In this document: positions 1 through 64,000 of the stretch, in pieces
Layout of the letters: every line of letters begins with the position of its first letter
Position numbering within the stretch: the stretch's first letter is position 1
Source: Nitrospirota bacterium
GTDB lineage: Bacteria; Nitrospirota; JACRHL01
Direction of reading: 5' to 3'
NCBI GenBank assembly: GCA_016212085.1
Contig: JACRHL010000006.1
Location: 124,001-188,000 of the forward strand
Length of the DNA: 64,000 nt
The notes under the pieces: model-generated
What the model saw: only the letters and a program-made list of their open reading frames with translations
Databases searched by the model: none
What the model was told of the DNA's origin: nothing
Made by a program: the position numbers and the translations under genes

Positions 1-234
1 TGGCACCAGCGCTTCAGCGACGGCCAATTGATGGGGGTGCTCACCGAGGGCAAGCTGGGCACCGGCATGGTGCCGTTCATCCCCGACTTCCTCACCGAGG
101 ATGAGGGGTGGGACATCGTCAACTTCATCCGCACCCTGAACGGCCACACCACCGAGGCCTACGAGAAACACCAGGTCGAGTTGCGGAAGGAGGAGGAGCG
201 CAAGCAGGAGGCGCTCAAGAAAGAGGCGTTTTGA
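1..234 (+). CDS. c-type cytochrome, C-terminal part (5' end outside window)
   Basis: The reading frame is open from the first base, so this is the 3' end of a gene that starts upstream. It ends in TGA at 232-234. The visible 77 residues look like the distal half of a class I cytochrome c: a GTGMVPF segment that would supply the axial Met ligand, then a WDIVNFIRTL helix typical of the C-terminal heme-packing helix. The protein ends in a highly charged Lys/Glu-rich tail. The heme-binding CXXCH must lie before the window. The fold and the MVPF/helix pattern resemble the C-terminus of the next gene (MITVVP, WHLVNYIRS), so the two are probably related tandem cytochromes. A periplasmic electron-transfer role is family knowledge; the redox partner is unknown. 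Confidence 0.75.
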   Translation, partial: WHQRFSDGQLMGVLTEGKLGTGMVPFIPDFLTEDEGWDIVNFIRTLNGHTTEAYEKHQVELRKEEERKQEALKKEAF

Positions 235-299
235 GGCGCCCCGGCGTCCGCCGGACGGGCGGGCCGGGCACCGGTTCTTGTTGGAGGAGTGCGGGTTTG

Positions 300-743
300 A
301 TGGGCGGGCGGCTGATAGCGGGAATGATGTCGGGGTGCATGGTGCTGGCGCTGACGGCGGCGGCCTGGGCCGAGGAGCGCGACCCGTTGCGCCCCCGTGT
401 GCCCGAGGAGCGGCTGGCCGAGGCGCGGGCGCTCGACAACCCGATCGAGGCCACCCCCGCCTCCATCAACATCGGCAAGGGGGTGTTCCGGGGCCGTGGC
501 TCGTGCAACGTGTGCCACGGCGAGGAGGGCCGGGGCGACGGCATCGGCGCCTCCGGGCTGGACCCCTCCCCGCGCGACCTCACCAGCGCCAGGTGGCAGG
601 ATGCCCGCAGCGACGGCGAGCTGATGTGGGTGTTCCGCCACGGCAGCCCGGGCACGGCCATGATCACCGTGGTGCCGGGGCTGGTCACCGAGGAGCAGGC
701 GTGGCACCTCGTCAATTACATCCGCAGCATCAAGGCCAACTGA
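300..743 (+). CDS. periplasmic monoheme cytochrome c
   Basis: A 147-residue protein starting at ATG 300, with GGAGGAG about 11 bases upstream. An N-terminal hydrophobic stretch ending AAAWA (residues 1-24) is a Sec signal peptide. One heme attachment motif, CNVCH, sits at residues 69-73, followed by GEEGRGDG, which is common in class I cytochromes c that act as electron shuttles. GTAMITVVPG supplies a candidate axial Met, and the C-terminus ends in WHLVNYIRSIKA. It lies 65 bp after another cytochrome c gene with a similar C-terminal half, so the two probably form a co-transcribed pair. A periplasmic role follows from the signal peptide and heme motif; the donor and acceptor cannot be inferred. 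Confidence 0.85.
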   Translation: MGGRLIAGMMSGCMVLALTAAAWAEERDPLRPRVPEERLAEARALDNPIEATPASINIGKGVFRGRGSCNVCHGEEGRGDGIGASGLDPSPRDLTSARWQDARSDGELMWVFRHGSPGTAMITVVPGLVTEEQAWHLVNYIRSIKAN

Positions 744-753
744 CGCCCGCGCC

Positions 754-1134
754 GTGGGGTTCGAGCGCACCTTCGACGTCTACCGCCACCCCATCAAGGG
801 CTATCAGGCGGTCAAGCGGGGCTTTTCCTGGCCCGCGTTCTTCTATTCGTTCATCTGGTCGTTGTTCAAGGGGTTGTGGGCGATCGCCTTCATGATCTTC
901 CTGGCCGTCGTGGCGCTTGACGTGGTCGGTCACTCCCTGGCTGGCGCCGTGCCCGTAGCGGGGCTGGTGACCTGGCTGGCGCAAATGGGCGTGGCCATCT
1001 TCGTGGGCCGCAACGGCAATGGCTGGCGCCGTGAGGACATGCTCGGGAAGGGCTTCGTGCCGGTGGGGACGGTGCAGGCCGGGTCCCCCGCCAAGGCCGT
1101 GTCGCAGGTGGCGGCCGCCCCGCCCGAGGGCTAG
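754..1134 (+). CDS. DUF2628 membrane protein
   Basis: A 126-residue protein from GTG 754. The N-terminus has the pattern typical of DUF2628 proteins: YRHP, KGYQAVKRGFSWPAFF, then FIWSLFKGLW. Two hydrophobic segments (about residues 30-52 and 62-84) suggest a small inner-membrane protein. The C-terminal 30 residues are soluble. It begins only 10 bp after the cytochrome c stop codon and is likely co-transcribed with it. Its stop codon (1132-1134) abuts the stop codon of the convergent permease gene at 1135. The molecular function of DUF2628 is not established. Confidence 0.7.
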   Translation: MGFERTFDVYRHPIKGYQAVKRGFSWPAFFYSFIWSLFKGLWAIAFMIFLAVVALDVVGHSLAGAVPVAGLVTWLAQMGVAIFVGRNGNGWRREDMLGKGFVPVGTVQAGSPAKAVSQVAAAPPEG

Positions 1135-2142
1135 CTAGCGGCCGCGCAGCCTGGGATCGAGGGCGTCGCGCAGCCCTTCGCCCAGCAGGTTGTAGGCGAG
1201 CACGGTCACGAAGATGGCCAGGCCCGGAAACACCGCCAGCCACCAGGCGAAGGTGTTGCCCCGCGCCTCGTTCAAGATGGACCCCCAGGTCACCACGTCG
1301 GCGGGCACGCCGATCCCCAGAAAGCTCAAACTCGATTCCACCAGGATCGCCCCGGCGATGCCGAACACCACGCTCACGATGATGGGGCTCATGGCGTTGG
1401 GCAGGATGTGCAAAAACATTATCCGGGACGGGTGGGCGCCCAGGGCCAGGGCGGCGGTGACGTAGTCGATGCCGCGCAGCTTGATGAACTCGTTGCGGGT
1501 GAAGCGGGCGATGCCCACCCAGCCGGTGAGGCCGATCACCGCCATGATGTAGAAGATGCTGGGCTCCGCCACGAAGGCACTGATGGTGATGATCAAGAAG
1601 AAGGTGGGGATGGCCATCATGATCTCGAACAGGCGGTTCACCGTCAGGTCGGTGATGCCGCCGAAGAAGCCGGCAACCGCCCCCAGCACCACGCCGATCA
1701 CCGTGGCCAGCCCCACCGCCAGCACGCCGATGGTGAGGCTGATGCGCGCCCCGTGCACCATGCCCGCCAGGATGTCGCGCCCCAGCTTGTCGGTGCCCAG
1801 CAGGTGGTCGGCGGAGGGGGGGGCCAGGGGGTTTTTCAGGTCCACCCGGTTGGGGCGGTAGGGGACCGGGGCGAACACCGCGTCCGGCCCCGCCTGGTCC
1901 TTGAAATCCATGTTGAGCAGTTCGCGCGGCCACTGGGCCAGCCCCAGGTCCACCGCCATGCCGCGCACGGCGGGGAAGTAGCGCTCGCCCTGGAGGGTCA
2001 TGGTGTAGGGGCGGTCGTTGGCGATCAGGTCGGCGAACAGGGCGCAGAACACCATGGGCACGATCAGCACCAGGGCGGCGATGACCGTTCCGGAGCGGCG
2101 CATGCGCGCCCACACCTGCGCCGCCGGCGAGCGCGGCGTCAC
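1135..2142 (-). CDS. peptide/nickel-type ABC transporter permease, DppC/OppC family
   Basis: A 335-residue inner-membrane permease. It has an N-terminal cytoplasmic segment with one TM helix, a long periplasmic loop (about 40-125), then the BPD_transp_1 core with five to six TM helices. The loop contains the DHLLGTDKLGRDI signature of the DppC/OppC subfamily, and the ATPase-docking EAA region is ALALGAHPSRIMFLHILPN. Its ATG overlaps the stop of the upstream permease by 4 bp (ATGA at 2139-2142), so translation is probably coupled. It is the last gene of a binding-protein/permease/permease operon. No ABC ATPase gene (OppD/F type) is adjacent, so the ATPases must be encoded elsewhere. Substrate is likely oligopeptides, but this subfamily also moves nickel, heme or glycans. 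Confidence 0.88.
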   Translation of the reverse strand: MTPRSPAAQVWARMRRSGTVIAALVLIVPMVFCALFADLIANDRPYTMTLQGERYFPAVRGMAVDLGLAQWPRELLNMDFKDQAGPDAVFAPVPYRPNRVDLKNPLAPPSADHLLGTDKLGRDILAGMVHGARISLTIGVLAVGLATVIGVVLGAVAGFFGGITDLTVNRLFEIMMAIPTFFLIITISAFVAEPSIFYIMAVIGLTGWVGIARFTRNEFIKLRGIDYVTAALALGAHPSRIMFLHILPNAMSPIIVSVVFGIAGAILVESSLSFLGIGVPADVVTWGSILNEARGNTFAWWLAVFPGLAIFVTVLAYNLLGEGLRDALDPRLRGR

Positions 2143-3173
2143 GCGGCGGTCCGCCGGCCGAAGCTGATCCGCGGGTCCACCAGGGTGAGCAGGATGTCGG
2201 ACAGCAGGATGGAGATCAGGGTGATGAAGGCGCCCATGGTGAACACGGCCATGATCACCGGGTAGTCCCGCGCCAGCACCGCCTGGAAGCCCAGTTGGCC
2301 GATGCCGGGGATGGAAAAGATGCTCTCGACGATCACGCTGCCGCCGATCAGCGCCGGCAGGATGCCGGCGAGGATGGTCACCAGCGGCACCAGGGAGTTG
2401 CGCAGGGCGTGCTTGTAGACCACCACCTGCTCGGACAGCCCCTTGGCGCGGGCGGTGAGCACGTAGTTCTGGCCCAGGGCCTCAAGCAGGCTGCCGCGCA
2501 TGAAGCGCGACAGCTCCGCGAAGCCGCCGTAGGACAGGATCAACACGGGCAGAAACAGGTGCCAGGCCATGTCCAGGGCGCGGGTGGCCAGGGGCCAGCC
2601 TGGCGAGTAGGCCACGTCGCGCAGGCCGCCGGGGGGGAACAGGGCCAGGTAGTCGCCGCCGCCCAGGAACACGATGGCCAGGATCGCCACCCAGAACGTG
2701 GGCAGCGAGAACAGGATGAAGGCCCCGATGGTCAGCAGCCGGTCCCACAGGGTATAGGGGTGGGTGGCGGAATAGATGCCCAGGGGCAGCGCCACCAGGT
2801 AGATGAGCAGGATCGACAGGGCGTTGAGCAGGATGGTGATGGGGAGGCGCTCGGCGATCTTGTCCCACACCGGCTGCTGGTCCTTGAAGCTCTCGCCGAA
2901 CTCCAGGGTGACCAGCTTCTCGAGCCACACCAGGTACTGCTCGTGGAGGGGCCGGTCCAGGCCGAACTGGGCGCGCCACTGGGCCACCGCGTCGTCCACC
3001 GCCATGCGGTTCTCGGTGGACAGGCCCTGCTCGGCGCCGGCGCCCAGGCCCCCGCCGGCCATCAGCTCCGCCGGGTCGCCGGGCGCCAGGTGCACGATGA
3101 GGAACGACAGCAGGGTGACCCCGATGAAGGTGGGGATCATCCACAGCAGGCGGATCAGCAGGTAGCGGCCCAT
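2139..3173 (-). CDS. peptide/nickel-type ABC transporter permease, DppB/OppB family
   Basis: A 344-residue inner-membrane permease. The N-terminal helix (LLWMIPTFIGVTLLSFLIVHLAPGDP) is the hallmark of the DppB/OppB family. A periplasmic region of about 60 residues follows, then a BPD_transp_1 core. The EAA docking loop reads YVLTARAKGLSEQVVVYKHALRN, close to the family consensus. It sits between the binding-protein gene (41 bp upstream) and the second permease (4 bp overlap downstream). Together they form the transmembrane channel of an ABC importer for peptides or similar solutes. The specificity is not readable from the permease. Confidence 0.88.
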   Translation of the reverse strand: MGRYLLIRLLWMIPTFIGVTLLSFLIVHLAPGDPAELMAGGGLGAGAEQGLSTENRMAVDDAVAQWRAQFGLDRPLHEQYLVWLEKLVTLEFGESFKDQQPVWDKIAERLPITILLNALSILLIYLVALPLGIYSATHPYTLWDRLLTIGAFILFSLPTFWVAILAIVFLGGGDYLALFPPGGLRDVAYSPGWPLATRALDMAWHLFLPVLILSYGGFAELSRFMRGSLLEALGQNYVLTARAKGLSEQVVVYKHALRNSLVPLVTILAGILPALIGGSVIVESIFSIPGIGQLGFQAVLARDYPVIMAVFTMGAFITLISILLSDILLTLVDPRISFGRRTAA

Positions 3174-3214
3174 GACTGCTCCTTATCGGCCGCGGGGCGC
3201 CCGGGGGCCAACTC

Positions 3215-4999
3215 TCACGGCGCGGGGGACTGGGCGGCGCCGTACTTCTGCTCCGCCTTGGGCACCCACCAGCGGCTCATGACCGGCCCGCCGATGGGCA
3301 GGGCCTCCACGTCGCGGAAGCGGTTCGCATGGGCCAGGGTGACCTTGCGCATGAACAGGAACGTATAGGGCTGCTCGTCGTTGAGGATGTGCTGGAACTC
3401 CCGGTAGAGGGCGGTGCGCCGTTCCGGGTCGAAGGTGCGGCGGTACTCCTCCAGGATCGCGTCCACCCGGGCGTTCCGGTAGCTGATGTGGTTGGAGCCG
3501 CCGTTCTCGATCTGCGACGAGTGCCACACCTGGTAGGCGTCCGGGGGGGTCACGCTCATGGACCAGCCCAGGATGATGGCGTCGAACTCGTGCTTGCGCA
3601 CCGCGTCCAAGAAGATGGTCCAGTCCAGCTCGCGGATCTTTGCCACGATGCCGTGCTTCTTCAGCTCGTCCTGGAGGGTGAGGGCCACGCTCTTGCGCGG
3701 CTCGTTGCCCGAGTTGATCTTGATCTCGAACACGAACGGCACGCGCCTGCCGCCGATCTCCCTGTCCAGCACGCCGTCGCCGTCGTGGTCGGCCCAGCCG
3801 GCCGCCTTGAGCAGCGCCTCGGCGGCCTTGGGGTCGAAGGGCGGCGGCTCCAGGGTTTCGTCGTACTCGGGGCGGAAGCGGTAGATGGGCCCGTCCACCA
3901 CCTGGCCCAGGCCGTGCAGGATGGTGTCCACCATGCCGTGGCGGTCGCTGAGCATGGTCATGGCGCGGCGCACGCGGGCGTCGGCAAAGATCGGGTGGTC
4001 GTTGTTCCAGCCGATGTAGGTGTAGGCCGGGGCATGGTAGGACAGCTTGGAATACTGCTCCGCGAAGCGTTTGGACGACGTTTCGCGCAGGTCCTGCATG
4101 GGGTCCAGGGTCATGGTGTCCAGGTCGCCCCCCTTCAGCGACACCAGGGCGGCGGCGGTGTTGTTGATGACCTTCAGCAGCAGCCGGTCGACATACGGGG
4201 TTTCCACGCCGGGGAACTTGTAGCCCCAGTAGGCGGGGTTGCGGTCGAGCACCACCCGCTCGCCGGTGACCCACTCGGTGAAGGTGTAGGGGCCGCTGCC
4301 CAGGGGGTTGCGGGAGAAGTCGCGGTTGAAGCGTTCGGCGAAGGCCTTGCACTGGCCGGCCGCCGCCGGCGCGCCTTCGGCAAGCTGGCGCACGCTCGCC
4401 CGCTCCAGGCGGCCGTCCGGGTCGTAGTGGTGGCGGGGCAGGATGCCGATGCCGCCCAGGGTCTCCTCGTTCTTGAAATAGGGTTCCGAGGCGGTGAAGC
4501 GCACCTGGCCGGGCCCCACCCGCTCCGCGTCGACGATGGAGGCGTAGTAGACGCGGGTGAACGGGGCGTTCACGTGCTCGCACTTGATGGCCTTGATGGA
4601 GAACAGTACGTCGTCCACGGTGACGGGCCTGCCGTCGGAGAAGGTGGCGCCGTCGCGCAGGGTGAAGGTGTATTGCAGCGTGTCGGCGGACACCACCGGG
4701 CGGGCGGCGGCCAGCAGCGGGCGCAGTTCCAGTGTCTGCGGGTCGCGGTCCAGCAGCGTCTCGACGATGTGGCCCAGCACCGAGGCGGCGGTGGCGTCGT
4801 TGCTGGTGAGCGGGTTGAGCTGCTCCGGGTCGGAGAGCAGGTGGTCCACCAGCCAGTCGCCCGTGTCCCGCGGGCCCTGGTGGGCGGCCGCCTTGGGCTG
4901 GGCGGCGCCGGGCGTCTTCGGGGCATCGGGGGCGCTACAGGCGACCGCCAGCAGCAGGGTGGCGGCCAGGGCCACCGGGCGAAGGGGCAAGTGGGGCAT
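3215..4999 (-). CDS. extracellular solute-binding lipoprotein, family 5 (peptide ABC importer)
   Basis: A 594-residue SBP_bac_5 protein. I place the start at the ATG at 4999 because it gives a clean lipoprotein signal: a basic n-region, then LLLAVACSA with the lipobox cysteine. The in-frame ATG at 5047 would add 16 unlikely residues. Hallmarks include LNPLTSNDA near the mature N-terminus, DVLFSIKAI, LGSGPYTFTEW and FDAIILGW in the C-terminal lobe. It captures a solute in the periplasm and hands it to the DppBC-like permeases encoded immediately downstream. The operon is preceded by a TTGACA-type promoter at 5090-5118. Family 5 proteins bind peptides, nickel, heme or oligosaccharides; peptides are the default guess. 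Confidence 0.85.
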   Translation of the reverse strand: MPHLPLRPVALAATLLLAVACSAPDAPKTPGAAQPKAAAHQGPRDTGDWLVDHLLSDPEQLNPLTSNDATAASVLGHIVETLLDRDPQTLELRPLLAAARPVVSADTLQYTFTLRDGATFSDGRPVTVDDVLFSIKAIKCEHVNAPFTRVYYASIVDAERVGPGQVRFTASEPYFKNEETLGGIGILPRHHYDPDGRLERASVRQLAEGAPAAAGQCKAFAERFNRDFSRNPLGSGPYTFTEWVTGERVVLDRNPAYWGYKFPGVETPYVDRLLLKVINNTAAALVSLKGGDLDTMTLDPMQDLRETSSKRFAEQYSKLSYHAPAYTYIGWNNDHPIFADARVRRAMTMLSDRHGMVDTILHGLGQVVDGPIYRFRPEYDETLEPPPFDPKAAEALLKAAGWADHDGDGVLDREIGGRRVPFVFEIKINSGNEPRKSVALTLQDELKKHGIVAKIRELDWTIFLDAVRKHEFDAIILGWSMSVTPPDAYQVWHSSQIENGGSNHISYRNARVDAILEEYRRTFDPERRTALYREFQHILNDEQPYTFLFMRKVTLAHANRFRDVEALPIGGPVMSRWWVPKAEQKYGAAQSPAP

Positions 5000-5621
5000 C
5001 GGGCAGTGGTTCCGCACGGGGATCAGCAGGAATGGGGCGGGCGGCAACGGGCCAAGAAATGTGATGCCGGCCGCAAACGGTGAGCCGAAATCTAACAGAG
5101 CCCCGCAAAATGTGTCAAACCACCGGGAAATCGTGGTATTTGTTTGTGCGAAAGGGTGTTTGCCAACATTTGAAGGAGCATGGTAGCATTGCTCTCAAGG
5201 GGGGCTGGCGCTCGTGCATTCGCGGCCCGCCAATAATGAGGTTGATCTGGCCAGCACCGGCCGGGAACGGAGCGTGTTCCGCAGGCAACGGGTGCCGATT
5301 CGGCTGGAAATAGAATTCGGGTTTTTGCCGGCCTCCGCCCCATTGGTGGAACAAGGTATTCAACGCGCCCTCCATACTGTCAGGGGTGGCGCGGGACCGG
5401 GGCGGCCGGCGGTTTTGGATTTTTCGAGGTTACGGTCGACATGACCGAGTTTCCCGCCCGCCGTGAGCGCACGGCCGGTGGCCGCCCTGCCCTTGGTGCA
5501 AGGGGCCGCCGCATTCCAGGAACCGGCTTTCCGGCTGCCCCGGCGGCGGCAGGGGAGTCGTCCCATCTCGCCGAATCCATCCTTCCCGAGCCACTCGTTT
5601 CCGCCGCATCCGCCTGACGTC
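5000..5621. other. 622-bp intergenic region between divergent importer operon and yacG
   Basis: No convincing gene is seen here. The left end holds the minus-strand promoter of the importer operon. The region is noticeably more A/T-rich between 5080 and 5200 than its surroundings, as expected for promoter DNA. On the plus strand TTGCCA (5160-5165) and TAGCAT (5184-5189), spaced 18 bases, could serve yacG and the cobalamin operon, but the match is weak. Short open frames at 5180-5236 (18 codons, behind GAAGGAG) and 5441-5617 (58 codons, ending just before yacG) have no recognisable protein features. No cobalamin riboswitch box was found. Confidence 0.5.
5090..5118 (-). promoter_or_regulatory. 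sigma70-like promoter for the peptide importer operon
   Basis: On the minus strand a perfect TTGACA (5118-5113) is followed, after 17-18 bases, by TTAGATT (5095-5089). Read with 18-base spacing the -10 is TAGATT, which matches the consensus at four of six positions. The predicted start near 5083 gives a leader of about 84 nt before the ATG at 4999. Confidence 0.55.
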
Positions 5622-5822
5622 ATGCGGATCACCTGCCCCACCTGCCGACAGGCCACCACGTGGGAGGAAAACAAGCACCGCCCGTTCTGTTCGGAGCGGT
5701 GCCGTTTGATCGATTTGGGGCAATGGGCCACGGAAGGGTATGCCATACCCGGTGACCCGGCCCCCGAAAACAGCGAGCATTTCGAGGACGCCGGCCGATC
5801 GCCGGAAGCACCGGGAACCTGA
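5622..5822 (+). CDS. yacG: DNA gyrase inhibitor YacG
   Basis: A 66-residue zinc protein from ATG 5622. The four zinc ligands are CPTC (Cys5, Cys8) and CSERC (Cys23, Cys27), followed by RLIDLGQW, the family signature. In E. coli YacG binds the GyrB subunit and blocks DNA binding by gyrase. The disordered C-terminal half ([10 protein letters not shown]...) has the usual YacG character. The open frame continues upstream to 5463, but those residues are Pro/Ser-rich and not YacG-like. It lies 62 bp before the cobalamin operon and may share its transcript. Length and motif make the identification firm. Confidence 0.9.
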
Positions 5823-5884
5823 ATCCCGGCCCGGCGGCGGGCGTTCCAACGCAAAAAATTTTGAGCCTTGGGGATACAGCAGCT

Positions 5885-7867
5885 ATGGCAAAGGAAATCT
5901 ATCTGATCGGCGTCGGCCCGGAAGGGCGCGACTCGCTGGTCGGCAAAACCCTCGACATCATCCGGCACAGCCACCTGATCGTGGGTGGCAAGCGCGTCAT
6001 CAACCAGTTCGAGGATCTGGGCGTGCCCACCTTCGCGATGACCGCCAACCTGCGGCAGCTGGTGGAAGTGATCGGCCTGGCCGAGGACGCGGTGGGCGAC
6101 GGGCGCGAGATCGTCCTGCCCGCCGACCGCCGGGGCGAGTCGGGCTTCGACGATGACGACGACGAGGGCTGCGCCGACGACGACGGCGGGTCCGGAGGCG
6201 GGTCCGACGACGGTGACGACGGCGACGATGACGACGGCGGCGACGACACGGATGACGACGTGGCGGCCGGCGAGGATGCGCCGGCGGCGGAGGGTTCCGG
6301 GGAGCCCCGCCGCCGTGACGGCCGCCGCCGCCGCGGGCGCCGCCGGCCGTCGCCGCGCAACCGCGGACGTGGCCAGGGCGAGGGGGGCGACGCGCCGGCC
6401 GCATCGGCCATCAGCGACAACCCGGATGCGGGCTTCTCCGTCGAGGTGAACCCCAGGCCCGCCGACGACGCGGACGACGACGGCGACGGGGACGACCCGG
6501 GTGACGCCGCCGTGGCGGTGCAGACCGGGCCCGGCTACGGCGTGGCGGAAAACGCCTATGTCCCGGCGGACGGCCTGCCGCACGCTGGCGGCATGGATGA
6601 CGACAGCGTGCCGGTGACGCGCGCGCCCCACGCGGGCGACACGGCCAAGGTGTCCAGGCGCACCAACGTGCCGGTGGCGCGCATCGCGCTGCTGGTGGCG
6701 GGCGACCCCAACTTCTACGGCCTGTCCAAGTTCCTGTTGGAGCGCTTCAACAAGGATGAGATCCACATCATCCCGCACATCAGCGCCATGCAGCTGGCGT
6801 TCGCGGCCATCAAGGAGCCGATGAACGACGCGGCCATCACCTCGTCCGCCGGCCGCAACGTGGACCGGTTGATCCGCGTGGTGCGCCAGAACACCAAGAT
6901 CGGCATCTTCACCGACAAGCGGCGCAGCCCGCGCGCGGTGGCCAAGCTGCTCACCAAGCACGGCATCGAGGCCCAGTGCTACGTGTGCCAGGACCTGGGC
7001 ACGGCGCGGGAGCGCATCATCATGGGGTCGCTGGAGGAGATCGAGAAGAAGAACTTCTCGCCCCTGTCCATCATGATCCTGTTCAAGCCCGTGACCGAGG
7101 AGCCCGCCGCCGCCGCCGCCGACGACCGGGGCCGCGCCCAGCGGGACCGTGAGCGCGACCGCGACCGGGATCGCGACCGGGATCGGGGCGAGCGCAAGGG
7201 CGACGGCGCCAAGGGCGACGCCGTCAAGGAACGGCCCCGCGACCGCAACCTGCGCGACCTGCCGCCCGCCAGCCAGGTGCCCAAGTACGAGCTGGTCACC
7301 AGCCTGGGCATCCCGGACGAGATGCTGTCCGCGCGGCCGGAGAAGATCATGCGCGCCGAGATGCGCGTATTGGCCCTGTCCAAGCTGCAACTCAAGAAGG
7401 ACCACCGCATGTGGGACGTGGGGGCCGGCTGCGGCGCCCTGAGCGTGGAGGCGGCGCGGGTCGCCCACGCCGGCGAGGTGTTGGCCGTGGAGCGCGACTT
7501 CTCGCAGATCCGCAACATCTACGAGAACCTCAAGGGCTTCGGCCTGTCCAACGTGACGGTGATGGAGGGCGACATCGAGCAGATGTACGACAGCCTGCCC
7601 GAGCCGGACCGCATCTTCATCGGCGGCTGCGGCGGCCACATGAAGGCGATCCTGGAGGGGTGCCTGAAGCGCCTCAAGCCCGGCGGCATCCTGGTGCTCA
7701 ACGCCACCACCCTGGACGCCCTGGCGGAGGTGCAGCAGACCCTGAAGGCGCAGCGCCTCAAGCACGACATGGTGATCGTCAACATCTCGCGCACCGTGGA
7801 GCGCGGCGGGCTGGAGTACTTCGAGGGCTTCAACCCGTCCTACCTCATCACCACCGTCAAGGACTGA
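5885..7867 (+). CDS. cobL: fused precorrin-6Y C5,15-methyltransferase / decarboxylase (CbiE-CbiT) with a long acidic insertion
   Basis: A 660-residue cobalamin-biosynthesis enzyme that methylates C5 and C15 of the corrin ring and decarboxylates the acetate at C12. The start MAKEIYLIGVGPEG is the usual CbiE N-terminus. CbiE is split: residues 1-75 carry the first strands, residues about 84-258 are a low-complexity insertion, and the domain resumes at about 259 with VARIALLVAGDPNFYG. The insertion has Asp/Gly runs, then Arg-rich, then Asp-rich stretches. A second disordered linker (403-465) holds an alternating Arg-Asp repeat. CbiT occupies about 466-660, with the SAM site DVGAGCGALSVEAA at 511-524. 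Normal CobL is roughly 400 residues, so about 240 residues are extra. Its stop overlaps the start of cbiF by one base (TGATG). Confidence 0.88.
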   Translation: MAKEIYLIGVGPEGRDSLVGKTLDIIRHSHLIVGGKRVINQFEDLGVPTFAMTANLRQLVEVIGLAEDAVGDGREIVLPADRRGESGFDDDDDEGCADDDGGSGGGSDDGDDGDDDDGGDDTDDDVAAGEDAPAAEGSGEPRRRDGRRRRGRRRPSPRNRGRGQGEGGDAPAASAISDNPDAGFSVEVNPRPADDADDDGDGDDPGDAAVAVQTGPGYGVAENAYVPADGLPHAGGMDDDSVPVTRAPHAGDTAKVSRRTNVPVARIALLVAGDPNFYGLSKFLLERFNKDEIHIIPHISAMQLAFAAIKEPMNDAAITSSAGRNVDRLIRVVRQNTKIGIFTDKRRSPRAVAKLLTKHGIEAQCYVCQDLGTARERIIMGSLEEIEKKNFSPLSIMILFKPVTEEPAAAAADDRGRAQRDRERDRDRDRDRDRGERKGDGAKGDAVKERPRDRNLRDLPPASQVPKYELVTSLGIPDEMLSARPEKIMRAEMRVLALSKLQLKKDHRMWDVGAGCGALSVEAARVAHAGEVLAVERDFSQIRNIYENLKGFGLSNVTVMEGDIEQMYDSLPEPDRIFIGGCGGHMKAILEGCLKRLKPGGILVLNATTLDALAEVQQTLKAQRLKHDMVIVNISRTVERGGLEYFEGFNPSYLITTVKD

Positions 7868-8697
7868 TGACCGCGACCGATCCAGCCCCCCTCGCCGAGG
7901 GGGGCTGGGACCGCATCTTCGTGGTGGGCGCCGGGCCCGGCGCGCCGGACCTGATCACCGTGCGCGGCCTGCGCCTGCTGGAGCGGGCCGATCTGGTGGT
8001 ATACGCCGGCTCCCTGGTGCCCACGGCGTTGCTGGATGCGGTGCCGGAGGGGGCGCGGGTGGTGGACAGCGCCGGCATGGCCCTGCGCGAGATCGTCGCC
8101 ACCCTGGCCGACGGCTTCAATGCCGGCATGCGCGTGGTGCGCCTGCAAACCGGGGATACAAGCCTGTTCTCCGCCCAGATGGAGCAGATGCGCGCCCTGG
8201 CGGAGCGGGGCATTCCGGTGGAGATCGTCCCCGGCGTCAGCTCCGCCAACGCCGCCGCCGCCGTGCTGGGGGTGGAGTTCACCCTGCCGGAGATTTCGCA
8301 GACGGTCATCTATTCCCGCGCCGCCGGGCGCACGCCGGTGCCGGAGGGGGAAAATCTGCCCTCCCTGGCCGCCCACGGCGCCACCCTGGTGCTGTTCCTG
8401 AGCGTGCAGATGATCCACCGGGTGGTGGAGCAGCTCGCCCAGGGGGGATACGCCCCGGACACCCCGGTGGCGGTGGTGCACAAGGCCACCTGGCCCGAGC
8501 AGCGGATCGTGCGCGGCACCCTGGAAAATATCGTGGAGCGGGTGCGCGACGCGGGCATCAAAATGACCGCCCTGATCGTGGTGGGCCGGGTGCTGGAGGG
8601 GGCCACCCTGCCGGAAGCGGAATTCCACTACTCCAAGCTGTACGACCCCGGCTTCGGCCACGGCTTCCGCCGCCGCGCCGGGGCGGCCGGGGTCTAG
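7867..8697 (+). CDS. cbiF: precorrin-4 / cobalt-precorrin-4 C11-methyltransferase
   Basis: A 276-residue SAM-dependent uroporphyrin-III methylase superfamily protein that methylates C11 of the corrin ring (CbiF/CobM). Motifs in order: FVVGAGPGAPDLITVRG (SAM loop, about 18-34), VVYAGSLVP, VRLQTGDTSLFS, VEIVPGVSSANAAAAVLG, and VAVVHKATWPEQRIVRGTL near the end. The length matches the family. The ATG overlaps the preceding stop (TGATG), so it is translationally coupled to the CbiE-CbiT fusion. The anaerobic CbiF label is preferred because a CbiX cobaltochelatase is encoded at 35359, which implies early cobalt insertion. The enzyme family itself does not settle that point. Confidence 0.92.
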   Translation: MTATDPAPLAEGGWDRIFVVGAGPGAPDLITVRGLRLLERADLVVYAGSLVPTALLDAVPEGARVVDSAGMALREIVATLADGFNAGMRVVRLQTGDTSLFSAQMEQMRALAERGIPVEIVPGVSSANAAAAVLGVEFTLPEISQTVIYSRAAGRTPVPEGENLPSLAAHGATLVLFLSVQMIHRVVEQLAQGGYAPDTPVAVVHKATWPEQRIVRGTLENIVERVRDAGIKMTALIVVGRVLEGATLPEAEFHYSKLYDPGFGHGFRRRAGAAGV

Positions 8698-8704
8698 TTC
8701 CCCC

Positions 8705-9259
8705 GTGGCCACGCCCGTTGGCCACGGCCTGGTGGGGGTGGCGGCCTACCTGCTCGTGCGGGGCGGCGCGCCGTCCCGGTCCGGCGGCGTGGCGCTGCTG
8801 GCCGCCTGCGTGGTGCTGGCCAACCTGCCCGACCTGGACCTGCTGTTTCCCATCCTGCTGGGGGAGGGGCTGAACCCCGCCTACCACCGCGCCGCCACCC
8901 ACACGGGGGCGTTCGCCCTGCTGGTGGGGGCCCTGTGCGCCGTGGGGGCGCTCATCCGCCGCCCGTGCGAGGCGCGGCGGGGTGTGCTGATCGGCCTGGG
9001 CGCATTCGGCCTGGTGGCCAGCCATTTGGCGCTGGACCTGCTCACGCACGATAATAGGGCGCCGTATGGCGTGCCCCTGTGGTGGCCGCTGGACGGCGCC
9101 TACGTGATCGCCGGCTGGACGCCGTTCCTGCCGACCCGCCACGGGTCGCTGTCGGCGCTGCTGTCGGCGGGCAACCTGATGGCCGTGGTGTGGGATGCGC
9201 TGTTGATGTCGCCGATCGTTCTCGCCTGTTACCTGTGGAGCCGCCGTGGGCGCGCCTAG
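8705..9259 (+). CDS. membrane-bound metal-dependent hydrolase, YdjM/DUF457-like
   Basis: A 184-residue membrane protein from GTG 8705, 7 bp after cbiF. It has the layout of YdjM/LexA-binding inner-membrane (DUF457) proteins: an N-terminal ATPVGHGLVG with His7, the NLPDLDLLFP acidic motif after the first helices, YHRAATHTGAF in the middle and ASHLALDLLTHDN later. The His/Asp residues in hydrophobic helices are the presumed metal ligands. Four or so TM segments are visible. Proteins of this family are called metal-dependent hydrolases, but a substrate is not established. Its position inside a cobalamin operon, with overlap to the next gene, suggests co-expression and no more. Confidence 0.75.
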   Translation: MATPVGHGLVGVAAYLLVRGGAPSRSGGVALLAACVVLANLPDLDLLFPILLGEGLNPAYHRAATHTGAFALLVGALCAVGALIRRPCEARRGVLIGLGAFGLVASHLALDLLTHDNRAPYGVPLWWPLDGAYVIAGWTPFLPTRHGSLSALLSAGNLMAVVWDALLMSPIVLACYLWSRRGRA

Positions 9260-9854
9260 GGCCGTCCTGCTGCTGGCGGCGCTGCTGGCGCTGTGCGCCC
9301 CCGCCTGGGCGGCCCCCACGGCGCCCACGGCGGTGCCGCCGGAGGTGGCGGTCTACGTCAAGGTGGACGAGCTGGCGGTGCTGTGGGGCTTCCGCGACAA
9401 GGACACCGGCGCCTACCCCCAACCCGGCGACCCGCGCTACGAGGAGTACCGGCTGCGCTGGCAGACCCTCGTCCACGAGGTATTTAGGCAGATCCGCCTG
9501 CGCGTGCCGCGCCACATTACCATCCGCCCCGCCACCCAGGGCGACCCGGCGGGCCTGCACGTCGACGTGACCGTGGCCGACATGTCCACCACCTGCGCCG
9601 GCCACGACTACTACAAATACCTGTGGGTGCGCACCTACCAGGACGACGGCATCACCACCAACTGGGACGGCCTGGGGGTGCGCTCCGACACGGTGGTGGA
9701 GCGGAGCATGGACGCCCCCCAGCGGGTGAAGGCCGATCTGGACGCATGGGTACAGATATGGGGCCAGGTGCCCTACCTGCGCGTCACCCGCGATGCCACG
9801 CCGGCCCGTCCCGCCCCCGCCCCGGCAAACGGGGCGGAGGCCCCGGCGCCGTGA
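9246..9854 (+). CDS. secreted protein of unknown function in the cobalamin operon
   Basis: A 202-residue protein beginning at GTG 9246, overlapping the previous gene by 14 bp. The first 23 residues are a clear Sec signal peptide (LLLAALLALCAPAWAA). The mature part has mixed alpha/beta character with motifs VYVKVDELAVLWGFRD, HITIRPATQG and GHDYYKYLWVRTYQDDG. It contains one Cys in the mature region (TTCAGHDYY). The C-terminal 25 residues are Ala/Pro-rich and probably disordered. I do not recognise the family. It lies between a membrane hydrolase-like gene and cobQ, and its TGA overlaps the cobQ GTG, so it is translated with the corrin genes. A periplasmic location is inferred from the signal peptide. 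Confidence 0.65.
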   Translation: MGAPRAVLLLAALLALCAPAWAAPTAPTAVPPEVAVYVKVDELAVLWGFRDKDTGAYPQPGDPRYEEYRLRWQTLVHEVFRQIRLRVPRHITIRPATQGDPAGLHVDVTVADMSTTCAGHDYYKYLWVRTYQDDGITTNWDGLGVRSDTVVERSMDAPQRVKADLDAWVQIWGQVPYLRVTRDATPARPAPAPANGAEAPAP

Positions 9855-11329
9855 GCGGCACGGGGGCACCGGGCCGCGCCCGGCCGCTGATGGTGCTGGG
9901 CACCAGCTCGCACGTGGGCAAGAGCCTCATCACCGCCGCCCTGTGCCGCATCTTCAGGCGCCGGGGGCTCAAGGTGGCGCCGTTCAAGGCCCAGAACATG
10001 TCCAACAACGCCGCCGTGTGCGAGGGGGGCGAGATCGGCCGCGCCCAGGCCCTGCAAGCGCGGGCGGCGGGCATCGCGCCGTCGGTGCACATGAACCCCA
10101 TTTTGCTCAAGCCGGTGGGGGAGCAGCGCTCCCAGGTGGTGGTGGCGGGCCGGGTGGCGGGCACCATGGACGTGGCCGCGTACCACCGCTTCAAGGAGCA
10201 GCAAGGGCGCCGCATCGTCACCGAGCACTACCGGGCCCTGGCGGACACGGTGGACGTGGTGGTCATCGAGGGCGCCGGCAGCCCGGTGGAAATCAACCTC
10301 AAGGCCCACGACCTGGCCAACCTGTGGGTGGCCGACATGGCCGACGCCCCGGTGCTGCTGGTGGGCGACATCGACCGGGGCGGCGTGCTGGCCGCCCTGG
10401 TGGGCACTATCGAGCTGATGGCCCCCCACGAGCGCAAGCGGGTGGCGGGTTTCGTCATCAACAAGTTCCGGGGCGACGAATCGCTGCTCAAGCCGGCCCT
10501 GGACTACCTGGACGCCCGCTACGGCGTGCCCACCCTGGGGGTGATCCCGCATATCGACCACCACCTGCCCGAGGAGGACGGCGTGGGGGTGCGCGACCGG
10601 GCCGCCCGCGCCGGCCGCTGCGTGAACGTGGGCATCGTGCGCCTGCCGCGCATCGCCAACTTCACCGACTTCGACCCGTTCGCCGTGGAGCCGGACGTGG
10701 CGGTGAGCTACGTTTCCCGCCCGGAGCAGGCGCGCGGCCTGGACCTCCTGATCCTGCCCGGCAGCAAGGCCACCATCGCCGACCTGCACTGGCTGCGCGA
10801 ACGCGGCCTGGACCGGGCCATTCTGGACCACGCCGCGTCCGGCCTGCCCCTGATCGGCATCTGCGGCGGCTACCAGATGCTGGGCCGCCGCATCGACGAC
10901 CCGCACGGGGTGGAGACCGGCGGCGCCGCCGACGGCCTGGGGCTGCTGGACGTGGTCACCACCATGGCGGCGGACAAGCGCTGCGCCGCCGCCACCTACA
11001 CCCCGGCGGGCACGCGCCTGGGGGCGGCGCCGGTGAGCGGCTACGAGATCCACATGGGGCGCAGCGCCGCCGCCTCCGGCGAGGCGTTGTTCGCCGACGC
11101 GCCGGACGGCACCGGCGTGGCCCGGGGCAACGTGTGGGGCGCCTACCTGCACGGCCTGTTCGACAACGACGCCGCGCGCCGTGCCGTGCTGGCCCCGCCG
11201 CGCGCCCTGCGCGGCCTGCCGGAGCCGCCCCCGGTCTGCTATGCCGACACCCTGGAACAGGCCATCGACGCCTTTGCCGACACGGTGGCCGCCCACCTGG
11301 ACCTGGAGGCCCTGCATGGGCTGGTTTGA
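9851..11329 (+). CDS. cobQ: cobyric acid synthase (adenosylcobyric acid synthase)
   Basis: A 492-residue glutamine-dependent amidotransferase that amidates four side-chain carboxylates of adenosylcobyrinic acid a,c-diamide. The N-terminal synthetase domain has a P-loop-like GTSSHVGKS and the CobQ signature FKAQNMSNNAAV. EGAGSPVEINL and DIDRGGVLAAL follow. The C-terminal class I glutaminase-like domain carries GICGGYQMLG with the nucleophile Cys338 and a late AYLHGLFDN (His). The GTG at 9851 overlaps the preceding stop (GTGA); an ATG at 9890 is possible but would trim the N-terminus close to the P-loop. It overlaps the next gene, cbiB, by 14 bp. Length and motifs are typical. Confidence 0.93.
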   Translation: MSGTGAPGRARPLMVLGTSSHVGKSLITAALCRIFRRRGLKVAPFKAQNMSNNAAVCEGGEIGRAQALQARAAGIAPSVHMNPILLKPVGEQRSQVVVAGRVAGTMDVAAYHRFKEQQGRRIVTEHYRALADTVDVVVIEGAGSPVEINLKAHDLANLWVADMADAPVLLVGDIDRGGVLAALVGTIELMAPHERKRVAGFVINKFRGDESLLKPALDYLDARYGVPTLGVIPHIDHHLPEEDGVGVRDRAARAGRCVNVGIVRLPRIANFTDFDPFAVEPDVAVSYVSRPEQARGLDLLILPGSKATIADLHWLRERGLDRAILDHAASGLPLIGICGGYQMLGRRIDDPHGVETGGAADGLGLLDVVTTMAADKRCAAATYTPAGTRLGAAPVSGYEIHMGRSAAASGEALFADAPDGTGVARGNVWGAYLHGLFDNDAARRAVLAPPRALRGLPEPPPVCYADTLEQAIDAFADTVAAHLDLEALHGLV

Positions 11330-12275
11330 CCCCCATTCCGCCCCCCTGATCGTGGCGGCGGCGGTGCTGCTCGACGTGCTGCTGGCGGACCCGCCCGCCT
11401 GGCCGCACCCGGTGCGCCTGATGGGGGCGGCCATCGCCCGCTGCGAGCGCTTCGCAAGGCCGCGCCTGCGCTCTCCGCAGGGGTTCAGGGCCGCCGGGGT
11501 GGTGCTGGCGGTGGCGCTGCCGGCGGCCAGCTACGGCGTCGCCCGGATCGCGCTGGCGGCGGCCTATGGCGTGGCCCCGTGGCTGGGCTTCGGCCTGGCC
11601 GTGTACCTGGCCTATGCGTGCATCTCCCTGGCGGGGCTGGGGCGCGCCGTGGCCAAGGTGGGGGCGGCGCTGGCCGCCCACGACCTGCCCGGCGCCCGTG
11701 CCGCCGTGGGGCACATCGTGGGGCGCGACACGGCGGCGCTGGACGATGCCCAGGTGGCCGGGGCAGCGGTGGAGAGCGCCGCCGAGAACTGCTCCGACGG
11801 CGTCATCGCCCCGCTGTTCTACCTGATGCTGGGCGGCCCGGCCCTGGCCCTGGCCTACAAGGCGGTGAACACGGCCGATTCCATGATCGGCTACCGCGAT
11901 GAACGCTACGTGCACTTCGGCTGGGCCGCCGCGCGCCTGGACGACGTGGCCAACTGGATTCCCGCGCGGCTCACGGCGCTGCTGCTGCTGATCGCGGCGC
12001 TGCTCACCGGGGCCGGGGCCAGGCGTGGCTGGGTGGTGGCCCTGCGCGACGCGCGCCGCCACGCCTCGCCCAACGCGGGCTGGCCCGAGGCGGCGGTGGC
12101 GGGGGCCCTGGGCGTGGCCCTGGGCGGTCCCGCCCACTACGGCGGCGCCCCGCACCCGCGCCCGGTGCTGGGCGGGGAGGGGGTCGAACCGGCGGCGGAG
12201 CACGTGGCCCGCGCCCTGCGCCTGCTGTGGACGGCGGGCCTCCTGGGCGCCCTGTGCGCGGTGGGGCTGGCATGA
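11316..12275 (+). CDS. cbiB: adenosylcobinamide-phosphate synthase CbiB
   Basis: A 319-residue integral membrane protein that attaches the aminopropanol (phosphate) arm to adenosylcobyric acid. Family hallmarks: LLDVLLADPPAWPHPVRLMG near the N-terminus, AVESAAENCSDGVIAPLFY, then YKAVNTADSMIGYRDERY, and the C-terminal SPNAGWPEAAVAGALGV. Four to five TM helices are visible. The ATG lies inside the end of cobQ (14-bp overlap) and its own stop overlaps the start of the decarboxylase gene (ATGA), so the three are tightly coupled. Known in other species as CobD; here I use cbiB to avoid confusion with the decarboxylase. Confidence 0.92.
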   Translation: MGWFDPHSAPLIVAAAVLLDVLLADPPAWPHPVRLMGAAIARCERFARPRLRSPQGFRAAGVVLAVALPAASYGVARIALAAAYGVAPWLGFGLAVYLAYACISLAGLGRAVAKVGAALAAHDLPGARAAVGHIVGRDTAALDDAQVAGAAVESAAENCSDGVIAPLFYLMLGGPALALAYKAVNTADSMIGYRDERYVHFGWAAARLDDVANWIPARLTALLLLIAALLTGAGARRGWVVALRDARRHASPNAGWPEAAVAGALGVALGGPAHYGGAPHPRPVLGGEGVEPAAEHVARALRLLWTAGLLGALCAVGLA

Positions 12276-13387
12276 CGCCGTTCCAGAAGCACGGCGGCAA
12301 CCTGACGGAGCTGGCCCGCCACGTCACCCTGCCGCCCACGGTGCACGACTTTTCCGTGAACACCCACCCGTTCGGCCCGCCGCAGCCGGCCCTGGCGGCG
12401 GCGCGGGCGGCGCTGGCGCACTCGGACCGCTATCCGGACCCGGAGCCCACGGCGCTGCTGGCCGCCCTGGCCGCCCACCACGCCCTGCCGGCGGACCACT
12501 TCGTGGCGGGCAACGGCGCCACGGAGCTGATCGACCTGATCCCCCGCGCCCTGGGGGCGGGAACGTCCCTGGTGGTGGCCCCGGCCTTCGGCGAGTATGC
12601 GGATGCCACGGCGCGGGCGGGGGGGCGCACCGTCACCGTGCGCCGCGAGCGGCTGGACGCCTTCCCCACCGGGCCGGTGGTGGACGCCATCGCCCGCCAC
12701 CAGCCCGGCCTGGTATGGCTGTGCAGCCCCAACAACCCCACCGGCGAGCGCCTGGCCGACCCGGCCCTGGAGGCGATCCTCGGCGCCCCCGGCGGCCACG
12801 TGGTGGTGCTGGACGAGAGCTTCGTGGAGTACGACCCCCTGGGCAGCCGCATCGGCCGGGTGCCGGCGCACCCGAACCTGATCGTGCTGCGCGGCTTCAC
12901 CAAGTTCTTCGCCCTGGCGGGGCTGCGCGTGGGCTATCTGGCCGCCGCGCCGGCCCTCATCGGGCGGCTGTGCGCCCTGCTGCCGCCGTGGCGGGTGAAC
13001 CGCCCGGCCCAGGCCGCCGCCGTGGCCTGCCTGGGGCTGGACGGCTACGTGCCGCGCGAGCGGGCGCGGGTGGATGCGCTCAAGAGGGGCTTCATGCGCG
13101 AGCTGACCGCCATGGGCCTTGGGCCGCTGCCGTCCCAGGCCAACTACCTGCTGTGCCGCCTGCCGGACGGGTGCGACCCGGACCGGTTGTTCGTGGACCT
13201 GGCCCGGTCCGGCTTTCTGGTGCGCCACTGCCGCTCCTTCGGCCTGCCGGGCCACCTGCGCCTGCGGGTGCACCGGGAGGCGGAGAACCGGGCCCTGCTC
13301 GACATCCTGCCCGGCGCCATCCGGCGCGGCACCGCCCGGACCGCCCGGGCCGGGGAGGCGCCGGATGGACCCATCGGCGCGCCCTGA
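12272..13387 (+). CDS. threonine-phosphate decarboxylase (PLP-dependent, CobD/CobC)
   Basis: A 371-residue fold-type I aminotransferase-like enzyme. It decarboxylates L-threonine-O-3-phosphate to the aminopropanol phosphate that CbiB attaches. It begins KHGGNL, has the DFSVNTHPFGPP motif, GNGATELIDLI, LCSPNNPTGER, and VLDESFVEYDP with the cofactor-binding Asp. The PLP lysine is in GFTKFFALAGLRVGY (Lys211), and the C-terminal substrate Arg is in LRLRVHR. Start ATG 12272 overlaps the cbiB stop by 4 bp. Its stop (13385-13387) overlaps the ATG of a cytochrome c gene by one base. The family is called CobD in Salmonella and CobC in Pseudomonas, so I leave the symbol empty. Confidence 0.9.
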   Translation: MTPFQKHGGNLTELARHVTLPPTVHDFSVNTHPFGPPQPALAAARAALAHSDRYPDPEPTALLAALAAHHALPADHFVAGNGATELIDLIPRALGAGTSLVVAPAFGEYADATARAGGRTVTVRRERLDAFPTGPVVDAIARHQPGLVWLCSPNNPTGERLADPALEAILGAPGGHVVVLDESFVEYDPLGSRIGRVPAHPNLIVLRGFTKFFALAGLRVGYLAAAPALIGRLCALLPPWRVNRPAQAAAVACLGLDGYVPRERARVDALKRGFMRELTAMGLGPLPSQANYLLCRLPDGCDPDRLFVDLARSGFLVRHCRSFGLPGHLRLRVHREAENRALLDILPGAIRRGTARTARAGEAPDGPIGAP

Positions 13388-14091
13388 TGCTTGACGCAAC
13401 GCGCGCCGCCCTGTGCGCCATCGCCTGCATGTTCCTGTGGCTCGCCGGTCCCGCCTTTGCGGGCGGGGCGGAGGTGTTCAGGGCGGCGGGCTGTGCCGGT
13501 TGCCACCAGGTCACGCCCCCCCCGGCGGGCTTCGACCTGGACGGCCGGCTGGCGGAGAAGGGCCCCAACCTGTGGTACGCGGGCAGCAAGTACCGCCCCG
13601 GCTGGATCGCCCGCTGGCTGGCGAATCCGAGCCCCATCAGCGGCATCCGCCACGACAGCCACCTGCCCAGCACCGACCTTTCGCCCCACCCGGCGCTGGG
13701 CGGAGAGGGGGGCAGGGCGGTGGCCGCGTACCTGGAGTCCCTCACCGATTCCGCCATGGCCACGGGTGTCGTCGACACGGCGTCGCCCATGCCGCGCATG
13801 ACCAGCATCCAGGGGCGGATGCTGTTCGGCAAGGAGCAGCAGTGCTTCGCCTGCCACAAGACCCTCACCCGCTACGGCGTGCTGGTGGGGGGCGAGAGCG
13901 GCCCCACCCTGGCCAACGCCACGGAGCGCCTGAACCCGGACTGGATCCTCGCCTTCCTGATGGACCAGCGGCGCTACGTCCCGGTGACGCGCATGCCCAT
14001 CTACCAGGGCGACACCTTCACGGACTATGGCGACGGGCAGATGCGCATCCTGGCGCGCTACATCGCCGACATGGGGAAGGCCGCGCCATGA
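13387..14091 (+). CDS. diheme c-type cytochrome
   Basis: A 234-residue protein from ATG 13387, overlapping the decarboxylase stop by one base. Residues 1-25 form a signal peptide ending GPAFA. Two heme-binding motifs are present: CAGCH at 36-40 and CFACH at 153-157. Each is followed by a segment rich in Gly/Pro, with Met residues in the middle and near the C-terminus (VTRMPIY) as candidate axial ligands. The architecture is two cytochrome c domains in tandem, with RPGWIARWLANP in the first and NPDWILAFLMDQRRYV in the second. It is probably periplasmic. It is tied to the cobalamin operon by the overlapping junction, which is unusual. Confidence 0.85.
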   Translation: MLDATRAALCAIACMFLWLAGPAFAGGAEVFRAAGCAGCHQVTPPPAGFDLDGRLAEKGPNLWYAGSKYRPGWIARWLANPSPISGIRHDSHLPSTDLSPHPALGGEGGRAVAAYLESLTDSAMATGVVDTASPMPRMTSIQGRMLFGKEQQCFACHKTLTRYGVLVGGESGPTLANATERLNPDWILAFLMDQRRYVPVTRMPIYQGDTFTDYGDGQMRILARYIADMGKAAP

Positions 14092-14483
14092 GGGCCCCCG
14101 CCGCGCTGCTGGCGCTCATGCTGCTTGCGGGGCCCGCCGCCGCCTGGGCGGATGCGCCGCTGCCCAGCGTGGAGCGCAACTTCCGCTTCCTGTGCGCCCA
14201 GTGCCACGGCCCCAGGGGCGACGCCACGGGGGTGAACGCCTCCAAGCAGTTCGAGGTGCTGCCCGCGAACCTCACGGACGGCCAGTACATGGCCAAGTTC
14301 ACCGACAAGCAGATCTTCCGCACCCTCACCTACGGCGGGCCGGCCAACAACCTGTCGTCCCTCATGCCGCCGTGGGGCAACCGGCTTTCCGAGGCGGAGC
14401 GCTGGGATCTGGTGCGCTACATCCGCGGGTTGTGCCACTGCAAGGGCATCGGCGAGGAGGCGCCCCCGCCGCCGGGAAGTTGA
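14088..14483 (+). CDS. monoheme c-type cytochrome
   Basis: A 131-residue protein whose ATG overlaps the stop of the diheme cytochrome by 4 bp. Residues 1-22 are a signal peptide. A single heme motif CAQCH lies at 36-40, followed by GPRGDATG. SLMPPWGNRLSE supplies the axial Met and WDLVRYIRGL the C-terminal helix, a standard class I cytochrome c plan. The tail contains an extra CHC not in CXXCH form. It is the last gene of the run that starts at 5885. It probably works with the preceding diheme protein in periplasmic electron transfer. Confidence 0.85.
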   Translation: MRAPAALLALMLLAGPAAAWADAPLPSVERNFRFLCAQCHGPRGDATGVNASKQFEVLPANLTDGQYMAKFTDKQIFRTLTYGGPANNLSSLMPPWGNRLSEAERWDLVRYIRGLCHCKGIGEEAPPPPGS

Positions 14484-14529
14484 GTAGGCAACGGCGGCCA
14501 CGGCCGCCCGCAAGCAAGGGAGGCACGTC

Positions 14530-15624
14530 ATGGGCCCAATCGATCTGTTCACCCCCATCCACCTGGGGCCGTACACCCTGGCCAACCGCATGGTGATGGC
14601 GCCCCTCACCCGGAACCGGGCCGGGGCGGGCAATGTGCCCCACGGCCTGAACGCCCTCTACTACGCCCAGCGCGCCACGGCGGGGCTGATCGTCAGCGAG
14701 GCCACGCAGGTCTCGCCGCAGGGGGTGGGCTATCCGCACACCCCCGGCATCCACGGCGCCGAACAGGTGGCCGGCTGGCAGGACGTGACCGGCGCCGTGC
14801 ACCACGCCGGCGGGCGCATCTTCCTGCAACTCTGGCACGTGGGGCGCATCTCGCACCCGTCGCTGCAACCGGGCGGGGCGCTGCCGGTGGCGCCGTCGGC
14901 CATCCGGCCCGCCGGGGAGGCGATCACCTACCAGGGGATGCTGCCGTTCGTCACCCCCCGCGCCCTGGAAACCGGCGAGCTGCCCGGCATCGTGGACGAC
15001 TACCGCCGGGCGGCGGTGCACGCCCTGGCGGCGGGGTTCGACGGGGTGGAGGTGCACGCCGCCAACGGCTACCTGCTGGACCAGTTTCTGCGTGACGGCA
15101 GCAACCGGCGCACCGACGCCTATGGCGGGTCGCTCGCCAACCGGGCGCGGCTGCTCATGGAGGTGGTGGACGCGGTGACCGGCGTGTGGGGGCCGGAGCG
15201 GGTGGGGGTGCGCATCTCCCCCGTGAACCCGTTCAACGACATGCACGACAGCGATCCGCAGGGGCTGTTCGAATTCGTGGCCGGGGCCCTCTCGGCCTTG
15301 GGGATAGCCTACCTGCACGGGGTGGAGGGGGCCATCGGCGGCGTGGCCCGGCAGACGGTGGACCTTGGTCGCATCCGCGCCGCCTTCGGCGGGCTGTACA
15401 TGGCCAACGGCGGCTACGACAAGGCCCGCGCCGGCCGGGCGCTGGCATCCGGGGCGGCGGACCTGGTCAGCTTCGGCGTGCCGTTCCTGGCCAACCCGGA
15501 CCTGGTGGCACGCTTCCGGGCGGACGCCCCCCTGAACACCCCCGACGCGGCCACCTTCTACGGCGGCGGCGCCGAGGGATATACGGACTATCCCACCCTG
15601 GAACAGGCCCGGGCGGCGGGGTAG
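14530..15624 (+). CDS. Old Yellow Enzyme family alkene reductase (NemA-like)
   Basis: A 364-residue FMN-dependent NAD(P)H:flavin oxidoreductase. It starts at ATG 14530 behind GGGAGGCACGTC. Family features: LFTPIHLGPYTLANRMVMAPLTR, then LQLWHVGRISHP, the active-site HAANGYLLDQFL (His, Asn and Tyr), SNRRTDAYGGSLANR and a late GGYDKARA/LVSFGVPFLANPDL phosphate-binding region. These enzymes reduce activated alkenes, nitro compounds and nitrate esters in the cytoplasm. The physiological substrate is not known. It follows the cytochrome pair by 46 bp and is convergent with the HAD gene, whose stop begins on the next base (15625). Confidence 0.9.
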   Translation: MGPIDLFTPIHLGPYTLANRMVMAPLTRNRAGAGNVPHGLNALYYAQRATAGLIVSEATQVSPQGVGYPHTPGIHGAEQVAGWQDVTGAVHHAGGRIFLQLWHVGRISHPSLQPGGALPVAPSAIRPAGEAITYQGMLPFVTPRALETGELPGIVDDYRRAAVHALAAGFDGVEVHAANGYLLDQFLRDGSNRRTDAYGGSLANRARLLMEVVDAVTGVWGPERVGVRISPVNPFNDMHDSDPQGLFEFVAGALSALGIAYLHGVEGAIGGVARQTVDLGRIRAAFGGLYMANGGYDKARAGRALASGAADLVSFGVPFLANPDLVARFRADAPLNTPDAATFYGGGAEGYTDYPTLEQARAAG

Positions 15625-16323
15625 TCACCCCCCCTCGGGCGGCGCCAGCAGCACGCCGGGGATCAGGTCGCCCACGCCGGCCACCGCCGCGTACGGCCCC
15701 GCCGGGCGCGGCGGCTGGTGGGAGTTGGGCTGGGTCACCTGGATCAGCCCGCCCATGCCGTAGGCCGCCGCGGTGCCCAGGTTGGGCAGGGAGTCCTCGA
15801 TGAGCACCGCCCGCTCCGGGCGGTAGTCCACCACCCGGTGCAGGCGCTCCCAGAAGCCCGGCTCTTCCTTGCCCATGCCGATATCGAAGGCCGATACCGT
15901 CCCGTCCAGGTATTTCCCCAGGCCGCTGGCGGCCAGCTTGAGGCGCATGGCCTTGGGGTGGGCGTTGGTGACCAGCACCCGGCGCCGCCCGGTGTTGCCC
16001 AGGGTGGTCAAAAACTCCGGCACCAGCGGGTGCAGGGCGATCCTGCCCGCCTGGCGCACCTTGAGGTGGGTGACGTCGAACCCCACCCGGTGGCTCCAGT
16101 AGTCCACGTCGTACCAGTTCAGGGTGCCCTCCTGCTCCCGGTACCAGGCCAGCAGCATGTCGCGGGCGGACACCCGGTCCAGGTCGTGCACGGCGGCGTA
16201 GCGGGCGGGGAGGTGCTCCATCCAGAAGTCGTCGTCGAAGTAGAGGTCCAGCAGCACGCCGTCCATGTCCAAAAGGACGGTGCCAGCGCGGCGCCAGTCG
16301 GCGCTGTGGGTGACGATGACCAT
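15625..16323 (-). CDS. HAD-family hydrolase, YrfG-like GMP/IMP nucleotidase
   Basis: A 232-residue haloacid dehalogenase superfamily protein. Motif I is LLDMDGVLLDL with the nucleophile Asp, motif II is VLVTNAHPKA, the motif III Lys lies near RLKLAASGL or GMGKEEP, and motif IV is VLIEDSLPNLGTA. The cap region WYDVDYWSHRVGFDV resembles YrfG, which dephosphorylates purine nucleotides. It is soluble and cytoplasmic. The gene is alone on the minus strand between plus-strand neighbours, so it has its own transcript. The nucleotidase substrate is taken from the YrfG resemblance and is an inference. Confidence 0.8.
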   Translation of the reverse strand: MVIVTHSADWRRAGTVLLDMDGVLLDLYFDDDFWMEHLPARYAAVHDLDRVSARDMLLAWYREQEGTLNWYDVDYWSHRVGFDVTHLKVRQAGRIALHPLVPEFLTTLGNTGRRRVLVTNAHPKAMRLKLAASGLGKYLDGTVSAFDIGMGKEEPGFWERLHRVVDYRPERAVLIEDSLPNLGTAAAYGMGGLIQVTQPNSHQPPRPAGPYAAVAGVGDLIPGVLLAPPEGG

Positions 16324-16506
16324 GGCTCAAGACGGTACCGCGCCTACGGCGGGGGGCGCAAGCGGCGCGGTGACCGGGGCCCCTCCGGCCGCTCCGCCCC
16401 GCCATTTTTCGTTGCCCAAAAATTCCACTTATGAGCCTTCGGGAAATTCCGATAGGAATGGCAACAGTTGGCCGATCGGTCCAACGCATTTCAGGGAGAG
16501 GAAATC

Positions 16507-17652
16507 ATGTTTGAAACAAAGAGATGCAGGTCTTGGCTGCTCATGCTTTGCGGCCTCGTCGTGACCATGGCGGTGCCCGATGTGTCCCAGGCCATGCCGG
16601 CCTTCGCGCGGGCCAACAAGGTGCCGTGCACGACCTGCCACGTGCAGTTTCCCAAGCTCAACGACTTTGGCATGGCGTTCAAGCAGAACGGCTACCGCAT
16701 GGAGGGCAAGAAGGGGGAGTTCGTCTGGACCAAGGACAACCTGCCGCTGGCGTCGGTGGCCACCATCACCTACGAGACGGTTGACACGGGCGCGGACGAG
16801 ACCGCGACCGTCGACCGCCGCGCCCTGGAGGTGTTCAGCGGCGGCAGCCTGGGGCCGGAGATCTCCTACTTCTTCGACTTCGGCTTTTCATCCGACCAGT
16901 TGACCACGAGCCCCGGCGGCGATACGGTCGATGTCACCACCGCGGCGCCGGGCGGCACGTTCCTCATCCTCAACAACCTGCTGCCGGACAACCTGGCGAA
17001 CCTGCGCGTGGGTGTGATGAGCAACGAGTTCTTCTACCTGTCGGTTCCGCGCCGCACCACCCTCAGCGACTACAAGGCGCCGGTGTCGGTGGACCATACC
17101 GGCATCGAGCTGAACGGCATCGCCAAGGGCAACCTGCGCTACGCCGTCGGCTTCGGCAACGACGAGATGGTGGGCGTGACCGACGTCACCAACAACATGC
17201 GCGGCGGGTTCGGCTGGGCCACCTATAACGTGGCCGGCCAGACCGTGGGCGCCCGGTTCATCGCCGCCAAGGCGGGTGCCGCAAAATCCGCCGACGAAAC
17301 CCACACCCAGTGGGACGTGAACGCGGACCTGCACCTGGGCCCGGCCAACCTGGCCGTGGGCTACTACATGCAGGACAACGTGGCCGGTGTCCAGGACGAC
17401 AAGCAGACCAACCTGCTGGCCGAGGTGGTGTATCCGCTCACGCCCAAGGTGCTGCTGACCGGCCGCTACGAGGCCCAGGATACGGAAACGGGCGGCGCCG
17501 AGGTGGCCGGGACGGACCAGATCCTCGTGGTCAACACGTCCCTGTTCCTGCTGCCCAACGTGAACCTCCAGGCGGAGTTCAGCACCGCCGACAACGAGGA
17601 GTCCGCGACCGAGGAGAACCGCTTCATCCTCGGGTTCCGGGTGGGTATCTGA
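16507..17652 (+). CDS. fused outer-membrane cytochrome c / porin, Cyc2-like
   Basis: A 381-residue protein from ATG 16507 behind AGGGAGAGG. Residues 1-29 are a signal peptide. Directly after it comes AMPAFARANKVPCTTCH (heme motif at 41-45), then VQFPKLNDFGMAFKQNGYRM. The A-P-FAR...CxxCH...FP.LN.FG..F..NGY arrangement is the one described for Cyc2, the outer-membrane iron oxidase in which a single-heme cap is fused to a beta-barrel. The remaining roughly 310 residues alternate hydrophobic and polar positions with short turns, as in a 14-16-strand barrel, and the protein ends FILGFRVGI. It is somewhat shorter than published Cyc2 proteins. The gene stands alone and ends at a strong terminator. 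The electron donor is not known. Confidence 0.7.
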   Translation: MFETKRCRSWLLMLCGLVVTMAVPDVSQAMPAFARANKVPCTTCHVQFPKLNDFGMAFKQNGYRMEGKKGEFVWTKDNLPLASVATITYETVDTGADETATVDRRALEVFSGGSLGPEISYFFDFGFSSDQLTTSPGGDTVDVTTAAPGGTFLILNNLLPDNLANLRVGVMSNEFFYLSVPRRTTLSDYKAPVSVDHTGIELNGIAKGNLRYAVGFGNDEMVGVTDVTNNMRGGFGWATYNVAGQTVGARFIAAKAGAAKSADETHTQWDVNADLHLGPANLAVGYYMQDNVAGVQDDKQTNLLAEVVYPLTPKVLLTGRYEAQDTETGGAEVAGTDQILVVNTSLFLLPNVNLQAEFSTADNEESATEENRFILGFRVGI

Positions 17653-17750
17653 TCACAGGGCGCGGCGGGCCACGGACGGCCCGCCCGCGCCCCGGCCTTC
17701 CGGCCCGCGCCGGCACATGGACGTGCCGGGCGGGCGGAGTCAACACCAAA

Positions 17751-17779
17751 GGGCCGCCCCACGGGGCGGCCCTTTTTTT
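17751..17779 (+). terminator. rho-independent terminator after the cytochrome-porin gene
   Basis: A perfect 10-bp stem, GGGCCGCCCC (17751-17760) and GGGGCGGCCC (17763-17772), is followed by seven T residues. It lies about 100 bp past the stop codon. Confidence 0.92.
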
Positions 17780-17887
17780 GCCCGCGCCGGGCGCCCGCCG
17801 CGCCAGCCCCTTGGACGGGCGCCCGGCGCAGGGTACCATCCATGGGGGGCCGGACGGTCCGGTACCCGACAGACGGGAGCACCGCCC

Positions 17888-18340
17888 ATGGACAAGAAAC
17901 TCGCCCGGCTCGCCCCGGACCTCACCAAAGGCTATCCGCGCTCCCCGCGCGACACGCTGGGCGGCTTCGTCATCGCCGCCCGCAGCGTGGACAAGTGCCG
18001 CGCCGAGCTGGCGGGCACCCAGGGGGAATACACATATCAGCCCTGCGGCCTGACCAGCATGTTCCTGGACTTCGCCGGCATCTCCGCCGGGGCCCTGCGC
18101 GACTTCGTCGCCACCGGCGCCGACGACCAGGCGGTGGCGGCGTGGATCGGCGAACACGCCAAGGTGCGGGACCGGCTGGAGATCATCCGCTGGAACAACC
18201 GCATGCGCGAGCTGCGCCTGAGCGACCTGCCGGACGACATCCAGGCGATGATGGAGGACTACATCCCCCAAAACCTGCCCAAGCACCGCCCCGTGTACGT
18301 GTTTTTCGACGTGTACGACCTGGAGGAGGGGCGGCTGTAG
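17888..18340 (+). CDS. DUF5069 domain protein
   Basis: A 150-residue soluble protein starting at ATG 17888. The N-terminus LAPDLTKGYPRSPRDTLGG is characteristic of DUF5069 proteins, and SVDKCRAELAG, TGADDQAVAAWI and IIRWNNRMRELRLSDLPD fit the rest of the domain. No signal peptide or membrane segment is present. It follows a terminator and precedes the trp genes by 127 bp, so it is probably a single-gene unit. The biochemical role of the family is not known. Confidence 0.75.
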   Translation: MDKKLARLAPDLTKGYPRSPRDTLGGFVIAARSVDKCRAELAGTQGEYTYQPCGLTSMFLDFAGISAGALRDFVATGADDQAVAAWIGEHAKVRDRLEIIRWNNRMRELRLSDLPDDIQAMMEDYIPQNLPKHRPVYVFFDVYDLEEGRL

Positions 18341-18467
18341 GGCAGGCCGCCTGCACGAAGGGCGCCGCCGTTGCTATACTGGCGCCTTATCCCCGATCCG
18401 GCGTGAGTCCGCCCGTGGGGCACGCCGGCACCACCGATAAAGCGAAAACAGGACAATAGGCCCGCCC

Positions 18468-19049
18468 GTGATCGTCATGATCGACAACTACGACTCCTTC
18501 ACCTACAACCTGGTGCAATACCTGGGTGAGCTGGGGCAGGAGATCCGCGTGTTCCGCAACGACAAGGTGACCATCCCCGAGATCGCCGCCCTGGGGCCGG
18601 ACCACATCGTCGTCAGCCCCGGCCCGTGCGACCCGTCGCAGGCGGGCATCTCCAAGGAGGTGATCGCCCACTTCGCGGGCCGGGTGCCCATCCTGGGGGT
18701 GTGCCTGGGGCACCAGGCCATCGGCGAGGTGTTCGGCGGCCGCGTGGTGCGCGCCGAGCGCCTGATGCACGGCAAGACCAGCATGATCCGCCACGACGGG
18801 CGCGGCGTGTTCAAGGGGCTGGAGAGCCCGTTCGAGGCCACCAGGTACCACTCGCTGATCGTCGAGGCCGAATCCCTGCCCGGCTGTCTGGTGGAAACCG
18901 CCTGGACCGAGAGCGGCGAGCTGATGGGGGTGCGCCACAAGGAGTTCCAGGTGCACGGGGTGCAGTTCCACCCCGAGTCCATCCTCACCCGCGTGGGGCA
19001 CGACCTGCTGCGCAACTTCGTCGCCATGCGCGAGGCGGTGCGCGCATGA
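18468..19049 (+). CDS. trpG: anthranilate/aminodeoxychorismate synthase glutamine amidotransferase subunit
   Basis: A 193-residue class I glutamine amidotransferase. It starts at GTG 18468 ([14 protein letters not shown]), the usual N-terminus; an ATG at 18477 would remove three residues. The oxyanion/nucleophile motif is [11 protein letters not shown], and the catalytic His/Glu are in [23 protein letters not shown] is also typical. It supplies ammonia from glutamine to TrpE for anthranilate, or to PabB for 4-amino-4-deoxychorismate; many bacteria use one amphibolic subunit. No trpE lies in the window. Its stop overlaps the trpD start by 4 bp. TATACT at 18375-18380 may be part of the operon promoter. 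Confidence 0.92.
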
Positions 19050-20059
19050 CCATCACCGAGGCCATCGCCCGGATCATCGAGCGGGAGGACCTGTCCGCCA
19101 GCGAGGCGGCGGAGGTCATGACCCAGATCATGACCGGCGGCGCCACCCCGGCCCAGATCGGCGCCTACCTGGTGGCCCTGCGCATGAAGGGCGAGACGGT
19201 GGACGAGATCGTCGGCTCCGCGCGCATCATGCGCGACATGGCCACCCCCGTGCGCGTCAACGACCCCCTGGTGGTGGACACCTGCGGCACCGGCGGCGAC
19301 AAGAGCGGCACCTTCAACATCTCCACCACCGTGGCCTTCGTGGTGGCCGGGGCGGGGGTGACGGTGGCCAAGCACGGCAACCGTTCCGTGTCGAGCCGCT
19401 CCGGCTCCGCCGACGTGTTGCAGGCGCTGGGGGTGAACCTGGAGCTGGCCCCGCCCAAGGTGGAGGACTGCGTGAACGAGATCGGCGTGGGCTTCCTGTT
19501 CGCGCCCCTGTTCCACGGTGCCATGAAGCACGCCATCGGCCCGCGCCGCGAGATCGGCGTGCGCACCCTGTTCAACGTGCTGGGGCCGCTCACCAACCCG
19601 GCGGGGGCCGGCATGCAGGTGCTGGGGGTGTACGACAGGGCCCTTACCGACATCCTGGCCCAGGTGCTGGTGAAGCTGGGCTCCCGGCACTGCTTCGTGG
19701 TGCACGGCTCCGACGGCCTGGACGAGATCACCACCACCGGCCCGAGCTTCGTGGCCGAGGGCAAGGGCGGCGTGGTGGACAGCTACACCATCCGCCCCGA
19801 GGATTTCGGCATCACGCGCGTGGGCGCCCCGGCCATCGCCGGGGGCGACGCGGCGCACAACGCCGCCATCACCCGCGCCATCCTGGCGGGGGAGGCGGGC
19901 CCCCGGCGCGACATCGTGCTGCTCAACGCCGCCCCGGCCCTGGTGGCGGCGGGCAAGGCGGCCACCCTGACGGACGGCATCGCCGTGGCGGCGGAGGCCA
20001 TCGACTCCGGGGCCGCCGAGGACAAGCTGGCCGCCCTGGTGGGCTTTTCCAACCGGTGA
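19046..20059 (+). CDS. trpD: anthranilate phosphoribosyltransferase
   Basis: A 337-residue enzyme that transfers phosphoribose from PRPP to anthranilate, the second step of tryptophan synthesis. The PRPP loop [19 protein letters not shown] is intact. [21 protein letters not shown] and [14 protein letters not shown] also match the family, and the length is standard. Start ATG 19046 overlaps the trpG stop (ATGA). Its stop overlaps the trpC GTG start in the same way, so the genes are translationally coupled. Confidence 0.95.
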
Positions 20060-20883
20060 GCGGTCCGATGAACCGTCCGATGAACGGCACCCCGGATGTG
20101 CTGGCGCGCATCGTCGCCACCAAGCGGGAGGAGGTGGCCGCCGCCAAGGCCCGGCGCCCGCTGGCCGCCTGGAGCAGCGAGCTTGAGTCGCTGCCGCCCA
20201 CCCGCGACTTCCGGGCCGCCATCACCCGCACGGGCGGTCCGGCCAGGGTGATCGCCGAGGTGAAGAAGGCCTCCCCCTCCAAGGGGGTGATCCGCGAGCA
20301 TTTCGACCCGGTGGCCATCGCCACCGCCTACCGGGCGGGGGGCGCCAGCGCCATCAGCGTGCTCACGGACGAGAAGTACTTCCAGGGCAGCCCGGAATAC
20401 CTGAAGGCGGTGCGCCGGGCGGTGGACCTGCCGCTCTTGCGCAAGGACTTCACCATCGACCCGTACCAGATCCACGAGGCGCGCCTGTGGGGGGCCGATG
20501 CGGTGCTGCTCATCGCCGCCATCCTCACCACGGCACAACTGCGCGCATGGCGCGAGCTGGCGGCCTCCCTGGGCCTGGCCGCCCTGGTGGAGGTGCACAC
20601 GGCGGCGGAATTGGAGAGCGCCGTGGCCAGCGGCGCCGACATCATCGGCATCAACAACCGCAACCTGGTCACCTTCGAGACCCGCCTGGAGACCACCTAC
20701 GAACTGGTGAAGGGCATCCCCGACGGGGTGGCGAAGGTGAGCGAGAGCGGCATCTTCACCCGGGCCGAGGTGCGCGCGCTGGAGGCGCGGGGCGGCATCG
20801 ACGCCATCCTGGTGGGCGAGGCGCTCATGCGCCAGGACGACGTGGCGGCGGCCCTGCGCGGGCTGATCGGGAACGCGCCGTGA
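20056..20883 (+). CDS. trpC: indole-3-glycerol phosphate synthase
   Basis: A 275-residue (beta/alpha)8-barrel enzyme that closes the indole ring. Motifs: [14 protein letters not shown] at the N-terminus, [15 protein letters not shown] with the active-site Lys, [13 protein letters not shown] with the catalytic Lys, [13 protein letters not shown], and VSESGIFTR near the end. GTG 20056 overlaps the trpD stop; ATGs at 20068 and 20080 are alternative starts. It is a stand-alone enzyme, not fused to TrpF as in enteric bacteria. The stop overlaps the trpF GTG by 4 bp. Confidence 0.94.
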
Positions 20884-21494
20884 CCGTGCGGGTGAAGATC
20901 TGCGGGATCACCAACACCCGCGACGCGCACCGGGCGGTGGAACTGGGGGCGGACGCCCTGGGTTTCGTGTTCCACCCCCACAGCAGGCGCTGCGTGACCG
21001 TGGAGGCGGCCCGCGCCATCATCGCCACCCTGCCGCCGTTCGTGACCACCGTGGGGCTGTTCGTCAACGACACGGTGGAGCAGGTGGCGGCCGTGCGCCG
21101 GGCCACCGGCATCCAGATGGTGCAGCTGCACGGCGACGAGGCGCCGGAGACGGTGGCCGCCCTGGGGCCGGACGTGATCAAGGCCATCCGCGTGAAGGAT
21201 GCATCGTCCCTGCTGGGCCTGGACCGCTACCGGGTGCGCGCCTTCCTGCTCGACGCCCATTCCGACTCCGCCTACGGCGGCACCGGCCGCACCTTCGACT
21301 GGGAGCTGGCGAGCTGGGTGGAGGACGTGCCGGTGATCCTGGCCGGGGGCCTCACGCCGGACAACGTGGCCGAGGCGGTGCGCGCCATCCGGCCCTACGC
21401 GGTGGACGTGAGCTCCGGCGTGGAGGCGGAGCCGGGGATCAAGGATCCTGTTAAACTGAAGGCCTTTATCGACCACGCCAAGGGCGCATCATGA
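20880..21494 (+). CDS. trpF: phosphoribosylanthranilate isomerase
   Basis: A 204-residue barrel enzyme that performs the Amadori rearrangement of phosphoribosylanthranilate. The catalytic Cys is in [12 protein letters not shown] and the catalytic Asp in [24 protein letters not shown] and [10 protein letters not shown], a phosphate-binding loop, are intact, and VDVSSGVE completes the site. GTG 20880 overlaps the trpC stop, and its own stop overlaps the trpB ATG by 4 bp. Confidence 0.95.
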
Positions 21495-22705
21495 TTCAAC
21501 CGACCGACACCTACCGCCAGCCGGACAAGGGGGGCCACTTTGGCGCCTTTGGCGGCCAGTACGCCCCGGAAACCCTCATGCCGGCCCTGGACGAGCTGGA
21601 GAAGGCCTACCGCGCCATCAAGCGCGACAAGGCCTTCCAACAGACGCTGAACAGCCTGCTCAAGGACTATGTGGGCCGCGCGACGCCGCTCTATTTCGCC
21701 GAGCGCCTCACCCGCCGCCTGGGCGGCGCGCGCATCTACCTGAAGCGCGAGGACCTGAACCACACCGGCGCCCACAAGATCAACAACACCGTGGGCCAGG
21801 TGCTGCTGGCCAAGCACATGGGCAAGCCGCGCGTGATCGCCGAGACCGGCGCCGGCCAGCACGGCGTGGCCACCGCCACCGTGGCCGCCATGCTGGGCCT
21901 GGAGTGCGAGGTGTACATGGGCACCGAGGACATGGAGCGCCAGGCCCTGAACGTCTACCGCATGCGCCTGCTGGGCGCCAAGTGCACCGGCGTGCACTAC
22001 GGCAGCCGCACCCTGAAGGACGCCATCAGCGAGGCCATGCGCGACTGGACCACCAACGTGCGCACCACCCACTACGTGCTGGGCAGCGTGCTGGGCTGCC
22101 ACCCTTACCCCATGATCGTGCGCGACTTCCAGAGCGTCATCGGCAAGGAGGCCCGGCGCCAGATCCTCAAGGCCGAGGGGCGCCTGCCCGACCTGCTCAT
22201 CGCCTGCGTGGGCGGCGGCAGCAACGCCATCGGCCTGTTCCACGCCTTCATCAAGGACCGGGAGGTGGCCATGCTGGGGGTGGAGGCGGCCGGCTACGGG
22301 GTGGACACGGGCAAGCACGCGGCGCGCTTCGCCGGCGGCACCCTGGGGGTGTTGCAGGGCACCCTCACGTACCTGTTGCAGGACGCCAACGGCCAGATCA
22401 ACCTCACCCACTCCGTGTCCGCCGGGCTGGACTATGCGGCGGTGGGGCCCGAGCACGCCCACCTGCGCGAGGTGGGCCGCGCCCGCTACACCCACATCTG
22501 CGACGACGAGGCCATGGCCGCGTTCGACCTGCTGTCGCAGGTGGAGGGCATCATCCCGGCGCTGGAATCGGCCCACGCCGTCGCCCAGGTGGTCAAGGAG
22601 GCGCCGCGCATGCGGCCCGACCAGATCATCATCTGCAACCTCTCCGGCCGGGGCGACAAGGACGTGTACCAGGTGGCGCGCATGCGCGGCCTGAGCATCA
22701 CCTGA
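21491..22705 (+). CDS. trpB: tryptophan synthase beta subunit
   Basis: A 404-residue PLP enzyme that condenses indole with serine. The PLP lysine is Lys96 in [11 protein letters not shown]. The phosphate loop is [10 protein letters not shown], and the serine-binding GAGQHGVA is intact. N-terminal [19 protein letters not shown] marks the TrpB1 type, which normally works in an alpha2beta2 complex with TrpA. Yet trpA is not downstream: the gene is followed by a strong terminator and unrelated genes. TrpA must be encoded elsewhere or be missing. Confidence 0.95.
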
Positions 22706-22727
22706 CGGCGCGGCCGCGCCCTCCAAG

Positions 22728-22754
22728 GCCCCCGGCAACGGGGGCTTTTTTTTT
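22728..22754 (+). terminator. rho-independent terminator of the trp operon
   Basis: Stem GCCCCCG (22728-22734) and CGGGGGC (22739-22745) with a GCAA tetraloop, followed by nine T residues. It begins 22 bp after the trpB stop. Confidence 0.93.
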
Positions 22755-22773
22755 GCCCGGAACCGGCCGGGTG

Positions 22774-22889
22774 TGACGTGCGTCATATATATGGCACGAG
22801 GTACGTCACCCGAAATGGCTGAAAAAAATCCGCGCGGCGGGCGCGGCAGGTCATGGGCACCTTTCCCGTCCCTGGGTAACCTTACGTCA
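22774..22889. promoter_or_regulatory. cluster of TGACG/ACGTCA motifs upstream of a small membrane protein gene
   Basis: TGACG-TG-CGTCA at 22774-22785 is a 12-bp palindrome. Two further ACGTCA copies follow at 22803-22808 and 22884-22889. Between the first two lies an A/T-rich TATATAT stretch, unusual in this GC-rich DNA. The arrangement looks like an operator array for a dimeric regulator. No regulator gene is nearby, and the identity of the binder is unknown. Confidence 0.4.
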
Positions 22890-22976
22890 CTACGGATGCC
22901 GTGCGGCGCATCGGCCGGTTTGCAGCCGGCAGGGAGTCGGGCGGTTTCAATAACCTTGCGATTGGGAGACGACAAC

Positions 22977-23129
22977 ATGAGCGGAATGGCGATTTTGGCG
23001 TTCGGTGTGTTCACGGGCCTGTGCCTGTATGGCATCGCGATCGGGATCAAGGGTGCGCTGTCGGAGGCGCCGCCCTACATGCAGGGCGTGGGTCAGACCA
23101 TCCGCCACAAGTTGGACAAGGCCGCCTAA
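22977..23129 (+). CDS. 50-residue single-helix membrane protein (paralogue 1)
   Basis: A small protein from ATG 22977, with GGGAG about 10 bases upstream. Residues 4-26 (MAILAFGVFTGLCLYGIAIGI) form one TM helix with conserved small residues. The C-terminal soluble tail has APPYMQG and ends in a basic segment finishing KAA. The open frame extends upstream to 22773, but that stretch is regulatory DNA, not protein-like. It is clearly related to the next small gene (23358): both start MSG-AILA, share GI-G--GA, APP[YF]MQG and end AA. It has its own terminator. I do not recognise the family. Size and topology would suit an accessory subunit of a membrane complex. Confidence 0.7.
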   Translation: MSGMAILAFGVFTGLCLYGIAIGIKGALSEAPPYMQGVGQTIRHKLDKAA

Positions 23130-23151
23130 ACCGCGCGTCGTCCCGTCTTGA

Positions 23152-23191
23152 AAGCGCCGGGCCTCCGTCAGGGGGTCCGGCGCTTTTTTTT
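23152..23191 (+). terminator. rho-independent terminator after small membrane protein 1
   Basis: Stem AAGCGCCGG (23152-23160) pairs with CCGGCGCTT (23177-23185), followed by a T run to 23191. It lies 22 bp after the stop codon. Confidence 0.9.
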
Positions 23192-23209
23192 GTTTTTCAA
23201 ATCAACAGG

Positions 23210-23261
23210 CTGTCCACAGAATTATCCACAGTTTGCGGGATTGTCGACCCTTTGTTAGATT
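23210..23261 (+). promoter_or_regulatory. DnaA-box pair and putative promoter upstream of small membrane protein 2
   Basis: TTATCCACA at 23222-23230 is an exact DnaA-box consensus. CTGTCCACA at 23210-23218 is a second, degenerate copy in the same orientation, 12 bp away. Directly downstream TTGCGG (23233-23238) and TAGATT (23256-23261) with 17-bp spacing could be a sigma70 promoter, placing the DnaA box just upstream of the -35. The promoter match is weak. Two boxes do not make an origin. Confidence 0.4.
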
Positions 23262-23357
23262 GAAGACATGAGACGACCTGCCCGCGTCCGTTCCTGGATG
23301 GTCCTTGGGCGGGGGGGTAGGCCGCTTGGCGTTTAACCCGTTTTGGGAGGACGTGAC

Positions 23358-23516
23358 ATGAGCGGATTGGCCATTCTGGCTGTCGGCGGCTTCGTGGTTG
23401 CCTGCGCCGTGGGCATCTACATGGGCCTGGTGGGCGCGTTCGCCGACGCCCCCCCCTTCATGCAGGGCGAGGGCGGCGCCGGCCGCTACGACAAGCGCAT
23501 CGGCCGGGCGGCATAG
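23358..23516 (+). CDS. 52-residue single-helix membrane protein (paralogue 2)
   Basis: A small protein from ATG 23358 behind GGGAGG. It begins MSGLAILAVGG, has one TM helix (about 4-27), then ADAPPFMQGEGG and a basic C-terminus ending AA. About 40 percent of positions match the 50-residue protein at 22977 by eye, including the APP[FY]MQG motif after the helix. Most gene finders would miss it because of its length. It is followed by a perfect 30-nt palindrome. The pair most likely arose by local duplication. Function unknown. Confidence 0.7.
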   Translation: MSGLAILAVGGFVVACAVGIYMGLVGAFADAPPFMQGEGGAGRYDKRIGRAA

Positions 23517-23537
23517 GCCCCCACGGCGGAGCGGGCC

Positions 23538-23567
23538 CCCGGCCGTGGCGGGCCCGCCACGGCCGGG
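23538..23567. repeat. perfect 30-nt inverted repeat (hairpin)
   Basis: Arms CCCGGCCGTGGCGGG (23538-23552) and CCCGCCACGGCCGGG (23553-23567) are exact reverse complements with no spacer. It starts 21 bp after the stop of small protein 2. There is no T run, so it could act as a transcript-stabilising or pause hairpin rather than a classical terminator. Confidence 0.8.
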
Positions 23568-23770
23568 CGGGTGTTTGGCAACAGGCCGCCGGGTGCCCGG
23601 GCCCCGCGAACGGCGGAATCCGCGCCCCGGAAGCGCCAGGATGCCCATTCCCTTGAAGTGATCAAGTTGATCCACGCCGTGGGGAGCGGGTTGTGCTTAA
23701 ATAAGGCGGGCGGGGCGTGGGGCTCCGGCCGCCGTTTTTTTTGGAGACGCATGCGGGAGGGAACCGCCAC

Positions 23771-24067
23771 ATGAGGGGATTCGGATGGCCGCTGGCGCTG
23801 CCGTTCTGGGCCGCCCTGCCGCGCCTGCTGCGCCTCTACGTGCGCCTGCTGCGCGACGGGCGGGTGCCCCTGTTCCCCAAGCTGATCGTGGTGGCGGCCC
23901 TGGTGTACCTGATCGCGCCCGTGGATTTCACCCCCGACTTCCTGGTGCCGGTGCTCGGCCATCTGGACGATGTCCTGGTGCTGTGGCTGGCGTTCCGCGC
24001 CCTGGCGCGCCTGTCTCCGCCCGAGGTGGTGGCGGAGCACTCGGCCCGCGTGTCCCGCCCCCGTTGA
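23771..24067 (+). CDS. DUF1232 (YkvA-like) membrane protein
   Basis: A 98-residue protein from ATG 23771 with a GGGAGG ribosome-binding site. The DUF1232 signature is present: RLLRDGRVPLFPKLIVVAALVYLIAPVDFTPDF, where the YL..P.D..PD loop is the family core, followed by LDDVLVLWLAFRAL. Two hydrophobic segments are visible. Its stop overlaps the TTG start of the ABC ATPase gene by 4 bp, implying coupling. The function of DUF1232 proteins is not established. Confidence 0.85.
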   Translation: MRGFGWPLALPFWAALPRLLRLYVRLLRDGRVPLFPKLIVVAALVYLIAPVDFTPDFLVPVLGHLDDVLVLWLAFRALARLSPPEVVAEHSARVSRPR

Positions 24068-24813
24068 CCGCCGTTCTCCCCGTTTTCACCGCCGCGCCGC
24101 CCGTGGCGTTCGACGCCGTCCGCCACGGCTACGGCGGCGCGCGCCCGGTGCTGAACGCCCTGAGCCTGGAGGTTCCGGCGGGGGTGACGGCGGTGCTGGG
24201 CAACAACGGCACCGGCAAGACCACCTTCCTCAAGCTGGCCTCGGGCTTCATGACGCCGGAGCGGGGCCATGTGCGGGTGTCCGGCGTGGACACGCGGCAT
24301 GACGCCGCGCGGCGCCTGAGCGCCTTCTTGCCCGAGGCGCTGGTGCTGGACGCCCGGCTCACCGCCCGCGAGTTCCTGCACTTCGCCGCCCAGATGCGCG
24401 GCGTGGCCGGGCCGCGCGCCGCCGTGGCCGGGTTGCTGGAGCGGCTGGGGATCGCCGACCGGGCCGATGTGCTCATGGGCGGCCTGTCGCTGGGTTCCCG
24501 GCGCAAGGTGGGGCTGGCCTCGGCGCTGCTGGGCGACGCCCCCTTGTTGGTGCTGGACGAGCCGGACAACGGCCTCGACGTGGCGGGCATCCAGGTGGTG
24601 GAGGCGATCGTCCGGGAGCGGCAGGAGGCGGGGGCCTGCGTGCTGCTGGCCTCCCACGACATGGGCTTCGTGGCGCGCAGCGCCGAGCGTCTGCTGCTGC
24701 TGCGCGGCGACGGCACGGTGCGCCCCGACACGGTGCCGGCGCTGCTGGCCGCCACCGGCCAGGCCGACCTGCACCACGCCTTTGCCGCGTTTGCCGGGGC
24801 GCGCGCCGCGTGA
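24064..24813 (+). CDS. ABC transporter ATP-binding protein (orphan)
   Basis: A 249-residue ATPase. Walker A is GNNGTGKTT, the signature is LSLGSRRKVGLASAL, Walker B is LLVLDEPDNG, and the switch His is in ASHDMGF. The probable start is TTG 24064, overlapping the DUF1232 stop (TTGA); a GTG at 24103 is an alternative. No permease or binding protein is encoded beside it, although the upstream membrane protein is co-translated. The sequence resembles ATPases of drug or export systems (CcmA-like subfamily). The partner and substrate are unknown. Its stop overlaps the hflX GTG. Confidence 0.85.
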   Translation: MTAVLPVFTAAPPVAFDAVRHGYGGARPVLNALSLEVPAGVTAVLGNNGTGKTTFLKLASGFMTPERGHVRVSGVDTRHDAARRLSAFLPEALVLDARLTAREFLHFAAQMRGVAGPRAAVAGLLERLGIADRADVLMGGLSLGSRRKVGLASALLGDAPLLVLDEPDNGLDVAGIQVVEAIVRERQEAGACVLLASHDMGFVARSAERLLLLRGDGTVRPDTVPALLAATGQADLHHAFAAFAGARAA

Positions 24814-26477
24814 ACACCGTCCACGGCAACACCCAGGGCCTGAAGGCCAGCCAGCTGGACGCCCTGAAGCGCCTCTACCGGCGCCGCGTGCCCCCGTCTG
24901 AGGTGGTCACCGCCGAGCTGGCGCGCACCCTGTGCGAGCTGTCCAGGGAGCTGGGGCGGCAGATCGCCGTGCTCATCGACCGCAAGGGTGACGTGCGCTT
25001 CGTCATCCTGGGCAACGACCGGCGCATCCAGTTCCCCGACCTGTCCGCCCACCGGGTGGGACATCGGCGTTTGCGCGGCCTGCGTTGCGTGCACACCCAC
25101 CTGCGCGAGGAGCCCCTCAACGACGACGACCTGACCGACCTCGCCGGCCTGCGTCTGGACCTCATGGCCGCCATCGGCGTGGGGCCCGACGGCCTGCCCC
25201 GGCGCATCCACATGGCCCACGTGCAGCCGGGGGCGGACACGGGCGGCCCCAATCGGCTGCCGCCGGTGGACGTGCACCACAACGACCTGGTGTTCGACGT
25301 GTTCATCGACGAGCTGGAGGCGCGCCTGTCCCGCGCCCCCAGCGGCCGCGACGTGAAGGACCCCAGGGAGCGGGCGATCCTGGTGAGCGTGAGCACCGAG
25401 ACGCGCGACCAGGCGGAGGACTCCCTGGCGGAGCTGGCCGCCCTGGCCCACGCCAACGAGCTGCTCGTGGTGGACCAGGTGCTGCAACGGCCGCGCCGCA
25501 TCGATCCGCGCTACCTGATGGGGCGCGGCAAGCTGGAGGAGCTGACCGTGCGCGCCATGCAGCTGGAGGCGGACGTGATCCTGTTCGACCAGGAGCTGTC
25601 CCCCTCCCAGATGGAGGCGGTGGCCGCCGCCACGGAGCTGAAGGTGATCGACCGCACCCAGCTCATCCTCGACATCTTCGCGCGGCGCGCCCACAGCGCC
25701 GACGGCAAGGTGCAGGTGGAGCTGGCCCAGCAGCGCTACCGGCTGCCGCGCCTGGGGGCGAGGCAGTCGGCCCTGTCGCGGCTGACCGGCGGCATCGGCG
25801 GGCGCGGCCCCGGCGAGACGCGGCTGGAGATCGACCTGCGCCGCGCCCGCGACCGCATCCGCCGCCTGGAAAAGCAGCTCGACGGGCTGGCCAGGGGCCG
25901 CGCCGAGCGGCGCAAGCGGCGCCTGGGCCGCGACGTGCCCATCGTCAGCGTGGTGGGCTACACCAACGCCGGCAAGTCGACCCTGCTGAACGCCCTCACC
26001 CAAAGCGACACCGTTGCCGAGGACCGGCTGTTCGCCACCCTGGACACGGCCACCCGGCGGCTGCGCTTCCCGGCGGAGCGGGAGATCCTCATCACCGACA
26101 CGGTGGGCTTCATCCGGCGCCTGCCGCCGGACCTGGTGAAGGCCTTCCAGGCCACCCTGGACGAGCTGGCCGACGCGGACCTGCTGCTGCACGTGGTGGA
26201 CATCTCCCACCCCCAGTTCGAGGAGCAGATCCGGGCGGTGAACATCATCCTCACGGACCTGGGGCTGGCCCACATCCCGCAACTGATGGTGCTCAACAAG
26301 GTGGACCGGGTGGACGTGGACACCGCCTGGGCCCTGTGCCGGCGCTTCGAGGCGGTGGCGGTGTCGGCCATCGACCGGGGCACCTTTCCGCCGCTCATGC
26401 ACGCCCTGGAGGCGCGCCTGTGGGGCATGGGGCACGACGTGGGCGGCATCGGCGGAGACCCGTGGCCCGAGAGCTGA
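24810..26477 (+). CDS. hflX: GTPase HflX (ribosome-associated)
   Basis: A 555-residue GTPase that binds the large ribosomal subunit and splits stalled ribosomes. The first roughly 180 residues form an extended N-terminal domain (VLIDRKGDVRFVILGN, HTHLREEPLNDDDLTDLA). The HflX N-domain follows (DPRYLMGRGKLEEL, VDEELSPSQ-type motif as LFDQELSPSQ), then a helical LGARQSALSRLTGGIGGRGPGETRLE segment. The G domain starts near residue 378: VVGYTNAGKSTLL (G1), DTVGFIRRLP (G3), NKVDRV (G4). It is longer than enteric HflX because of the N-terminal extension. GTG 24810 overlaps the previous stop, and the end overlaps miaA by 16 bp. Confidence 0.92.
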   Translation: MNTVHGNTQGLKASQLDALKRLYRRRVPPSEVVTAELARTLCELSRELGRQIAVLIDRKGDVRFVILGNDRRIQFPDLSAHRVGHRRLRGLRCVHTHLREEPLNDDDLTDLAGLRLDLMAAIGVGPDGLPRRIHMAHVQPGADTGGPNRLPPVDVHHNDLVFDVFIDELEARLSRAPSGRDVKDPRERAILVSVSTETRDQAEDSLAELAALAHANELLVVDQVLQRPRRIDPRYLMGRGKLEELTVRAMQLEADVILFDQELSPSQMEAVAAATELKVIDRTQLILDIFARRAHSADGKVQVELAQQRYRLPRLGARQSALSRLTGGIGGRGPGETRLEIDLRRARDRIRRLEKQLDGLARGRAERRKRRLGRDVPIVSVVGYTNAGKSTLLNALTQSDTVAEDRLFATLDTATRRLRFPAEREILITDTVGFIRRLPPDLVKAFQATLDELADADLLLHVVDISHPQFEEQIRAVNIILTDLGLAHIPQLMVLNKVDRVDVDTAWALCRRFEAVAVSAIDRGTFPPLMHALEARLWGMGHDVGGIGGDPWPES

Positions 26478-27421
26478 TCTGCATCTGCGGCCCCACCGGG
26501 GTGGGCAAGACCGACCTGGCCCTGGCCCTGGCCCTGGCGGCGGACGGCGAGATCGTCAACGCCGACTCGCGCCAGCTCTACCGGGGGATGGACATCGGCA
26601 CCGCCAAGCCCACCCCGGAGGAGCGGGCGCGGGTGCCGCACCACCTGATCGACGTGCTCGATCCCGCCGAGCCCTGCTCCGCCGGGCGCTTTGCCCGCAT
26701 GGCCGACGCAGCCATCGCCGCTATCCGCGCCCGCGGGCGGCGGCCCATCGTGGTGGGGGGCACCGGCCTGTATCTGCGCGCCCTGGTGGACGGCATCTGG
26801 GAGGGCCCACGGGCCGATCCGGCCCTGCGCGCGGCCCTGGCGGCGGTCGCGGACCGGAACGGCAGGGGGGAGCCGCACCGCATGCTGGCGCGGCTCGACC
26901 CGGCCTCCGCCGCCGCCATCCACCCCAACGACGTTCATAAGACCATCCGCGCCCTGGAGATCACCCTGCTGTGCGGCGAGCCGGCATCGTCCCTGCGCGC
27001 CCGCCACGGATTTCCGGGGCGTCATGGTGCCGCCTGGTTCGGCCTTACCCGGCCCCGCGCCGAGCTGTACGACCGCATCGACCGGCGCGTGGAGGCGATG
27101 ATCGCCGCCGGCTGGGTGGACGAGGTGCGCCGCCTGCTGGCCGCCGGAATCCCTTTGGACGCCCCCGGCATGAACGCCCTGGGGTATGCGGAAATCGCCC
27201 GCCATGTGCACGGCGAATGGCCGCTTGCGGCCGCCATCCAGGCGGTCCAGATGGCCAGCCGGCGGTACGCCAAGCGTCAATTTACTTGGTTCCGGAAAGA
27301 TGCTAGACTCCTTTGGCTTGACGTGTCTGGTGCTTCCCCGCCGGACCTGGTAGCCAGTGTGTTGAATGGCGCTAAGCAAGGAGAATCGCGTGTCGATGTC
27401 ACAATATCCGAGGCGCCGTGA
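26462..27421 (+). CDS. miaA: tRNA dimethylallyltransferase
   Basis: A 319-residue enzyme that adds a dimethylallyl group to A37 of tRNAs reading UNN codons. P-loop GPTGVGKT is near residue 10. NADSRQLYRGMDIGTAKP, HHLIDVLDP, VVGGTGLYLRALVDG and NDVHKTIRALEI all match the family. The C-terminal RYAKRQFTWFRK is the tRNA-binding signature. GTG 26462 lies inside the end of hflX. The C-terminus overlaps the start of hfq. The order hflX-miaA-hfq differs from the miaA-hfq-hflX order of enteric bacteria. Confidence 0.94.
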   Translation: MARELICICGPTGVGKTDLALALALAADGEIVNADSRQLYRGMDIGTAKPTPEERARVPHHLIDVLDPAEPCSAGRFARMADAAIAAIRARGRRPIVVGGTGLYLRALVDGIWEGPRADPALRAALAAVADRNGRGEPHRMLARLDPASAAAIHPNDVHKTIRALEITLLCGEPASSLRARHGFPGRHGAAWFGLTRPRAELYDRIDRRVEAMIAAGWVDEVRRLLAAGIPLDAPGMNALGYAEIARHVHGEWPLAAAIQAVQMASRRYAKRQFTWFRKDARLLWLDVSGASPPDLVASVLNGAKQGESRVDVTISEAP

Positions 27422-27728
27422 GAACGTCGGCAAGTCCCACGCCAACCTTCAGGACCTGTTCCTGAACCAGATGCGCCGCGACAAGGTTCCGTGCGACGTG
27501 CACCTGACCAACGGCTCCACCGTGTCCGGCATCATCCGCGGGTTCGACAACTTCGCGGTGCTGGTGCGCTACACCGAGGGCACCGGCCAGGAGCTCATCT
27601 ACAAGCACTCCATCTCCAGCATCGCCCCCCTCATCGACGTGGACCCCATCCCCGACGTGGAGCCGCGCATGCAGAGCTTTGGCGAGACCGGCAGCGGGCA
27701 GCGCTACAACCCGCTGGACGACATCTAG
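27390..27728 (+). CDS. hfq: RNA chaperone Hfq
   Basis: An Sm-like hexameric RNA chaperone that pairs small RNAs with mRNAs. I choose GTG 27390 because AGGAG at 27379-27383 is correctly spaced. ATG 27396 and ATG 27366 are alternatives. The Sm1 region is LQDLFLNQMRRDKVPCDVHL, followed by GSTVSGIIRGFDNFAVLV, and Sm2 is the conserved IYKHSISSIAP. Before the Sm fold is a basic N-terminal extension (QYPRRRENVGKS). After it is an acidic/polar tail of about 35 residues ending NPLDDI. The gene starts within miaA. A strong terminator follows. Confidence 0.9.
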   Translation: MSMSQYPRRRENVGKSHANLQDLFLNQMRRDKVPCDVHLTNGSTVSGIIRGFDNFAVLVRYTEGTGQELIYKHSISSIAPLIDVDPIPDVEPRMQSFGETGSGQRYNPLDDI

Positions 27729-27771
27729 CGTCCCGTTCGGCCCGTGCGCCCATGGGCCCGCTTTTTCAAAG

Positions 27772-27808
27772 GGGGGCAGGCGACCCACCGGCGCCTGCCC
27801 CCTTTTTT
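27772..27808 (+). terminator. rho-independent terminator after hfq
   Basis: Stem GGGGGCAGGCG (27772-27782) pairs with CGCCTGCCCCC (27792-27802), followed by six T residues. It lies 44 bp past the hfq stop and 31 bp before the next start codon. Confidence 0.93.
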
Positions 27809-27838
27809 CGTTCACGATCCAGTTGAGAGGTTGAGGGC

Positions 27839-28690
27839 ATGATCGGCATCATCGGCGGCAGCGGCCTGTACGACATCGAGGGCTTCACGGACCAGAAGGA
27901 GGTGGCGGTTTCGACCCCCTTCGGCGATCCGTCCGATCCGCTGGTGGTGGGCAACCTGGCGGGGCGGAAGGTGGCCTTTCTGGCGCGCCACGGCAAGGGG
28001 CACCGCCTCACCCCCACCGAGATCAACTTCCGCGCCAACATCTACGCCATGAAGGCCGTCGGCGTGACACGCATCCTGAGCGTGTCGGCCGTGGGCAGCA
28101 TGAAGGAGCATCTGGTGCCCGGCCACATGGTGGTGGTGGACCAGTTCTACGACAACACCAAGCACCGCGTCAGCACCTTCTTCGGCGAGGGGGCGGTGGG
28201 CCACGTGGCGCTGGCGCACCCCATCTGCGCGGAGCTGGCCGCCACCTTCGTCAAGGGGGCCAGGGCCGCCGGGGCCACCGTGCACGCGGGCGGCACCTAC
28301 ATCTGCATCGAGGGGCCCCAGTTCTCCACCCTGGCCGAGTCGCGCATCTACCGCGCATGGGGGGTGGACGTGATCGGCATGACCAACGTGACCGAGGCCA
28401 AGCTGGCCCGCGAGGCGGGCCTGTGCTACGCCACCCTGGCCATGGTGACCGACTACGACTGCTGGCACCCGGAGCACGACGCGGTGACCACCGAGGCGGT
28501 GATCGCCGTGCTGCTGCAAAACGTGGCCACCTCCAAGGCGGTGATCCGCGCAACCCTGGCCGGGATGCCCGAAAAACCCGCCTGCCGCTGCGCGGAGGCG
28601 GCAAAAAATGCCATCATCTCGGCCCGGGACAATATCCCCGCCGCCACCCGCGAGAAGCTGCGGACCCTCGTGGGCGGGGCGCTGGACTAG
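27839..28690 (+). CDS. mtnP: S-methyl-5'-thioadenosine phosphorylase
   Basis: A 283-residue phosphorylase that cleaves methylthioadenosine to adenine and methylthioribose-1-phosphate in methionine salvage. It begins IGIIGGSGLYDIEGF, has the phosphate-binding FLARHGKGHRLTPTEINFRAN, the middle YICIEGPQFSTLAES, and GMTNVTEAKLAREAGLCYATLAMVTDYDCW, all diagnostic of the MTAP subfamily of purine nucleoside phosphorylases. AGAGGTTGAGGGC precedes the ATG. The gene is transcriptionally isolated by the upstream terminator. Some members prefer methylthioinosine; the motifs here fit MTA best. Confidence 0.92.
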   Translation: MIGIIGGSGLYDIEGFTDQKEVAVSTPFGDPSDPLVVGNLAGRKVAFLARHGKGHRLTPTEINFRANIYAMKAVGVTRILSVSAVGSMKEHLVPGHMVVVDQFYDNTKHRVSTFFGEGAVGHVALAHPICAELAATFVKGARAAGATVHAGGTYICIEGPQFSTLAESRIYRAWGVDVIGMTNVTEAKLAREAGLCYATLAMVTDYDCWHPEHDAVTTEAVIAVLLQNVATSKAVIRATLAGMPEKPACRCAEAAKNAIISARDNIPAATREKLRTLVGGALD

Positions 28691-28820
28691 CGGGGTGTTG
28701 AAAAAGCCCACCCGTTGGCTTTGCCGGCTCGAAACCGGAAAATCGCGGTTTTTCATGGGCCTGGCCGTTTCCGGGGGGTGCCCGTCGGCGCCCGCCACTG
28801 GGTCGTAAGGAGGCGACACC

Positions 28821-29573
28821 ATGCGCATACTGGCAACCATCGTGGCGGCCGTCCTGCTTACCGGCTGCGCCACCGCCGCCAAGCGGCAGGAGGTCCAGAA
28901 CCAGGTGGACTTCCATTACCGCATGGGCATGGCGCATCTCCAGGACAACGCCTTCCAGGAGGCCCTGGTGGAGTTCCGCGAGGCGGAAAAGGCGAACCCG
29001 AAGGACACCAAGGCCCTGTTCGCCATGGGCCACGCCCACTATTCCCAGGGGGACTATGCCCAGGCACGGAGCGCCATGGAGCGCGTGCTCGCCATCAACA
29101 AGGGGAACGGCGAGGCCCTCAACTACCTGGGCAACATCCTGGAAAAGCAGGGCGAGACCGACGCCGCGCTGGACGCCTTTTCCCGCGCCGCCCAGATCCC
29201 GGACTACCGCACCCCGCACTTCGCCCTGCACAACCAGGCGCGCATCCTCCTGCAAAAGGGGGAACGCGCCGAGGCGGAGCAGGCGCTGTTGGCGGCCGTG
29301 CGCCGGGTGCCGGAGTATTACCCCGCGCGGGCCGACCTGGCGCGGCTGTACCTGGACGACGGGCGCTGGGCCGATTCCGTGGCGCAGTGGCGCACCTTCA
29401 TCGACCTGCGGCCCGACCTGGCGGAGGCCCACTACCACCTGGGCCGCGCCTACATGGGCCTGAACCAGATCGGGCCGGCGCGCACCGAGCTGAACACCTT
29501 CATCGAGCAGGCCGGCCCGGACGACCCCCTGTATCCGGACGCCCAGGCCCTGCTCGACGACCTGGCGCGTTAG
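28821..29573 (+). CDS. TPR-repeat outer-membrane lipoprotein, PilW/PilF-like
   Basis: A 250-residue lipoprotein starting at ATG 28821 behind TAAGGAGG. The signal peptide ends in a lipobox LLTGC (Cys16). The mature protein is built from about six tetratricopeptide repeats, such as FHYRMGMAHLQDNAFQEAL, TKALFAMGHAHYSQGDYAQA and LNYLGNILEKQGETDAALDA, covering residues 28-245. The lipoprotein-plus-TPR plan is that of PilF/PilW, which helps assemble the type IV pilus secretin. No pilus genes are nearby, so a general protein-protein scaffold is equally possible. A PP0621-like gene follows 10 bp later. Confidence 0.75.
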   Translation: MRILATIVAAVLLTGCATAAKRQEVQNQVDFHYRMGMAHLQDNAFQEALVEFREAEKANPKDTKALFAMGHAHYSQGDYAQARSAMERVLAINKGNGEALNYLGNILEKQGETDAALDAFSRAAQIPDYRTPHFALHNQARILLQKGERAEAEQALLAAVRRVPEYYPARADLARLYLDDGRWADSVAQWRTFIDLRPDLAEAHYHLGRAYMGLNQIGPARTELNTFIEQAGPDDPLYPDAQALLDDLAR

Positions 29574-29583
29574 GGGCGGCGCC

Positions 29584-29832
29584 GTGCGCCTGATCGTCCT
29601 GGGCCTGTTGCTGGTGGGCACCCTGTGGCTGATCCGCCAGGCCCTGCGCGACCGCCGGCGCCAGGGTGGCGGGCAGGGGCGCGCCGAGGGCGGCGCCGAG
29701 GCCCACCTGGTGCCGTGCGCCGTGTGCCACACCTTCATCCCCCGGGACGGCGCCATCACCCTGAAGGACGGCGCCGAGACCCGCCACTTTTGCAGCGAGC
29801 GCTGCGCCAGCGTGTTCCGCGACGAGCACTGA
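29584..29832 (+). CDS. PP0621-like membrane-anchored zinc-ribbon protein
   Basis: An 82-residue protein from GTG 29584. Residues 3-19 form one N-terminal TM helix, followed by an Arg/Gly-rich linker. The C-terminal domain has two Cys pairs, CAVC (45, 48) and CSERC (70, 74), arranged as a zinc ribbon in the MYM/TRASH style with an FIPRDGA motif between them. This layout matches the small PP0621 family of proteobacteria. Function unknown. It follows the TPR lipoprotein by 10 bp and is probably in the same transcript. Confidence 0.75.
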   Translation: MRLIVLGLLLVGTLWLIRQALRDRRRQGGGQGRAEGGAEAHLVPCAVCHTFIPRDGAITLKDGAETRHFCSERCASVFRDEH

Positions 29833-29982
29833 AGCGGTGAAATTCGGCCTCCCCACGGTGGGCCGGATGGGTTAAAATAAGGGCTTCTTTCCGTTACGAC
29901 CCTCCGGCGGCCGGGCGCGGCGCCTCAGGCTGTTTTCCGGGTATTGCGCGTCCTGCCCCTGTTTTGTACCAAAGAGGCGACC

Positions 29983-30630
29983 ATGAAATTCTTCCTCGAC
30001 ACGGCGGTGGTGGACGAGATCCGCGAGGGCGTCTCCTATGGCCTGGTGGACGGCGTGACCACCAACCCCTCCCTGATCGCCAAGAGCGGGCGCGACTTCC
30101 GCGAGGTGATCGCCGAGATCTGCACCCTCGTCGACGGCCCCATCAGCGCCGAGGTGGTTTCCACCGACGCGGAGGGCATGCTCTCCGAAGGGCGCGCGCT
30201 GGCCAAGATCCACGACAACATCGTGGTCAAGGTGCCCATGATCGCCGAGGGCCTCAAGGCCACCCGCCGCTTCGCCGCCGAGGGCATCAAGACCAACGTC
30301 ACCCTCATCTTCTCCCCCTCCCAGGCGTTGTTGGCCGCCAAGGCCGGCGCCAGCTTCGTGTCCCCCTTCGTGGGGCGGCTGGACGACATCAGCCACGTGG
30401 GCATGGGCCTGGTGGAGGAGATTCTCGACATCTTCGGCAACTACGACATCGACGCCGAGGTGATCGTCGCCAGCATCCGTAACCCCCTGCACGTGGTGGA
30501 CGCCGCGCGCATGGGGGCGCACATCGGCACCATGCCGCTGGGGGTGATGAAGCAGCTCATGCGCCACCCCCTCACCGACATCGGCCTGCAACAGTTCCTG
30601 AAGGACTGGGAGAGCGTGCCCAAGCGCTGA
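29983..30630 (+). CDS. transaldolase / fructose-6-phosphate aldolase
   Basis: A 215-residue class I aldolase of the small (TalC/FSA-like) type. It starts at ATG 29983 ([16 protein letters not shown]). Family landmarks: [25 protein letters not shown] with the Schiff-base Lys, [31 protein letters not shown] and [16 protein letters not shown]. It transfers dihydroxyacetone units in the non-oxidative pentose phosphate pathway. The residue choice between transaldolase and fructose-6-phosphate aldolase is not decided by eye. The three DsrE-like genes begin 5 bp after its stop, probably in the same operon. Confidence 0.9.
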
Positions 30631-30635
30631 CACCC

Positions 30636-30956
30636 ATGGGCGAGCTGGCCGGCAAGAAACTGGGCATCCTGATGGCCACCCACCCGGAGCGCGGCGACCT
30701 GGCGCGCGTGGGGGCGCTGGCGGACGCGGCCCTGGAGCAGGGGGCCGACTGCTACCTGTACCTGATCGACGAGGGCACCCGCGCCTATGGCGACCCCGCC
30801 CTGAAGGCCCTGCAAGGGCGCGGCTTGAAACTGTTCGTGTGCGCCTACGGCGGCCTGCAACGGGGCGTGCAGCCGGACGAGGGGGCGGTGTTCGGCGGCC
30901 TGTCGGTGCTGGGGGGCATCCTGGAAGGGTGCGACCGCTTCGTGAGCTTCGGTTAG
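30636..30956 (+). CDS. DsrE-family sulfur-carrier-like protein (subunit with conserved Cys)
   Basis: A 106-residue protein, ATG 30636, 5 bp after the transaldolase. It has the DsrE/TusD fold pattern: KKLGILMATHPERGD at strand 1, ADAALEQGADCYLYLIDEG, and KLFVCAYGGLQRGV, where the Cys corresponds to the active-site Cys of DsrE/TusD. In that family the cysteine accepts persulfide sulfur. It is followed by a second DsrE-like and a DsrH-like gene, the same trio pattern as TusD-TusC-TusB or DsrE-F-H. It may be a sulfur relay for tRNA thiolation or for sulfur metabolism. Confidence 0.72.
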   Translation: MGELAGKKLGILMATHPERGDLARVGALADAALEQGADCYLYLIDEGTRAYGDPALKALQGRGLKLFVCAYGGLQRGVQPDEGAVFGGLSVLGGILEGCDRFVSFG

Positions 30957-30960
30957 GGCC

Positions 30961-31326
30961 ATGACCGCAACGCCCGACAAACCCACATTGATGGTGGTCA
31001 TCTACGCCGACCCGGAGGCGAACGGCGCCGCCGCCGAGGCGCTGCGCATGGCCATGGGCCTGGGCACCGGCAACCGCACCCTGAGCATGGTGCTCATGGG
31101 CCCCGCCGCCCGGGTGCTGGGTGACGACCTGGACGACCTGGTGGACGGCGAGATGATCGAGAACCACCTGGACGTGTTCGCCGACTGGGAAACCCCCTTC
31201 CACGTGGAGCGCGCCGCCATGGAGCGCTACGACCTGAGCGGTTCCCCGGTGGGCGTGATCCCCGTGGACACCGACGGCCTGGCGCGCATGATGGCCGATG
31301 CCCAGCAGGTGATGGTGGTCCGGTGA
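30961..31326 (+). CDS. DsrE/DsrF-like protein
   Basis: A 121-residue protein from ATG 30961, 4 bp after the preceding DsrE-like gene. The fold pattern is again DsrE-like: LMVVIYADPEANGAAAEALRMAMGLG, then LSMVLMGPAARVLGDDLDDLVD. It has no cysteine, so like DsrF/TusC it would be a structural partner, not a sulfur acceptor. Its stop overlaps the GTG start of the DsrH-like gene, indicating stoichiometric expression. The length is close to TusC. Confidence 0.68.
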   Translation: MTATPDKPTLMVVIYADPEANGAAAEALRMAMGLGTGNRTLSMVLMGPAARVLGDDLDDLVDGEMIENHLDVFADWETPFHVERAAMERYDLSGSPVGVIPVDTDGLARMMADAQQVMVVR

Positions 31327-31571
31327 GCCTGCTGCACATCCTGCGTTCCGAAAACTGTGCCGATGCCCTGGCGGTGATCCGCGCCCAGGCCGAGGCCGGG
31401 GTGAAGCTGGCCGTGGTGCTGGAGGGGAGCCGGGAGGCGCCCGCCGGGGTGCCCGTCTATTTCCTGGGGGCCGACGCGGCCCCGGGTGCCACCCCTCCGG
31501 GGACGGAGCCCATCGACTGGGCCGGGGTGGCGCGGCTGATCTTCGCCGCCGATACCGTCGTCACCTGGTAA
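31323..31571 (+). CDS. DsrH/TusB-like protein
   Basis: An 82-residue protein from GTG 31323, overlapping the previous stop by 4 bp. It starts SLLHILRSENCADALAVI, similar to the LH.L..S opening of DsrH/TusB, and ends in IDWAGVARLIFAADTVVTW. One Cys is present near the N-terminus (Cys12). The order E, F, H and the overlaps argue for a heteromeric sulfur-relay complex. The individual similarity of this smallest member is weak, and position carries much of the call. Confidence 0.6.
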   Translation: MSLLHILRSENCADALAVIRAQAEAGVKLAVVLEGSREAPAGVPVYFLGADAAPGATPPGTEPIDWAGVARLIFAADTVVTW

Positions 31572-31598
31572 CCCGGAAGTCCTGACCCGGGAAGGATG

Positions 31599-34500
31599 TC
31601 AGGGCCGCGCCGGCCCGGCACGCCGCTGCATGGCGGCCACCTGGCGCGCCACGTCCGCCGCCCACGGCTCGGCGGGGTCGATGGCGTTGACGTGCATGGC
31701 CACCCGCATCGCCTCCTCCATCCGCCCCTGGCGCACCAGGATCTTGCCGTAGCGCGCCAGCACGGCGGCATCCTCCGGGGCGCGTTCGGCGGCGGCGGCG
31801 TAGTGCTCCAGCGCCGCGTCGTAGTGCCCCTGGCGCTCGGCGGCCAGCCCCATGTTGAAGTGGGGCTCGTGGCGCTTCGGGGCCACCTGGGTGGCATGGG
31901 TCCAGACGCGGATGGCCTGGTCGAAGTGTTGGGCGCCGTAATGGGCGCGGCCCAGGTTCAGGTACACGTCCACGGTGGCGGAGAGGGCCAGGCAGCGCTC
32001 CAGGGTTTCCACCGCGTGCCCCCACCGTTCCAACTCCACCAGGGCCTCCCCCAGGCGGGCGCAGGCTTGCGGGGAGGCCGGCGCGGCGGCGAAGGCGGCC
32101 TCGCGGCGCTTCAGCCAGTCGTCCGCCAGGAAGCGCACCTCGCCGGCGGCCCGGGCCACCTCGGCCCCGCCGAAATCGCGCAAGGCGTGGCCGTAAAGGC
32201 CCAGGGCCGCGCCGAAACGGCGGGTGTCCGCCGCCAGGTCCGCCCGGAGCAGCATGTCGGACAGGGCGTAACGGCGCGCCATCTGCTCCAGGGCCGCTGG
32301 CGGCGCGTTCACCAGGCGCGGCGCCACCGGCTGGCGGACGGAAAGGAGGGTTGCCAGCACCGCCGGGGCGTGCTCCTCCTGGGGCAGGAACTCCAGGGGG
32401 TTGTGGTCGTCCCGCAGCACCGGGGCGCCGTTCACGTAGGCGCGGATGCCGTCGGCGTCGGTCACGAAGGCGTCCAGCAGTTGCACCGGGCCGTGCACGC
32501 CGTAGGCGCCCATGGCGGCCCGCACGGAGGGGTGCGCCATCTTGCCGGCGATGGCGGCAAAGTCCAGCGGCAGCGGCTCCAGGCTGCCCACCACCATCAG
32601 GTTGTTGTTGCCCCGGGCAAAACCGCCGAAGTTCTGCGAGAACCACAGGGTGGTGTGGGGGAAGGCGTCCACGAAGGTGGCCAGGATGCGCTTGAACTCC
32701 GCCTCGCGCACGCCGTTCAGGGGCGTCCACTGCACCACCACGCCGCCGGGGGCCAGGCGGCGCTTCACCAGATTGTAATACTCACTGCCGTACATGCCCG
32801 CGTTGCCCGCGTTGTGCTTGGGGTGGATGACGCCGGTGACGATCACGTCGTACCGGTCGCCGGCGGTGAGCATGAAGTTCCTGCCGTCCTCCACGGTCAC
32901 GCGCAGCTTGGGAAAGCTGAGCACGTCGTGGTTGTAGTCCTTGAATTGGGCGGCCACCTCCACGATGGCGGGGCTGATCTCCACCACGTCCAGCGTGTCC
33001 AGGTCGTACAGCGGGTCGAAGGGCACGGCGCCGCCGGCGGTCATGCCGCCGCCCAGGGCGACCATCAGCACCTTCTTGGGGTGGGGGTGCAGGAGCAGGC
33101 CCAGCTGCGACAGCAGGTTGTGCACGCGCAGCCCCATGACCGAGGTCTTGGCCTGGTTCTGGCCGTCGATCTTGTAGGACATGAAGCCCGCGTCCTCGCG
33201 CGTCACCTCCACGATGCCGGCGCTGGTTTCGTTGTAGTAGAGGCTCTCCACCTCGTCCCTGAAGCCCTCGCGGAAGGTGTAGTGCAGCACGGAGAAGAAG
33301 CGCTCGTGGGCGGTGAGCACGAAGAACGCCAACAGCCCCAGGGCCACGGCGCACTGGGCGGCGGTGGCCAGCCGGTTGCCACGCTCCCGCAGCAGCACCA
33401 CGCTGCCCGCCAGCACGCTCAAGGCGCACATGGCCAGGATGCTGCCGTGGATGCCGAACAGGGGGATGGTGGCGAAGGCCGCCAGCACCGAGCCCAATAT
33501 GGCCCCGGCGGTGTTGACGGCAACCATGCGCCCCACGCGGCCGCTCACCGCGTGGCCGTGGCCCACGTACAGCCGCGCCGTGAGCGGCAGCATGGCGCCC
33601 ATGAACAGGGTGGCCGGCAGCATCACCAGGGCCGCCACCAGGAAGCCCGTGGCGGTGCCGGGCATGCCGGTGCGGTTCATGATGGCGCCGAACAGGGGCA
33701 GCGTCAGCAGGCCGGCGGCGCCGATGGCCACCAGGCAGGTGCCCACCGCCCGCGCCGGGGCCGCCATGCGGTCCACCACCCGGCTGACGGCGAACGCCCC
33801 CAGCGACAGGCCGAACAGGAAGGTGCTGAGCATGGTGGCGAAGGCCTGGGTGGTGTTGCCCAGGAAGAACGACAGGCTCTTGGTCCACAGCACCTCCAGC
33901 GCCAGGGCCACCATGCCCGACAGGCCATACAGCCACACGTAGCCGGGGCGGAAGGCGGGATCCTGGGGCGGCGCGTCCGGGTCGGGCCGCGGGTCTTGCG
34001 GGTCCGGCCGCCACGGCTGGTGCACCGGCACCGGTTCCGACACCCGGTGCAGGAGCAGGGCGCATACCGCCACCGCGGCGTTCAGCGCCACCGCCACGTG
34101 CCCGGCGCCGCTGATGCCGAAGGCGCGCATGAGCACGAAACCGCTGGCCCAGGCGCCGGCCATGGCGCCCAGGGTGTTGATGCCGTACAGGGTGCCCAGG
34201 CGGCCGCCCACGGCGCCCTTCTCGCGCACGGCGTAGCGGGCCAGCACGGGCAGGGTGGCACCCATCAGGAAGGTGGGGACGACGAGCACCAGGAACGCCA
34301 CCACGAAGCGTGCCGCGCCGATCAGCCCCGCGTGGCCCGAGAAGCCCGCGTGCAGGGCGGCATAGCCATCGAGCAGCAGTTCGAAGGTGCCGGGGATGGC
34401 CAGGGCGCAGGCGCCGATGCCCAGCTCCAGCAGGGCGTAGACCTTGAGCGGGTCGGTGCGCCGGTCCGCCCAGCGCCCCAGGGCCAGGGAGCCCAGCGCC

Positions 34501-34649
34501 AGGCCCGCCATGAATGCCGCCAGCACCAGGCCGATGGCCTGGGTGGTGTTGCCCACCACGTGGCCCAGCATGCGCGTCCAGATGACCTCGTACACCAGGC
34601 CCGTGGCGCCGGTGACGAGGAACAGCAGATGCAGGATCAGGACACGCAT
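31599..34649 (-). CDS. fused MFS-like membrane domain, spermidine-synthase domain and TPR domain
   Basis: A 1016-residue protein. The N-terminal part (1 to about 480) has 12-14 TM helices with MFS-like motifs in two halves: LVYEVIWTRMLGHVVGNTTQA and ALEVLWTKSLSFFLGNTTQA. The middle part (about 500-760) is a spermidine-synthase-type methyltransferase fold: GQNQAKTSVMG, VLMVALGGGMTAGG, LDTLDVVEISPAIV, VTVEDGRNFM and VDAFPHTTLWFSQN. The C-terminal part (about 830-1016) holds TPR repeats such as DVYLNLGRAHYGAQHFDQAI. The MFS-SpeE fusion is known in many bacteria, but its substrate is not. The gene is convergent with the DsrH-like gene. Confidence 0.85.
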   Translation of the reverse strand: MRVLILHLLFLVTGATGLVYEVIWTRMLGHVVGNTTQAIGLVLAAFMAGLALGSLALGRWADRRTDPLKVYALLELGIGACALAIPGTFELLLDGYAALHAGFSGHAGLIGAARFVVAFLVLVVPTFLMGATLPVLARYAVREKGAVGGRLGTLYGINTLGAMAGAWASGFVLMRAFGISGAGHVAVALNAAVAVCALLLHRVSEPVPVHQPWRPDPQDPRPDPDAPPQDPAFRPGYVWLYGLSGMVALALEVLWTKSLSFFLGNTTQAFATMLSTFLFGLSLGAFAVSRVVDRMAAPARAVGTCLVAIGAAGLLTLPLFGAIMNRTGMPGTATGFLVAALVMLPATLFMGAMLPLTARLYVGHGHAVSGRVGRMVAVNTAGAILGSVLAAFATIPLFGIHGSILAMCALSVLAGSVVLLRERGNRLATAAQCAVALGLLAFFVLTAHERFFSVLHYTFREGFRDEVESLYYNETSAGIVEVTREDAGFMSYKIDGQNQAKTSVMGLRVHNLLSQLGLLLHPHPKKVLMVALGGGMTAGGAVPFDPLYDLDTLDVVEISPAIVEVAAQFKDYNHDVLSFPKLRVTVEDGRNFMLTAGDRYDVIVTGVIHPKHNAGNAGMYGSEYYNLVKRRLAPGGVVVQWTPLNGVREAEFKRILATFVDAFPHTTLWFSQNFGGFARGNNNLMVVGSLEPLPLDFAAIAGKMAHPSVRAAMGAYGVHGPVQLLDAFVTDADGIRAYVNGAPVLRDDHNPLEFLPQEEHAPAVLATLLSVRQPVAPRLVNAPPAALEQMARRYALSDMLLRADLAADTRRFGAALGLYGHALRDFGGAEVARAAGEVRFLADDWLKRREAAFAAAPASPQACARLGEALVELERWGHAVETLERCLALSATVDVYLNLGRAHYGAQHFDQAIRVWTHATQVAPKRHEPHFNMGLAAERQGHYDAALEHYAAAAERAPEDAAVLARYGKILVRQGRMEEAMRVAMHVNAIDPAEPWAADVARQVAAMQRRAGPARP

Positions 34650-34753
34650 GACAAAAAGGGGCTGATCCCTATTTCGGGAGGGGACGGCGGACAGTAAAGG
34701 GCGCGCGATGGGCGCCGCCGGATTTTACCAGGAAAGTGGCGGATTGCCTCCGG

Positions 34754-35293
34754 TCAGTTGCCCATTTCCGCAAGCAGGGTGGCCAGGTCGTCCGCGTGCG
34801 CCTCCTCCATGGCCAGGATGCCCTCCAGCATGCGCCGGGTGGTGGGGTCGCCATCGCCCAGGTAGGCGGCCATCTCCCGGTAGCTGTCGATGGCGATGCG
34901 TTCCGCCACCAGGTCCTCGCGGATCATGTCGATCAGGTTGTCGCCCGCCACATACTCGGCGTGGCTGCGGGTGAGCAGCCCCCTTGGCGAGAAGTCCGGC
35001 GCGCCGCCCAGCTGCACGATGCGCGCGGCGATCTGGTCCGCGTGCGCCTGCTCCTCGATGGCGTGCTGCAAGAACTCGGCGGCCACGCTTTGGGCGTTGA
35101 TGCCGGCGGCCATGAAGTGGTGGCGCCGGTAGCGCAGGACGCAGACGATCTCGGTGGCCAGGGCCTCGTTGAGCAGGCGGATCACGGTCTTGCGGTCGGC
35201 GCCGTAGCCCTCGGTGACGGCGCCCCGCTCGATGTGCCTGCGGGCGCGCTCGCGCAGGGTCTTGATGTCGGTCAGAAACGGCTTGTCGGTCAT
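34754..35293 (-). CDS. ferritin-like diiron protein (bacterioferritin family)
   Basis: A 179-residue four-helix-bundle protein. The iron ligands are visible in the expected pattern: LLNEALATEIVCVLRYRRHH (Glu), AIEEQAHADQI (ExxH), EDLVAERIAIDSYREM (Glu) and MEEAHADDL (ExxH). The N-terminus has an additional charged helix. AGGAGGGG precedes the ATG at 35293. The protein may store or detoxify iron. It lacks an obvious Met heme ligand assignable by eye, so the bacterioferritin label means family only. It sits between the MFS-SpeE fusion gene and the cbiX gene on the same strand. Confidence 0.85.
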   Translation of the reverse strand: MTDKPFLTDIKTLRERARRHIERGAVTEGYGADRKTVIRLLNEALATEIVCVLRYRRHHFMAAGINAQSVAAEFLQHAIEEQAHADQIAARIVQLGGAPDFSPRGLLTRSHAEYVAGDNLIDMIREDLVAERIAIDSYREMAAYLGDGDPTTRRMLEGILAMEEAHADDLATLLAEMGN

Positions 35294-35358
35294 GGTTTCC
35301 CCCCTCCTGGACGCTCTCGTTAGAGCATAGCGCGGCCGGGCGGGAGGGGAAACCCGGG

Positions 35359-36261
35359 TCAGTGGTGGTGACCGGGGCGGGCGTGGCCGTGCCCGTGATG
35401 GCCGCCGTGGGCGTGGTCACCGGGGGCGTCGTGATGGTCATCGGGGTCATCGTGATGGCCGTGGCCGGTCGCCTGGATGCGGTATTCGCAGTTGTCGCAG
35501 GCCATCATCATGCCGCCCCCGGTGGCCTGGCGGATGCGCTCCGCCACCACGTCCATGAGCAGGTCGTGGAACTCGAAATACCTGGACACGGCAAACGGCA
35601 CCTCGGGCCACCGGACGCGGAAATCGTCCGCCATGCGGTGAATGCGCTCGATGAGCACGCCGGTGAACAGGAAGTAGGGGGCGATGATCACCCGCCGGGC
35701 GCCCATGGCGATGAGCTGGCGCACGCCGGTGGGCAGGTCGGGGGTGGTGACGCCCACGAAGGCGTAGTGCACCAGGTCGTAACCGCTCGCCTGGCGGAAC
35801 AGGCGGGCGACCTTGGCAACGTCGCCGCTGGCGTCCGGGTCGGAACTGCCGCGCCCCAGCACCAGCACGCCCGTGTCCGTGTCGGGCCGGCCGAAGGCCA
35901 CCTCGGCCACGCGCTCCACCAGCATGGCGACGGTCTGGGCGCACACGCCGATGTTGCGCGCGTAGACGATCTCCACCCCCGGATGGCGGTGGCGGCCCGC
36001 CTCCAGGATCTCCGGGATCTCCATCTTCACGTGGCCGGCGGCCAGCAGGATCACCGGCACGGCGATGATGCGCGTGGCGCCCAGGGCCACCGCCTGGTCG
36101 ACACCGTCGCCCACCAGCACGTCGTGGAACTCGATGAAGCAGGTGACGAAGGTTTCATCCGGATGGCGCGCCCGCATGCGCCCGGCGAAGTCGAGGAACT
36201 CGTCGTTGCCGGCGGGGTTGCGGGAGCCGTGGCCGATGAGCAGGATGACGGTCTTGGACAT
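35359..36261 (-). CDS. cbiX: sirohydrochlorin cobaltochelatase CbiX, two-domain with His-rich tail
   Basis: A 300-residue chelatase that inserts cobalt into sirohydrochlorin, the first committed step of the early-cobalt cobalamin pathway. I start at ATG 36261 (SKTVILLIGHGSRNPAGN); the frame runs further upstream but without homology. The first CbiX domain is residues 1-125, with GHGSRNP and the metal-binding His of AAGHVKMEIPEIL. The second begins at GVLVLGRGSSDP and continues through IIAPYFLFTGVLIERI. The last 35 residues are packed with His, Asp and Gly (GHGHHDD, HGGHHGHGH), a metal-binding tail seen in some CbiX proteins. Together with the 5885-13387 genes it argues for cobalamin synthesis. 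Confidence 0.9.
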   Translation of the reverse strand: MSKTVILLIGHGSRNPAGNDEFLDFAGRMRARHPDETFVTCFIEFHDVLVGDGVDQAVALGATRIIAVPVILLAAGHVKMEIPEILEAGRHRHPGVEIVYARNIGVCAQTVAMLVERVAEVAFGRPDTDTGVLVLGRGSSDPDASGDVAKVARLFRQASGYDLVHYAFVGVTTPDLPTGVRQLIAMGARRVIIAPYFLFTGVLIERIHRMADDFRVRWPEVPFAVSRYFEFHDLLMDVVAERIRQATGGGMMMACDNCEYRIQATGHGHHDDPDDHHDAPGDHAHGGHHGHGHARPGHHH

Positions 36262-36286
36262 GTGGGGGCCTTCGGACAAAAAGACC

Positions 36287-36315
36287 AGTGTAAGCCATCC
36301 ACCGGGACCGCGAAA
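36287..36315 (-). promoter_or_regulatory. possible sigma70 promoter for cbiX
   Basis: On the minus strand TTTCGC and TACACT (revcomp of 36287-36292) are separated by 17 bp. The -10 is a fair match and the -35 poor. It lies about 25 bp before the ATG at 36261 in the divergent gap to the AEC transporter. Confidence 0.3.
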
Positions 36316-36381
36316 GAAAAGCCGTGGGCCCCCGAAAGTTGTCGTGGCGCCCATGGCGGGCTTCGGCTAAGCTCTGCGCCC

Positions 36382-37293
36382 ATGTTCGGGGTACTGTTGC
36401 AGATGGCCGTCATGATCGCCGTGGGCGTGGGCTGGCGCGTGCTGAAACCGCTGGGGCTGGAGGCGGACGCCACGCGCCGCGCCGTCACCGGTATGGTGTA
36501 CGCGGTGCTGCTGCCCGCCCTGGTGCTGGACGTGCTGTGGCACGCCCCCATGGGGCTGGACACGGTGCGGATCGCCATCGCCGCCGCCGCCGGGGTGCTG
36601 GTGGCCCTGGCGCTGGCCCACCGGCTGTATGCCGCGTGGGGCACCCCCGCCACGGTGACCGGCGCCATGCTGCTGGCGGCGGCGTTCGGCAACGTCACCT
36701 ATCTGGGCCTGCCGGTGCTCACGGCGGCGCTGGGGCCGTGGGCGGGGGGCGTGGCCATCCAGTACGACCTGTTCGCCTGCACGCCGCTGCTGCTCACGGT
36801 GGGCATCCTGGTGGCGCGCCGCTTCGGCGGCGGGGCGGCGGAGAACCCCCTGCTGGCGCTGCTCAAGGTGCCGCCCCTGTGGGCGGCGCTGCTGGCGGTG
36901 GCGCTGCACCTGGCCGGGGTGGCGCCGCTGCCGTGGCTGCACGGCCTGCTGTCGACCCTGGGGGCGGGGGTGGTGCCGCTCATGCTGGTGTCCCTGGGCA
37001 TGGGGCTCACCTGGGCGTCCGTGAGCGGGCGCGGGCTGCTGTACATGGCGCCGGCCCTGGGCATCCAGTTGCTGGTCACGCCGGCCCTGGTATGGGGGGT
37101 GGCGCTGCTCCTGGGGCTGGAGGGGCCGACCCTCACCGCGGTGGTGCTGGAGGCGGCCATGCCGTGCATGGTGCTGGGCATCGTGATCTGCGACCGCTAC
37201 GGGCTGGACACGGGGCTGTACGCGGGCGCGGTCAGCCTGTCCACCCTGCTGTCGCTGGCCACCCTGCCCATGTGGTTCCATCTGGCCGGGTGA
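36382..37293 (+). CDS. AEC-family transporter (auxin efflux carrier type)
   Basis: A 303-residue membrane protein, ATG 36382. About ten TM helices are visible. Typical AEC positions include the N-terminal GVLLQMAVMIAVGVGWR, AAFGNVTYLGLPVLTAALGP (the N-x-x-x-x-G-x-P motif on helix 4) and LEAAMPCMVLGIVICDRYGLD near the end. AEC proteins export or import small organic acids, amino acid derivatives or similar compounds. The substrate is not deducible. It is divergent from cbiX and ends 111 bp before a small unknown gene. Confidence 0.85.
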   Translation: MFGVLLQMAVMIAVGVGWRVLKPLGLEADATRRAVTGMVYAVLLPALVLDVLWHAPMGLDTVRIAIAAAAGVLVALALAHRLYAAWGTPATVTGAMLLAAAFGNVTYLGLPVLTAALGPWAGGVAIQYDLFACTPLLLTVGILVARRFGGGAAENPLLALLKVPPLWAALLAVALHLAGVAPLPWLHGLLSTLGAGVVPLMLVSLGMGLTWASVSGRGLLYMAPALGIQLLVTPALVWGVALLLGLEGPTLTAVVLEAAMPCMVLGIVICDRYGLDTGLYAGAVSLSTLLSLATLPMWFHLAG

Positions 37294-37404
37294 ACGGGCG
37301 GTCACCCTTGGCTTGACCATGGAAACCTTGGTAACCTTGGTGCCCTATAGGAATCCTTTTGGACCCGGGGGGTGGCGCGCCATTCCCGGCAAGGGGGGCA
37401 AGGC

Positions 37405-37653
37405 ATGGCCAAGACGTTCTTCGCGGAGCACACATTGATGGTGCCCGCCAGTCCGCCGCACCCGGAGGGCACCCAGTACAAGGTGTCGCTGGGCATGGAG
37501 GACTGGGGCGGGGCGCACCGCCGGGTGATCAAGGTGCAGATGACTTACGGCGGCGCGGTGAGTGGCCGAAAAAGTCCCTCGTATCCGCTGGATGCGGACG
37601 ATTATTATCAGGTATATAAGGCTGTGAGGCGCCTGGTGCGCGAGCACGTGTAA
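37405..37653 (+). CDS. 82-residue soluble protein of unknown function
   Basis: The start ATG 37405 has AAGGGGGGCAAGG upstream; a GTG at 37372 would add 11 residues. The protein begins AKTFFAEHTLMVPAS, then carries an aromatic and charged core (YKVSLGMEDWGGAHRR, IKVQMTYGG) and a C-terminal helix YYQVYKAVRRLVREHV. No signal peptide, TM helix or cysteine is present. I do not recognise a family. The next gene, a GNAT acetyltransferase, starts 13 bp downstream, so they are probably co-transcribed. A tandem 9-bp repeat lies at 37325-37342 in the region upstream of the gene. Confidence 0.6.
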   Translation: MAKTFFAEHTLMVPASPPHPEGTQYKVSLGMEDWGGAHRRVIKVQMTYGGAVSGRKSPSYPLDADDYYQVYKAVRRLVREHV

Positions 37654-37666
37654 CGGAGAGGGTTTT

Positions 37667-38182
37667 GTGGCTTCCCTGTCGCTTGACGTGGCAACCCGCG
37701 AGGACGTGACCGACGTATGTACCCTGGTGAACGATGCCTACCGGGGTGAGGGCGGCTGGACCCGGGAGACCGACCTGGTTTCCGGTCCGCGCATCACCGA
37801 GAAGGCGGTCCTGGGGTTGATCCAGCGCCCCGACTCCTACCTGCTGGTGGGCACGATGGGGGGCGAGACGGTCGCCTGCGTGCACCTGTCGCGCAGCGGC
37901 GCCACGGCGCACATCGGGCTGCTGTCGGTGCAGCCGGGCCTCCAGGCGCAGGGGCTGGGCAGCCAGGTGCTGGACGAGGCGGAGCAGTTCGCCGCCGACG
38001 TGCTGGGGGCGCGCACCGTGTCCATGAAGGTGATCGACCAGCGGCCGGAGCTGATCGCCTTCTACGAGCGCCGGGGCTACAAGCGCATCGACCGCTCCGA
38101 CCCCTATCCCGTGAACGACAACGCGGGCGAGCCCAAGGTGAGCGGCCTGGAGCTGCTGCGCCTGGAGAAGACGCTGGACTGA
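37667..38182 (+). CDS. GNAT-family N-acetyltransferase
   Basis: A 171-residue acetyltransferase, GTG 37667 behind GGAGAGGG. The GNAT core is clear: LLVGTMGGETVACVHL, IGLLSVQPGLQAQGLGSQVLDEAE with the acetyl-CoA-binding Q-x-x-G-x-G, and MKVIDQRPELIAFYERRGYKR. The N-terminal ATREDVTDVCTLVNDAYRGEGGW resembles acceptor-binding regions of broad GNATs. The substrate is unknown. It ends 2 bp before the convergent peptidase stop at 38184. Confidence 0.85.
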   Translation: MASLSLDVATREDVTDVCTLVNDAYRGEGGWTRETDLVSGPRITEKAVLGLIQRPDSYLLVGTMGGETVACVHLSRSGATAHIGLLSVQPGLQAQGLGSQVLDEAEQFAADVLGARTVSMKVIDQRPELIAFYERRGYKRIDRSDPYPVNDNAGEPKVSGLELLRLEKTLD

Positions 38183-38183
38183 C

Positions 38184-40259
38184 TTACGGCACCGGCACCG
38201 ACAGGGGCCCCTCGCCCCCCTGCCAGCGGCCCTTGAGCACACTCTCCATCCCCGCCGCCCTGAAGGCCACGTAGCCGTATTGGCCGTAGTGGGGCAGCTT
38301 GCGCGCCAGGGCGGCGAGCTGCTCCGGGGTGGCGGCGCCGATCCAGCCCAGCGGCGCCCCGTCGCGGGCGCCGTCCGTGGCGGTGAAGGCCACCGCGTGC
38401 CCGGCGCTGCCCAGGACCCCCTCCGCGAACACGACGCCGTCCGCCAGCAGCAGGGCGTTGCCCTGGGCCACCAGGGCGTTGCCCGCCTGGGGCACGAAGC
38501 GGTTGTCCCACCCCAGCACCCACACGGCGGCGCCGCCGGGCAGGGCGTCGATGGTGCTGTCCAGGACGATGCGCTCCGGGGGGGAGTCCCACGCCATGGC
38601 CAGGGCGCGGTAGGCCTCCTGGAGGGGGGCCGGGGCCGCCGCGGGCAGCACGAACAGGGGAGTCTCCGCCCCGAACAGGCCCGACAGGGCGGGGGGGATC
38701 TCCGCCGGGTCCGGCTTGCGGAACACGTCGAACTCCGGGTCCACGCTTAGGTGGGTGGGGCGCCCCGGCAGGGGGAGGGTGACGGTCTGGCGCGGGCGGC
38801 TCAGCCTGACCGTGCGGGCCACCGGCGCCTCCTGGCCGTCCACGGCGATGCGCACCGGCACGTAGAGGATGTAGGGCGGCCCCGGCTGGGTTTGCGCCAG
38901 GGTGAAGCGCAGTTGGTGCTTGCCGTCCGCCGTCTCCGCCGCCACCTCCGAGACCGCCAGTGCCGGGCCGCCCAGGCGCCGGGTCCACTGCTGGAACTCG
39001 GGGCGCAGGTCGCGGCCCGAGGCGTGGCCCAGGGCGCGGGCGATGTCGTCGTACCCGGCGCGGGTGAAGCGGCGCGTCAGGTAGAGATCGCGCAGGCCGG
39101 CAAAGAACGCCGCGTCGCCCAGTTGCGCCCGCAGCATGTGGAACAGCATCATGCCCTTGCCGTAACCCACCGCCTGGCTGGCCCGGTCGTGGCGGGCGCG
39201 GAAATCCACCAGTGTGGTGTCGTTGCCGGCCTTCACATAGTCCCAGAAGCCAGTCAGGGCGTCGCGCCGGTATTCCGCCCCCTGGCCGTGCCGGGCCTTC
39301 AGCTCGTGGTCCGCCAGGTAGGCGGTGAGGCCCTCGGCCCAGTTGCCGTTCTCCTGGACGAACACGCCGTTGCCCCACCAGTTGTGCAGGATCTCGTGGG
39401 GATACGACGTATCGGCGATGAACGGCAGGCGGATCACCGTGGGCCCCAGCAAGGTGAACGACGGCATGCCGTAGCCCGTCTCCCAGAAATTCTCCACCAG
39501 GGCGAACTTGGCGTAGGGGTACGGCCCCAGCAGGTCCGCATACAGGTCCAGGTACAACGCCGTGGCGGTCAGGTAGCGGTCGGCCAGTTCCTGGTCCGCC
39601 GCCCCCTCCGGCGGGGTGCGCAGGAACACCTGTGAAACGGGGGAACTGCCGGGCAGGTTGAACTCGGTGAGCGGCCCCGCCACCAGGTGGATCTCGTCCT
39701 GGGGGTGGTCCTCGGTCCAGGTGACGGTGGCCTTGCCGTCCGTCACGGCGGCGGCGGTGCGCGCCCCCTGGCTGACGGCCCGCCAGCCGGGCGGCGTGGT
39801 GACCGTCACCGAGAAGGTGACCATTTCCGTGCCGAACTGGGGATACCAGTGGGAGGTGCCCGACAGCAGCGCGCCTTCGGGGTCGATCAGCCCCGGCGTG
39901 CCGCCACCGTCCGTAACGGCGTGGCGCACGGAGCCGGAGTAGGTGAGGGTGAGCACCCGATCGGCCGGCATGGGCACCGTGTGGCGGCGCTGGGGCACCG
40001 GATCGTCCGCCGTGCCGGCGCGCAGTTCGCCGCGTGCCACGGCGGGCCTCCCCCCGGTGACCTTGAGGGCGCCGTGCAGGGTGAAGGCGATGGTGCCGTC
40101 CGGCGCGGGGAGGGCGTCGTCCGGCAGGGTGACCCGATCCGTCACCCGCAGTGTGCCCAACGGCGGCACCAGTTCGGCGCTGATGTCGTGGCGCACGGGC
40201 CCCATGGCCAGGGCCGGGGCCGCCCACAGCAGGGCGGCAAGCAGGGGGGCGATTCTCAT
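38184..40259 (-). CDS. M1-like zinc metallopeptidase, secreted
   Basis: A 691-residue gluzincin. Residues 1-18 are a signal peptide (LLAALLWAAPALA). Zinc motif PHEILHN (HEXXH at 288-292) is followed by NWAEG, where the third ligand Glu lies 16 residues after the second His. Before it is ENFWETGYGMPSFTL in place of the canonical GAMEN. The C-terminal region (about 440-691) has a long beta-rich domain and a predicted mixed alpha/beta end. The peptidase fold is M1-like, but the missing GAMEN means aminopeptidase activity is not assured. Its ATG overlaps the hrpA stop (ATGA), so expression is coupled to that helicase. Confidence 0.82.
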   Translation of the reverse strand: MRIAPLLAALLWAAPALAMGPVRHDISAELVPPLGTLRVTDRVTLPDDALPAPDGTIAFTLHGALKVTGGRPAVARGELRAGTADDPVPQRRHTVPMPADRVLTLTYSGSVRHAVTDGGGTPGLIDPEGALLSGTSHWYPQFGTEMVTFSVTVTTPPGWRAVSQGARTAAAVTDGKATVTWTEDHPQDEIHLVAGPLTEFNLPGSSPVSQVFLRTPPEGAADQELADRYLTATALYLDLYADLLGPYPYAKFALVENFWETGYGMPSFTLLGPTVIRLPFIADTSYPHEILHNWWGNGVFVQENGNWAEGLTAYLADHELKARHGQGAEYRRDALTGFWDYVKAGNDTTLVDFRARHDRASQAVGYGKGMMLFHMLRAQLGDAAFFAGLRDLYLTRRFTRAGYDDIARALGHASGRDLRPEFQQWTRRLGGPALAVSEVAAETADGKHQLRFTLAQTQPGPPYILYVPVRIAVDGQEAPVARTVRLSRPRQTVTLPLPGRPTHLSVDPEFDVFRKPDPAEIPPALSGLFGAETPLFVLPAAAPAPLQEAYRALAMAWDSPPERIVLDSTIDALPGGAAVWVLGWDNRFVPQAGNALVAQGNALLLADGVVFAEGVLGSAGHAVAFTATDGARDGAPLGWIGAATPEQLAALARKLPHYGQYGYVAFRAAGMESVLKGRWQGGEGPLSVPVP

Positions 40260-43200
40260 GGGCCGGTGATCTCCTTCCAGCGGGCGGCAAGGCGCTTGGT
40301 GGACACGGGCACGCTGGTTTTGAGCTCCGGTGCGAACAGGCTCACGCGCAGCTCCTCCAGCAGGAAACGGTAGTCGGCCAGGGCGGCCCGGTCCAGCCCC
40401 GGCGGCGGATCGGCGGCCACGGCCAGGAAGGCGTCCTGGAGCGGCCCGAGTTCCGCCAGGCGCGGCAGGTCGGCGGCGGGCTTCTGGTCCAGCCGTTCCA
40501 GGCGCACGATGATGGCCTTGAGGTGGCGCGCCAGGTGCGGCAGCCAGGCCAGCGGCGTGGCCGCCACGAAACCGGGGAACACCAGGCGCCCGAACTGCGC
40601 GCGGATGTCCGCCAGGGCCTCCGGCGCGCCGCGCAGTCCGGGTTTTGCCAGCAGGGCGTGCACCTTTTGATACTCGGCCAGCGCCGCCGCCGTGTGGCGC
40701 GCGATGTCCGTGGCGGCGGGGATCAGCCCGGCATCCACGCGGGCCACGGCGGCGGCGAAGGCCTCCGGGGTGCGTACCGGATCGTCCCCGGCGAAGGTGA
40801 GGGCATTCAGGGCGGCCTGGGTGATGTCGGCGCGCAGCGAGTCGGTGGTGCCCAGGGGGGCATGGGCCAGCAGCATGGCCTGGGTCAGGACCAGCTTGTC
40901 CATCTGCCGCATGCGGCCGGGCAGCGCCTGGGTGACCAGCGCCACCACGCCGTCCCGATGGGCGCGGGCGGCGGCCCGGGGGGTATCCAGGAGGCGCACG
41001 GCCACGTGGCCGCCCTCCGCCACCAGGGCGGGGTAGCCGGTGGCGGCGCCGGCGGCGGAGGCGATGGCGGCGGCCTCGGGCAGGGGGCCGAAGTCCCATT
41101 CCGTTACCCGCTCCCGCTCCAGGTTCTCCTTGGGGAGCCGCGCAAACCCTTGCCGGGCGGCGCCGGACAGCTCCGCCTTGAGGGCGATCAAATCGCGGCC
41201 GGTGGCGAGTTCCCTGCCGTTCGCATCCATCACGGCGAAGCGCATTTGGTGGTGCTCCGGCAGCCGTTCCGGCGCCCACGCCTCACGCGGGATGGCCACC
41301 TTGCGCTCCGCGTACAGGAACGCCGCCAGGGCGTCCGTGAGCGGCCGCTGCTCCGGCGGCACCGCCCGGGCGAAACGGTCCGCCCAGTGGGGCCAGGGCA
41401 TGAACTCCTTGCGCCAGCGCTTGGGCAGGTTTTTGAGCAGGTGCCCCACCTTCTCGCGGATCATTCCCGGCACCAGCCACTCGAAGGGGCTCGAATCCAG
41501 CGCCGCGAGCATGTGCACCGGCACCCGCACGGTGACGCCGTCGGCCTTGTGGCCGAGCTGGAAGTGATATTCCAGCGGCAGCGCCAGGCCGCCGTGGGTC
41601 CACTGGTCCGGGAACAGGTCGGCGTCGTTGCCCGCTCCCGCGGGGAGCACCGCCTCCGGGGTGAGCTGGAGCAGCCGGGGGTCGCCCTGGCGCGCGCCCT
41701 GGAACCATTTCTCGAAGCCGCGCACGTCGTGGACGGTGGCGGGCAGGCGCTGGTCGAAGAAGGCGAACAGGGCCTCCTCGTCCACCCCCACCTCGCGCGA
41801 GCGGGCCTTGGCGGCCTGCTGGTCCGCCTGCTCCAGCAGGGCGCGGTTGTGTTCCAGCAGTTCGGAAAGGGCCGGGGTGCGGGCGCGCAGGCGGGATGGC
41901 ACCAGGGCCTGGCGGATGAACACCTCCCGCGCCGCCGCCGGGTCCACGGGGCCGAAGTTCACCGTGCGCGCCGGGCACAGCACCAGGCCATACAGGCTGG
42001 TGCGCTCCGTGGCCACCACCGCGCCGCGCTTCTCCTCCCAGCGGGGCTCCGCGTAATGGCGCTTGAGGCGCTCGCCGGCCATCTGCTCGATCCACTCCGG
42101 CGCCACCTCGGCGCCGGTGCGGGCGTAGAGGCGGCCGGTCTCCACCAGCTCCGCCGCCACCAGCCAGCGCGGCGGCTTCTTGGCCAGCCCCGAGCCGGGG
42201 AACAGGGTGAAGGCGGTGCCGCGCGCGCCCCGGTAGTCGCGCCGCTCGTCCTGCTCGCCCACGTTGCTCAAGCAGCCGGAAAGGAGCGCCTTGTGGATCG
42301 CCTCGTAGTCCGCCGGCTCCGTGTTCACGGCGATGCCCATCTCCTTGAGGCGGGCGCACAGCTCGCGGTGGACGTCGTGCCACTCGCGCAGGCGCAGGTA
42401 GGACAGGTAGCCGTCCTTGCACGCCTTGCGCAGCTTGGTCTGGGACAGGTGGCGGGAGTTCTCCTCGAAGAACCGCCACAGGTTGAGCAGCGCGACGAAG
42501 TCGGAGCGCGGGTCGGCGAAGCGGGCGTGGGCCTGGTCGGCCTTGGCCTGGTCGTCCATGGGGCGCTCGCGCGGGTCGGGCACGGAGAGAGCGGCTACCA
42601 GCACCAGAACCTCGGCCACGCACCCCAGCCCGTCCGCCGCCAGGATCATGCGCGCCAGGCGCGGGTCCACGTTGAAGGCGGCGATCTTGCGCCCCAGGGG
42701 GGTGATCTGACGCCAGGCATCCACCGCGCCCAGCTCCGTAAGCAGGGCGAAACCGTCGCCGATCTGGCGCCGGTCGGGCGGCTCCACGAAGGGGAACCCG
42801 GCGATGTCGCCCAGGTTCAGGGCGAGCATGCGCAGGATCACGGCGGCCAGGTTCGTTCTGCGGATCTCCGGCTCGGTGAACTCCGGGCGTTGCAGGAAAT
42901 CGTCGGCGGAGTAGAGGCGCACGCAGATGCCGTCCGACAGCCGCCCGCAGCGCCCCTTGCGCTGGTTGGCGGAGGCCTGTGAAACCCTTTCCACGGGCAG
43001 ACGCTGCACCTTGGCGCGGGTGCTGTAACGGCTGATCCTTGCCGTGCCGGGATCGATCACGTAGCGGATGCGCGGCACGGTGAGGGAGGTCTCCGCCACG
43101 TTGGTGGCCAGCACGATGCGCCGCCGGTCGCCGGGGTGGAACACGCGCTGCTGCTCGGCGGCGGACTGGCGGGCGAACAGGGGGAGTATCTCGGTGCCGT

Positions 43201-44128
43201 GGGGGTGGTGTTTTCGCAATGCCTCGGCGGCCTCCCGGATCTCCCGCTCGCCGGACAGGAACACCAGGATGTCGCCCCCCAGGCCGGGGGTGGACAGCTC
43301 GTCCACCGCCTGCACGATGCGGGTGCTCTGGTCCTCCGGGTGGTCCGGGTCCTCCGGCCGGTACCACACGTCCACCGGGTAGGTGCGGCCCGACACCTCG
43401 ATGACCGGCGCATCGTCGAAATGGGCGGCGAAGCGCGCCGTGTCGATGGTGGCGGAGGTGATGACGACCCGCAGGTCCGGCCGTTTGGGCAGCAGGTTCT
43501 TGATGTAGCCCAGCAGGAAGTCGATGTTCAGGCTGCGCTCGTGGGCCTCGTCGATGATGAGCGTGTCGTAGGCGGTGAGCAGGGGGTCGGCCTGGGTTTC
43601 CGCCAGCAGGATGCCGTCGGTCATCACCTTCACGAAGGTGCGCCCTCCGGTGTGGTCGGAAAAGCGCACCTTGTAGCCCACCGCCTCGCCTACCACGCCG
43701 TGCAGCTCCTCGGCGATGCGCGTGGCCAGGCTGCGGGCGGCGATGCGGCGCGGCTGGGTGTGGCCGATCATGGCCCCGATGCCGCGCCCCGCATCCAGGC
43801 AGATCTTGGGGAGCTGGGTGGTCTTGCCGGAGCCGGTCTCGCCCGCCACCACCACCACCGGGTGGGCGCGGATGGCGGCGGCGATGGCGTCGCGCCGGGC
43901 GGACACGGGCAGGTCCGGGTATTCCGGCAGCGGCCGGTGTTCCGCGCGCCAGGCGCGCAGTTCCCGCGAGCGGGCCGCGTCGGCGGCCAGCCGCGCCAGG
44001 CCGTCCGCCGCCTGCCCCAAGGCGGCGCGCCGGTCCAGGGCCTTCAGGCGCCGGGCCAGGCGCGCCCGGTCGGCGTCCATCACCCCGTCGAGGGAAAGGG
44101 GCGGGTGCGGGCGGGTGTCGGCGGACAT
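40256..44128 (-). CDS. hrpA: ATP-dependent RNA helicase HrpA (DEAH box)
   Basis: A 1290-residue protein, close in length to E. coli HrpA (about 1300). Motif I is VVAGETGSGKTTQ, motif Ia PRRIAARS, motif II LIIDEAHERS, motif III TSATID, and VATNVAETSLTVP and QRKGRCGR are motifs V and VI. The HA2 and OB-fold regions follow, then a large C-terminal domain specific to HrpA. It remodels RNA and is implicated in rescuing stalled ribosomes. No ribosome-binding site precedes the ATG at 44128, and a putative -10 is only about 10 bp upstream, so the message may be leaderless. The gene overlaps the M1 peptidase gene. Confidence 0.93.
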   Translation of the reverse strand: MSADTRPHPPLSLDGVMDADRARLARRLKALDRRAALGQAADGLARLAADAARSRELRAWRAEHRPLPEYPDLPVSARRDAIAAAIRAHPVVVVAGETGSGKTTQLPKICLDAGRGIGAMIGHTQPRRIAARSLATRIAEELHGVVGEAVGYKVRFSDHTGGRTFVKVMTDGILLAETQADPLLTAYDTLIIDEAHERSLNIDFLLGYIKNLLPKRPDLRVVITSATIDTARFAAHFDDAPVIEVSGRTYPVDVWYRPEDPDHPEDQSTRIVQAVDELSTPGLGGDILVFLSGEREIREAAEALRKHHPHGTEILPLFARQSAAEQQRVFHPGDRRRIVLATNVAETSLTVPRIRYVIDPGTARISRYSTRAKVQRLPVERVSQASANQRKGRCGRLSDGICVRLYSADDFLQRPEFTEPEIRRTNLAAVILRMLALNLGDIAGFPFVEPPDRRQIGDGFALLTELGAVDAWRQITPLGRKIAAFNVDPRLARMILAADGLGCVAEVLVLVAALSVPDPRERPMDDQAKADQAHARFADPRSDFVALLNLWRFFEENSRHLSQTKLRKACKDGYLSYLRLREWHDVHRELCARLKEMGIAVNTEPADYEAIHKALLSGCLSNVGEQDERRDYRGARGTAFTLFPGSGLAKKPPRWLVAAELVETGRLYARTGAEVAPEWIEQMAGERLKRHYAEPRWEEKRGAVVATERTSLYGLVLCPARTVNFGPVDPAAAREVFIRQALVPSRLRARTPALSELLEHNRALLEQADQQAAKARSREVGVDEEALFAFFDQRLPATVHDVRGFEKWFQGARQGDPRLLQLTPEAVLPAGAGNDADLFPDQWTHGGLALPLEYHFQLGHKADGVTVRVPVHMLAALDSSPFEWLVPGMIREKVGHLLKNLPKRWRKEFMPWPHWADRFARAVPPEQRPLTDALAAFLYAERKVAIPREAWAPERLPEHHQMRFAVMDANGRELATGRDLIALKAELSGAARQGFARLPKENLERERVTEWDFGPLPEAAAIASAAGAATGYPALVAEGGHVAVRLLDTPRAAARAHRDGVVALVTQALPGRMRQMDKLVLTQAMLLAHAPLGTTDSLRADITQAALNALTFAGDDPVRTPEAFAAAVARVDAGLIPAATDIARHTAAALAEYQKVHALLAKPGLRGAPEALADIRAQFGRLVFPGFVAATPLAWLPHLARHLKAIIVRLERLDQKPAADLPRLAELGPLQDAFLAVAADPPPGLDRAALADYRFLLEELRVSLFAPELKTSVPVSTKRLAARWKEITGP

Positions 44129-44137
44129 GAAAAAAAT

Positions 44138-44167
44138 CGTATACGTTCCGGGCAGTGGATGGTGCAA
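44138..44167 (-). promoter_or_regulatory. putative promoter for hrpA, close to the start codon
   Basis: On the minus strand TTGCAC (44167-44162) and TATACG (44143-44138) are spaced 18 bp. Transcription would begin within a few bases of the ATG at 44128. The -10 contains the palindrome CGTATACG. Confidence 0.35.
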
Positions 44168-44390
44168 CCGGGCACTATGGTGGCATACAGTAGAAAAGAG
44201 GCCAAGCACGACCCGAGGGGGGCCGTGCCCGAGGATAAGGTGGCATGCGGGTGATTTTGTGTAATGCGGGGCGGGGCGGTCCGTTGGCCGGGGCCGGCTT
44301 GCAGGTGGATATGGAGGGGGTTGGCCGCTGCGTGGGCCTCGGGCGGGATCCGCTCGCGGCGGTGCCCGGTGATTCCGGAGCCGGTTGCTG

Positions 44391-45083
44391 ATGCGCCTGC
44401 GCCGCGCCAAGGACCGGGGCGCCACCCGGTTCGACTGGCTGACCAGCCACCACAGCTTTGCGTTCGGCGACTACCACGACCCCCAGTGGCTCGGCTGGTC
44501 CGCCTTGCGGGTGCTCAACGACGACCACGTGGTGCCCGGCGGCGGTTTTGGCGCCCACGCCCACAAGAACATGGAGATCGTCACCTACGTGGTCTCCGGG
44601 GCCATCGCCCACCAGGACAGCATGGGCAACGAGACCCGCCTGAACGCCGGGGAGTTGCAGCGCATGAGCGCCGGCACCGGCATCACCCACAGCGAGTACA
44701 ACGCCTCGCCGGAGGAGCCGCTGCACTTCTTCCAGATCTGGATCACGCCGGACTCCGACGGCACCGCGCCGGAATACGAGCAGACCCGCGTGGAACCGAT
44801 CACCATCCAGGGCCACTTCCAGGCGGTGGTCACGCCGGACGGGCGCGGCCGTACCCTGTCCATCCACCAGGACGCCTTCATGTACCTGGCCCGGTTGCGC
44901 CCCGGCACCCTGGCCACCCGCACCATCGAGGCGGAGCGGGTGGGCTACCTGCACGTGATCTCGGGCCTGGTGCGGGTGGGGCGCAGCGTGCTGTCCGCCG
45001 GCGACGGCGCCTGCCTCACCGACGGTGGGGTAAGCGTGCGGGCGGTGTACGACGCCCACGTGATGCTGTTCGACCTGCCGTGA
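44391..45083 (+). CDS. pirin-family protein
   Basis: A 230-residue bicupin, ATG 44391 with CCGGAG 10 bases upstream; TTG 44385 is a weaker alternative. The N-terminal cupin carries GFGAHAHKNMEIVTYVVSG (two His ligands) and ITHSEYN (His and Glu), which form the metal site found in pirins. HHSFAFGDYHDPQWLGWSALRVLNDD is the typical N-terminal region. Bacterial pirins are metal-binding proteins, some acting as quercetinases; the activity here is not established. It is 10 bp before the phzF gene and likely co-transcribed. Confidence 0.9.
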   Translation: MRLRRAKDRGATRFDWLTSHHSFAFGDYHDPQWLGWSALRVLNDDHVVPGGGFGAHAHKNMEIVTYVVSGAIAHQDSMGNETRLNAGELQRMSAGTGITHSEYNASPEEPLHFFQIWITPDSDGTAPEYEQTRVEPITIQGHFQAVVTPDGRGRTLSIHQDAFMYLARLRPGTLATRTIEAERVGYLHVISGLVRVGRSVLSAGDGACLTDGGVSVRAVYDAHVMLFDLP

Positions 45084-45093
45084 GGGAGACGCC

Positions 45094-45903
45094 ATGCTGA
45101 CCCTGCCCATCTACCAGGTGGATGCCTTCACCAGCCGCCCCTTCGCCGGCAACCCGGCGGCGGTCTGCCCCATCGACGGGGTGGGGCCGGTGGACGCCCA
45201 CTGGATGCAGCAGGTGGCCGCCGAGATGAACCTGTCCGAGACCGCCTTCGTGCAGCGCCAGGGCGAGGGGTTCGCCCTGCGCTGGTTCACCCCCACCGTG
45301 GAGGTGGACCTGTGCGGCCACGCCACCCTGGCCACCGCCCACGTCCTGTGGGAGACGGGCCGCGCCCGGCCGGGCCACGACATCGTGTTTCACACCCGGA
45401 GCGGAGAATTGGGGGCGCGCATGGAGGGGGGCTGGATCTGGCTCGATTTTCCCGCCGACCCGCCCCAGCCGGTGCGCGCGCCGGACGGTTTGGCCGCCGC
45501 CCTGGGGGTCGAGCCGCTGCACGTGGGCAGGGGACGCTTCGACCTGCTGGTGGAGCTGCCCACCGCCCAGACCGTGCGCGAGCTGGCGCCGGACCTTTTG
45601 GCCCTCGGGCGCCTGCCGGTGCGGGGGGTGATCGTGACCGCCGCCGGCGACCGGGACGAGGGCGGGGAGATCGACTTCGTGTCGCGCTTCTTCGCCCCCG
45701 CCCTGGGCATCCCGGAGGACCCGGTGACCGGCTCCGCCCACTGCACCCTGGCGCCCTTCTGGCACGAGCGCACCGGCCTCCACGAGATGGTGGGCCACCA
45801 AGTCTCCAAGCGCGGCGGCACGGTGCGGGTGAGGAGCGGCCGCCGGGTGGCCCTGGGGGGCCAGGCGGTCACCGTGCTCACGGGTGAACTGCTGGCGCTC
45901 TAG
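45094..45903 (+). CDS. PhzF-family isomerase-like protein
   Basis: A 269-residue protein of the phenazine-biosynthesis PhzF / diaminopimelate-epimerase-like fold. It starts YQVDAFTSRPFAGNPAAVC. EMNLSETAFVQ holds the catalytic Glu, and RWFTPTVEVDLCGHATLA and ITEDPVTGSAHC-type IPEDPVTGSAHCTLAPFW form the second half of the site. The RBS GAGGGAG is well placed. PhzF-like proteins are widespread beyond phenazine producers, and no other phz genes occur here, so its substrate is unknown. Confidence 0.9.
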   Translation: MLTLPIYQVDAFTSRPFAGNPAAVCPIDGVGPVDAHWMQQVAAEMNLSETAFVQRQGEGFALRWFTPTVEVDLCGHATLATAHVLWETGRARPGHDIVFHTRSGELGARMEGGWIWLDFPADPPQPVRAPDGLAAALGVEPLHVGRGRFDLLVELPTAQTVRELAPDLLALGRLPVRGVIVTAAGDRDEGGEIDFVSRFFAPALGIPEDPVTGSAHCTLAPFWHERTGLHEMVGHQVSKRGGTVRVRSGRRVALGGQAVTVLTGELLAL

Positions 45904-45950
45904 GCCCGGAAAACCACCAGACAATAATTTCCGCCTCCCTCACGGGCCCG

Positions 45951-45979
45951 TTGACGGCGCCGTGGCGCAGGTCTACGAT
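45951..45979 (+). promoter_or_regulatory. sigma70 promoter for the secreted protein gene
   Basis: TTGACG (45951-45956) and TACGAT (45974-45979) are separated by 17 bp, a good match to the housekeeping consensus. The leader to the ATG at 46081 would be about 95 nt and contains CAGAT-AGGCA-ATCTG, a short hairpin. Confidence 0.5.
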
Positions 45980-46080
45980 GCACGCCAGATAGGCAATCTG
46001 GGGTGATTTCCGTCCGTCCGTGCGCAGCGGGCGCCGGCGTTCTGGCTCGTCAACCGTGCTGCGCGGGGAGAGCGTGACCG

Positions 46081-47922
46081 ATGTGGGGTTTCGGAAGGCA
46101 TCTGGCGGCCGTGGCGGGCCTTTGCGGCGTGATGGGGACGGTTCCGGCCGCCGCCTCCGAGTGGGCGGAATGGGCGGCGCCGGTCAACTTCGCCAGCGTG
46201 GGCAGTTTCGGCAACGGCGAGACGGTCGTGCTGGCCGGTTATTTCGCCAGCGCCAACCCCCAGGTGGCCGCCGGCACCGCCTACACCATCAGCCCCATCG
46301 CACCGGGCATGGCGGACAATGGCAACCCGCCCTACGTCGGCGCAATCACCGGGCCGGTCTCCGGGGGGGGCACCATCAACGCCGACGATCCGATTTTCGC
46401 CATCGACGTCACCGGCTTCACGCTCGGGTCCGACACGGTGTTCGGTCTGGCGGACCTGAAGCAGGGCCGGCAATACCGCCTGGAGCTGCGCGACATCGCC
46501 CAGAACGTGCTGCCCCTCGACGGGGTGGTGGTGACCGGCTACAACAACACCTATCCCGCCAGCCTGCCCTCCTTCCCCGACCCGTTCGTGGCGGACTATG
46601 GCGCCGTGCTCGGGCCGATCACGGGCGCGATCGACGTGGACGGGGTGCACGACGCTGGCGGCTTTTACGATCAAACCGGCCTGACCACCTTCGGCAACCT
46701 GCCGCCGGAGACCGCGTACATCGCGCTCATCAGCCGCAGGTTCCAGAACGCGGAGGGCCTCCAGGTCTACTTTGGCGGCACGCCGGTGCCGGGGATGGTG
46801 GTGACGGACTCGATCGGCGTGGCCAGTGACCGCGACCTGCCGTTCGGCCCGGTGCCCGTGGGCACCGGGCAGCTTGCCACGGTGACCGTGACCAACCACA
46901 CCACCGCCCCGGTGGCCGTGGCCATCAGCGGCAGCCCCCTGGCCCCGTTCGGCGTGGCCGACCCCCTGGACTGCACCGTGACCCTGGCGGCGGGCCAGGG
47001 GTGCACCGTCACCGTCACCTTCGATCCGGCGGCGGCGGGCGCCGCGAACGGGACGCTGACCTTTGACGCCGGCGGCACGCCGCTCACCGTCACCCTGTCC
47101 GGCAGCGGCACCCAGGCGGGCGACGCGGACCTGCATATCGGCATCCCCTCCCGTTCGGATCACGACGACGCGTCCGCCGGCAGCTACGTGACGCACTTCG
47201 CCTATCCGTTCCGCAACGACGGCCCGGCGGACGCGGTGGATACGTGGCTGGTGTTCGCCTATCTGAACCCGCTCGGCAACCCGCGCCTGGTTTCCGGCGA
47301 TCCGGTGGCCGACCTGTTCACCTGCACCGACGAGGTCACGGTGCCGCGCATTCTCGACGTGGCGTACCAGCCGGTGCCGACCGACGGGGCGCGGGCGTTC
47401 GTCTGCGTCCTGCCGGCGACGGAATCCATCCCCTCCGGCGCCACCGCCACCATCACGGTGGCGTTCGACCGGGGAGGCCAGGTGGAGTGGCCGGAGGCCT
47501 ACCTCGGCCCGGCCTACGACCCCAACGACCCGAACGCCGTGCAACGCAGCCCGGACCCGGATCTGGGTAACAACGCGGTCGCTCCGTTCGCCATTTCGAC
47601 CCCCGGCGACACAGCGTATTATCCAGAGTGGTGCCCCATGCGCACCATCGCGGACGGCTCGCCGCTGGCGGGCCAGCTGAGCGGCCTGCGCGGCTTCCGG
47701 GACGACGTATTGATGTCCTTCGGCCCCGGCCGCGATTTTGTGGGGTGGTATTACGCCGTCAGCCCGTCCGCGTCCGCCTGGTTATGGGCGCACGAAGGGG
47801 TGCGGGTGGCGGCGCGGGTGGCGCTGGCCCCGGTGGTCTGGCTGTTCAACTACCCGCTGGCGGTGGGGCTGGCCCTGCTCGGGGCGATCGGGGCGATAGC
47901 CGGCGCCGGTTTCAGGCGCTAG
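46081..47922 (+). CDS. large secreted protein with HYDIN-like repeat and C-terminal anchor
   Basis: A 613-residue protein from ATG 46081. Residues 1-24 are a signal peptide (GTVPAAAS). The middle (about 235-345) contains an Ig-like module of the HYDIN/ASPM type: LATVTVTNHTTAPVAVAIS, CTVTLAAGQGCTVTVTFDP and LTVTLSGSGT. A DUF11-like region with FRNDGPADAVDTW and ITVAFDRGG follows. The end has a hydrophobic segment (NYPLAVGLALLGAIGAIAGAG) followed by FRR, a plan seen in membrane-anchoring or sorting tails. Surface or extracellular location is likely; a ligand cannot be deduced. A good promoter precedes it. Confidence 0.7.
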   Translation: MWGFGRHLAAVAGLCGVMGTVPAAASEWAEWAAPVNFASVGSFGNGETVVLAGYFASANPQVAAGTAYTISPIAPGMADNGNPPYVGAITGPVSGGGTINADDPIFAIDVTGFTLGSDTVFGLADLKQGRQYRLELRDIAQNVLPLDGVVVTGYNNTYPASLPSFPDPFVADYGAVLGPITGAIDVDGVHDAGGFYDQTGLTTFGNLPPETAYIALISRRFQNAEGLQVYFGGTPVPGMVVTDSIGVASDRDLPFGPVPVGTGQLATVTVTNHTTAPVAVAISGSPLAPFGVADPLDCTVTLAAGQGCTVTVTFDPAAAGAANGTLTFDAGGTPLTVTLSGSGTQAGDADLHIGIPSRSDHDDASAGSYVTHFAYPFRNDGPADAVDTWLVFAYLNPLGNPRLVSGDPVADLFTCTDEVTVPRILDVAYQPVPTDGARAFVCVLPATESIPSGATATITVAFDRGGQVEWPEAYLGPAYDPNDPNAVQRSPDPDLGNNAVAPFAISTPGDTAYYPEWCPMRTIADGSPLAGQLSGLRGFRDDVLMSFGPGRDFVGWYYAVSPSASAWLWAHEGVRVAARVALAPVVWLFNYPLAVGLALLGAIGAIAGAGFRR

Positions 47923-47923
47923 G

Positions 47924-48307
47924 TCATTCGTCCGGGAATTCGGACGGGGTGCGGCCGATGGCCAGGATGGAGCAGCGCGGGCGCATCTCCAGGCCCAGGG
48001 CGCGGCCCTTGTCGAGCAGTTCCGGGCTGGCGGCGCCGGGATTGGCGTACACCGCCTTGATGCCCTTGGCCTTGAAGCCCTCCAGCATGTCGATGCCCAC
48101 GGCGGGCGCCACGTACAGGTTGGCGATGGCCACCGGGCCGGGGATGTCGGCCACGGAGCGGTACACGGGCAGGCCCTCGACGCGGTCCTCCTTGGGGTGC
48201 ACGGCGTACACGGTGTAACCCGCCTCGGCATAGGCGCGCACCGCCTTGTTGGCGAACCGGTCGCGGCGCGACGAGGCGCCGATGATGGCGATGGATTTTT
48301 CTGCCAT
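47924..48307 (-). CDS. CoA-binding domain protein (YccU-like)
   Basis: A 127-residue Rossmann-fold protein, ATG 48307. KSIAIIGASSRRDRFANKAVR is the nucleotide-binding N-terminus. YTVYAVHPKEDRVEGLPVYRSVADI and YANPGAASPELLDKGRALGLE are the usual continuation of stand-alone CoA_binding_2 proteins. Its biological role is unclear. It follows the outer-membrane protease gene by 78 bp on the same strand and is convergent with the secreted protein gene, one base away. Confidence 0.88.
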   Translation of the reverse strand: MAEKSIAIIGASSRRDRFANKAVRAYAEAGYTVYAVHPKEDRVEGLPVYRSVADIPGPVAIANLYVAPAVGIDMLEGFKAKGIKAVYANPGAASPELLDKGRALGLEMRPRCSILAIGRTPSEFPDE

Positions 48308-48385
48308 GGGCTGCCTCCGTTGGGTTGGGGATGGCTGGGGTGACAAGGCCATTATACGGGGCCCGGCGCCGCCACGGGATGGGGA

Positions 48386-51208
48386 TCAGGACGGCAGTTC
48401 GCCCGCCACCCGCAGGTAGATCTGGGTTTCGCCCCGGTCGCCCACGCCCTGCGCGACACCCAGGCGCAGGCTGACGGGCAAAAAGTAGCCCAGCGCCAGG
48501 TCGGCCCCGGTCTCGGCGCCGATTCCGACGCCCTGATCCCAGTCGCCGGCGCGGGCGCGCAGGCGGGCGCCCTCGGCGAACAGGTCGCCGTGCAGCGTTT
48601 CCCAGAACACGGGCACCGTGCCGAACCCCCGCTCCGGGTACCACAGGGGGAAGCGCCACGACAGGGCGGCGCGCGCCGCCCTGTCGCCCACAAAGGCCCG
48701 CTCCGGGTAGCCGCGCAGGGAGAACTCGCGGCCGAAGGCGTCCTCCGCCAGGCGTGGGGCGCCGCCGGCGTACACCACCATGTCGTCGCTGGCGATGGTG
48801 CCGCTCAGGCGGGTTGCCACCACCTGGTGGCGCTTCGGCAGGCCCCGGAAACCCTCCCAGTCCAGGGTGGTTGCGTGGCCCGTGGGCGGGTTGCCCCAGC
48901 CGGGGCCGGCGATCTCGCTGGTGAGGGCGACCCGCTGGCCGTCCACCGGGCTGATGCCGTAGCCGTAGCGCTGGGTGCCGTCGTGCCGCAGGCCCAGGCG
49001 CAGGAAGAAGGTGCTGTGCTGGAACGGGTAGAGGCACGCCGCCGGGCAGGCGGGGCGCAGTTCCGCGTACTGGGTGCCCACCAGCAGCCGCTGGCGGTGG
49101 TTGACGTGATTGACGGGGAACAGCAAATCCGCCACCAGGTCGCGCTCGATCAGCCAGCCGGCGGGCAGGCCCGTGGCCAGGTACGAGATGCGCGCCAGGT
49201 TGTTCTGCTCCACCGTCACGTCCAGGGTGGGGTAGAGCCGGTCGTAGCGGTAGGTGCCGTAAAACTCCTCCAGGTCGTGGTGGAAGTCCACGGCAAGCTG
49301 GGCGGCGTAGACGTGGTGCCCCAGCGGGTCGGCCCCGGCGGTGAAGGCGCCGTAGTAGTTGCGCGTCCCCTCGGTGTAGGCCACCGGGGTCCAGAAGCGC
49401 GGCAGCGCCGCCGGATAGGGGTGGTACGGCCCGGGGCCGGAGATGGCCACCTCCGGCGCCGGCGGCGTGGGCGCCGGGTCCGCCGGGGCGGGCGCGGCGG
49501 GCACCCACTGGCCGGGGTCGAAGGGGATACGGTACAGGTCGAGGCCGTCGGCGGAGAGGCCGCTGAACAGGATCCAGCCGCCCGCCACCTCCGGCGCCAG
49601 GGCGGCGCCGGCCACGTCGGTGATCTGGAACACGTCGCCGCTGGCGGCGTCCCACGCGAACAGGTTGAAGGTGCCGGTGCGGTCCGAGGAGAAGATCAGG
49701 TAGCGGCCGTTGGGGTCCCAGGCCGGGTCCGCGTCGCGGGCGGCATCGCGGGTGATCTGGCGCTGGGCGCCGCTGGCCATGTCCACCAGGTACAGGTCGC
49801 GCCGGCCGTGGCGGATGGCGGCCACCGCCAGGGTGTGGCCATCCGGCGCGATGCGCGGCGTGGCGTACACCGTGTCGTCGCCGGGCACCAGCAAGGGCTG
49901 TGGCGTGGCGAACGGGCCGTCCATGCGCACCAGGGCGGTGCCGTCGCCGATGCCGGCGGCCACCGCCACGATGGTGCCATCGGGCCCCACGTCCGGGTCG
50001 CGCAGGCGGCCGCCCTCGGTGAGGCGGGTGTGGCCGCCGGTGGTGGTGTCGAACAGGTACAGGTCGTTGAAGCGGCGGAAGGTGTGGGTGAACTCCGGCT
50101 GGGCCACGATGAGGCGGGTGGCGTCCAGCCAGGCCAGCCCCCGGCCGCCGTTGCGCCAGGCCAGCTCGCGGGAGGGGGTGTCCGGCCCGGCCGCCGTGCC
50201 GCGCAGCAGGATGCGGGGGTGATCGTCCGGCGTGCTCTCGGAAAAGGCGATGGTGGCCCCGTCCGGCGCAACCCGCGCGCCGCCGGTGCCGTATCCGCCA
50301 TGGGTGATCCGCTCCGGCACCGGGCCGCCGGGGGAGGCCGCCCAGGCGGCGCTGTGCGCCGTCAGGTCGGCCTGCCAGGCGTCCCACGCCTCGCGCAGGT
50401 GCAGCCCGCCGCCGACCTTCTGGAAGTTGCTGTCCACCAGGTAGGGGATGATGTTGTCGCTGTATCCCTCCACCAGGTCGGCCACGAAGCGGTCGCCGCG
50501 CCGCGCCGCCTGGTCCTGGAGGAAGGCCACGCCATACAGGTAGCGGCCGCTGCCGCCGGGCCAGCGGTGGATGGGGTGCGCGGCCAGGTCGTGGGGCAGC
50601 AGGCGGGCCTCCAGGGCCTGGGTGCGCAGCACGCCGCGCGCATAGGCGCCGCGCCCGCGTCCTCCGGCGGTGCCCGCCGTCTCCTCGTAGGTGGCCAGCC
50701 CCTCGACGAGCCACAGGGGGTTGAACAGGTTGGGGAACAGGAGCGGGTGGCGGCCGAGGATGGCGCGCAGCTCGCGGGGCAGGGCGCGGGCCTTGTCCAG
50801 GTGCAGGATGTGGGTGTACTCGTGGAGCAGCAGCAGGTAACGCCAGCTTTCCGGGTTCAGGTACAGGTCCGCGTCGCCGTCCGGCGCGGTGGCGTTGAGC
50901 ACCACCGTGTTGTAGGGCAGGGGGGTGGCCATGCCGTTGGCGGCGTCGGTGGTGTCGGCCACCACCAGGTGGGTGCGGCCGCCGGGGCGCCAGTTCAGGC
51001 GCTCCGTCTGGCGCGCGTGCACCGCCTCGCCGATGCGGGCGAACTGGCGCGCGGCGGGCTCCAGCCCGTCGTGGTAGTGGACGTAAAAGTGCTCGGTGGT
51101 CAGGGTGTGCCAGGTGAGCCCCGGCGGATACAGGCTGGCGGCGGACGCGGGCCCCGCCAGGCACAGCAGCGCCAGGGTGGCCAGGGCGCGGAGGCGGGCG
51201 GGCGCCAC
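48386..51208 (-). CDS. outer-membrane gluzincin-like protease with beta-propeller and beta-barrel domains
   Basis: A 940-residue protein, GTG 51208, 3 bp after the ClpS-like stop. Residues 1-23 are a signal peptide. An N-terminal peptidase-like domain has LLLHEYTHILHLD (HEXXH at 129-133) and NPLWLVEGLATYEE with Glu169 as the probable third zinc ligand. The middle (about 290-590) is a TolB/PD40-type propeller: IAPDGHTLAVAAIRHGRRDL, DPAWDPNGRYLIFSSDRTG. The C-terminal part (about 610-940) looks like a BamA/surface-antigen-type barrel with alternating strands. This is a three-part outer-membrane protein; substrate and secretion role are unknown. Confidence 0.75.
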   Translation of the reverse strand: MAPARLRALATLALLCLAGPASAASLYPPGLTWHTLTTEHFYVHYHDGLEPAARQFARIGEAVHARQTERLNWRPGGRTHLVVADTTDAANGMATPLPYNTVVLNATAPDGDADLYLNPESWRYLLLLHEYTHILHLDKARALPRELRAILGRHPLLFPNLFNPLWLVEGLATYEETAGTAGGRGRGAYARGVLRTQALEARLLPHDLAAHPIHRWPGGSGRYLYGVAFLQDQAARRGDRFVADLVEGYSDNIIPYLVDSNFQKVGGGLHLREAWDAWQADLTAHSAAWAASPGGPVPERITHGGYGTGGARVAPDGATIAFSESTPDDHPRILLRGTAAGPDTPSRELAWRNGGRGLAWLDATRLIVAQPEFTHTFRRFNDLYLFDTTTGGHTRLTEGGRLRDPDVGPDGTIVAVAAGIGDGTALVRMDGPFATPQPLLVPGDDTVYATPRIAPDGHTLAVAAIRHGRRDLYLVDMASGAQRQITRDAARDADPAWDPNGRYLIFSSDRTGTFNLFAWDAASGDVFQITDVAGAALAPEVAGGWILFSGLSADGLDLYRIPFDPGQWVPAAPAPADPAPTPPAPEVAISGPGPYHPYPAALPRFWTPVAYTEGTRNYYGAFTAGADPLGHHVYAAQLAVDFHHDLEEFYGTYRYDRLYPTLDVTVEQNNLARISYLATGLPAGWLIERDLVADLLFPVNHVNHRQRLLVGTQYAELRPACPAACLYPFQHSTFFLRLGLRHDGTQRYGYGISPVDGQRVALTSEIAGPGWGNPPTGHATTLDWEGFRGLPKRHQVVATRLSGTIASDDMVVYAGGAPRLAEDAFGREFSLRGYPERAFVGDRAARAALSWRFPLWYPERGFGTVPVFWETLHGDLFAEGARLRARAGDWDQGVGIGAETGADLALGYFLPVSLRLGVAQGVGDRGETQIYLRVAGELPS

Positions 51209-51211
51209 CCG

Positions 51212-51529
51212 TCAGGCCGGTTCCAGCACGGCGCGCATGGGGCCGGTGCTGCGCTCCAGCAGGGGGTCGGCCCCGAAATCGTGGACCTGCTGCTGTTTCA
51301 GCTCGGCGCGTTCGAGGGTGGTGGTGATGAGGATGGTGCGGCCGGTCTCGTCCACCTCGCGGGCGTGGGCGTAGGCGGTGGTCGTGTCGTGGCCGAACAC
51401 GGTGGTGACCATGCGCACCACATAGTCGTAGGTGTGGTCGTCGTCGTCCAGCAGGACCACGTGGTAGAGGCGGGCGAAGGCGGTGTCCGCCTGGTCCAGC
51501 ACACCGGTTCCGGGCGCCTCCTGGGGCAT
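51212..51529 (-). CDS. ClpS-like adaptor protein
   Basis: A 105-residue protein. LYHVVLLDDDDHTYDYVVRM matches the N-degron-binding opening of ClpS, followed by VTTVFGHDTTTAYAHAREVDETGRTILITTTLERAELKQQQVHDFG. ClpS delivers N-degron substrates to ClpAP. The member here belongs to a diverged group with an acidic D-D-D-D stretch and TTT segment in place of the standard His-Met pocket. No clpA is adjacent. Its stop lies 3 bp from the start of the protease gene, so they are in one operon with the DUF4177-like gene. Confidence 0.75.
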   Translation of the reverse strand: MPQEAPGTGVLDQADTAFARLYHVVLLDDDDHTYDYVVRMVTTVFGHDTTTAYAHAREVDETGRTILITTTLERAELKQQQVHDFGADPLLERSTGPMRAVLEPA

Positions 51530-51545
51530 GGGCCGGACCTCCGCC

Positions 51546-51728
51546 CTAGAAGCGTGTGCCGGTGGGGCGCTTGAGGAAGCACTCGTAGGGGTATTCCCCC
51601 TCCGGGCTGTGGACCACCGCCACCAGCTCCCAGCCGTCCTTGCCCATGAAATTCAGTTGGTTCGCCATTTGCACCTGGCTCAGGTGCTCCACCCGGTATT
51701 CCCAGGTCAGCGGCTTGTCGTTGAACAT
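51546..51728 (-). CDS. small DUF4177-like protein
   Basis: A 60-residue protein, ATG 51728. LTWEYRVEHLSQ, LNFMGKDGWELVAVVH and YECFLKRP fit the short WEY...LN..G..GWELV...Y..FKRP pattern of DUF4177. It is soluble with no signal peptide. The gene starts the minus-strand run into the ClpS-like and protease genes, 16 bp before the former. Function unknown. Confidence 0.75.
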   Translation of the reverse strand: MFNDKPLTWEYRVEHLSQVQMANQLNFMGKDGWELVAVVHSPEGEYPYECFLKRPTGTRF

Positions 51729-52181
51729 GGCCTATCCTTGAATGCGGAAGGGGGCGCGGCCCCGGGCGGCCCGGCCACCGGAAACAGCACGGTAGTCTAC
51801 CCGCAACGGCCGGCCCGGGTCCAGCGGCGGGGGCGCGGGACGGGGCGGGCGGGGGCGAAAAAAACGTCATTAAAAATACAAAGTGGTATATTAGATGTCC
51901 ATTGCGTATGCAAACGCCCGCGCCGCCCCATTGGGGGCCTTCCCTTGAAAAATCCCCCTTTTAAACGCCTTGCCTATTTGTTACAGTAGCGCGTTATCAA
52001 CAACGCGGCGGCGCCGGGCGGCCCAGCAGGGTCCGCATGACGATGGCACGGTTCTTGATGAACGGCGGGGAGATCGCAATGCCGGATCCGCCATCCTCTC
52101 GCGCCGGGTGAAAGGCACCCTGGCGCGTGGTTGTGAAGCCGATTTTTTGTTTACCCAAGCAGAGTAAGGAGATTGGGGAGC
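51729..52181. promoter_or_regulatory. 453-bp regulatory region between the DUF4177-like gene and glnA
   Basis: No gene was found in this stretch. An A/T-rich patch at 51858-51895 includes TATATT (51887-51892). TTGCGTATGCAA at 51902-51913 is an imperfect palindrome. TTGCCT (51970-51975) and TTATCA (51994-51999), spaced 18 bp, could be a sigma70 promoter for glnA. TGGCACG-GTTC-TTGAT at 52044-52059 resembles a sigma54 promoter. Both orientations may be served, since the flanking genes diverge. Confidence 0.5.
52044..52059 (+). promoter_or_regulatory. sigma54-like promoter upstream of glnA
   Basis: TGGCACG followed by four bases and TTGAT matches the sigma54 consensus TGGCACGNNNNTTGCW except that the -12 C is A. 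The invariant GG of the -24 element is present. Transcription from here would give a leader of about 110 nt before the glnA ATG. Confidence 0.45.
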
Positions 52182-53591
52182 ATGACACCTCAAGACGTCA
52201 TTCGTATGGCCGAGGAGAACGGGGCGAAGATCGTCGACTTCCGTTTTACCGACACCCGTGGCAAGTGGCAGCACGTCTCGGCCCCCATCAGCTCGCTGAC
52301 CGAGGCGGCGTTCGAGGATGGTTACGGGTTCGACGGTTCCTCCATCGCAGGCTGGTGCGAGATCAACAACTCCGACATGGTCTACAAGCCGGATCCCAAC
52401 ACGGCCAAGATGGACCCGTTCACCGAGGTGCCCACCATCATCGTGAGCGCCGACATCTACGACCCCTACACCGGTAACGCGTACGAGAAGGACCCGCGCG
52501 GCATCGCCAAGAAGGCGGAGGCCTACCTGCAGTCCACCGGCTTCGCCGACACCGCCTACTTCGGCCCCGAGCCCGAGTTCTTCCTGTTCGACTCGGTGCG
52601 CTTCAAGTGCGACATGTCCGGCGCCATGTACAAGATCGACAGCGAGGAGGCCGCCTGGAACTCCGAGCGCGATTACGAGGGTGGCAACATGGGCCACCGC
52701 CCGGGCGTGAAGGGCGGCTACTTCCCGGTGCCGCCGGTGGACTCGTCCCAGGACATCCGCACCCAGATGCTGCTGGCCCTGGCCGACGCGGGCATCACCC
52801 CCGAGTGGCACCACCACGAGGTGGCCACCGCCAACCAGTGCGAGCTGGACTTCCAGTTCGACACCCTGCTGCGCACCGCCGACAACCTGCAAATGTTCAA
52901 GTACATCGTGCAGAACACCGCCCATCAGTACGGGCAGACCGCCACCTTCATGCCCAAGCCGATGGTGGGCGACAACGGCAGCGGCATGCACGTGCACCAG
53001 TCGCTGTGGAAGGGCGGCAAGCCGCTGTTCGCCGGTGACGGCCCGGCCGGCCTGTCGGAGATGGCGCTGTTCTACGTGGGCGGCGTCATCAAGCACGCCA
53101 AGGCGCTGAACGCCATCACCAACGCCTCCACCAACTCCTACAAGCGCCTGGTGCCGGGCTTCGAGGCGCCGGTGCTGCTGGCCTACTCGGGGCGCAACCG
53201 CTCCGCGTCGATCCGCATCCCCGCCGCCGGCAGCCCGAAGGGCCGCCGCCTGGAGGTGCGCTTCCCGGACTCCACCGCCAACCCCTACCTGGCCTTCGCG
53301 GCCATGATGATGGCGGGTCTGGACGGCATCGAGAACAAGATCCACCCGGGCCAGCCCATGGACAAGAACCTCTACGACCTGCCCGCCGAGGAGCTGAAGG
53401 GCGTGCCGACGGTGGCCTCCAGCCTGACCGAGGCGCTGAACGCCCTGGAGGCGGACCACGACTTCCTGAAGAAGGGCGGCGTGTTCACCCAGGATACCCT
53501 CGAGTCCTACGTCGCGCTGAAGCGCGAGGAGGTGACCCGTCTCGACATGACCCCGCACCCGGTCGAGTTCGAGATGTACTACTCGGTGTAA
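52182..53591 (+). CDS. glnA: glutamine synthetase type I
   Basis: A 469-residue enzyme that makes glutamine from glutamate and ammonia. ATG 52182 follows AAGGAGATTGGGGAGC. Motifs: [11 protein letters not shown] near the N-terminus, [11 protein letters not shown] (metal ligands), [30 protein letters not shown], and [30 protein letters not shown] carries Tyr398, the AMP-accepting tyrosine of GSI-beta enzymes, so activity is likely controlled by GlnE. The sigma54-like motif upstream points to nitrogen control. A strong terminator follows, so it is a single-gene unit. Confidence 0.96.
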
Positions 53592-53614
53592 GCCGGTTCC
53601 GGCTTGTGCCATCC

Positions 53615-53646
53615 GGGGGCCACGGGAAACCGTGGCCCCCTTTTTT
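53615..53646 (+). terminator. rho-independent terminator of glnA
   Basis: Stem GGGGGCCACG (53615-53624) and CGTGGCCCCC (53631-53640) with a GGAAAC loop, followed by six T residues. It starts 24 bp after the glnA stop. Confidence 0.94.
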
Positions 53647-53659
53647 GTATCCTTCCCCC

Positions 53660-54583
53660 ATGCGCATCACCGTTTTTGCCCCCGCCAAGCTGAACCTGTA
53701 CCTGAAGGTGCTGGGCCGGCGGCCGGACGGCTTTCACGCCCTGGACTCCCTGTTCCATGTGATCGGCCTGGCCGACACCCTCACCATCGAGGAGCGGCCG
53801 GCGGGGGTGGATTTCTCCTGCTCCAACCCGGCCCTGGCGGGGCCGGACAACCTGGCGGCGCGGGCGGCGGCCATCATGATCCGGGAGGCGGGGGGCGGCG
53901 GCGTGCGCCTGCACCTGGACAAGCGCATCCCCGCCGGCGCCGGCCTGGGCGGCGGCAGCAGCGACGCGGCGGCGGTGCTCACCGGCCTGAACCGCCTGTG
54001 GCGCCTGGGCCTTGCGCCGGAGCGGCTGGCGGCGCTGGGCGCCGAGCTGGGGAGCGACGTGCCGTTTTTCGTGTACGGCGGCTGCGCCCGCGTGACCGGC
54101 CGGGGCGAGGTGATCCAGCCGCTGACGGACCCGCTGGACGGCTGGTGCGTGCTGATCCACCCCGGTTGCCACCTGGATACCGGCCGGGTTTTTCGCGCCT
54201 GGGCGGCGGAAACGGGGGGGCATGTATTGACAGAAGGCCTCCCCGAACCAATAATTACCACGGCCGATGCGACGTGCCGGGACCGCGCTTGGGCGGAGCT
54301 GGGCAACGACTTGCAGGGGGCCGCCTGCCGGCTGGCGCCGGAGATCGGCTTGGCGCTGGACGCGCTGCGGAAGGCGGGCGGCGCGCGGGCGCGCATGTCG
54401 GGGAGTGGCAGCGCCGTCTTCTGCATCACGGCGGACCACGCATCGGCGGCCGCCATCGGACAACGGCTTCAAGTTCCGGACCGCTGGCGCGTGTGGGTGG
54501 TTCCCCTGGTGTGTGACCCCGCCCTGTCGGGGGAACCGACAGCAGGCCAAGCATGTGACCATTGGGGCGTCGACAAGCGGTAA
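53660..54583 (+). CDS. ispE: 4-diphosphocytidyl-2-C-methyl-D-erythritol kinase
   Basis: A 307-residue GHMP kinase of the MEP isoprenoid pathway. ATG 53660 opens ITVFAPAKLNLYLKVLGRRPDGFH, the family signature. The ATP-binding glycine loop is PAGAGLGGGSSDAAAVL, and the third GHMP motif is ARMSGSGSAVF. The last 21 bp of the gene, encoding the C-terminal residues and stop, lie inside the tRNA-Gln gene. No Shine-Dalgarno is evident because the gene begins only 14 bp after the glnA terminator T run. It may use a promoter inside glnA. Confidence 0.92.
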   Translation: MRITVFAPAKLNLYLKVLGRRPDGFHALDSLFHVIGLADTLTIEERPAGVDFSCSNPALAGPDNLAARAAAIMIREAGGGGVRLHLDKRIPAGAGLGGGSSDAAAVLTGLNRLWRLGLAPERLAALGAELGSDVPFFVYGGCARVTGRGEVIQPLTDPLDGWCVLIHPGCHLDTGRVFRAWAAETGGHVLTEGLPEPIITTADATCRDRAWAELGNDLQGAACRLAPEIGLALDALRKAGGARARMSGSGSAVFCITADHASAAAIGQRLQVPDRWRVWVVPLVCDPALSGEPTAGQACDHWGVDKR

Positions 54584-54637
54584 GTCACCAGTTTTTGGTA
54601 CTGGCATTCCCAGGTTCGAATCCTGGCGCCCCAGCCA
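54563..54637 (+). tRNA. tRNA-Gln (anticodon UUG)
   Basis: A cloverleaf reads directly from the sequence. The acceptor arms are TGGGGCG (54563-54569) and CGCCCCA (54627-54633), with discriminator G and encoded CCA. The anticodon stem is CCAGT/ACTGG around loop TTTTGGT, giving anticodon TTG (UUG, Gln). The T arm is CCAGG-TTCGAAT-CCTGG. The 5' end overlaps the last 21 bp of ispE, including its stop codon. A tRNA-Gln between ispE and prs is a conserved arrangement in many proteobacteria. Confidence 0.96.
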
Positions 54638-54746
54638 TCACGCAGCAAGGCGCCTTGGCAGTGTGTTCTCCTCCGCGGTGGCGGACGGTAATGGTTCCAA
54701 TCAGGCCGCGGGGCAAGCCCCGCGGCGCATGGATATAAGAGGTACG

Positions 54747-55688
<942 letters not shown>

Positions 55689-55740
55689 GCGCCGGCCCGG
55701 TTTCCGGCGGCATCGTTTTTTCGTTTAGGGAGGTTGTTCC

Positions 55741-56370
55741 ATGTCGGCGTTTGCGCTGAAGGCGACGGTTCGTGAGGGGAATGGCAAGGGGGCGGCCCGT
55801 CGGCTGCGCCGCCAGGGGCAGGTGCCCGCGGTGCTGTACGGGGTGGGCGAGCCCACCCATCTGGCGCTCAACCTGCGGGAGCTGAGCCGCATCACCCATT
55901 CCCACGGCGGCGACCACGCGGTGCTGGACCTGGATGTGGCCGGGCTGGGCAAGCGGCTCGCGGTGATCTGCGACCGCCAGCTCGACAACGTCACCGGCGT
56001 CGTACTGCACTGCGACCTGCTGGAGGTCCAGAAGGGCCACCAGATCCGGGTGACCGTGGGCATCGAGATTGTTGGCGAGACGCCGCTGGGCGTGCGCGAG
56101 CAGGGCATCCTGCAACAGCAGCTGCACGAGGTGGCGATCGACTGCCTGCCCGACGCCATCCCCGAGGCCATCCTGGTGGACGCCGCGCACCTCAAGGTGG
56201 GCGATTCGCTGCACGTGGGCGATGTGAAGCTGCCCAAGGGCGTGAGCATCCACGCCGCGGCGGATACCACCATCTGCACCGTGCTGGCGCCGAAGCTGAA
56301 GGACACCGAGACCACGGCCGCGCCGGCGGAGGGCGCGGTGCCGGCCGAGGGCGAAACGCCCGCCGCCTGA
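55741..56370 (+). CDS. rplY: ribosomal protein bL25 (general stress protein Ctc form)
   Basis: A 209-residue protein with a strong AGGGAGG ribosome-binding site and ATG 55741. The N-terminal 5S-rRNA-binding L25 domain (about 1-90) has LKATVREGNGKGAARRLRRQGQVPAVLYG. The C-terminal TL5/Ctc domain (about 95-185) has HCDLLEV and IPEAILVDAAHLKVGDSLHV. The tail is Ala/Glu/Pro-rich and disordered. This is the long form, not the short E. coli form. It is followed by pth in the usual order. Confidence 0.93.
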   Translation: MSAFALKATVREGNGKGAARRLRRQGQVPAVLYGVGEPTHLALNLRELSRITHSHGGDHAVLDLDVAGLGKRLAVICDRQLDNVTGVVLHCDLLEVQKGHQIRVTVGIEIVGETPLGVREQGILQQQLHEVAIDCLPDAIPEAILVDAAHLKVGDSLHVGDVKLPKGVSIHAAADTTICTVLAPKLKDTETTAAPAEGAVPAEGETPAA

Positions 56371-56392
56371 CGGCGACGGACCTTAAGCGGTG

Positions 56393-56959
56393 ATGGTGAT
56401 TCTGGGGCTCGGCAATCCGGGCCCCCGTTATGCCGGTACCCGGCACAACGTCGGGTACCTGGTCGTGGAGCGCCTGGCGGAACGCTGGCACGTGGCGGTG
56501 ACCGACCGCAAGCCCACCTATGCGGGGGGGCGCGGCCTGGTGACCGGCTGTGACTGCTACCTGGCCATCGGCCTCACCTTCATGAACCTGACCGGCCGGG
56601 CGGTGAGCGACCTGGCCAACAAGATGGGGCGGCAGGCGGCCAACCTGGTGGTCGTCCAGGACGACATCGACCTGCCGCCCGGCAAGGTGCGCCTCAAGAG
56701 CGGTGGCGGCGACGGCGGCCACCGGGGCGTGCGCTCCATCATCGCCACCCTGGGCGCCAAGGATTTTGTGCGTGTCAAGGTGGGGGTGGGGCGCCCGCCG
56801 GACGACCGCATCGACGTGGCCGACTTCGTGCTGCAACGCTTCACCCCCGAGGAAAAACCGCTGGTGGACCAGGGGGTGGAGCGCGCCGCCGATGCGGTCG
56901 AGGTGTTGCTCCGGGATGGGCTGTTGGCCGCCCAGACACGAATTCACGGCCAGGGCTAG
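56393..56959 (+). CDS. pth: peptidyl-tRNA hydrolase
   Basis: A 188-residue hydrolase that releases peptides from dropped-off peptidyl-tRNA. The ATG at 56393 is directly preceded by an in-frame GTG at 56390. VILGLGNPGPRYAGTRHNVGYLVVERLA contains the catalytic His and Asn region. TFMNLTGRAV, VVQDDIDLPPGKVRLKSGGGDGGHRGVRS and VRVKVGVGRPP complete the family set. AGCGGTGATGG context gives a weak ribosome-binding site, so coupling to rplY is likely. Confidence 0.94.
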   Translation: MVILGLGNPGPRYAGTRHNVGYLVVERLAERWHVAVTDRKPTYAGGRGLVTGCDCYLAIGLTFMNLTGRAVSDLANKMGRQAANLVVVQDDIDLPPGKVRLKSGGGDGGHRGVRSIIATLGAKDFVRVKVGVGRPPDDRIDVADFVLQRFTPEEKPLVDQGVERAADAVEVLLRDGLLAAQTRIHGQG

Positions 56960-57008
56960 GAAGCCCCCCGGGATCGGCCTTTTTGAACAACTGATCGTTA
57001 CGGTTCGA

Positions 57009-58103
57009 ATGGCACTCAACTGCGGTATCGTGGGTCTGCCCAACGTGGGCAAATCCACCATCTTCAACGCCATGACGGCGGCGGGCGCCGAGAGCGCCAA
57101 CTACCCGTTCTGCACCATCGACCCCAACGTGGGCATCGTGGCGTTGAACGACCCGCGCCTGCTCACGCTGCAAAAGGCCTTCGGCTCCAAGCGCATGGTG
57201 CCGGCCACGGTGGAGTTCGTGGACATCGCGGGCCTGGTGGCGGGCGCCAGCAAGGGCGAGGGGCTGGGCAACCAGTTCCTGGGCCACATCCGCGAGACCG
57301 ACGCCATCCTGCACGTGGTACGCTGTTTCGAGGACACCCAGGTGATCCACGTGGAAGGCAGCGTGGACCCCACCCGCGACATCGCCACCATTGACCTGGA
57401 ACTGATTCTGGCCGATATGGACTCGTTGACCCGGCGCAAGTCGCGGGTCGAGAAGAAGGCGCGCTCCGGCGAGAAGGACGCCAAGGCCGACCTGGCGGCC
57501 ACAGAGAAGGTGCTGGCGCTGCTGGAGGCCGGCGAGCCGGCGCGCAAGGCCGACCTGACCGACGACGAGCGGGCGATCCTGAAGGATGCCCACCTGATCA
57601 CCCTCAAGCCCGTGCTGTTTGTGGCCAACGTGGCGGAGGACATGTTGGGCAAGCCCAACCCCCTGGTGGAACAGGTGGAGCGGATCGCCAAGGAGCAGGG
57701 CGCCCAGGTGGTGGCCATCAGCGGCGCCATCGAAAGCGAGCTGGCCACGCTGGACGCGGCCGACCGGCAGGATTACCTGGCCGACCTGGGCGTGGAGGAG
57801 GCGGGCCTGGACCGCCTCGCCCATGCGGCATACGCCCTGTTGGGCAGGATTACGTATTTCACCGCCGGCCCGCAGGAGGCCCGCGCCTGGACCGTCCGCA
57901 AGGGGACCCTGGCGCCCGCCGCGGCGGCGGAGATTCATTCCGATATCGAGCGCGGCTTCATCCGAGCCGAGGTGGCCGCGTTCGAGGACGTGGCGGCGAT
58001 CGGCCCCTGGCAGCCCCTGAAGGACGCCGGCAAGGTGCGGTTGGAGGGCAAGGACTATGTGGTCCAGGATGGCGACGTCATCTACTTCCGGTTCAACGTG
58101 TAA
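57009..58103 (+). CDS. ychF: ribosome-binding ATPase YchF
   Basis: A 364-residue Obg-family protein that prefers ATP. G1 is GIVGLPNVGKSTIFNAM, the YchF switch region is FVDIAGLVAGASKGEGLGNQFL, and the NxxE-like motif FVANVAED replaces NKxD, which explains the ATP preference. The C-terminal TGS domain ends RLEGKDYVVQDGDVIYFRFNV. It is the last gene of the conserved ispE-to-ychF block. Confidence 0.95.
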   Translation: MALNCGIVGLPNVGKSTIFNAMTAAGAESANYPFCTIDPNVGIVALNDPRLLTLQKAFGSKRMVPATVEFVDIAGLVAGASKGEGLGNQFLGHIRETDAILHVVRCFEDTQVIHVEGSVDPTRDIATIDLELILADMDSLTRRKSRVEKKARSGEKDAKADLAATEKVLALLEAGEPARKADLTDDERAILKDAHLITLKPVLFVANVAEDMLGKPNPLVEQVERIAKEQGAQVVAISGAIESELATLDAADRQDYLADLGVEEAGLDRLAHAAYALLGRITYFTAGPQEARAWTVRKGTLAPAAAAEIHSDIERGFIRAEVAAFEDVAAIGPWQPLKDAGKVRLEGKDYVVQDGDVIYFRFNV

Positions 58104-58115
58104 GGACACAAGATC

Positions 58116-58133
58116 ATGAGTGAGCAAGGCTGA
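58116..58133 (+). CDS. putative 5-codon mini-ORF coupled to the next gene
   Basis: ATG 58116 has AAGGA at 58103-58107, 8 bases upstream, and reads MSEQG then TGA at 58131-58133. The stop overlaps the ATG at 58133 (TGATG). The good ribosome-binding site belongs to this mini-ORF rather than to the longer gene, so it may be a coupling leader or a sign of a frameshift. Confidence 0.35.
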   Translation: MSEQG

Positions 58134-58993
58134 TGGCCGGCGAAAACGGCAGGGGGAAGGGGCGTGGCCGAGGCCGCAAGGGTGGCGGAGGCGGGGGAGG
58201 AGGAGGCGGGGGCGGCGGGGGCCGTCCCCGGGGGCGCGGTGGCGCCCAGGCCGGCCAGGGCAAGCGCCACAAACCCCACGCGGCCACCCTCGCCCCCAAG
58301 AAGGGCAAGGCGTTCTCCACGCCCTACGCGGTGCCCGAGGCGGGTGCCGTCAGCCCGTTCGACGTATTCTGCGCCTTCTACCTGGGCATCCTGCCCGATG
58401 GCAGCTACCGCCACGGCGACACCCCCAACCTGGTGGAGATCGCCCGCCGCCTGGGCCGCCAGGGCCACGAGCTGAAGGCCATGCTGGCCGCCTACCACAT
58501 GGAACCGGAAACGGTGGACGCGAGCGACTTCGACCTCTCCCTGGCCCGGCTCGACATCCAGGTGGCCCCGGAGGGGATCGACCGGCGTGAGCTGGCGCGC
58601 GGCCTGTACGACGAGTTCATGGAGCTGCACCCGGAGGTGGCCGAGGCGGATCAGCGCTTCGCCAGCGGCGCGATCGTGCTGACGTCCGAGCCGGCGCGGG
58701 AGCCGGCGCGCGACGCGGGGGCCCCGGTGGAAGCCACGCCACGGCGGCGCAGCCGCGGCCGGGGCCGTGCCCGGCGGGACGAGGGCGACAGCGGCGCCAG
58801 TGGCAATGGCGCCGGTGGCGCCGTGGCGGTGGAGACCGAGGCGCCCGCCGAGGCGGCGCCCGAAACGGGCGATGAGCCCGCCGACGTGCCCACGGATGAG
58901 ACGGTCGAGGTGGCGGTGGGCGCTGGCCCGGACGATGCGTCGGAACGGCCGATGCGGCGCATTCGCCGCTCGCCGGTGCGGCGCGGCGGCTGA
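58133..58993 (+). CDS. Gly/Arg-rich protein with a helical core, unknown function
   Basis: A 286-residue protein from ATG 58133. The first 45 residues are low complexity, with RGRGRKGGGG and a run of about 14 glycines. The ordered core (about 70-170) reads AVSPFDVFCAFYLGILPDG, TPNLVEIARRLGRQGHEL, and GIDRRELARGLYDEFMELHPE, suggesting a small helical domain perhaps of HTH type. The C-terminal 90 residues are Arg-rich then Ala/Glu-rich and disordered. The basic, RGG-like ends suggest nucleic-acid binding, which is inference. It follows ychF by 29 bp and the start context overlaps a mini-ORF stop. Confidence 0.65.
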   Translation: MAGENGRGKGRGRGRKGGGGGGGGGGGGGGRPRGRGGAQAGQGKRHKPHAATLAPKKGKAFSTPYAVPEAGAVSPFDVFCAFYLGILPDGSYRHGDTPNLVEIARRLGRQGHELKAMLAAYHMEPETVDASDFDLSLARLDIQVAPEGIDRRELARGLYDEFMELHPEVAEADQRFASGAIVLTSEPAREPARDAGAPVEATPRRRSRGRGRARRDEGDSGASGNGAGGAVAVETEAPAEAAPETGDEPADVPTDETVEVAVGAGPDDASERPMRRIRRSPVRRGG

Positions 58994-59037
58994 GCGGCCG
59001 CACGGCCGATCCAGGTGGTCGGCCAACCCCTTGCACC

Positions 59038-59448
59038 ATGAATCCGGTCGTCCAACAGGAGGTCACCGGCTGCGCCATCGCCATCGCCGCCACCATTGCC
59101 GGGATTTCCTATCCGCAGGCGAAACGGGTTGCGAACCACATGGGCATCCACGCGGACAATCCGGCCTTGTGGTCGGAGACCGGCCCCGTTCGCAGGCTGC
59201 TGGAGCGCTTGGGGATAGGGACTGATCCGGTCGAACGGCCTTTCTCCGGCTGGGAGGCGCTGCCGGATTGTGCGATCTTGGCGACCAAGTGGCATATCTG
59301 GCGCGGAAGGCCCCATTGGCACTGGGTGGTCTTCGTCCGCGAGGCGGGACGGGCATACGTTCTGGATTCCAAAAAGGAACTGAAAACCCAGGTCAGAACC
59401 GATTTCGGCCGGATAAAACCAAGGTGGTATATCCCGGTACGACCTTAA
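59038..59448 (+). CDS. C39-like cysteine peptidase domain protein
   Basis: A 136-residue protein, ATG 59038. QQEVTGCAIAIAATIAG places a Gln before Cys12 as in papain-like C39 peptidases. HWHWVVFVREAG supplies the catalytic His (His95), and AYVLDSKK an acidic partner (Asp110). The rest is GHG-like GMH-region IAGISYPQAKRVANHMGI and a Trp-rich strand region. No leader-peptide transporter domain is fused, so this is a free domain, possibly a processing or inhibitory protein. Its codon use is less GC-rich than its neighbours. It is followed by a bidirectional terminator. Confidence 0.65.
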   Translation: MNPVVQQEVTGCAIAIAATIAGISYPQAKRVANHMGIHADNPALWSETGPVRRLLERLGIGTDPVERPFSGWEALPDCAILATKWHIWRGRPHWHWVVFVREAGRAYVLDSKKELKTQVRTDFGRIKPRWYIPVRP

Positions 59449-59473
59449 ACGCCAGGGCGGCACCGCAGGACAC

Positions 59474-59509
59474 AAAAAAGGGGCATCCCGACCGGGATGC
59501 CCCTTTTTT
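59474..59509. terminator. bidirectional rho-independent terminator
   Basis: An 11-bp perfect stem, GGGGCATCCCG (59480-59490) and CGGGATGCCCC (59493-59503), is flanked by six A on the left and six T on the right. It can terminate both the plus-strand C39-like gene and the minus-strand ferredoxin gene. Confidence 0.93.
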
Positions 59510-59530
59510 ACATCCGTATCGGTGCCGGAC

Positions 59531-59857
59531 TTAGCCCCAGACCTCCTCGGGCATCAGCAGGCGCTCCACCGGCTTGCCGTCGACGATGTGCGACTGCACG
59601 ATCTCCGGCACGTCGGCGGCGGTCACGCCCCGGTACCAGGTGCCCTCGGGATAGACGATCACGATGGGGCCCATGCCGCACGGGCCGATGCACTGGGTGC
59701 CGGTAACGATGGCCTTCTGGAACAGGCCCTTGCTCTCGATCTCCATCATGAAGCTCATGAGCAGCTCGGGAGAGCGCTTCTCGCCGCAGGAACCGCGCGG
59801 GTGGCCGGGCGGGCGGCTGTTGGTGCAGACGAGGATGTGACGGCTCGGCTTGGGCAT
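59531..59857 (-). CDS. thioredoxin-like [2Fe-2S] ferredoxin
   Basis: A 108-residue protein, ATG 59857. HILVCTNSRPPGHPRGSCGEK and TGTQCIGPCGMGP place four cysteines (11, 24, 56, 60) in the pattern of Shethna-type/thioredoxin-like [2Fe-2S] ferredoxins. WYRGVTAADVPEIVQSHI is the usual C-terminus. It is soluble and probably an electron carrier or iron-sulfur cofactor protein. It stands alone, sharing the bidirectional terminator with the preceding gene. Confidence 0.92.
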   Translation of the reverse strand: MPKPSRHILVCTNSRPPGHPRGSCGEKRSPELLMSFMMEIESKGLFQKAIVTGTQCIGPCGMGPIVIVYPEGTWYRGVTAADVPEIVQSHIVDGKPVERLLMPEEVWG

Positions 59858-60076
59858 GAAAAACTCCTAAAGGTACGATGCGGACGGCGGCCTTGGCGCC
59901 CGGCGCGGGTTCCCACGGACGCCACCGGCCATCGGTTATCTGGATGCCCCGTGGGGCTTCACGTGCAATGACAAAAATCATAAGGGGCCCCGTTTCGACT
60001 GGTCAACGGGAAAGACACGGCGCGCCCCGGTGGGGCACGCTCCCGGCGCCTTGGTCCACCGGGGGCAAACCGGGCG

Positions 60077-60106
60077 TGGACCGGGAAAAGGGGGCGGGCC
60101 TATAAT
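60077..60106 (+). promoter_or_regulatory. promoter with perfect -10 for the glycosyltransferase gene
   Basis: TATAAT at 60101-60106 is an exact -10 consensus. TGGACC at 60077-60082 is a poor -35 at 18-bp spacing. The transcript would start near 60113, about 27 bp before the mini-ORF ATG. Confidence 0.55.
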
Positions 60107-60139
60107 GAAGCGGTGCAACCCCTAAAGGTGACCTCCCAT

Positions 60140-60160
60140 ATGCCGTGGCGGCTCGCGTGA
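60140..60160 (+). CDS. putative 6-codon leader ORF
   Basis: ATG 60140 with AAAGGTGA about 9 bases upstream reads MPWRLA then TGA (60158-60160). The stop overlaps the GTG at 60157 (GTGA). It resembles a short coupling leader. The alternative, a direct start at GTG 60145, is not excluded. Confidence 0.35.
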   Translation: MPWRLA

Positions 60161-61308
60161 GCGCCCCCCGCGTGGGCCTGTTCGCCGTGGCGCCGGAGCG
60201 CGTCAACGGGCGCGCCCTGGCCATGCTGCGCAGCCTGCGCGGCGCGGGCTACCGGGTTACCCTGTTTTCCACCCCGGAGGGTGCCAGGCTGGCGCCGGAG
60301 GGGGTCGAGGCGGAGGCGTGCCTGGCGGTGAACGGGCAGGGTGGCCAGGAGCGGGTCCGGCTTGCCCAGGTGCCCGACCTGTCCGGGTTCGACGTGCTCC
60401 AGGTGGCGGGCCGGGGCCTGTTCGCCGAGGTGGCGCGCCACGCGCCGGAGACCGCCAGGCTGATCTACGACGTGCCGTGCGCCGAGGGGCCGTCCGCCGC
60501 CCGGCCCGGCGACGGCATCGCCGCCCGCGGGCTGGGCTGGCTGGCGGGCCTGCGCACCAGCGTGGGGGCCTGGCGCAGCGCGCCCGCCATCGACGCGGTG
60601 GTGTGCCCCAGCTACGTGTTCGGCGAGTACCTGCAACGGGAACTGAAGCTCGGGGCGGTGCCGGTGGTGCCCATCTATCCCGCCCTGCCGCTGGTGGAGG
60701 CGGTGACGCCGGACCCCACCTATTGGGGCCGCAAGGGGCGTCCGGCGGTGGTGGTGCTGGGGGGGGATTTCGCGGCGGCGGAGCCCGCCGTGCGCGGCGT
60801 GGGGCGGCTGCGCGACGTGGATCTGGTGATCGTCAACGGCCATGGCGACTGGGAGGCCCTGGAGCGGGTGGCGTCGGAGTTTCCGCGCATGGCCGGCCGG
60901 CTGCACCGCATCGGCGTGCCGGAGGACGCCCTGCTGGGCACGCTGGTGAACTTCCGCGTGGGTCTGGTGCTGCCCACCGACACCTCGCAGCAGGCCCTGT
61001 ACGACATCCCGCCGGCCCTGTTCACCCTGGTCATGGCCGGACTGCCCGTGGTGGCCAGCGACCTGCCGGGCATCGAGCGGCTGGTGGCGGCCCATAACTT
61101 CGGCCTGCTGGCCAATCCCGGCGATTTCGAGCAGGTGGCCGACCAGGTGGGCCGAACCCTGAACGACGTGGCCGCCTACGAGCGGCTGCGCCACAACGTG
61201 GACGTGGTGCGCCGCCAGCGCTACGCTTGGGAGGTGCAAGAGAAGCGCTTGTTGGCCCTTTACGCCCAGCTCGCCGGTGCGGCCGTTCCGCGCCGCGCCG
61301 CGGTATAA
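60157..61308 (+). CDS. GT-B family glycosyltransferase (GT4-like)
   Basis: A roughly 383-residue protein. The start is GTG 60157 if the mini-ORF is used, or GTG 60145. The fold is GT-B: an N-terminal RVGLFAVAPERVNGRALAML domain, then C-terminal VVVLGGDFAAAEPAVRGV, HRIGVPEDALLGTLVNFRVGLVLPTD and GLPVVASDLPGIERLVAAHNFGLLANPGD with the usual EX7E-like donor-binding region (E...ANPGDFE). GDWEALERV and a C-terminal helix complete it. Donor and acceptor are unknown; no polysaccharide gene cluster surrounds it. Confidence 0.8.
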   Translation: MSAPRVGLFAVAPERVNGRALAMLRSLRGAGYRVTLFSTPEGARLAPEGVEAEACLAVNGQGGQERVRLAQVPDLSGFDVLQVAGRGLFAEVARHAPETARLIYDVPCAEGPSAARPGDGIAARGLGWLAGLRTSVGAWRSAPAIDAVVCPSYVFGEYLQRELKLGAVPVVPIYPALPLVEAVTPDPTYWGRKGRPAVVVLGGDFAAAEPAVRGVGRLRDVDLVIVNGHGDWEALERVASEFPRMAGRLHRIGVPEDALLGTLVNFRVGLVLPTDTSQQALYDIPPALFTLVMAGLPVVASDLPGIERLVAAHNFGLLANPGDFEQVADQVGRTLNDVAAYERLRHNVDVVRRQRYAWEVQEKRLLALYAQLAGAAVPRRAAV

Positions 61309-61436
61309 GGGGGAACGGTGCATTTTGCGGACAGGGCAACGACCCGTATGGTACCCTGTGCGCCGGATTCCCCCCACGGCAACAATGCACGGACCCTGAA
61401 AGGGCGCCCTCCCCTTACCCCGCATCGGAACGTTTG

Positions 61437-62525
61437 ATGGCCGAGCCGATTGGCACCAATCTCCCCCCGTTGAAGATCGGCCGCCATGTGGCGCGGCTGC
61501 CGATCATCCAGGGTGGCATGGGCATCAAGGTGTCCGGCGCCCGGCTTGCCGGGGCGGTGGCCAGGGAGGGGGCCGTGGGCGTCATCGCCGCGGTGGCCCT
61601 GGGCCTCTCGTCGCCGTATTACAAGAAGAAGAGCGACTACTTCAACGCCAACAAGCTGGCCCTGGCGGACGAGATCGCCATGGCCCGCCAGACGGCGCCC
61701 GACGGCATCATCGGCGTCAACTGCATGGTGGCCATCACCGACCACGAGGCCATGGTGCGCACGGCGGCGGAAAACGGCGCCGACCTCATCATCTCCGGCG
61801 CCGGCCTGCCCCTCAACCTGCCCGTCTACACCCGCGACCACCCCGATTGCGCCTTGCTGCCCATCGTCTCGTCCGAAAAGGCGGCGCGCCTCATCTGCCG
61901 GCGCTGGGAACACACCCACGGCCGCCTGCCCGACGCGCTGGTGGTGGAAGACCCCAACACCGCCGGCGGCCACCTGGGCGTGCGGCGCCAGGAGCTGGGC
62001 AACCCGGATTACGACCTGGAGCGGGTGGTTCCCGAGATCGTCGCCTACCTGGCGGAGGAGGGGTTCGACATCCCCGTGCTGAGCGCCGGCGGCATCTGGG
62101 ACCGGAGCGACATCGACCACCAGTTCGCCCTGGGGGCGCGGGGCGTGCAAATGGCCACCCGCTTCATCTGCACCCACGAGTGCGACGCGGACGACGCCTT
62201 CAAGGCCCAGTACCTCAAGCGCAAGCCGAGCGACGTGGTGATCGTGGACAGCCCGGCCGGGCTGCCGGGGCGGGCCGTGTCCTCCGCCTTCGTGGAGCGC
62301 CTGCACGGCCACGGCAAGGTGGAGATGCAGTGCTTCGCCAACTGCCTGCGCAAGTGCATCTGCCGCGACGAGAAGGAAACCTTCTGCATCGCCCACGCCC
62401 TCAACCAGGCCCAGCACGGCAACGTGCAGGACGGCCTGTTCTTCACCGGCACCAACCTGTACCGGTCGGAACAGATCGTTTCGGTGCACGAAATCCTCAC
62501 GGAGCTGTGCGCCCCGCGCGGCTGA
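61437..62525 (+). CDS. nitronate monooxygenase-like FMN enzyme
   Basis: A 362-residue TIM-barrel flavoenzyme of the 2-nitropropane dioxygenase family, ATG 61437. IIQGGMGIKVSGARLAGAVAREGAVGVI is the classic opening. IGVNCMVAITDHE, IISGAGLPLNLPVY, VVEDPNTAGGHLG and AGGIWDRSDIDHQFALGARGVQMATRF are also family motifs. The C-terminal part has a Cys-rich stretch CFANCLRKCICRDEKETFC, typical of one subgroup. It may act on nitronates or as an enoyl reductase-like enzyme. It follows the glycosyltransferase by 128 bp. Confidence 0.88.
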   Translation: MAEPIGTNLPPLKIGRHVARLPIIQGGMGIKVSGARLAGAVAREGAVGVIAAVALGLSSPYYKKKSDYFNANKLALADEIAMARQTAPDGIIGVNCMVAITDHEAMVRTAAENGADLIISGAGLPLNLPVYTRDHPDCALLPIVSSEKAARLICRRWEHTHGRLPDALVVEDPNTAGGHLGVRRQELGNPDYDLERVVPEIVAYLAEEGFDIPVLSAGGIWDRSDIDHQFALGARGVQMATRFICTHECDADDAFKAQYLKRKPSDVVIVDSPAGLPGRAVSSAFVERLHGHGKVEMQCFANCLRKCICRDEKETFCIAHALNQAQHGNVQDGLFFTGTNLYRSEQIVSVHEILTELCAPRG

Positions 62526-62558
62526 CGACTTGAATCCGAAAAATCCGGGGCGCCAGGG

Positions 62559-64000
62559 CTAGCGCCCGGCGCCGGCGCGGGCCGTGTGCTGGCCGACGGT
62601 GCCCAGCAGGGTGTTCACCACCTCGATATGATAGCTCCGCCCGGCGTGGCCGCGCAGCTCCTCCGCCGCCATCTCCGGCGGCAGCGGGTCGCGGTAGGGG
62701 CGTGGCGCCAGCATGGCGCCCCAGCTGGTGACCGCCGCGACTACATAGGCCGCCAGGCTCACCTCGCCCTCGGCACGGCCACGGGGATAGCCGCGCCCGT
62801 CCCAGCGTTCCCGGTGGTTGGCCACCAGGGTGGCGGCGGCGGCGAGGGACCCGCCCCGCGCCAGGCGCTCCGCGCCCAGGGTGACGTAGGGGCGCACCTG
62901 ATCCCATTCCGCCTCGGTGAGGGGGCCGGGCTTGGCCAGCAGGGCGGGGGGAACGAACGCCTTGCCCAGGTCGTGGCACAGCACCGCCACGTGCACCGCG
63001 TGCTGGGTGGCGCTGTCGCAGCCCAGGGAACGCGCCACGTCGGCGCCCAGCCGCGCCAGCTCCGAGCGCCGGGAGGCGCCGAAACCGGCCTCGGCGGGCA
63101 CCAGGGCGGCGGCCAGGTCGGCCAGCGCCAGCAGGTCGGCGCCGGTCTTGTCGGAGCGGCGCAGGGCCTTGTCCTGGTTCAGGGCGATGGCCGCCTGCAC
63201 CGCCAGCAGGTGGGCCAGCTTGCGCTCCTCGTCGCTGAAGGCCGGGTCGGCGGCGGGCCGTGCCAGCAGCAGCAAGCCGGTGGGCACCACGCCGGGCAGC
63301 CGCGTCAACAGGCACTCCATGCCGGCGATCACGGTGCCGGACAGCACGTCGTGCGGGTCGCCGGCGGCGGGGCGGGTGGAGGTATGGTTGAGGGCCGTCA
63401 GCGCCTGCTGAAGGTAGCTGGACAGGCGCGGCTGGTCCTCCGGCGGAAAGCCGGAGGCCGCCGCCAGCTGGGGGCCGCCCGGGCCTTCCGGCACGGCGAC
63501 GAAGCCCTGGGTGGCGCCGGTCTGCATGAGGGCGATCTCGAGGGCGGCGTTCAGGGTGCGGCCGAACAGGGAGTCGTGATCCTGCGCCAGGATCTCCTCG
63601 CCCAGGCGGATCAGCGGCAGGTAGTGGTCGATCAGCAGCTGGTTGCGGGTGGCCGAGGCGTCCTCGATGGCCCGCTCCACGGACTGGAACAGCTCGTCGT
63701 AAAAGAACGGCTTGGTCAGGAAGCCGTGCACCCCCAGGTTGAGGGAGCGCAGCATGTTGTCCTGGGTGAGGAAACCGGTGATGACGATGGCCGGCAGGTC
63801 GGGCTGGGTGTGGCGCACCTGCTCGATGAGCGTCAGGCCGTCGATGCCGGGCAGGGTGATGTCCGCCACCAGCAGGTCCACCCGTTCCGATTGCAGGACG
63901 GCGAGGGCCGCCGGGGCGTCCTCGGCCACGGATACCCGGTAGCCGCGCTCCCCCAGCATTTCCTGGCAGATTTCACGGAACAACTCCTCGTCGTCCACGA
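62559..64000 (-). CDS. response regulator with GAF-like and degenerate HD-GYP output domain (5' end outside window)
   Basis: The frame is open to the right edge, so the gene starts beyond 64000. Residues numbered from 63998: receiver domain 1-110 with the acidic pair in VDDEEL, phospho-acceptor Asp46 in LLVADITLPG, and the switch Lys in FLTKPFF. A GAF-like segment follows (about 140-275). The output is HD-GYP-like: HVAVLCHDLGKAF (HD at 342-343) and NHRERWDGRGYP (394-405). The canonical HHE has become NHRE and the following ADVFDAL is replaced by VTSWGAM, so some metal ligands are missing. It is probably a c-di-GMP binding or dead phosphodiesterase. Confidence 0.85.
   Translation of the reverse strand, partial: VDDEELFREICQEMLGERGYRVSVAEDAPAALAVLQSERVDLLVADITLPGIDGLTLIEQVRHTQPDLPAIVITGFLTQDNMLRSLNLGVHGFLTKPFFYDELFQSVERAIEDASATRNQLLIDHYLPLIRLGEEILAQDHDSLFGRTLNAALEIALMQTGATQGFVAVPEGPGGPQLAAASGFPPEDQPRLSSYLQQALTALNHTSTRPAAGDPHDVLSGTVIAGMECLLTRLPGVVPTGLLLLARPAADPAFSDEERKLAHLLAVQAAIALNQDKALRRSDKTGADLLALADLAAALVPAEAGFGASRRSELARLGADVARSLGCDSATQHAVHVAVLCHDLGKAFVPPALLAKPGPLTEAEWDQVRPYVTLGAERLARGGSLAAAATLVANHRERWDGRGYPRGRAEGEVSLAAYVVAAVTSWGAMLAPRPYRDPLPPEMAAEELRGHAGRSYHIEVVNTLLGTVGQHTARAGAGR

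Follow-up and report, generated by a model that had tools for sequence, protein, structure and literature searches.

The closest described systems are the Cyc2 proteins, fused cytochrome-porins (Keffer et al., 2021, PMC8406198) that have been divided into clusters 1–3 (McAllister et al., 2020, PMC7029218). Some bacteria draw electrons from dissolved iron with proteins of this type. As published, a Cyc2 protein has a signal peptide, one CxxCH motif with AXPXFAR[Q/K][T/Y] upstream and PXL downstream of it, a length of at least 365 aa and a 16-strand barrel (PMC8406198). Fe(II) oxidase activity has been published for three members, all different from the protein described here, and the function of Cluster 3 is the one that the authors rate least certain (PMC8406198). 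In FeGenie, Cluster 3 comes under the heading 'probable iron oxidation and possible iron reduction', and it is found in Geobacter iron reducers (PMC7005843). Cyt572 of Leptospirillum, a Cluster 3 protein with the same fused heme-barrel architecture, carries an unusual heme (PMC8406198).

Both this protein type and the presence of Cyc2 homologs in Nitrospirota are already published. More specifically, homologs of the same type have been described within this phylum from nitrifying Nitrospirales and from Ca. Manganitrophaceae, in a paper whose accessible part gives no account of the sub-clade presented below or of a linkage to a bc-type complex (PMC9040806). Here we add the departure of a Nitrospirota clade from the published upstream motif, the separation of its barrel from the barrels of Cluster-1-like proteins, and the operon linkage seen in its relatives.

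A cyc2-like gene and its predicted product

The gene under study lies in a stretch of 64,000 nucleotides of Nitrospirota DNA (hereafter the window; contig JACRHL010000006.1, positions 124,001 to 188,000). Its reading frame is open throughout, and its third-position GC of 0.93 is at the level expected for a coding gene of the window's genome. The protein starts with MFETKRCRSWLLMLCGLVVTMAVPDVSQA / MPAFARANKVPCTTCHVQFPKLNDFGMAFKQNGYRM and continues into ~300 beta-rich residues (Table 1). The n, h and c regions of a putative signal peptide are clear by inspection (KRCR / WLLMLCGLVVTMAV / SQA). The original prediction, a Cyc2-like fused cytochrome-porin, had pointed to the CTTCH motif and to the segment FPKLNDFGMAFKQNGY downstream; both are seen in the translation, the latter at residues 48–63, 3' of CTTCH. 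Exactly one CxxCH is present in the protein, at residue 41; when its sequence was shuffled 200,000 times, only 77 of the shuffles contained a bare CxxCH. The combined string PxFAR-x5-CxxCH-x3-PxL likewise occurs once, at residue 31.

Table 1. Features of the cyc2-like gene, its predicted product and its neighbors (positions in the window)
Feature	Position	Strand	Evidence
Di-heme cytochrome c, 234 aa	13387..14091	+	PF00034/PF13442
Mono-heme cytochrome c, 131 aa	14088..14483	+	PF13442
Old Yellow Enzyme family	14530..15624	+	PF00724
HAD hydrolase, divergent upstream neighbor	15625..16323	-	PF00702
Shine-Dalgarno-like GGGAGAGGA, just 5' of ATG	16494..16502	+	Sequence reading
cyc2-like gene; predicted fused mono-heme cytochrome c and 16-strand porin, 381 aa	16507..17652	+	ORF, AlphaFold2, Foldseek
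Putative signal peptide, residues 1–29, predicted cleavage after SQA	16507..16593	+	By eye; A29 invariant in A3
Short cytochrome domain, residues 30–80	16594..16746	+	Column entropy
CTTCH heme c attachment motif, residues 41–45	16627..16641	+	C41, C44 and H45 do not vary across the 25- and 21-sequence alignments
Predicted 16-strand beta barrel, residues 82–380	16750..17646	+	AlphaFold2, Foldseek porin folds, PF13609
Strand 5–6 loop (position of porin constriction loop L3), residues 176–193, with conserved R182, T185 and Y189	17032..17085	+	Alignment, AlphaFold2
Terminator-like hairpin, 12-bp stem, 4-nt loop, T-tract to 17779	17748..17775	+	-26.6 kcal/mol, z -2.5
DUF5069 gene, then trp genes	17888..18340	+	PF16798

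Using the 21-ortholog alignment A3, AlphaFold2 predicted exactly 16 long strands within residues 82–380 (mean pLDDT 81.2, pTM 0.78). An earlier run on 4 sequences also gave 16 strands but was weak (pLDDT 53). Comparison of the model to the PDB with Foldseek resulted in 302 matches at E <= 0.001, to general 16-strand porins (OmpU, PorB, OmpF/OmpC, Omp32); they include 5o78 (TM 0.61/0.69), the entry that is reported to match the Cyc2 model of A. ferrooxidans best (PMC10654088). The sole Pfam match is Porin_4 (PF13609, residues 209–327, E 2.5e-6, just above its cut-off). A search of NCBIfam assigned the protein to no family, phmmer against PDB sequences returned one irrelevant weak match and nothing else, and no relatives were found in the plasmids and viral contigs searched. 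The beta structure that the original prediction had read from the sequence is thus reproduced as a predicted 16-strand barrel, and the fold matches are porins instead of unrelated non-porin cytochromes. We regard the fused cytochrome-porin architecture as almost certain.

The heme domain is the best-conserved part of the protein (mean column entropy of 1.11 bits versus 1.2–1.9 in barrel segments), and across the clade it contains no second invariant Met or His. Outside the cytochrome domain, conservation is highest at residues 106–122 and in the loop after strand 5 (about 171–193). In porins, the loop at this place is constriction loop L3; by analogy, the strand 5–6 loop of this protein may line the pore.

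The gene stands alone in the window, as had been predicted, and the same is true of both orthologs from its own family (f1), which have no redox neighbors either and are adjoined by tadA- and dnaX-like genes. The upstream neighbors named in the original prediction, an Old Yellow Enzyme and a HAD gene, were confirmed by Pfam. Downstream, the hairpin at 17748 parts the cyc2-like gene from the next gene at 17888; a consensus terminator scan did not report this hairpin, apparently because the stem absorbs 3 of the 7 T. We also considered an operon with the two cytochromes at 13387–14483 and rejected it: the Old Yellow Enzyme gene and the divergent HAD gene lie between, and the same-family relatives do not have these cytochromes nearby. 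The 131-aa cytochrome of this pair is 25–33% identical to the cytochrome that is linked to the cyc2-like genes of relatives.

Departure from the published motif and placement among Cyc2-like proteins

The window protein shares with Cyc2 the single CxxCH near the N-terminus (residue 41), PxL four residues 3' of it (CTTCH-VQF-PKL) and the C-terminal 16-strand porin barrel, predicted by AlphaFold2 and seconded by the PDB porin matches and PF13609. At 381 aa it is also longer than 365 aa, and its putative signal peptide, recognized by eye, would agree with Cyc2 as well. It had been described as shorter than known Cyc2, which holds in relation to most of these proteins (mostly 400 or more residues) but not to the published floor of 365 aa (PMC8406198).

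The upstream motif is where the protein departs. Its AMPAFARAN fits the first seven positions of AXPXFAR[Q/K][T/Y], while the last two are AN in place of [Q/K][T/Y]. Because AN is common to all three same-family orthologs (the window protein, L003/L005 and L006), it is not a sequence error. The published filter is strict: among 55 collected Cyc2-like sequences, which are nearly all from this phylum, 17 contain P.FAR[QK][TY] and 38 do not. Since half of the upstream motif is absent, we name the protein Cyc2-like and not a certified Cyc2; its mode of working is unaffected by this distinction.

We compared profiles of the barrel only using hhalign, with Cluster labels assigned by motif and not by the published HMMs. 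In this comparison, the clade of the window protein matched the Cluster-1-like proteins (L012/L014/L023/L106) with a probability of 9.8%, versus 96.6–99.9% for the f25/f28, L009, QT-type, KY-type and L102 groups. Full-length profiles of the clade and the Cluster-1-like set gave 98.9–99.6%, because the cytochrome domain is shared. By its barrel the clade therefore does not group with Cluster 1, the neutrophilic iron oxidase type. The two sets of barrels are too divergent to be connected by sequence, and function is thus not transferable to the clade from Cluster 1 or the neutrophilic iron oxidases.

Judged from these comparisons, the window protein agrees with Cyc2 in all features tested but one and belongs to a poorly characterized side branch of the Cyc2-like proteins. 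The proposed Cyc2 identity accordingly stands for the architecture and the AXPXFAR half of the motif, and falls short at [Q/K][T/Y] and at the barrel profile. Two further differences from Cyc2 are the stand-alone gene and a function that, for this clade, is predicted. A likely Leptospirillum protein among the non-Cluster-1 rows of our tree (L093), which is probably Cyt572, also departs from the motif (FSRSY); it differs from the window protein in its far greater length (515 aa counted from the motif region) and its very long branch.

Relatives in Nitrospirota and their operon linkage

Orthologs of the window protein are spread across its own phylum. Some Cyc2-like match is present in 147 of 396 sampled Nitrospirota genomes, and near-full-length matches occur in about 25 of the 396, from families f1, f8, f9, f18, f25, f28 and f29. 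The window protein is 52% identical to a relative in the MAG Nitrospirota bacterium 8_1_July_SF_Bin21. In a proxy tree built from phylum members, it forms one group with the two further f1 proteins (SH-aLRT 99), and nearest to this group are a pair from f8 and a set from f18 and f9 (support of 81 by a quick method). Family f9 is probably Nitrospira-like, f10 probably corresponds to Leptospirillum, and f8 seems to lie near Ca. Troglogloeales.

Relatives in other families have redox neighbors. In f18 and f9, a mono-heme cytochrome c of 152–212 aa is encoded directly upstream of the cyc2-like gene in 11 loci, and one gene further upstream in a twelfth (L061). At L059, L060, L062 and L063, this cytochrome c is preceded on the same strand by genes for a Rieske protein and for a cytochrome b fused to a c domain, an assignment confirmed by Pfam at L062 (PF00033, PF00032 and PF00034 for the cytochrome b-c fusion; PF00355 for the Rieske protein). 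Several f9 loci (L064, L066–L069) have a membrane protein with one heme motif in place of the cytochrome c, and in f8 (L055, L056) a related mono-heme cytochrome c is found one or two genes downstream. Our targeted search, confined to open-access literature, gave no description of such a linkage of cyc2-like genes, a weak indication that it is new.

As a separate observation, a protein of 208–245 aa with one CxxCH, apparently a multi-pass membrane protein, recurs in f9 and f8: it is encoded two genes upstream at the same f9 loci, L064 and L066–L069, and one gene downstream at L075. The L067 copy has no Pfam match.

Through this gene order, the clade is tied to electron transfer in the periplasm and at the level of the quinones. 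It also bears on the suggestion in the original prediction that small cytochromes c nearby could indicate an extracellular electron-uptake route. The pair in the window bears on this suggestion only indirectly, being separated from the gene by the Old Yellow Enzyme and HAD genes and not conserved beside it in the same-family relatives; the mono-heme cytochromes c adjoining the gene in other families are the stronger evidence.

The same data can be set against the idea that the protein is a plain porin whose heme is a vestigial or structural plug outside respiration, acting for example in gating or sensing. The isolation of the gene in its own family, with no conserved redox neighbor, and the heme domain's lack of a second invariant Met or His would fit such a plug, but neither the strong conservation of this domain nor the way in which cytochrome c and bc-complex genes recur beside the gene in other families does, and we consider the idea highly improbable.

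Electron uptake from a donor other than iron, such as Mn(II), a sulfur or nitrogen compound or an organic shuttle, would suit the presence of relatives in many Nitrospirota families of differing genome types, as well as a barrel that differs from the Cluster-1-like one. Furthermore, the study on Ca. Manganitrophaceae names Cyc2 as a candidate for Mn(II) oxidation (PMC9040806). Against this, no linked sulfur, nitrogen or manganese gene adjoins the cyc2-like gene within the window. We think a non-iron donor unlikely.

Redox genes of the window's genome

Another Cyc2-like gene, a very divergent second copy, is present in the window's genome, which is 99% complete at 2.7 Mb (L002; 410–448 aa, ATAQWSRKYQVPCGTCHTVFPRLN); it is located at C15:47173-48885 (L073:7174-8886) as an ORF of 448 aa. 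A 117-aa mono-heme cytochrome c starts 12 bases after this gene. The L002 barrel is not recognizably related to that of the window protein (7.5% in the barrel-only profile comparison with the clade).

The genome contains a heme-copper oxidase, represented by one strong COX1-family match and two partial ones, and a cytochrome b-like gene, named by inspection only, near C3:57.9 kb. A citrate-binding match (PF16114) is compatible with ATP-citrate lyase and reductive-TCA autotrophy; RuBisCO is absent from the genome. Three tandem mono-heme cytochrome c genes span the start of the window (window 1-746, C23:123302-124731). Among the examined regions of this genome, this trio gives the best matches to the cytochrome that accompanies the cyc2-like gene in relatives.

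Multiheme cytochromes are encoded at two sites. At C1:24700-32740 (L079, minus strand: 9076-10647, 5901-9071 and 2743-5703), two adjoining multiheme cytochromes of 524 and 1057 aa, with about 21 and 41 CxxCH, many hemes 23 residues apart and Cytochrome_C7 repeats, stand before a protein of 987 aa that carries SPOR and TPR domains and may form a barrel at its C-terminus. This cluster is possibly a giant extracellular conduit of an unusual kind. At C1:41120-44500 (L080:120-3498), genes for two 8-heme cytochromes c and a NapC/NrfH-like protein of 198 aa (3–4 hemes) are adjacent on one strand.

In the MtoAB/PioAB/MtrCAB systems, electrons likewise cross the outer membrane through a barrel, but this barrel has 26 strands, versus 16 in the window protein, and is paired with a separate decaheme cytochrome. 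Membership of an MtrB/PioB conduit was rejected on this strand count and on a search of the window's genome for the MtrB/PioB barrel (PF11854), which gave no match.

Multiheme apparatus such as the giant cluster, the two octaheme cytochromes and the NapC/NrfH-like protein is usual in extracellular reduction. It would therefore agree with an outward flow, in which a periplasmic cytochrome c reduces the heme and the electron leaves to a small diffusible acceptor in the pore (an Fe(III) chelate or another oxidant), and so would the occurrence of Cluster 3 cyc2 in Geobacter and Rhodoferax iron reducers (PMC7005843). However, the heme-copper oxidase makes an external acceptor unneeded, and all biochemically tested Cyc2 proteins oxidize Fe(II) (PMC8406198). 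We judge electron flow to be probably inward and the outward direction to be unlikely.

Proposed electron path and its implications

We lean toward the reading that the gene encodes an outer-membrane cytochrome-porin of the Cyc2 type that takes up electrons, most likely from Fe2+. Counted in its favor are the structure and fold, the AXPXFAR-CxxCH-PxL spacing, the profile match to other Cyc2-like groups and the linkage of relatives to cytochrome c, Rieske and cytochrome b genes, together with the heme-copper oxidase, the PF16114 citrate-binding match and the three tandem mono-heme cytochromes c of the window's genome, and the Fe(II) oxidase activity published for three other Cyc2 members (PMC8406198). 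Counted against it are the absent [Q/K][T/Y] half of the motif, the barrel profile that fails to match Cluster-1-like Cyc2, the uncertain function of Cluster 3 (PMC8406198) and its occurrence in iron reducers (PMC7005843), as well as the lack of a linked electron acceptor gene in this genome.

In the path that we propose, the barrel would cross the outer membrane and the small N-terminal heme c domain would be periplasmic, at the mouth of the pore, a position suggested by porin topology and by the published description of Cyc2 (PMC8406198). A small dissolved reductant, most likely Fe2+, would enter the pore past the conserved strand 5–6 loop and hand one electron to the single heme. From there the electron would pass to a soluble mono-heme cytochrome c, which is presumably the partner in the window's genome as well, and then to a terminal oxidase or, via a bc-type complex, to the quinone pool. 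Among possible donors Fe2+ comes first, since all Cyc2 proteins that have been assayed biochemically oxidize it (PMC8406198), and we hold Fe(II) to be the physiological donor with cautious preference.

A broader suggestion, which we put forward as speculative and rather doubtful, is that the clade represents a distinct Cyc2-like lineage missed by the published motif filter, with a mono-heme cytochrome c and a bc-type complex as its ancestral partner. It would then let electrons in at the outer membrane and on to the quinone pool, feeding reverse electron flow in Nitrospirota, among them organisms for which other lithotrophic lifestyles alone are known.

Cyc2 genes are used as markers for iron oxidation by microbes, but on the Cluster 3 side their function is uncertain. 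A clade that has kept the architecture, departed from the motif and is linked in operons to cytochrome c and bc-complex genes would help to tell which Cyc2-like genes are true reporters of electron uptake. It would also give little-known Nitrospirota a further possible source of electrons, one outside the cell.
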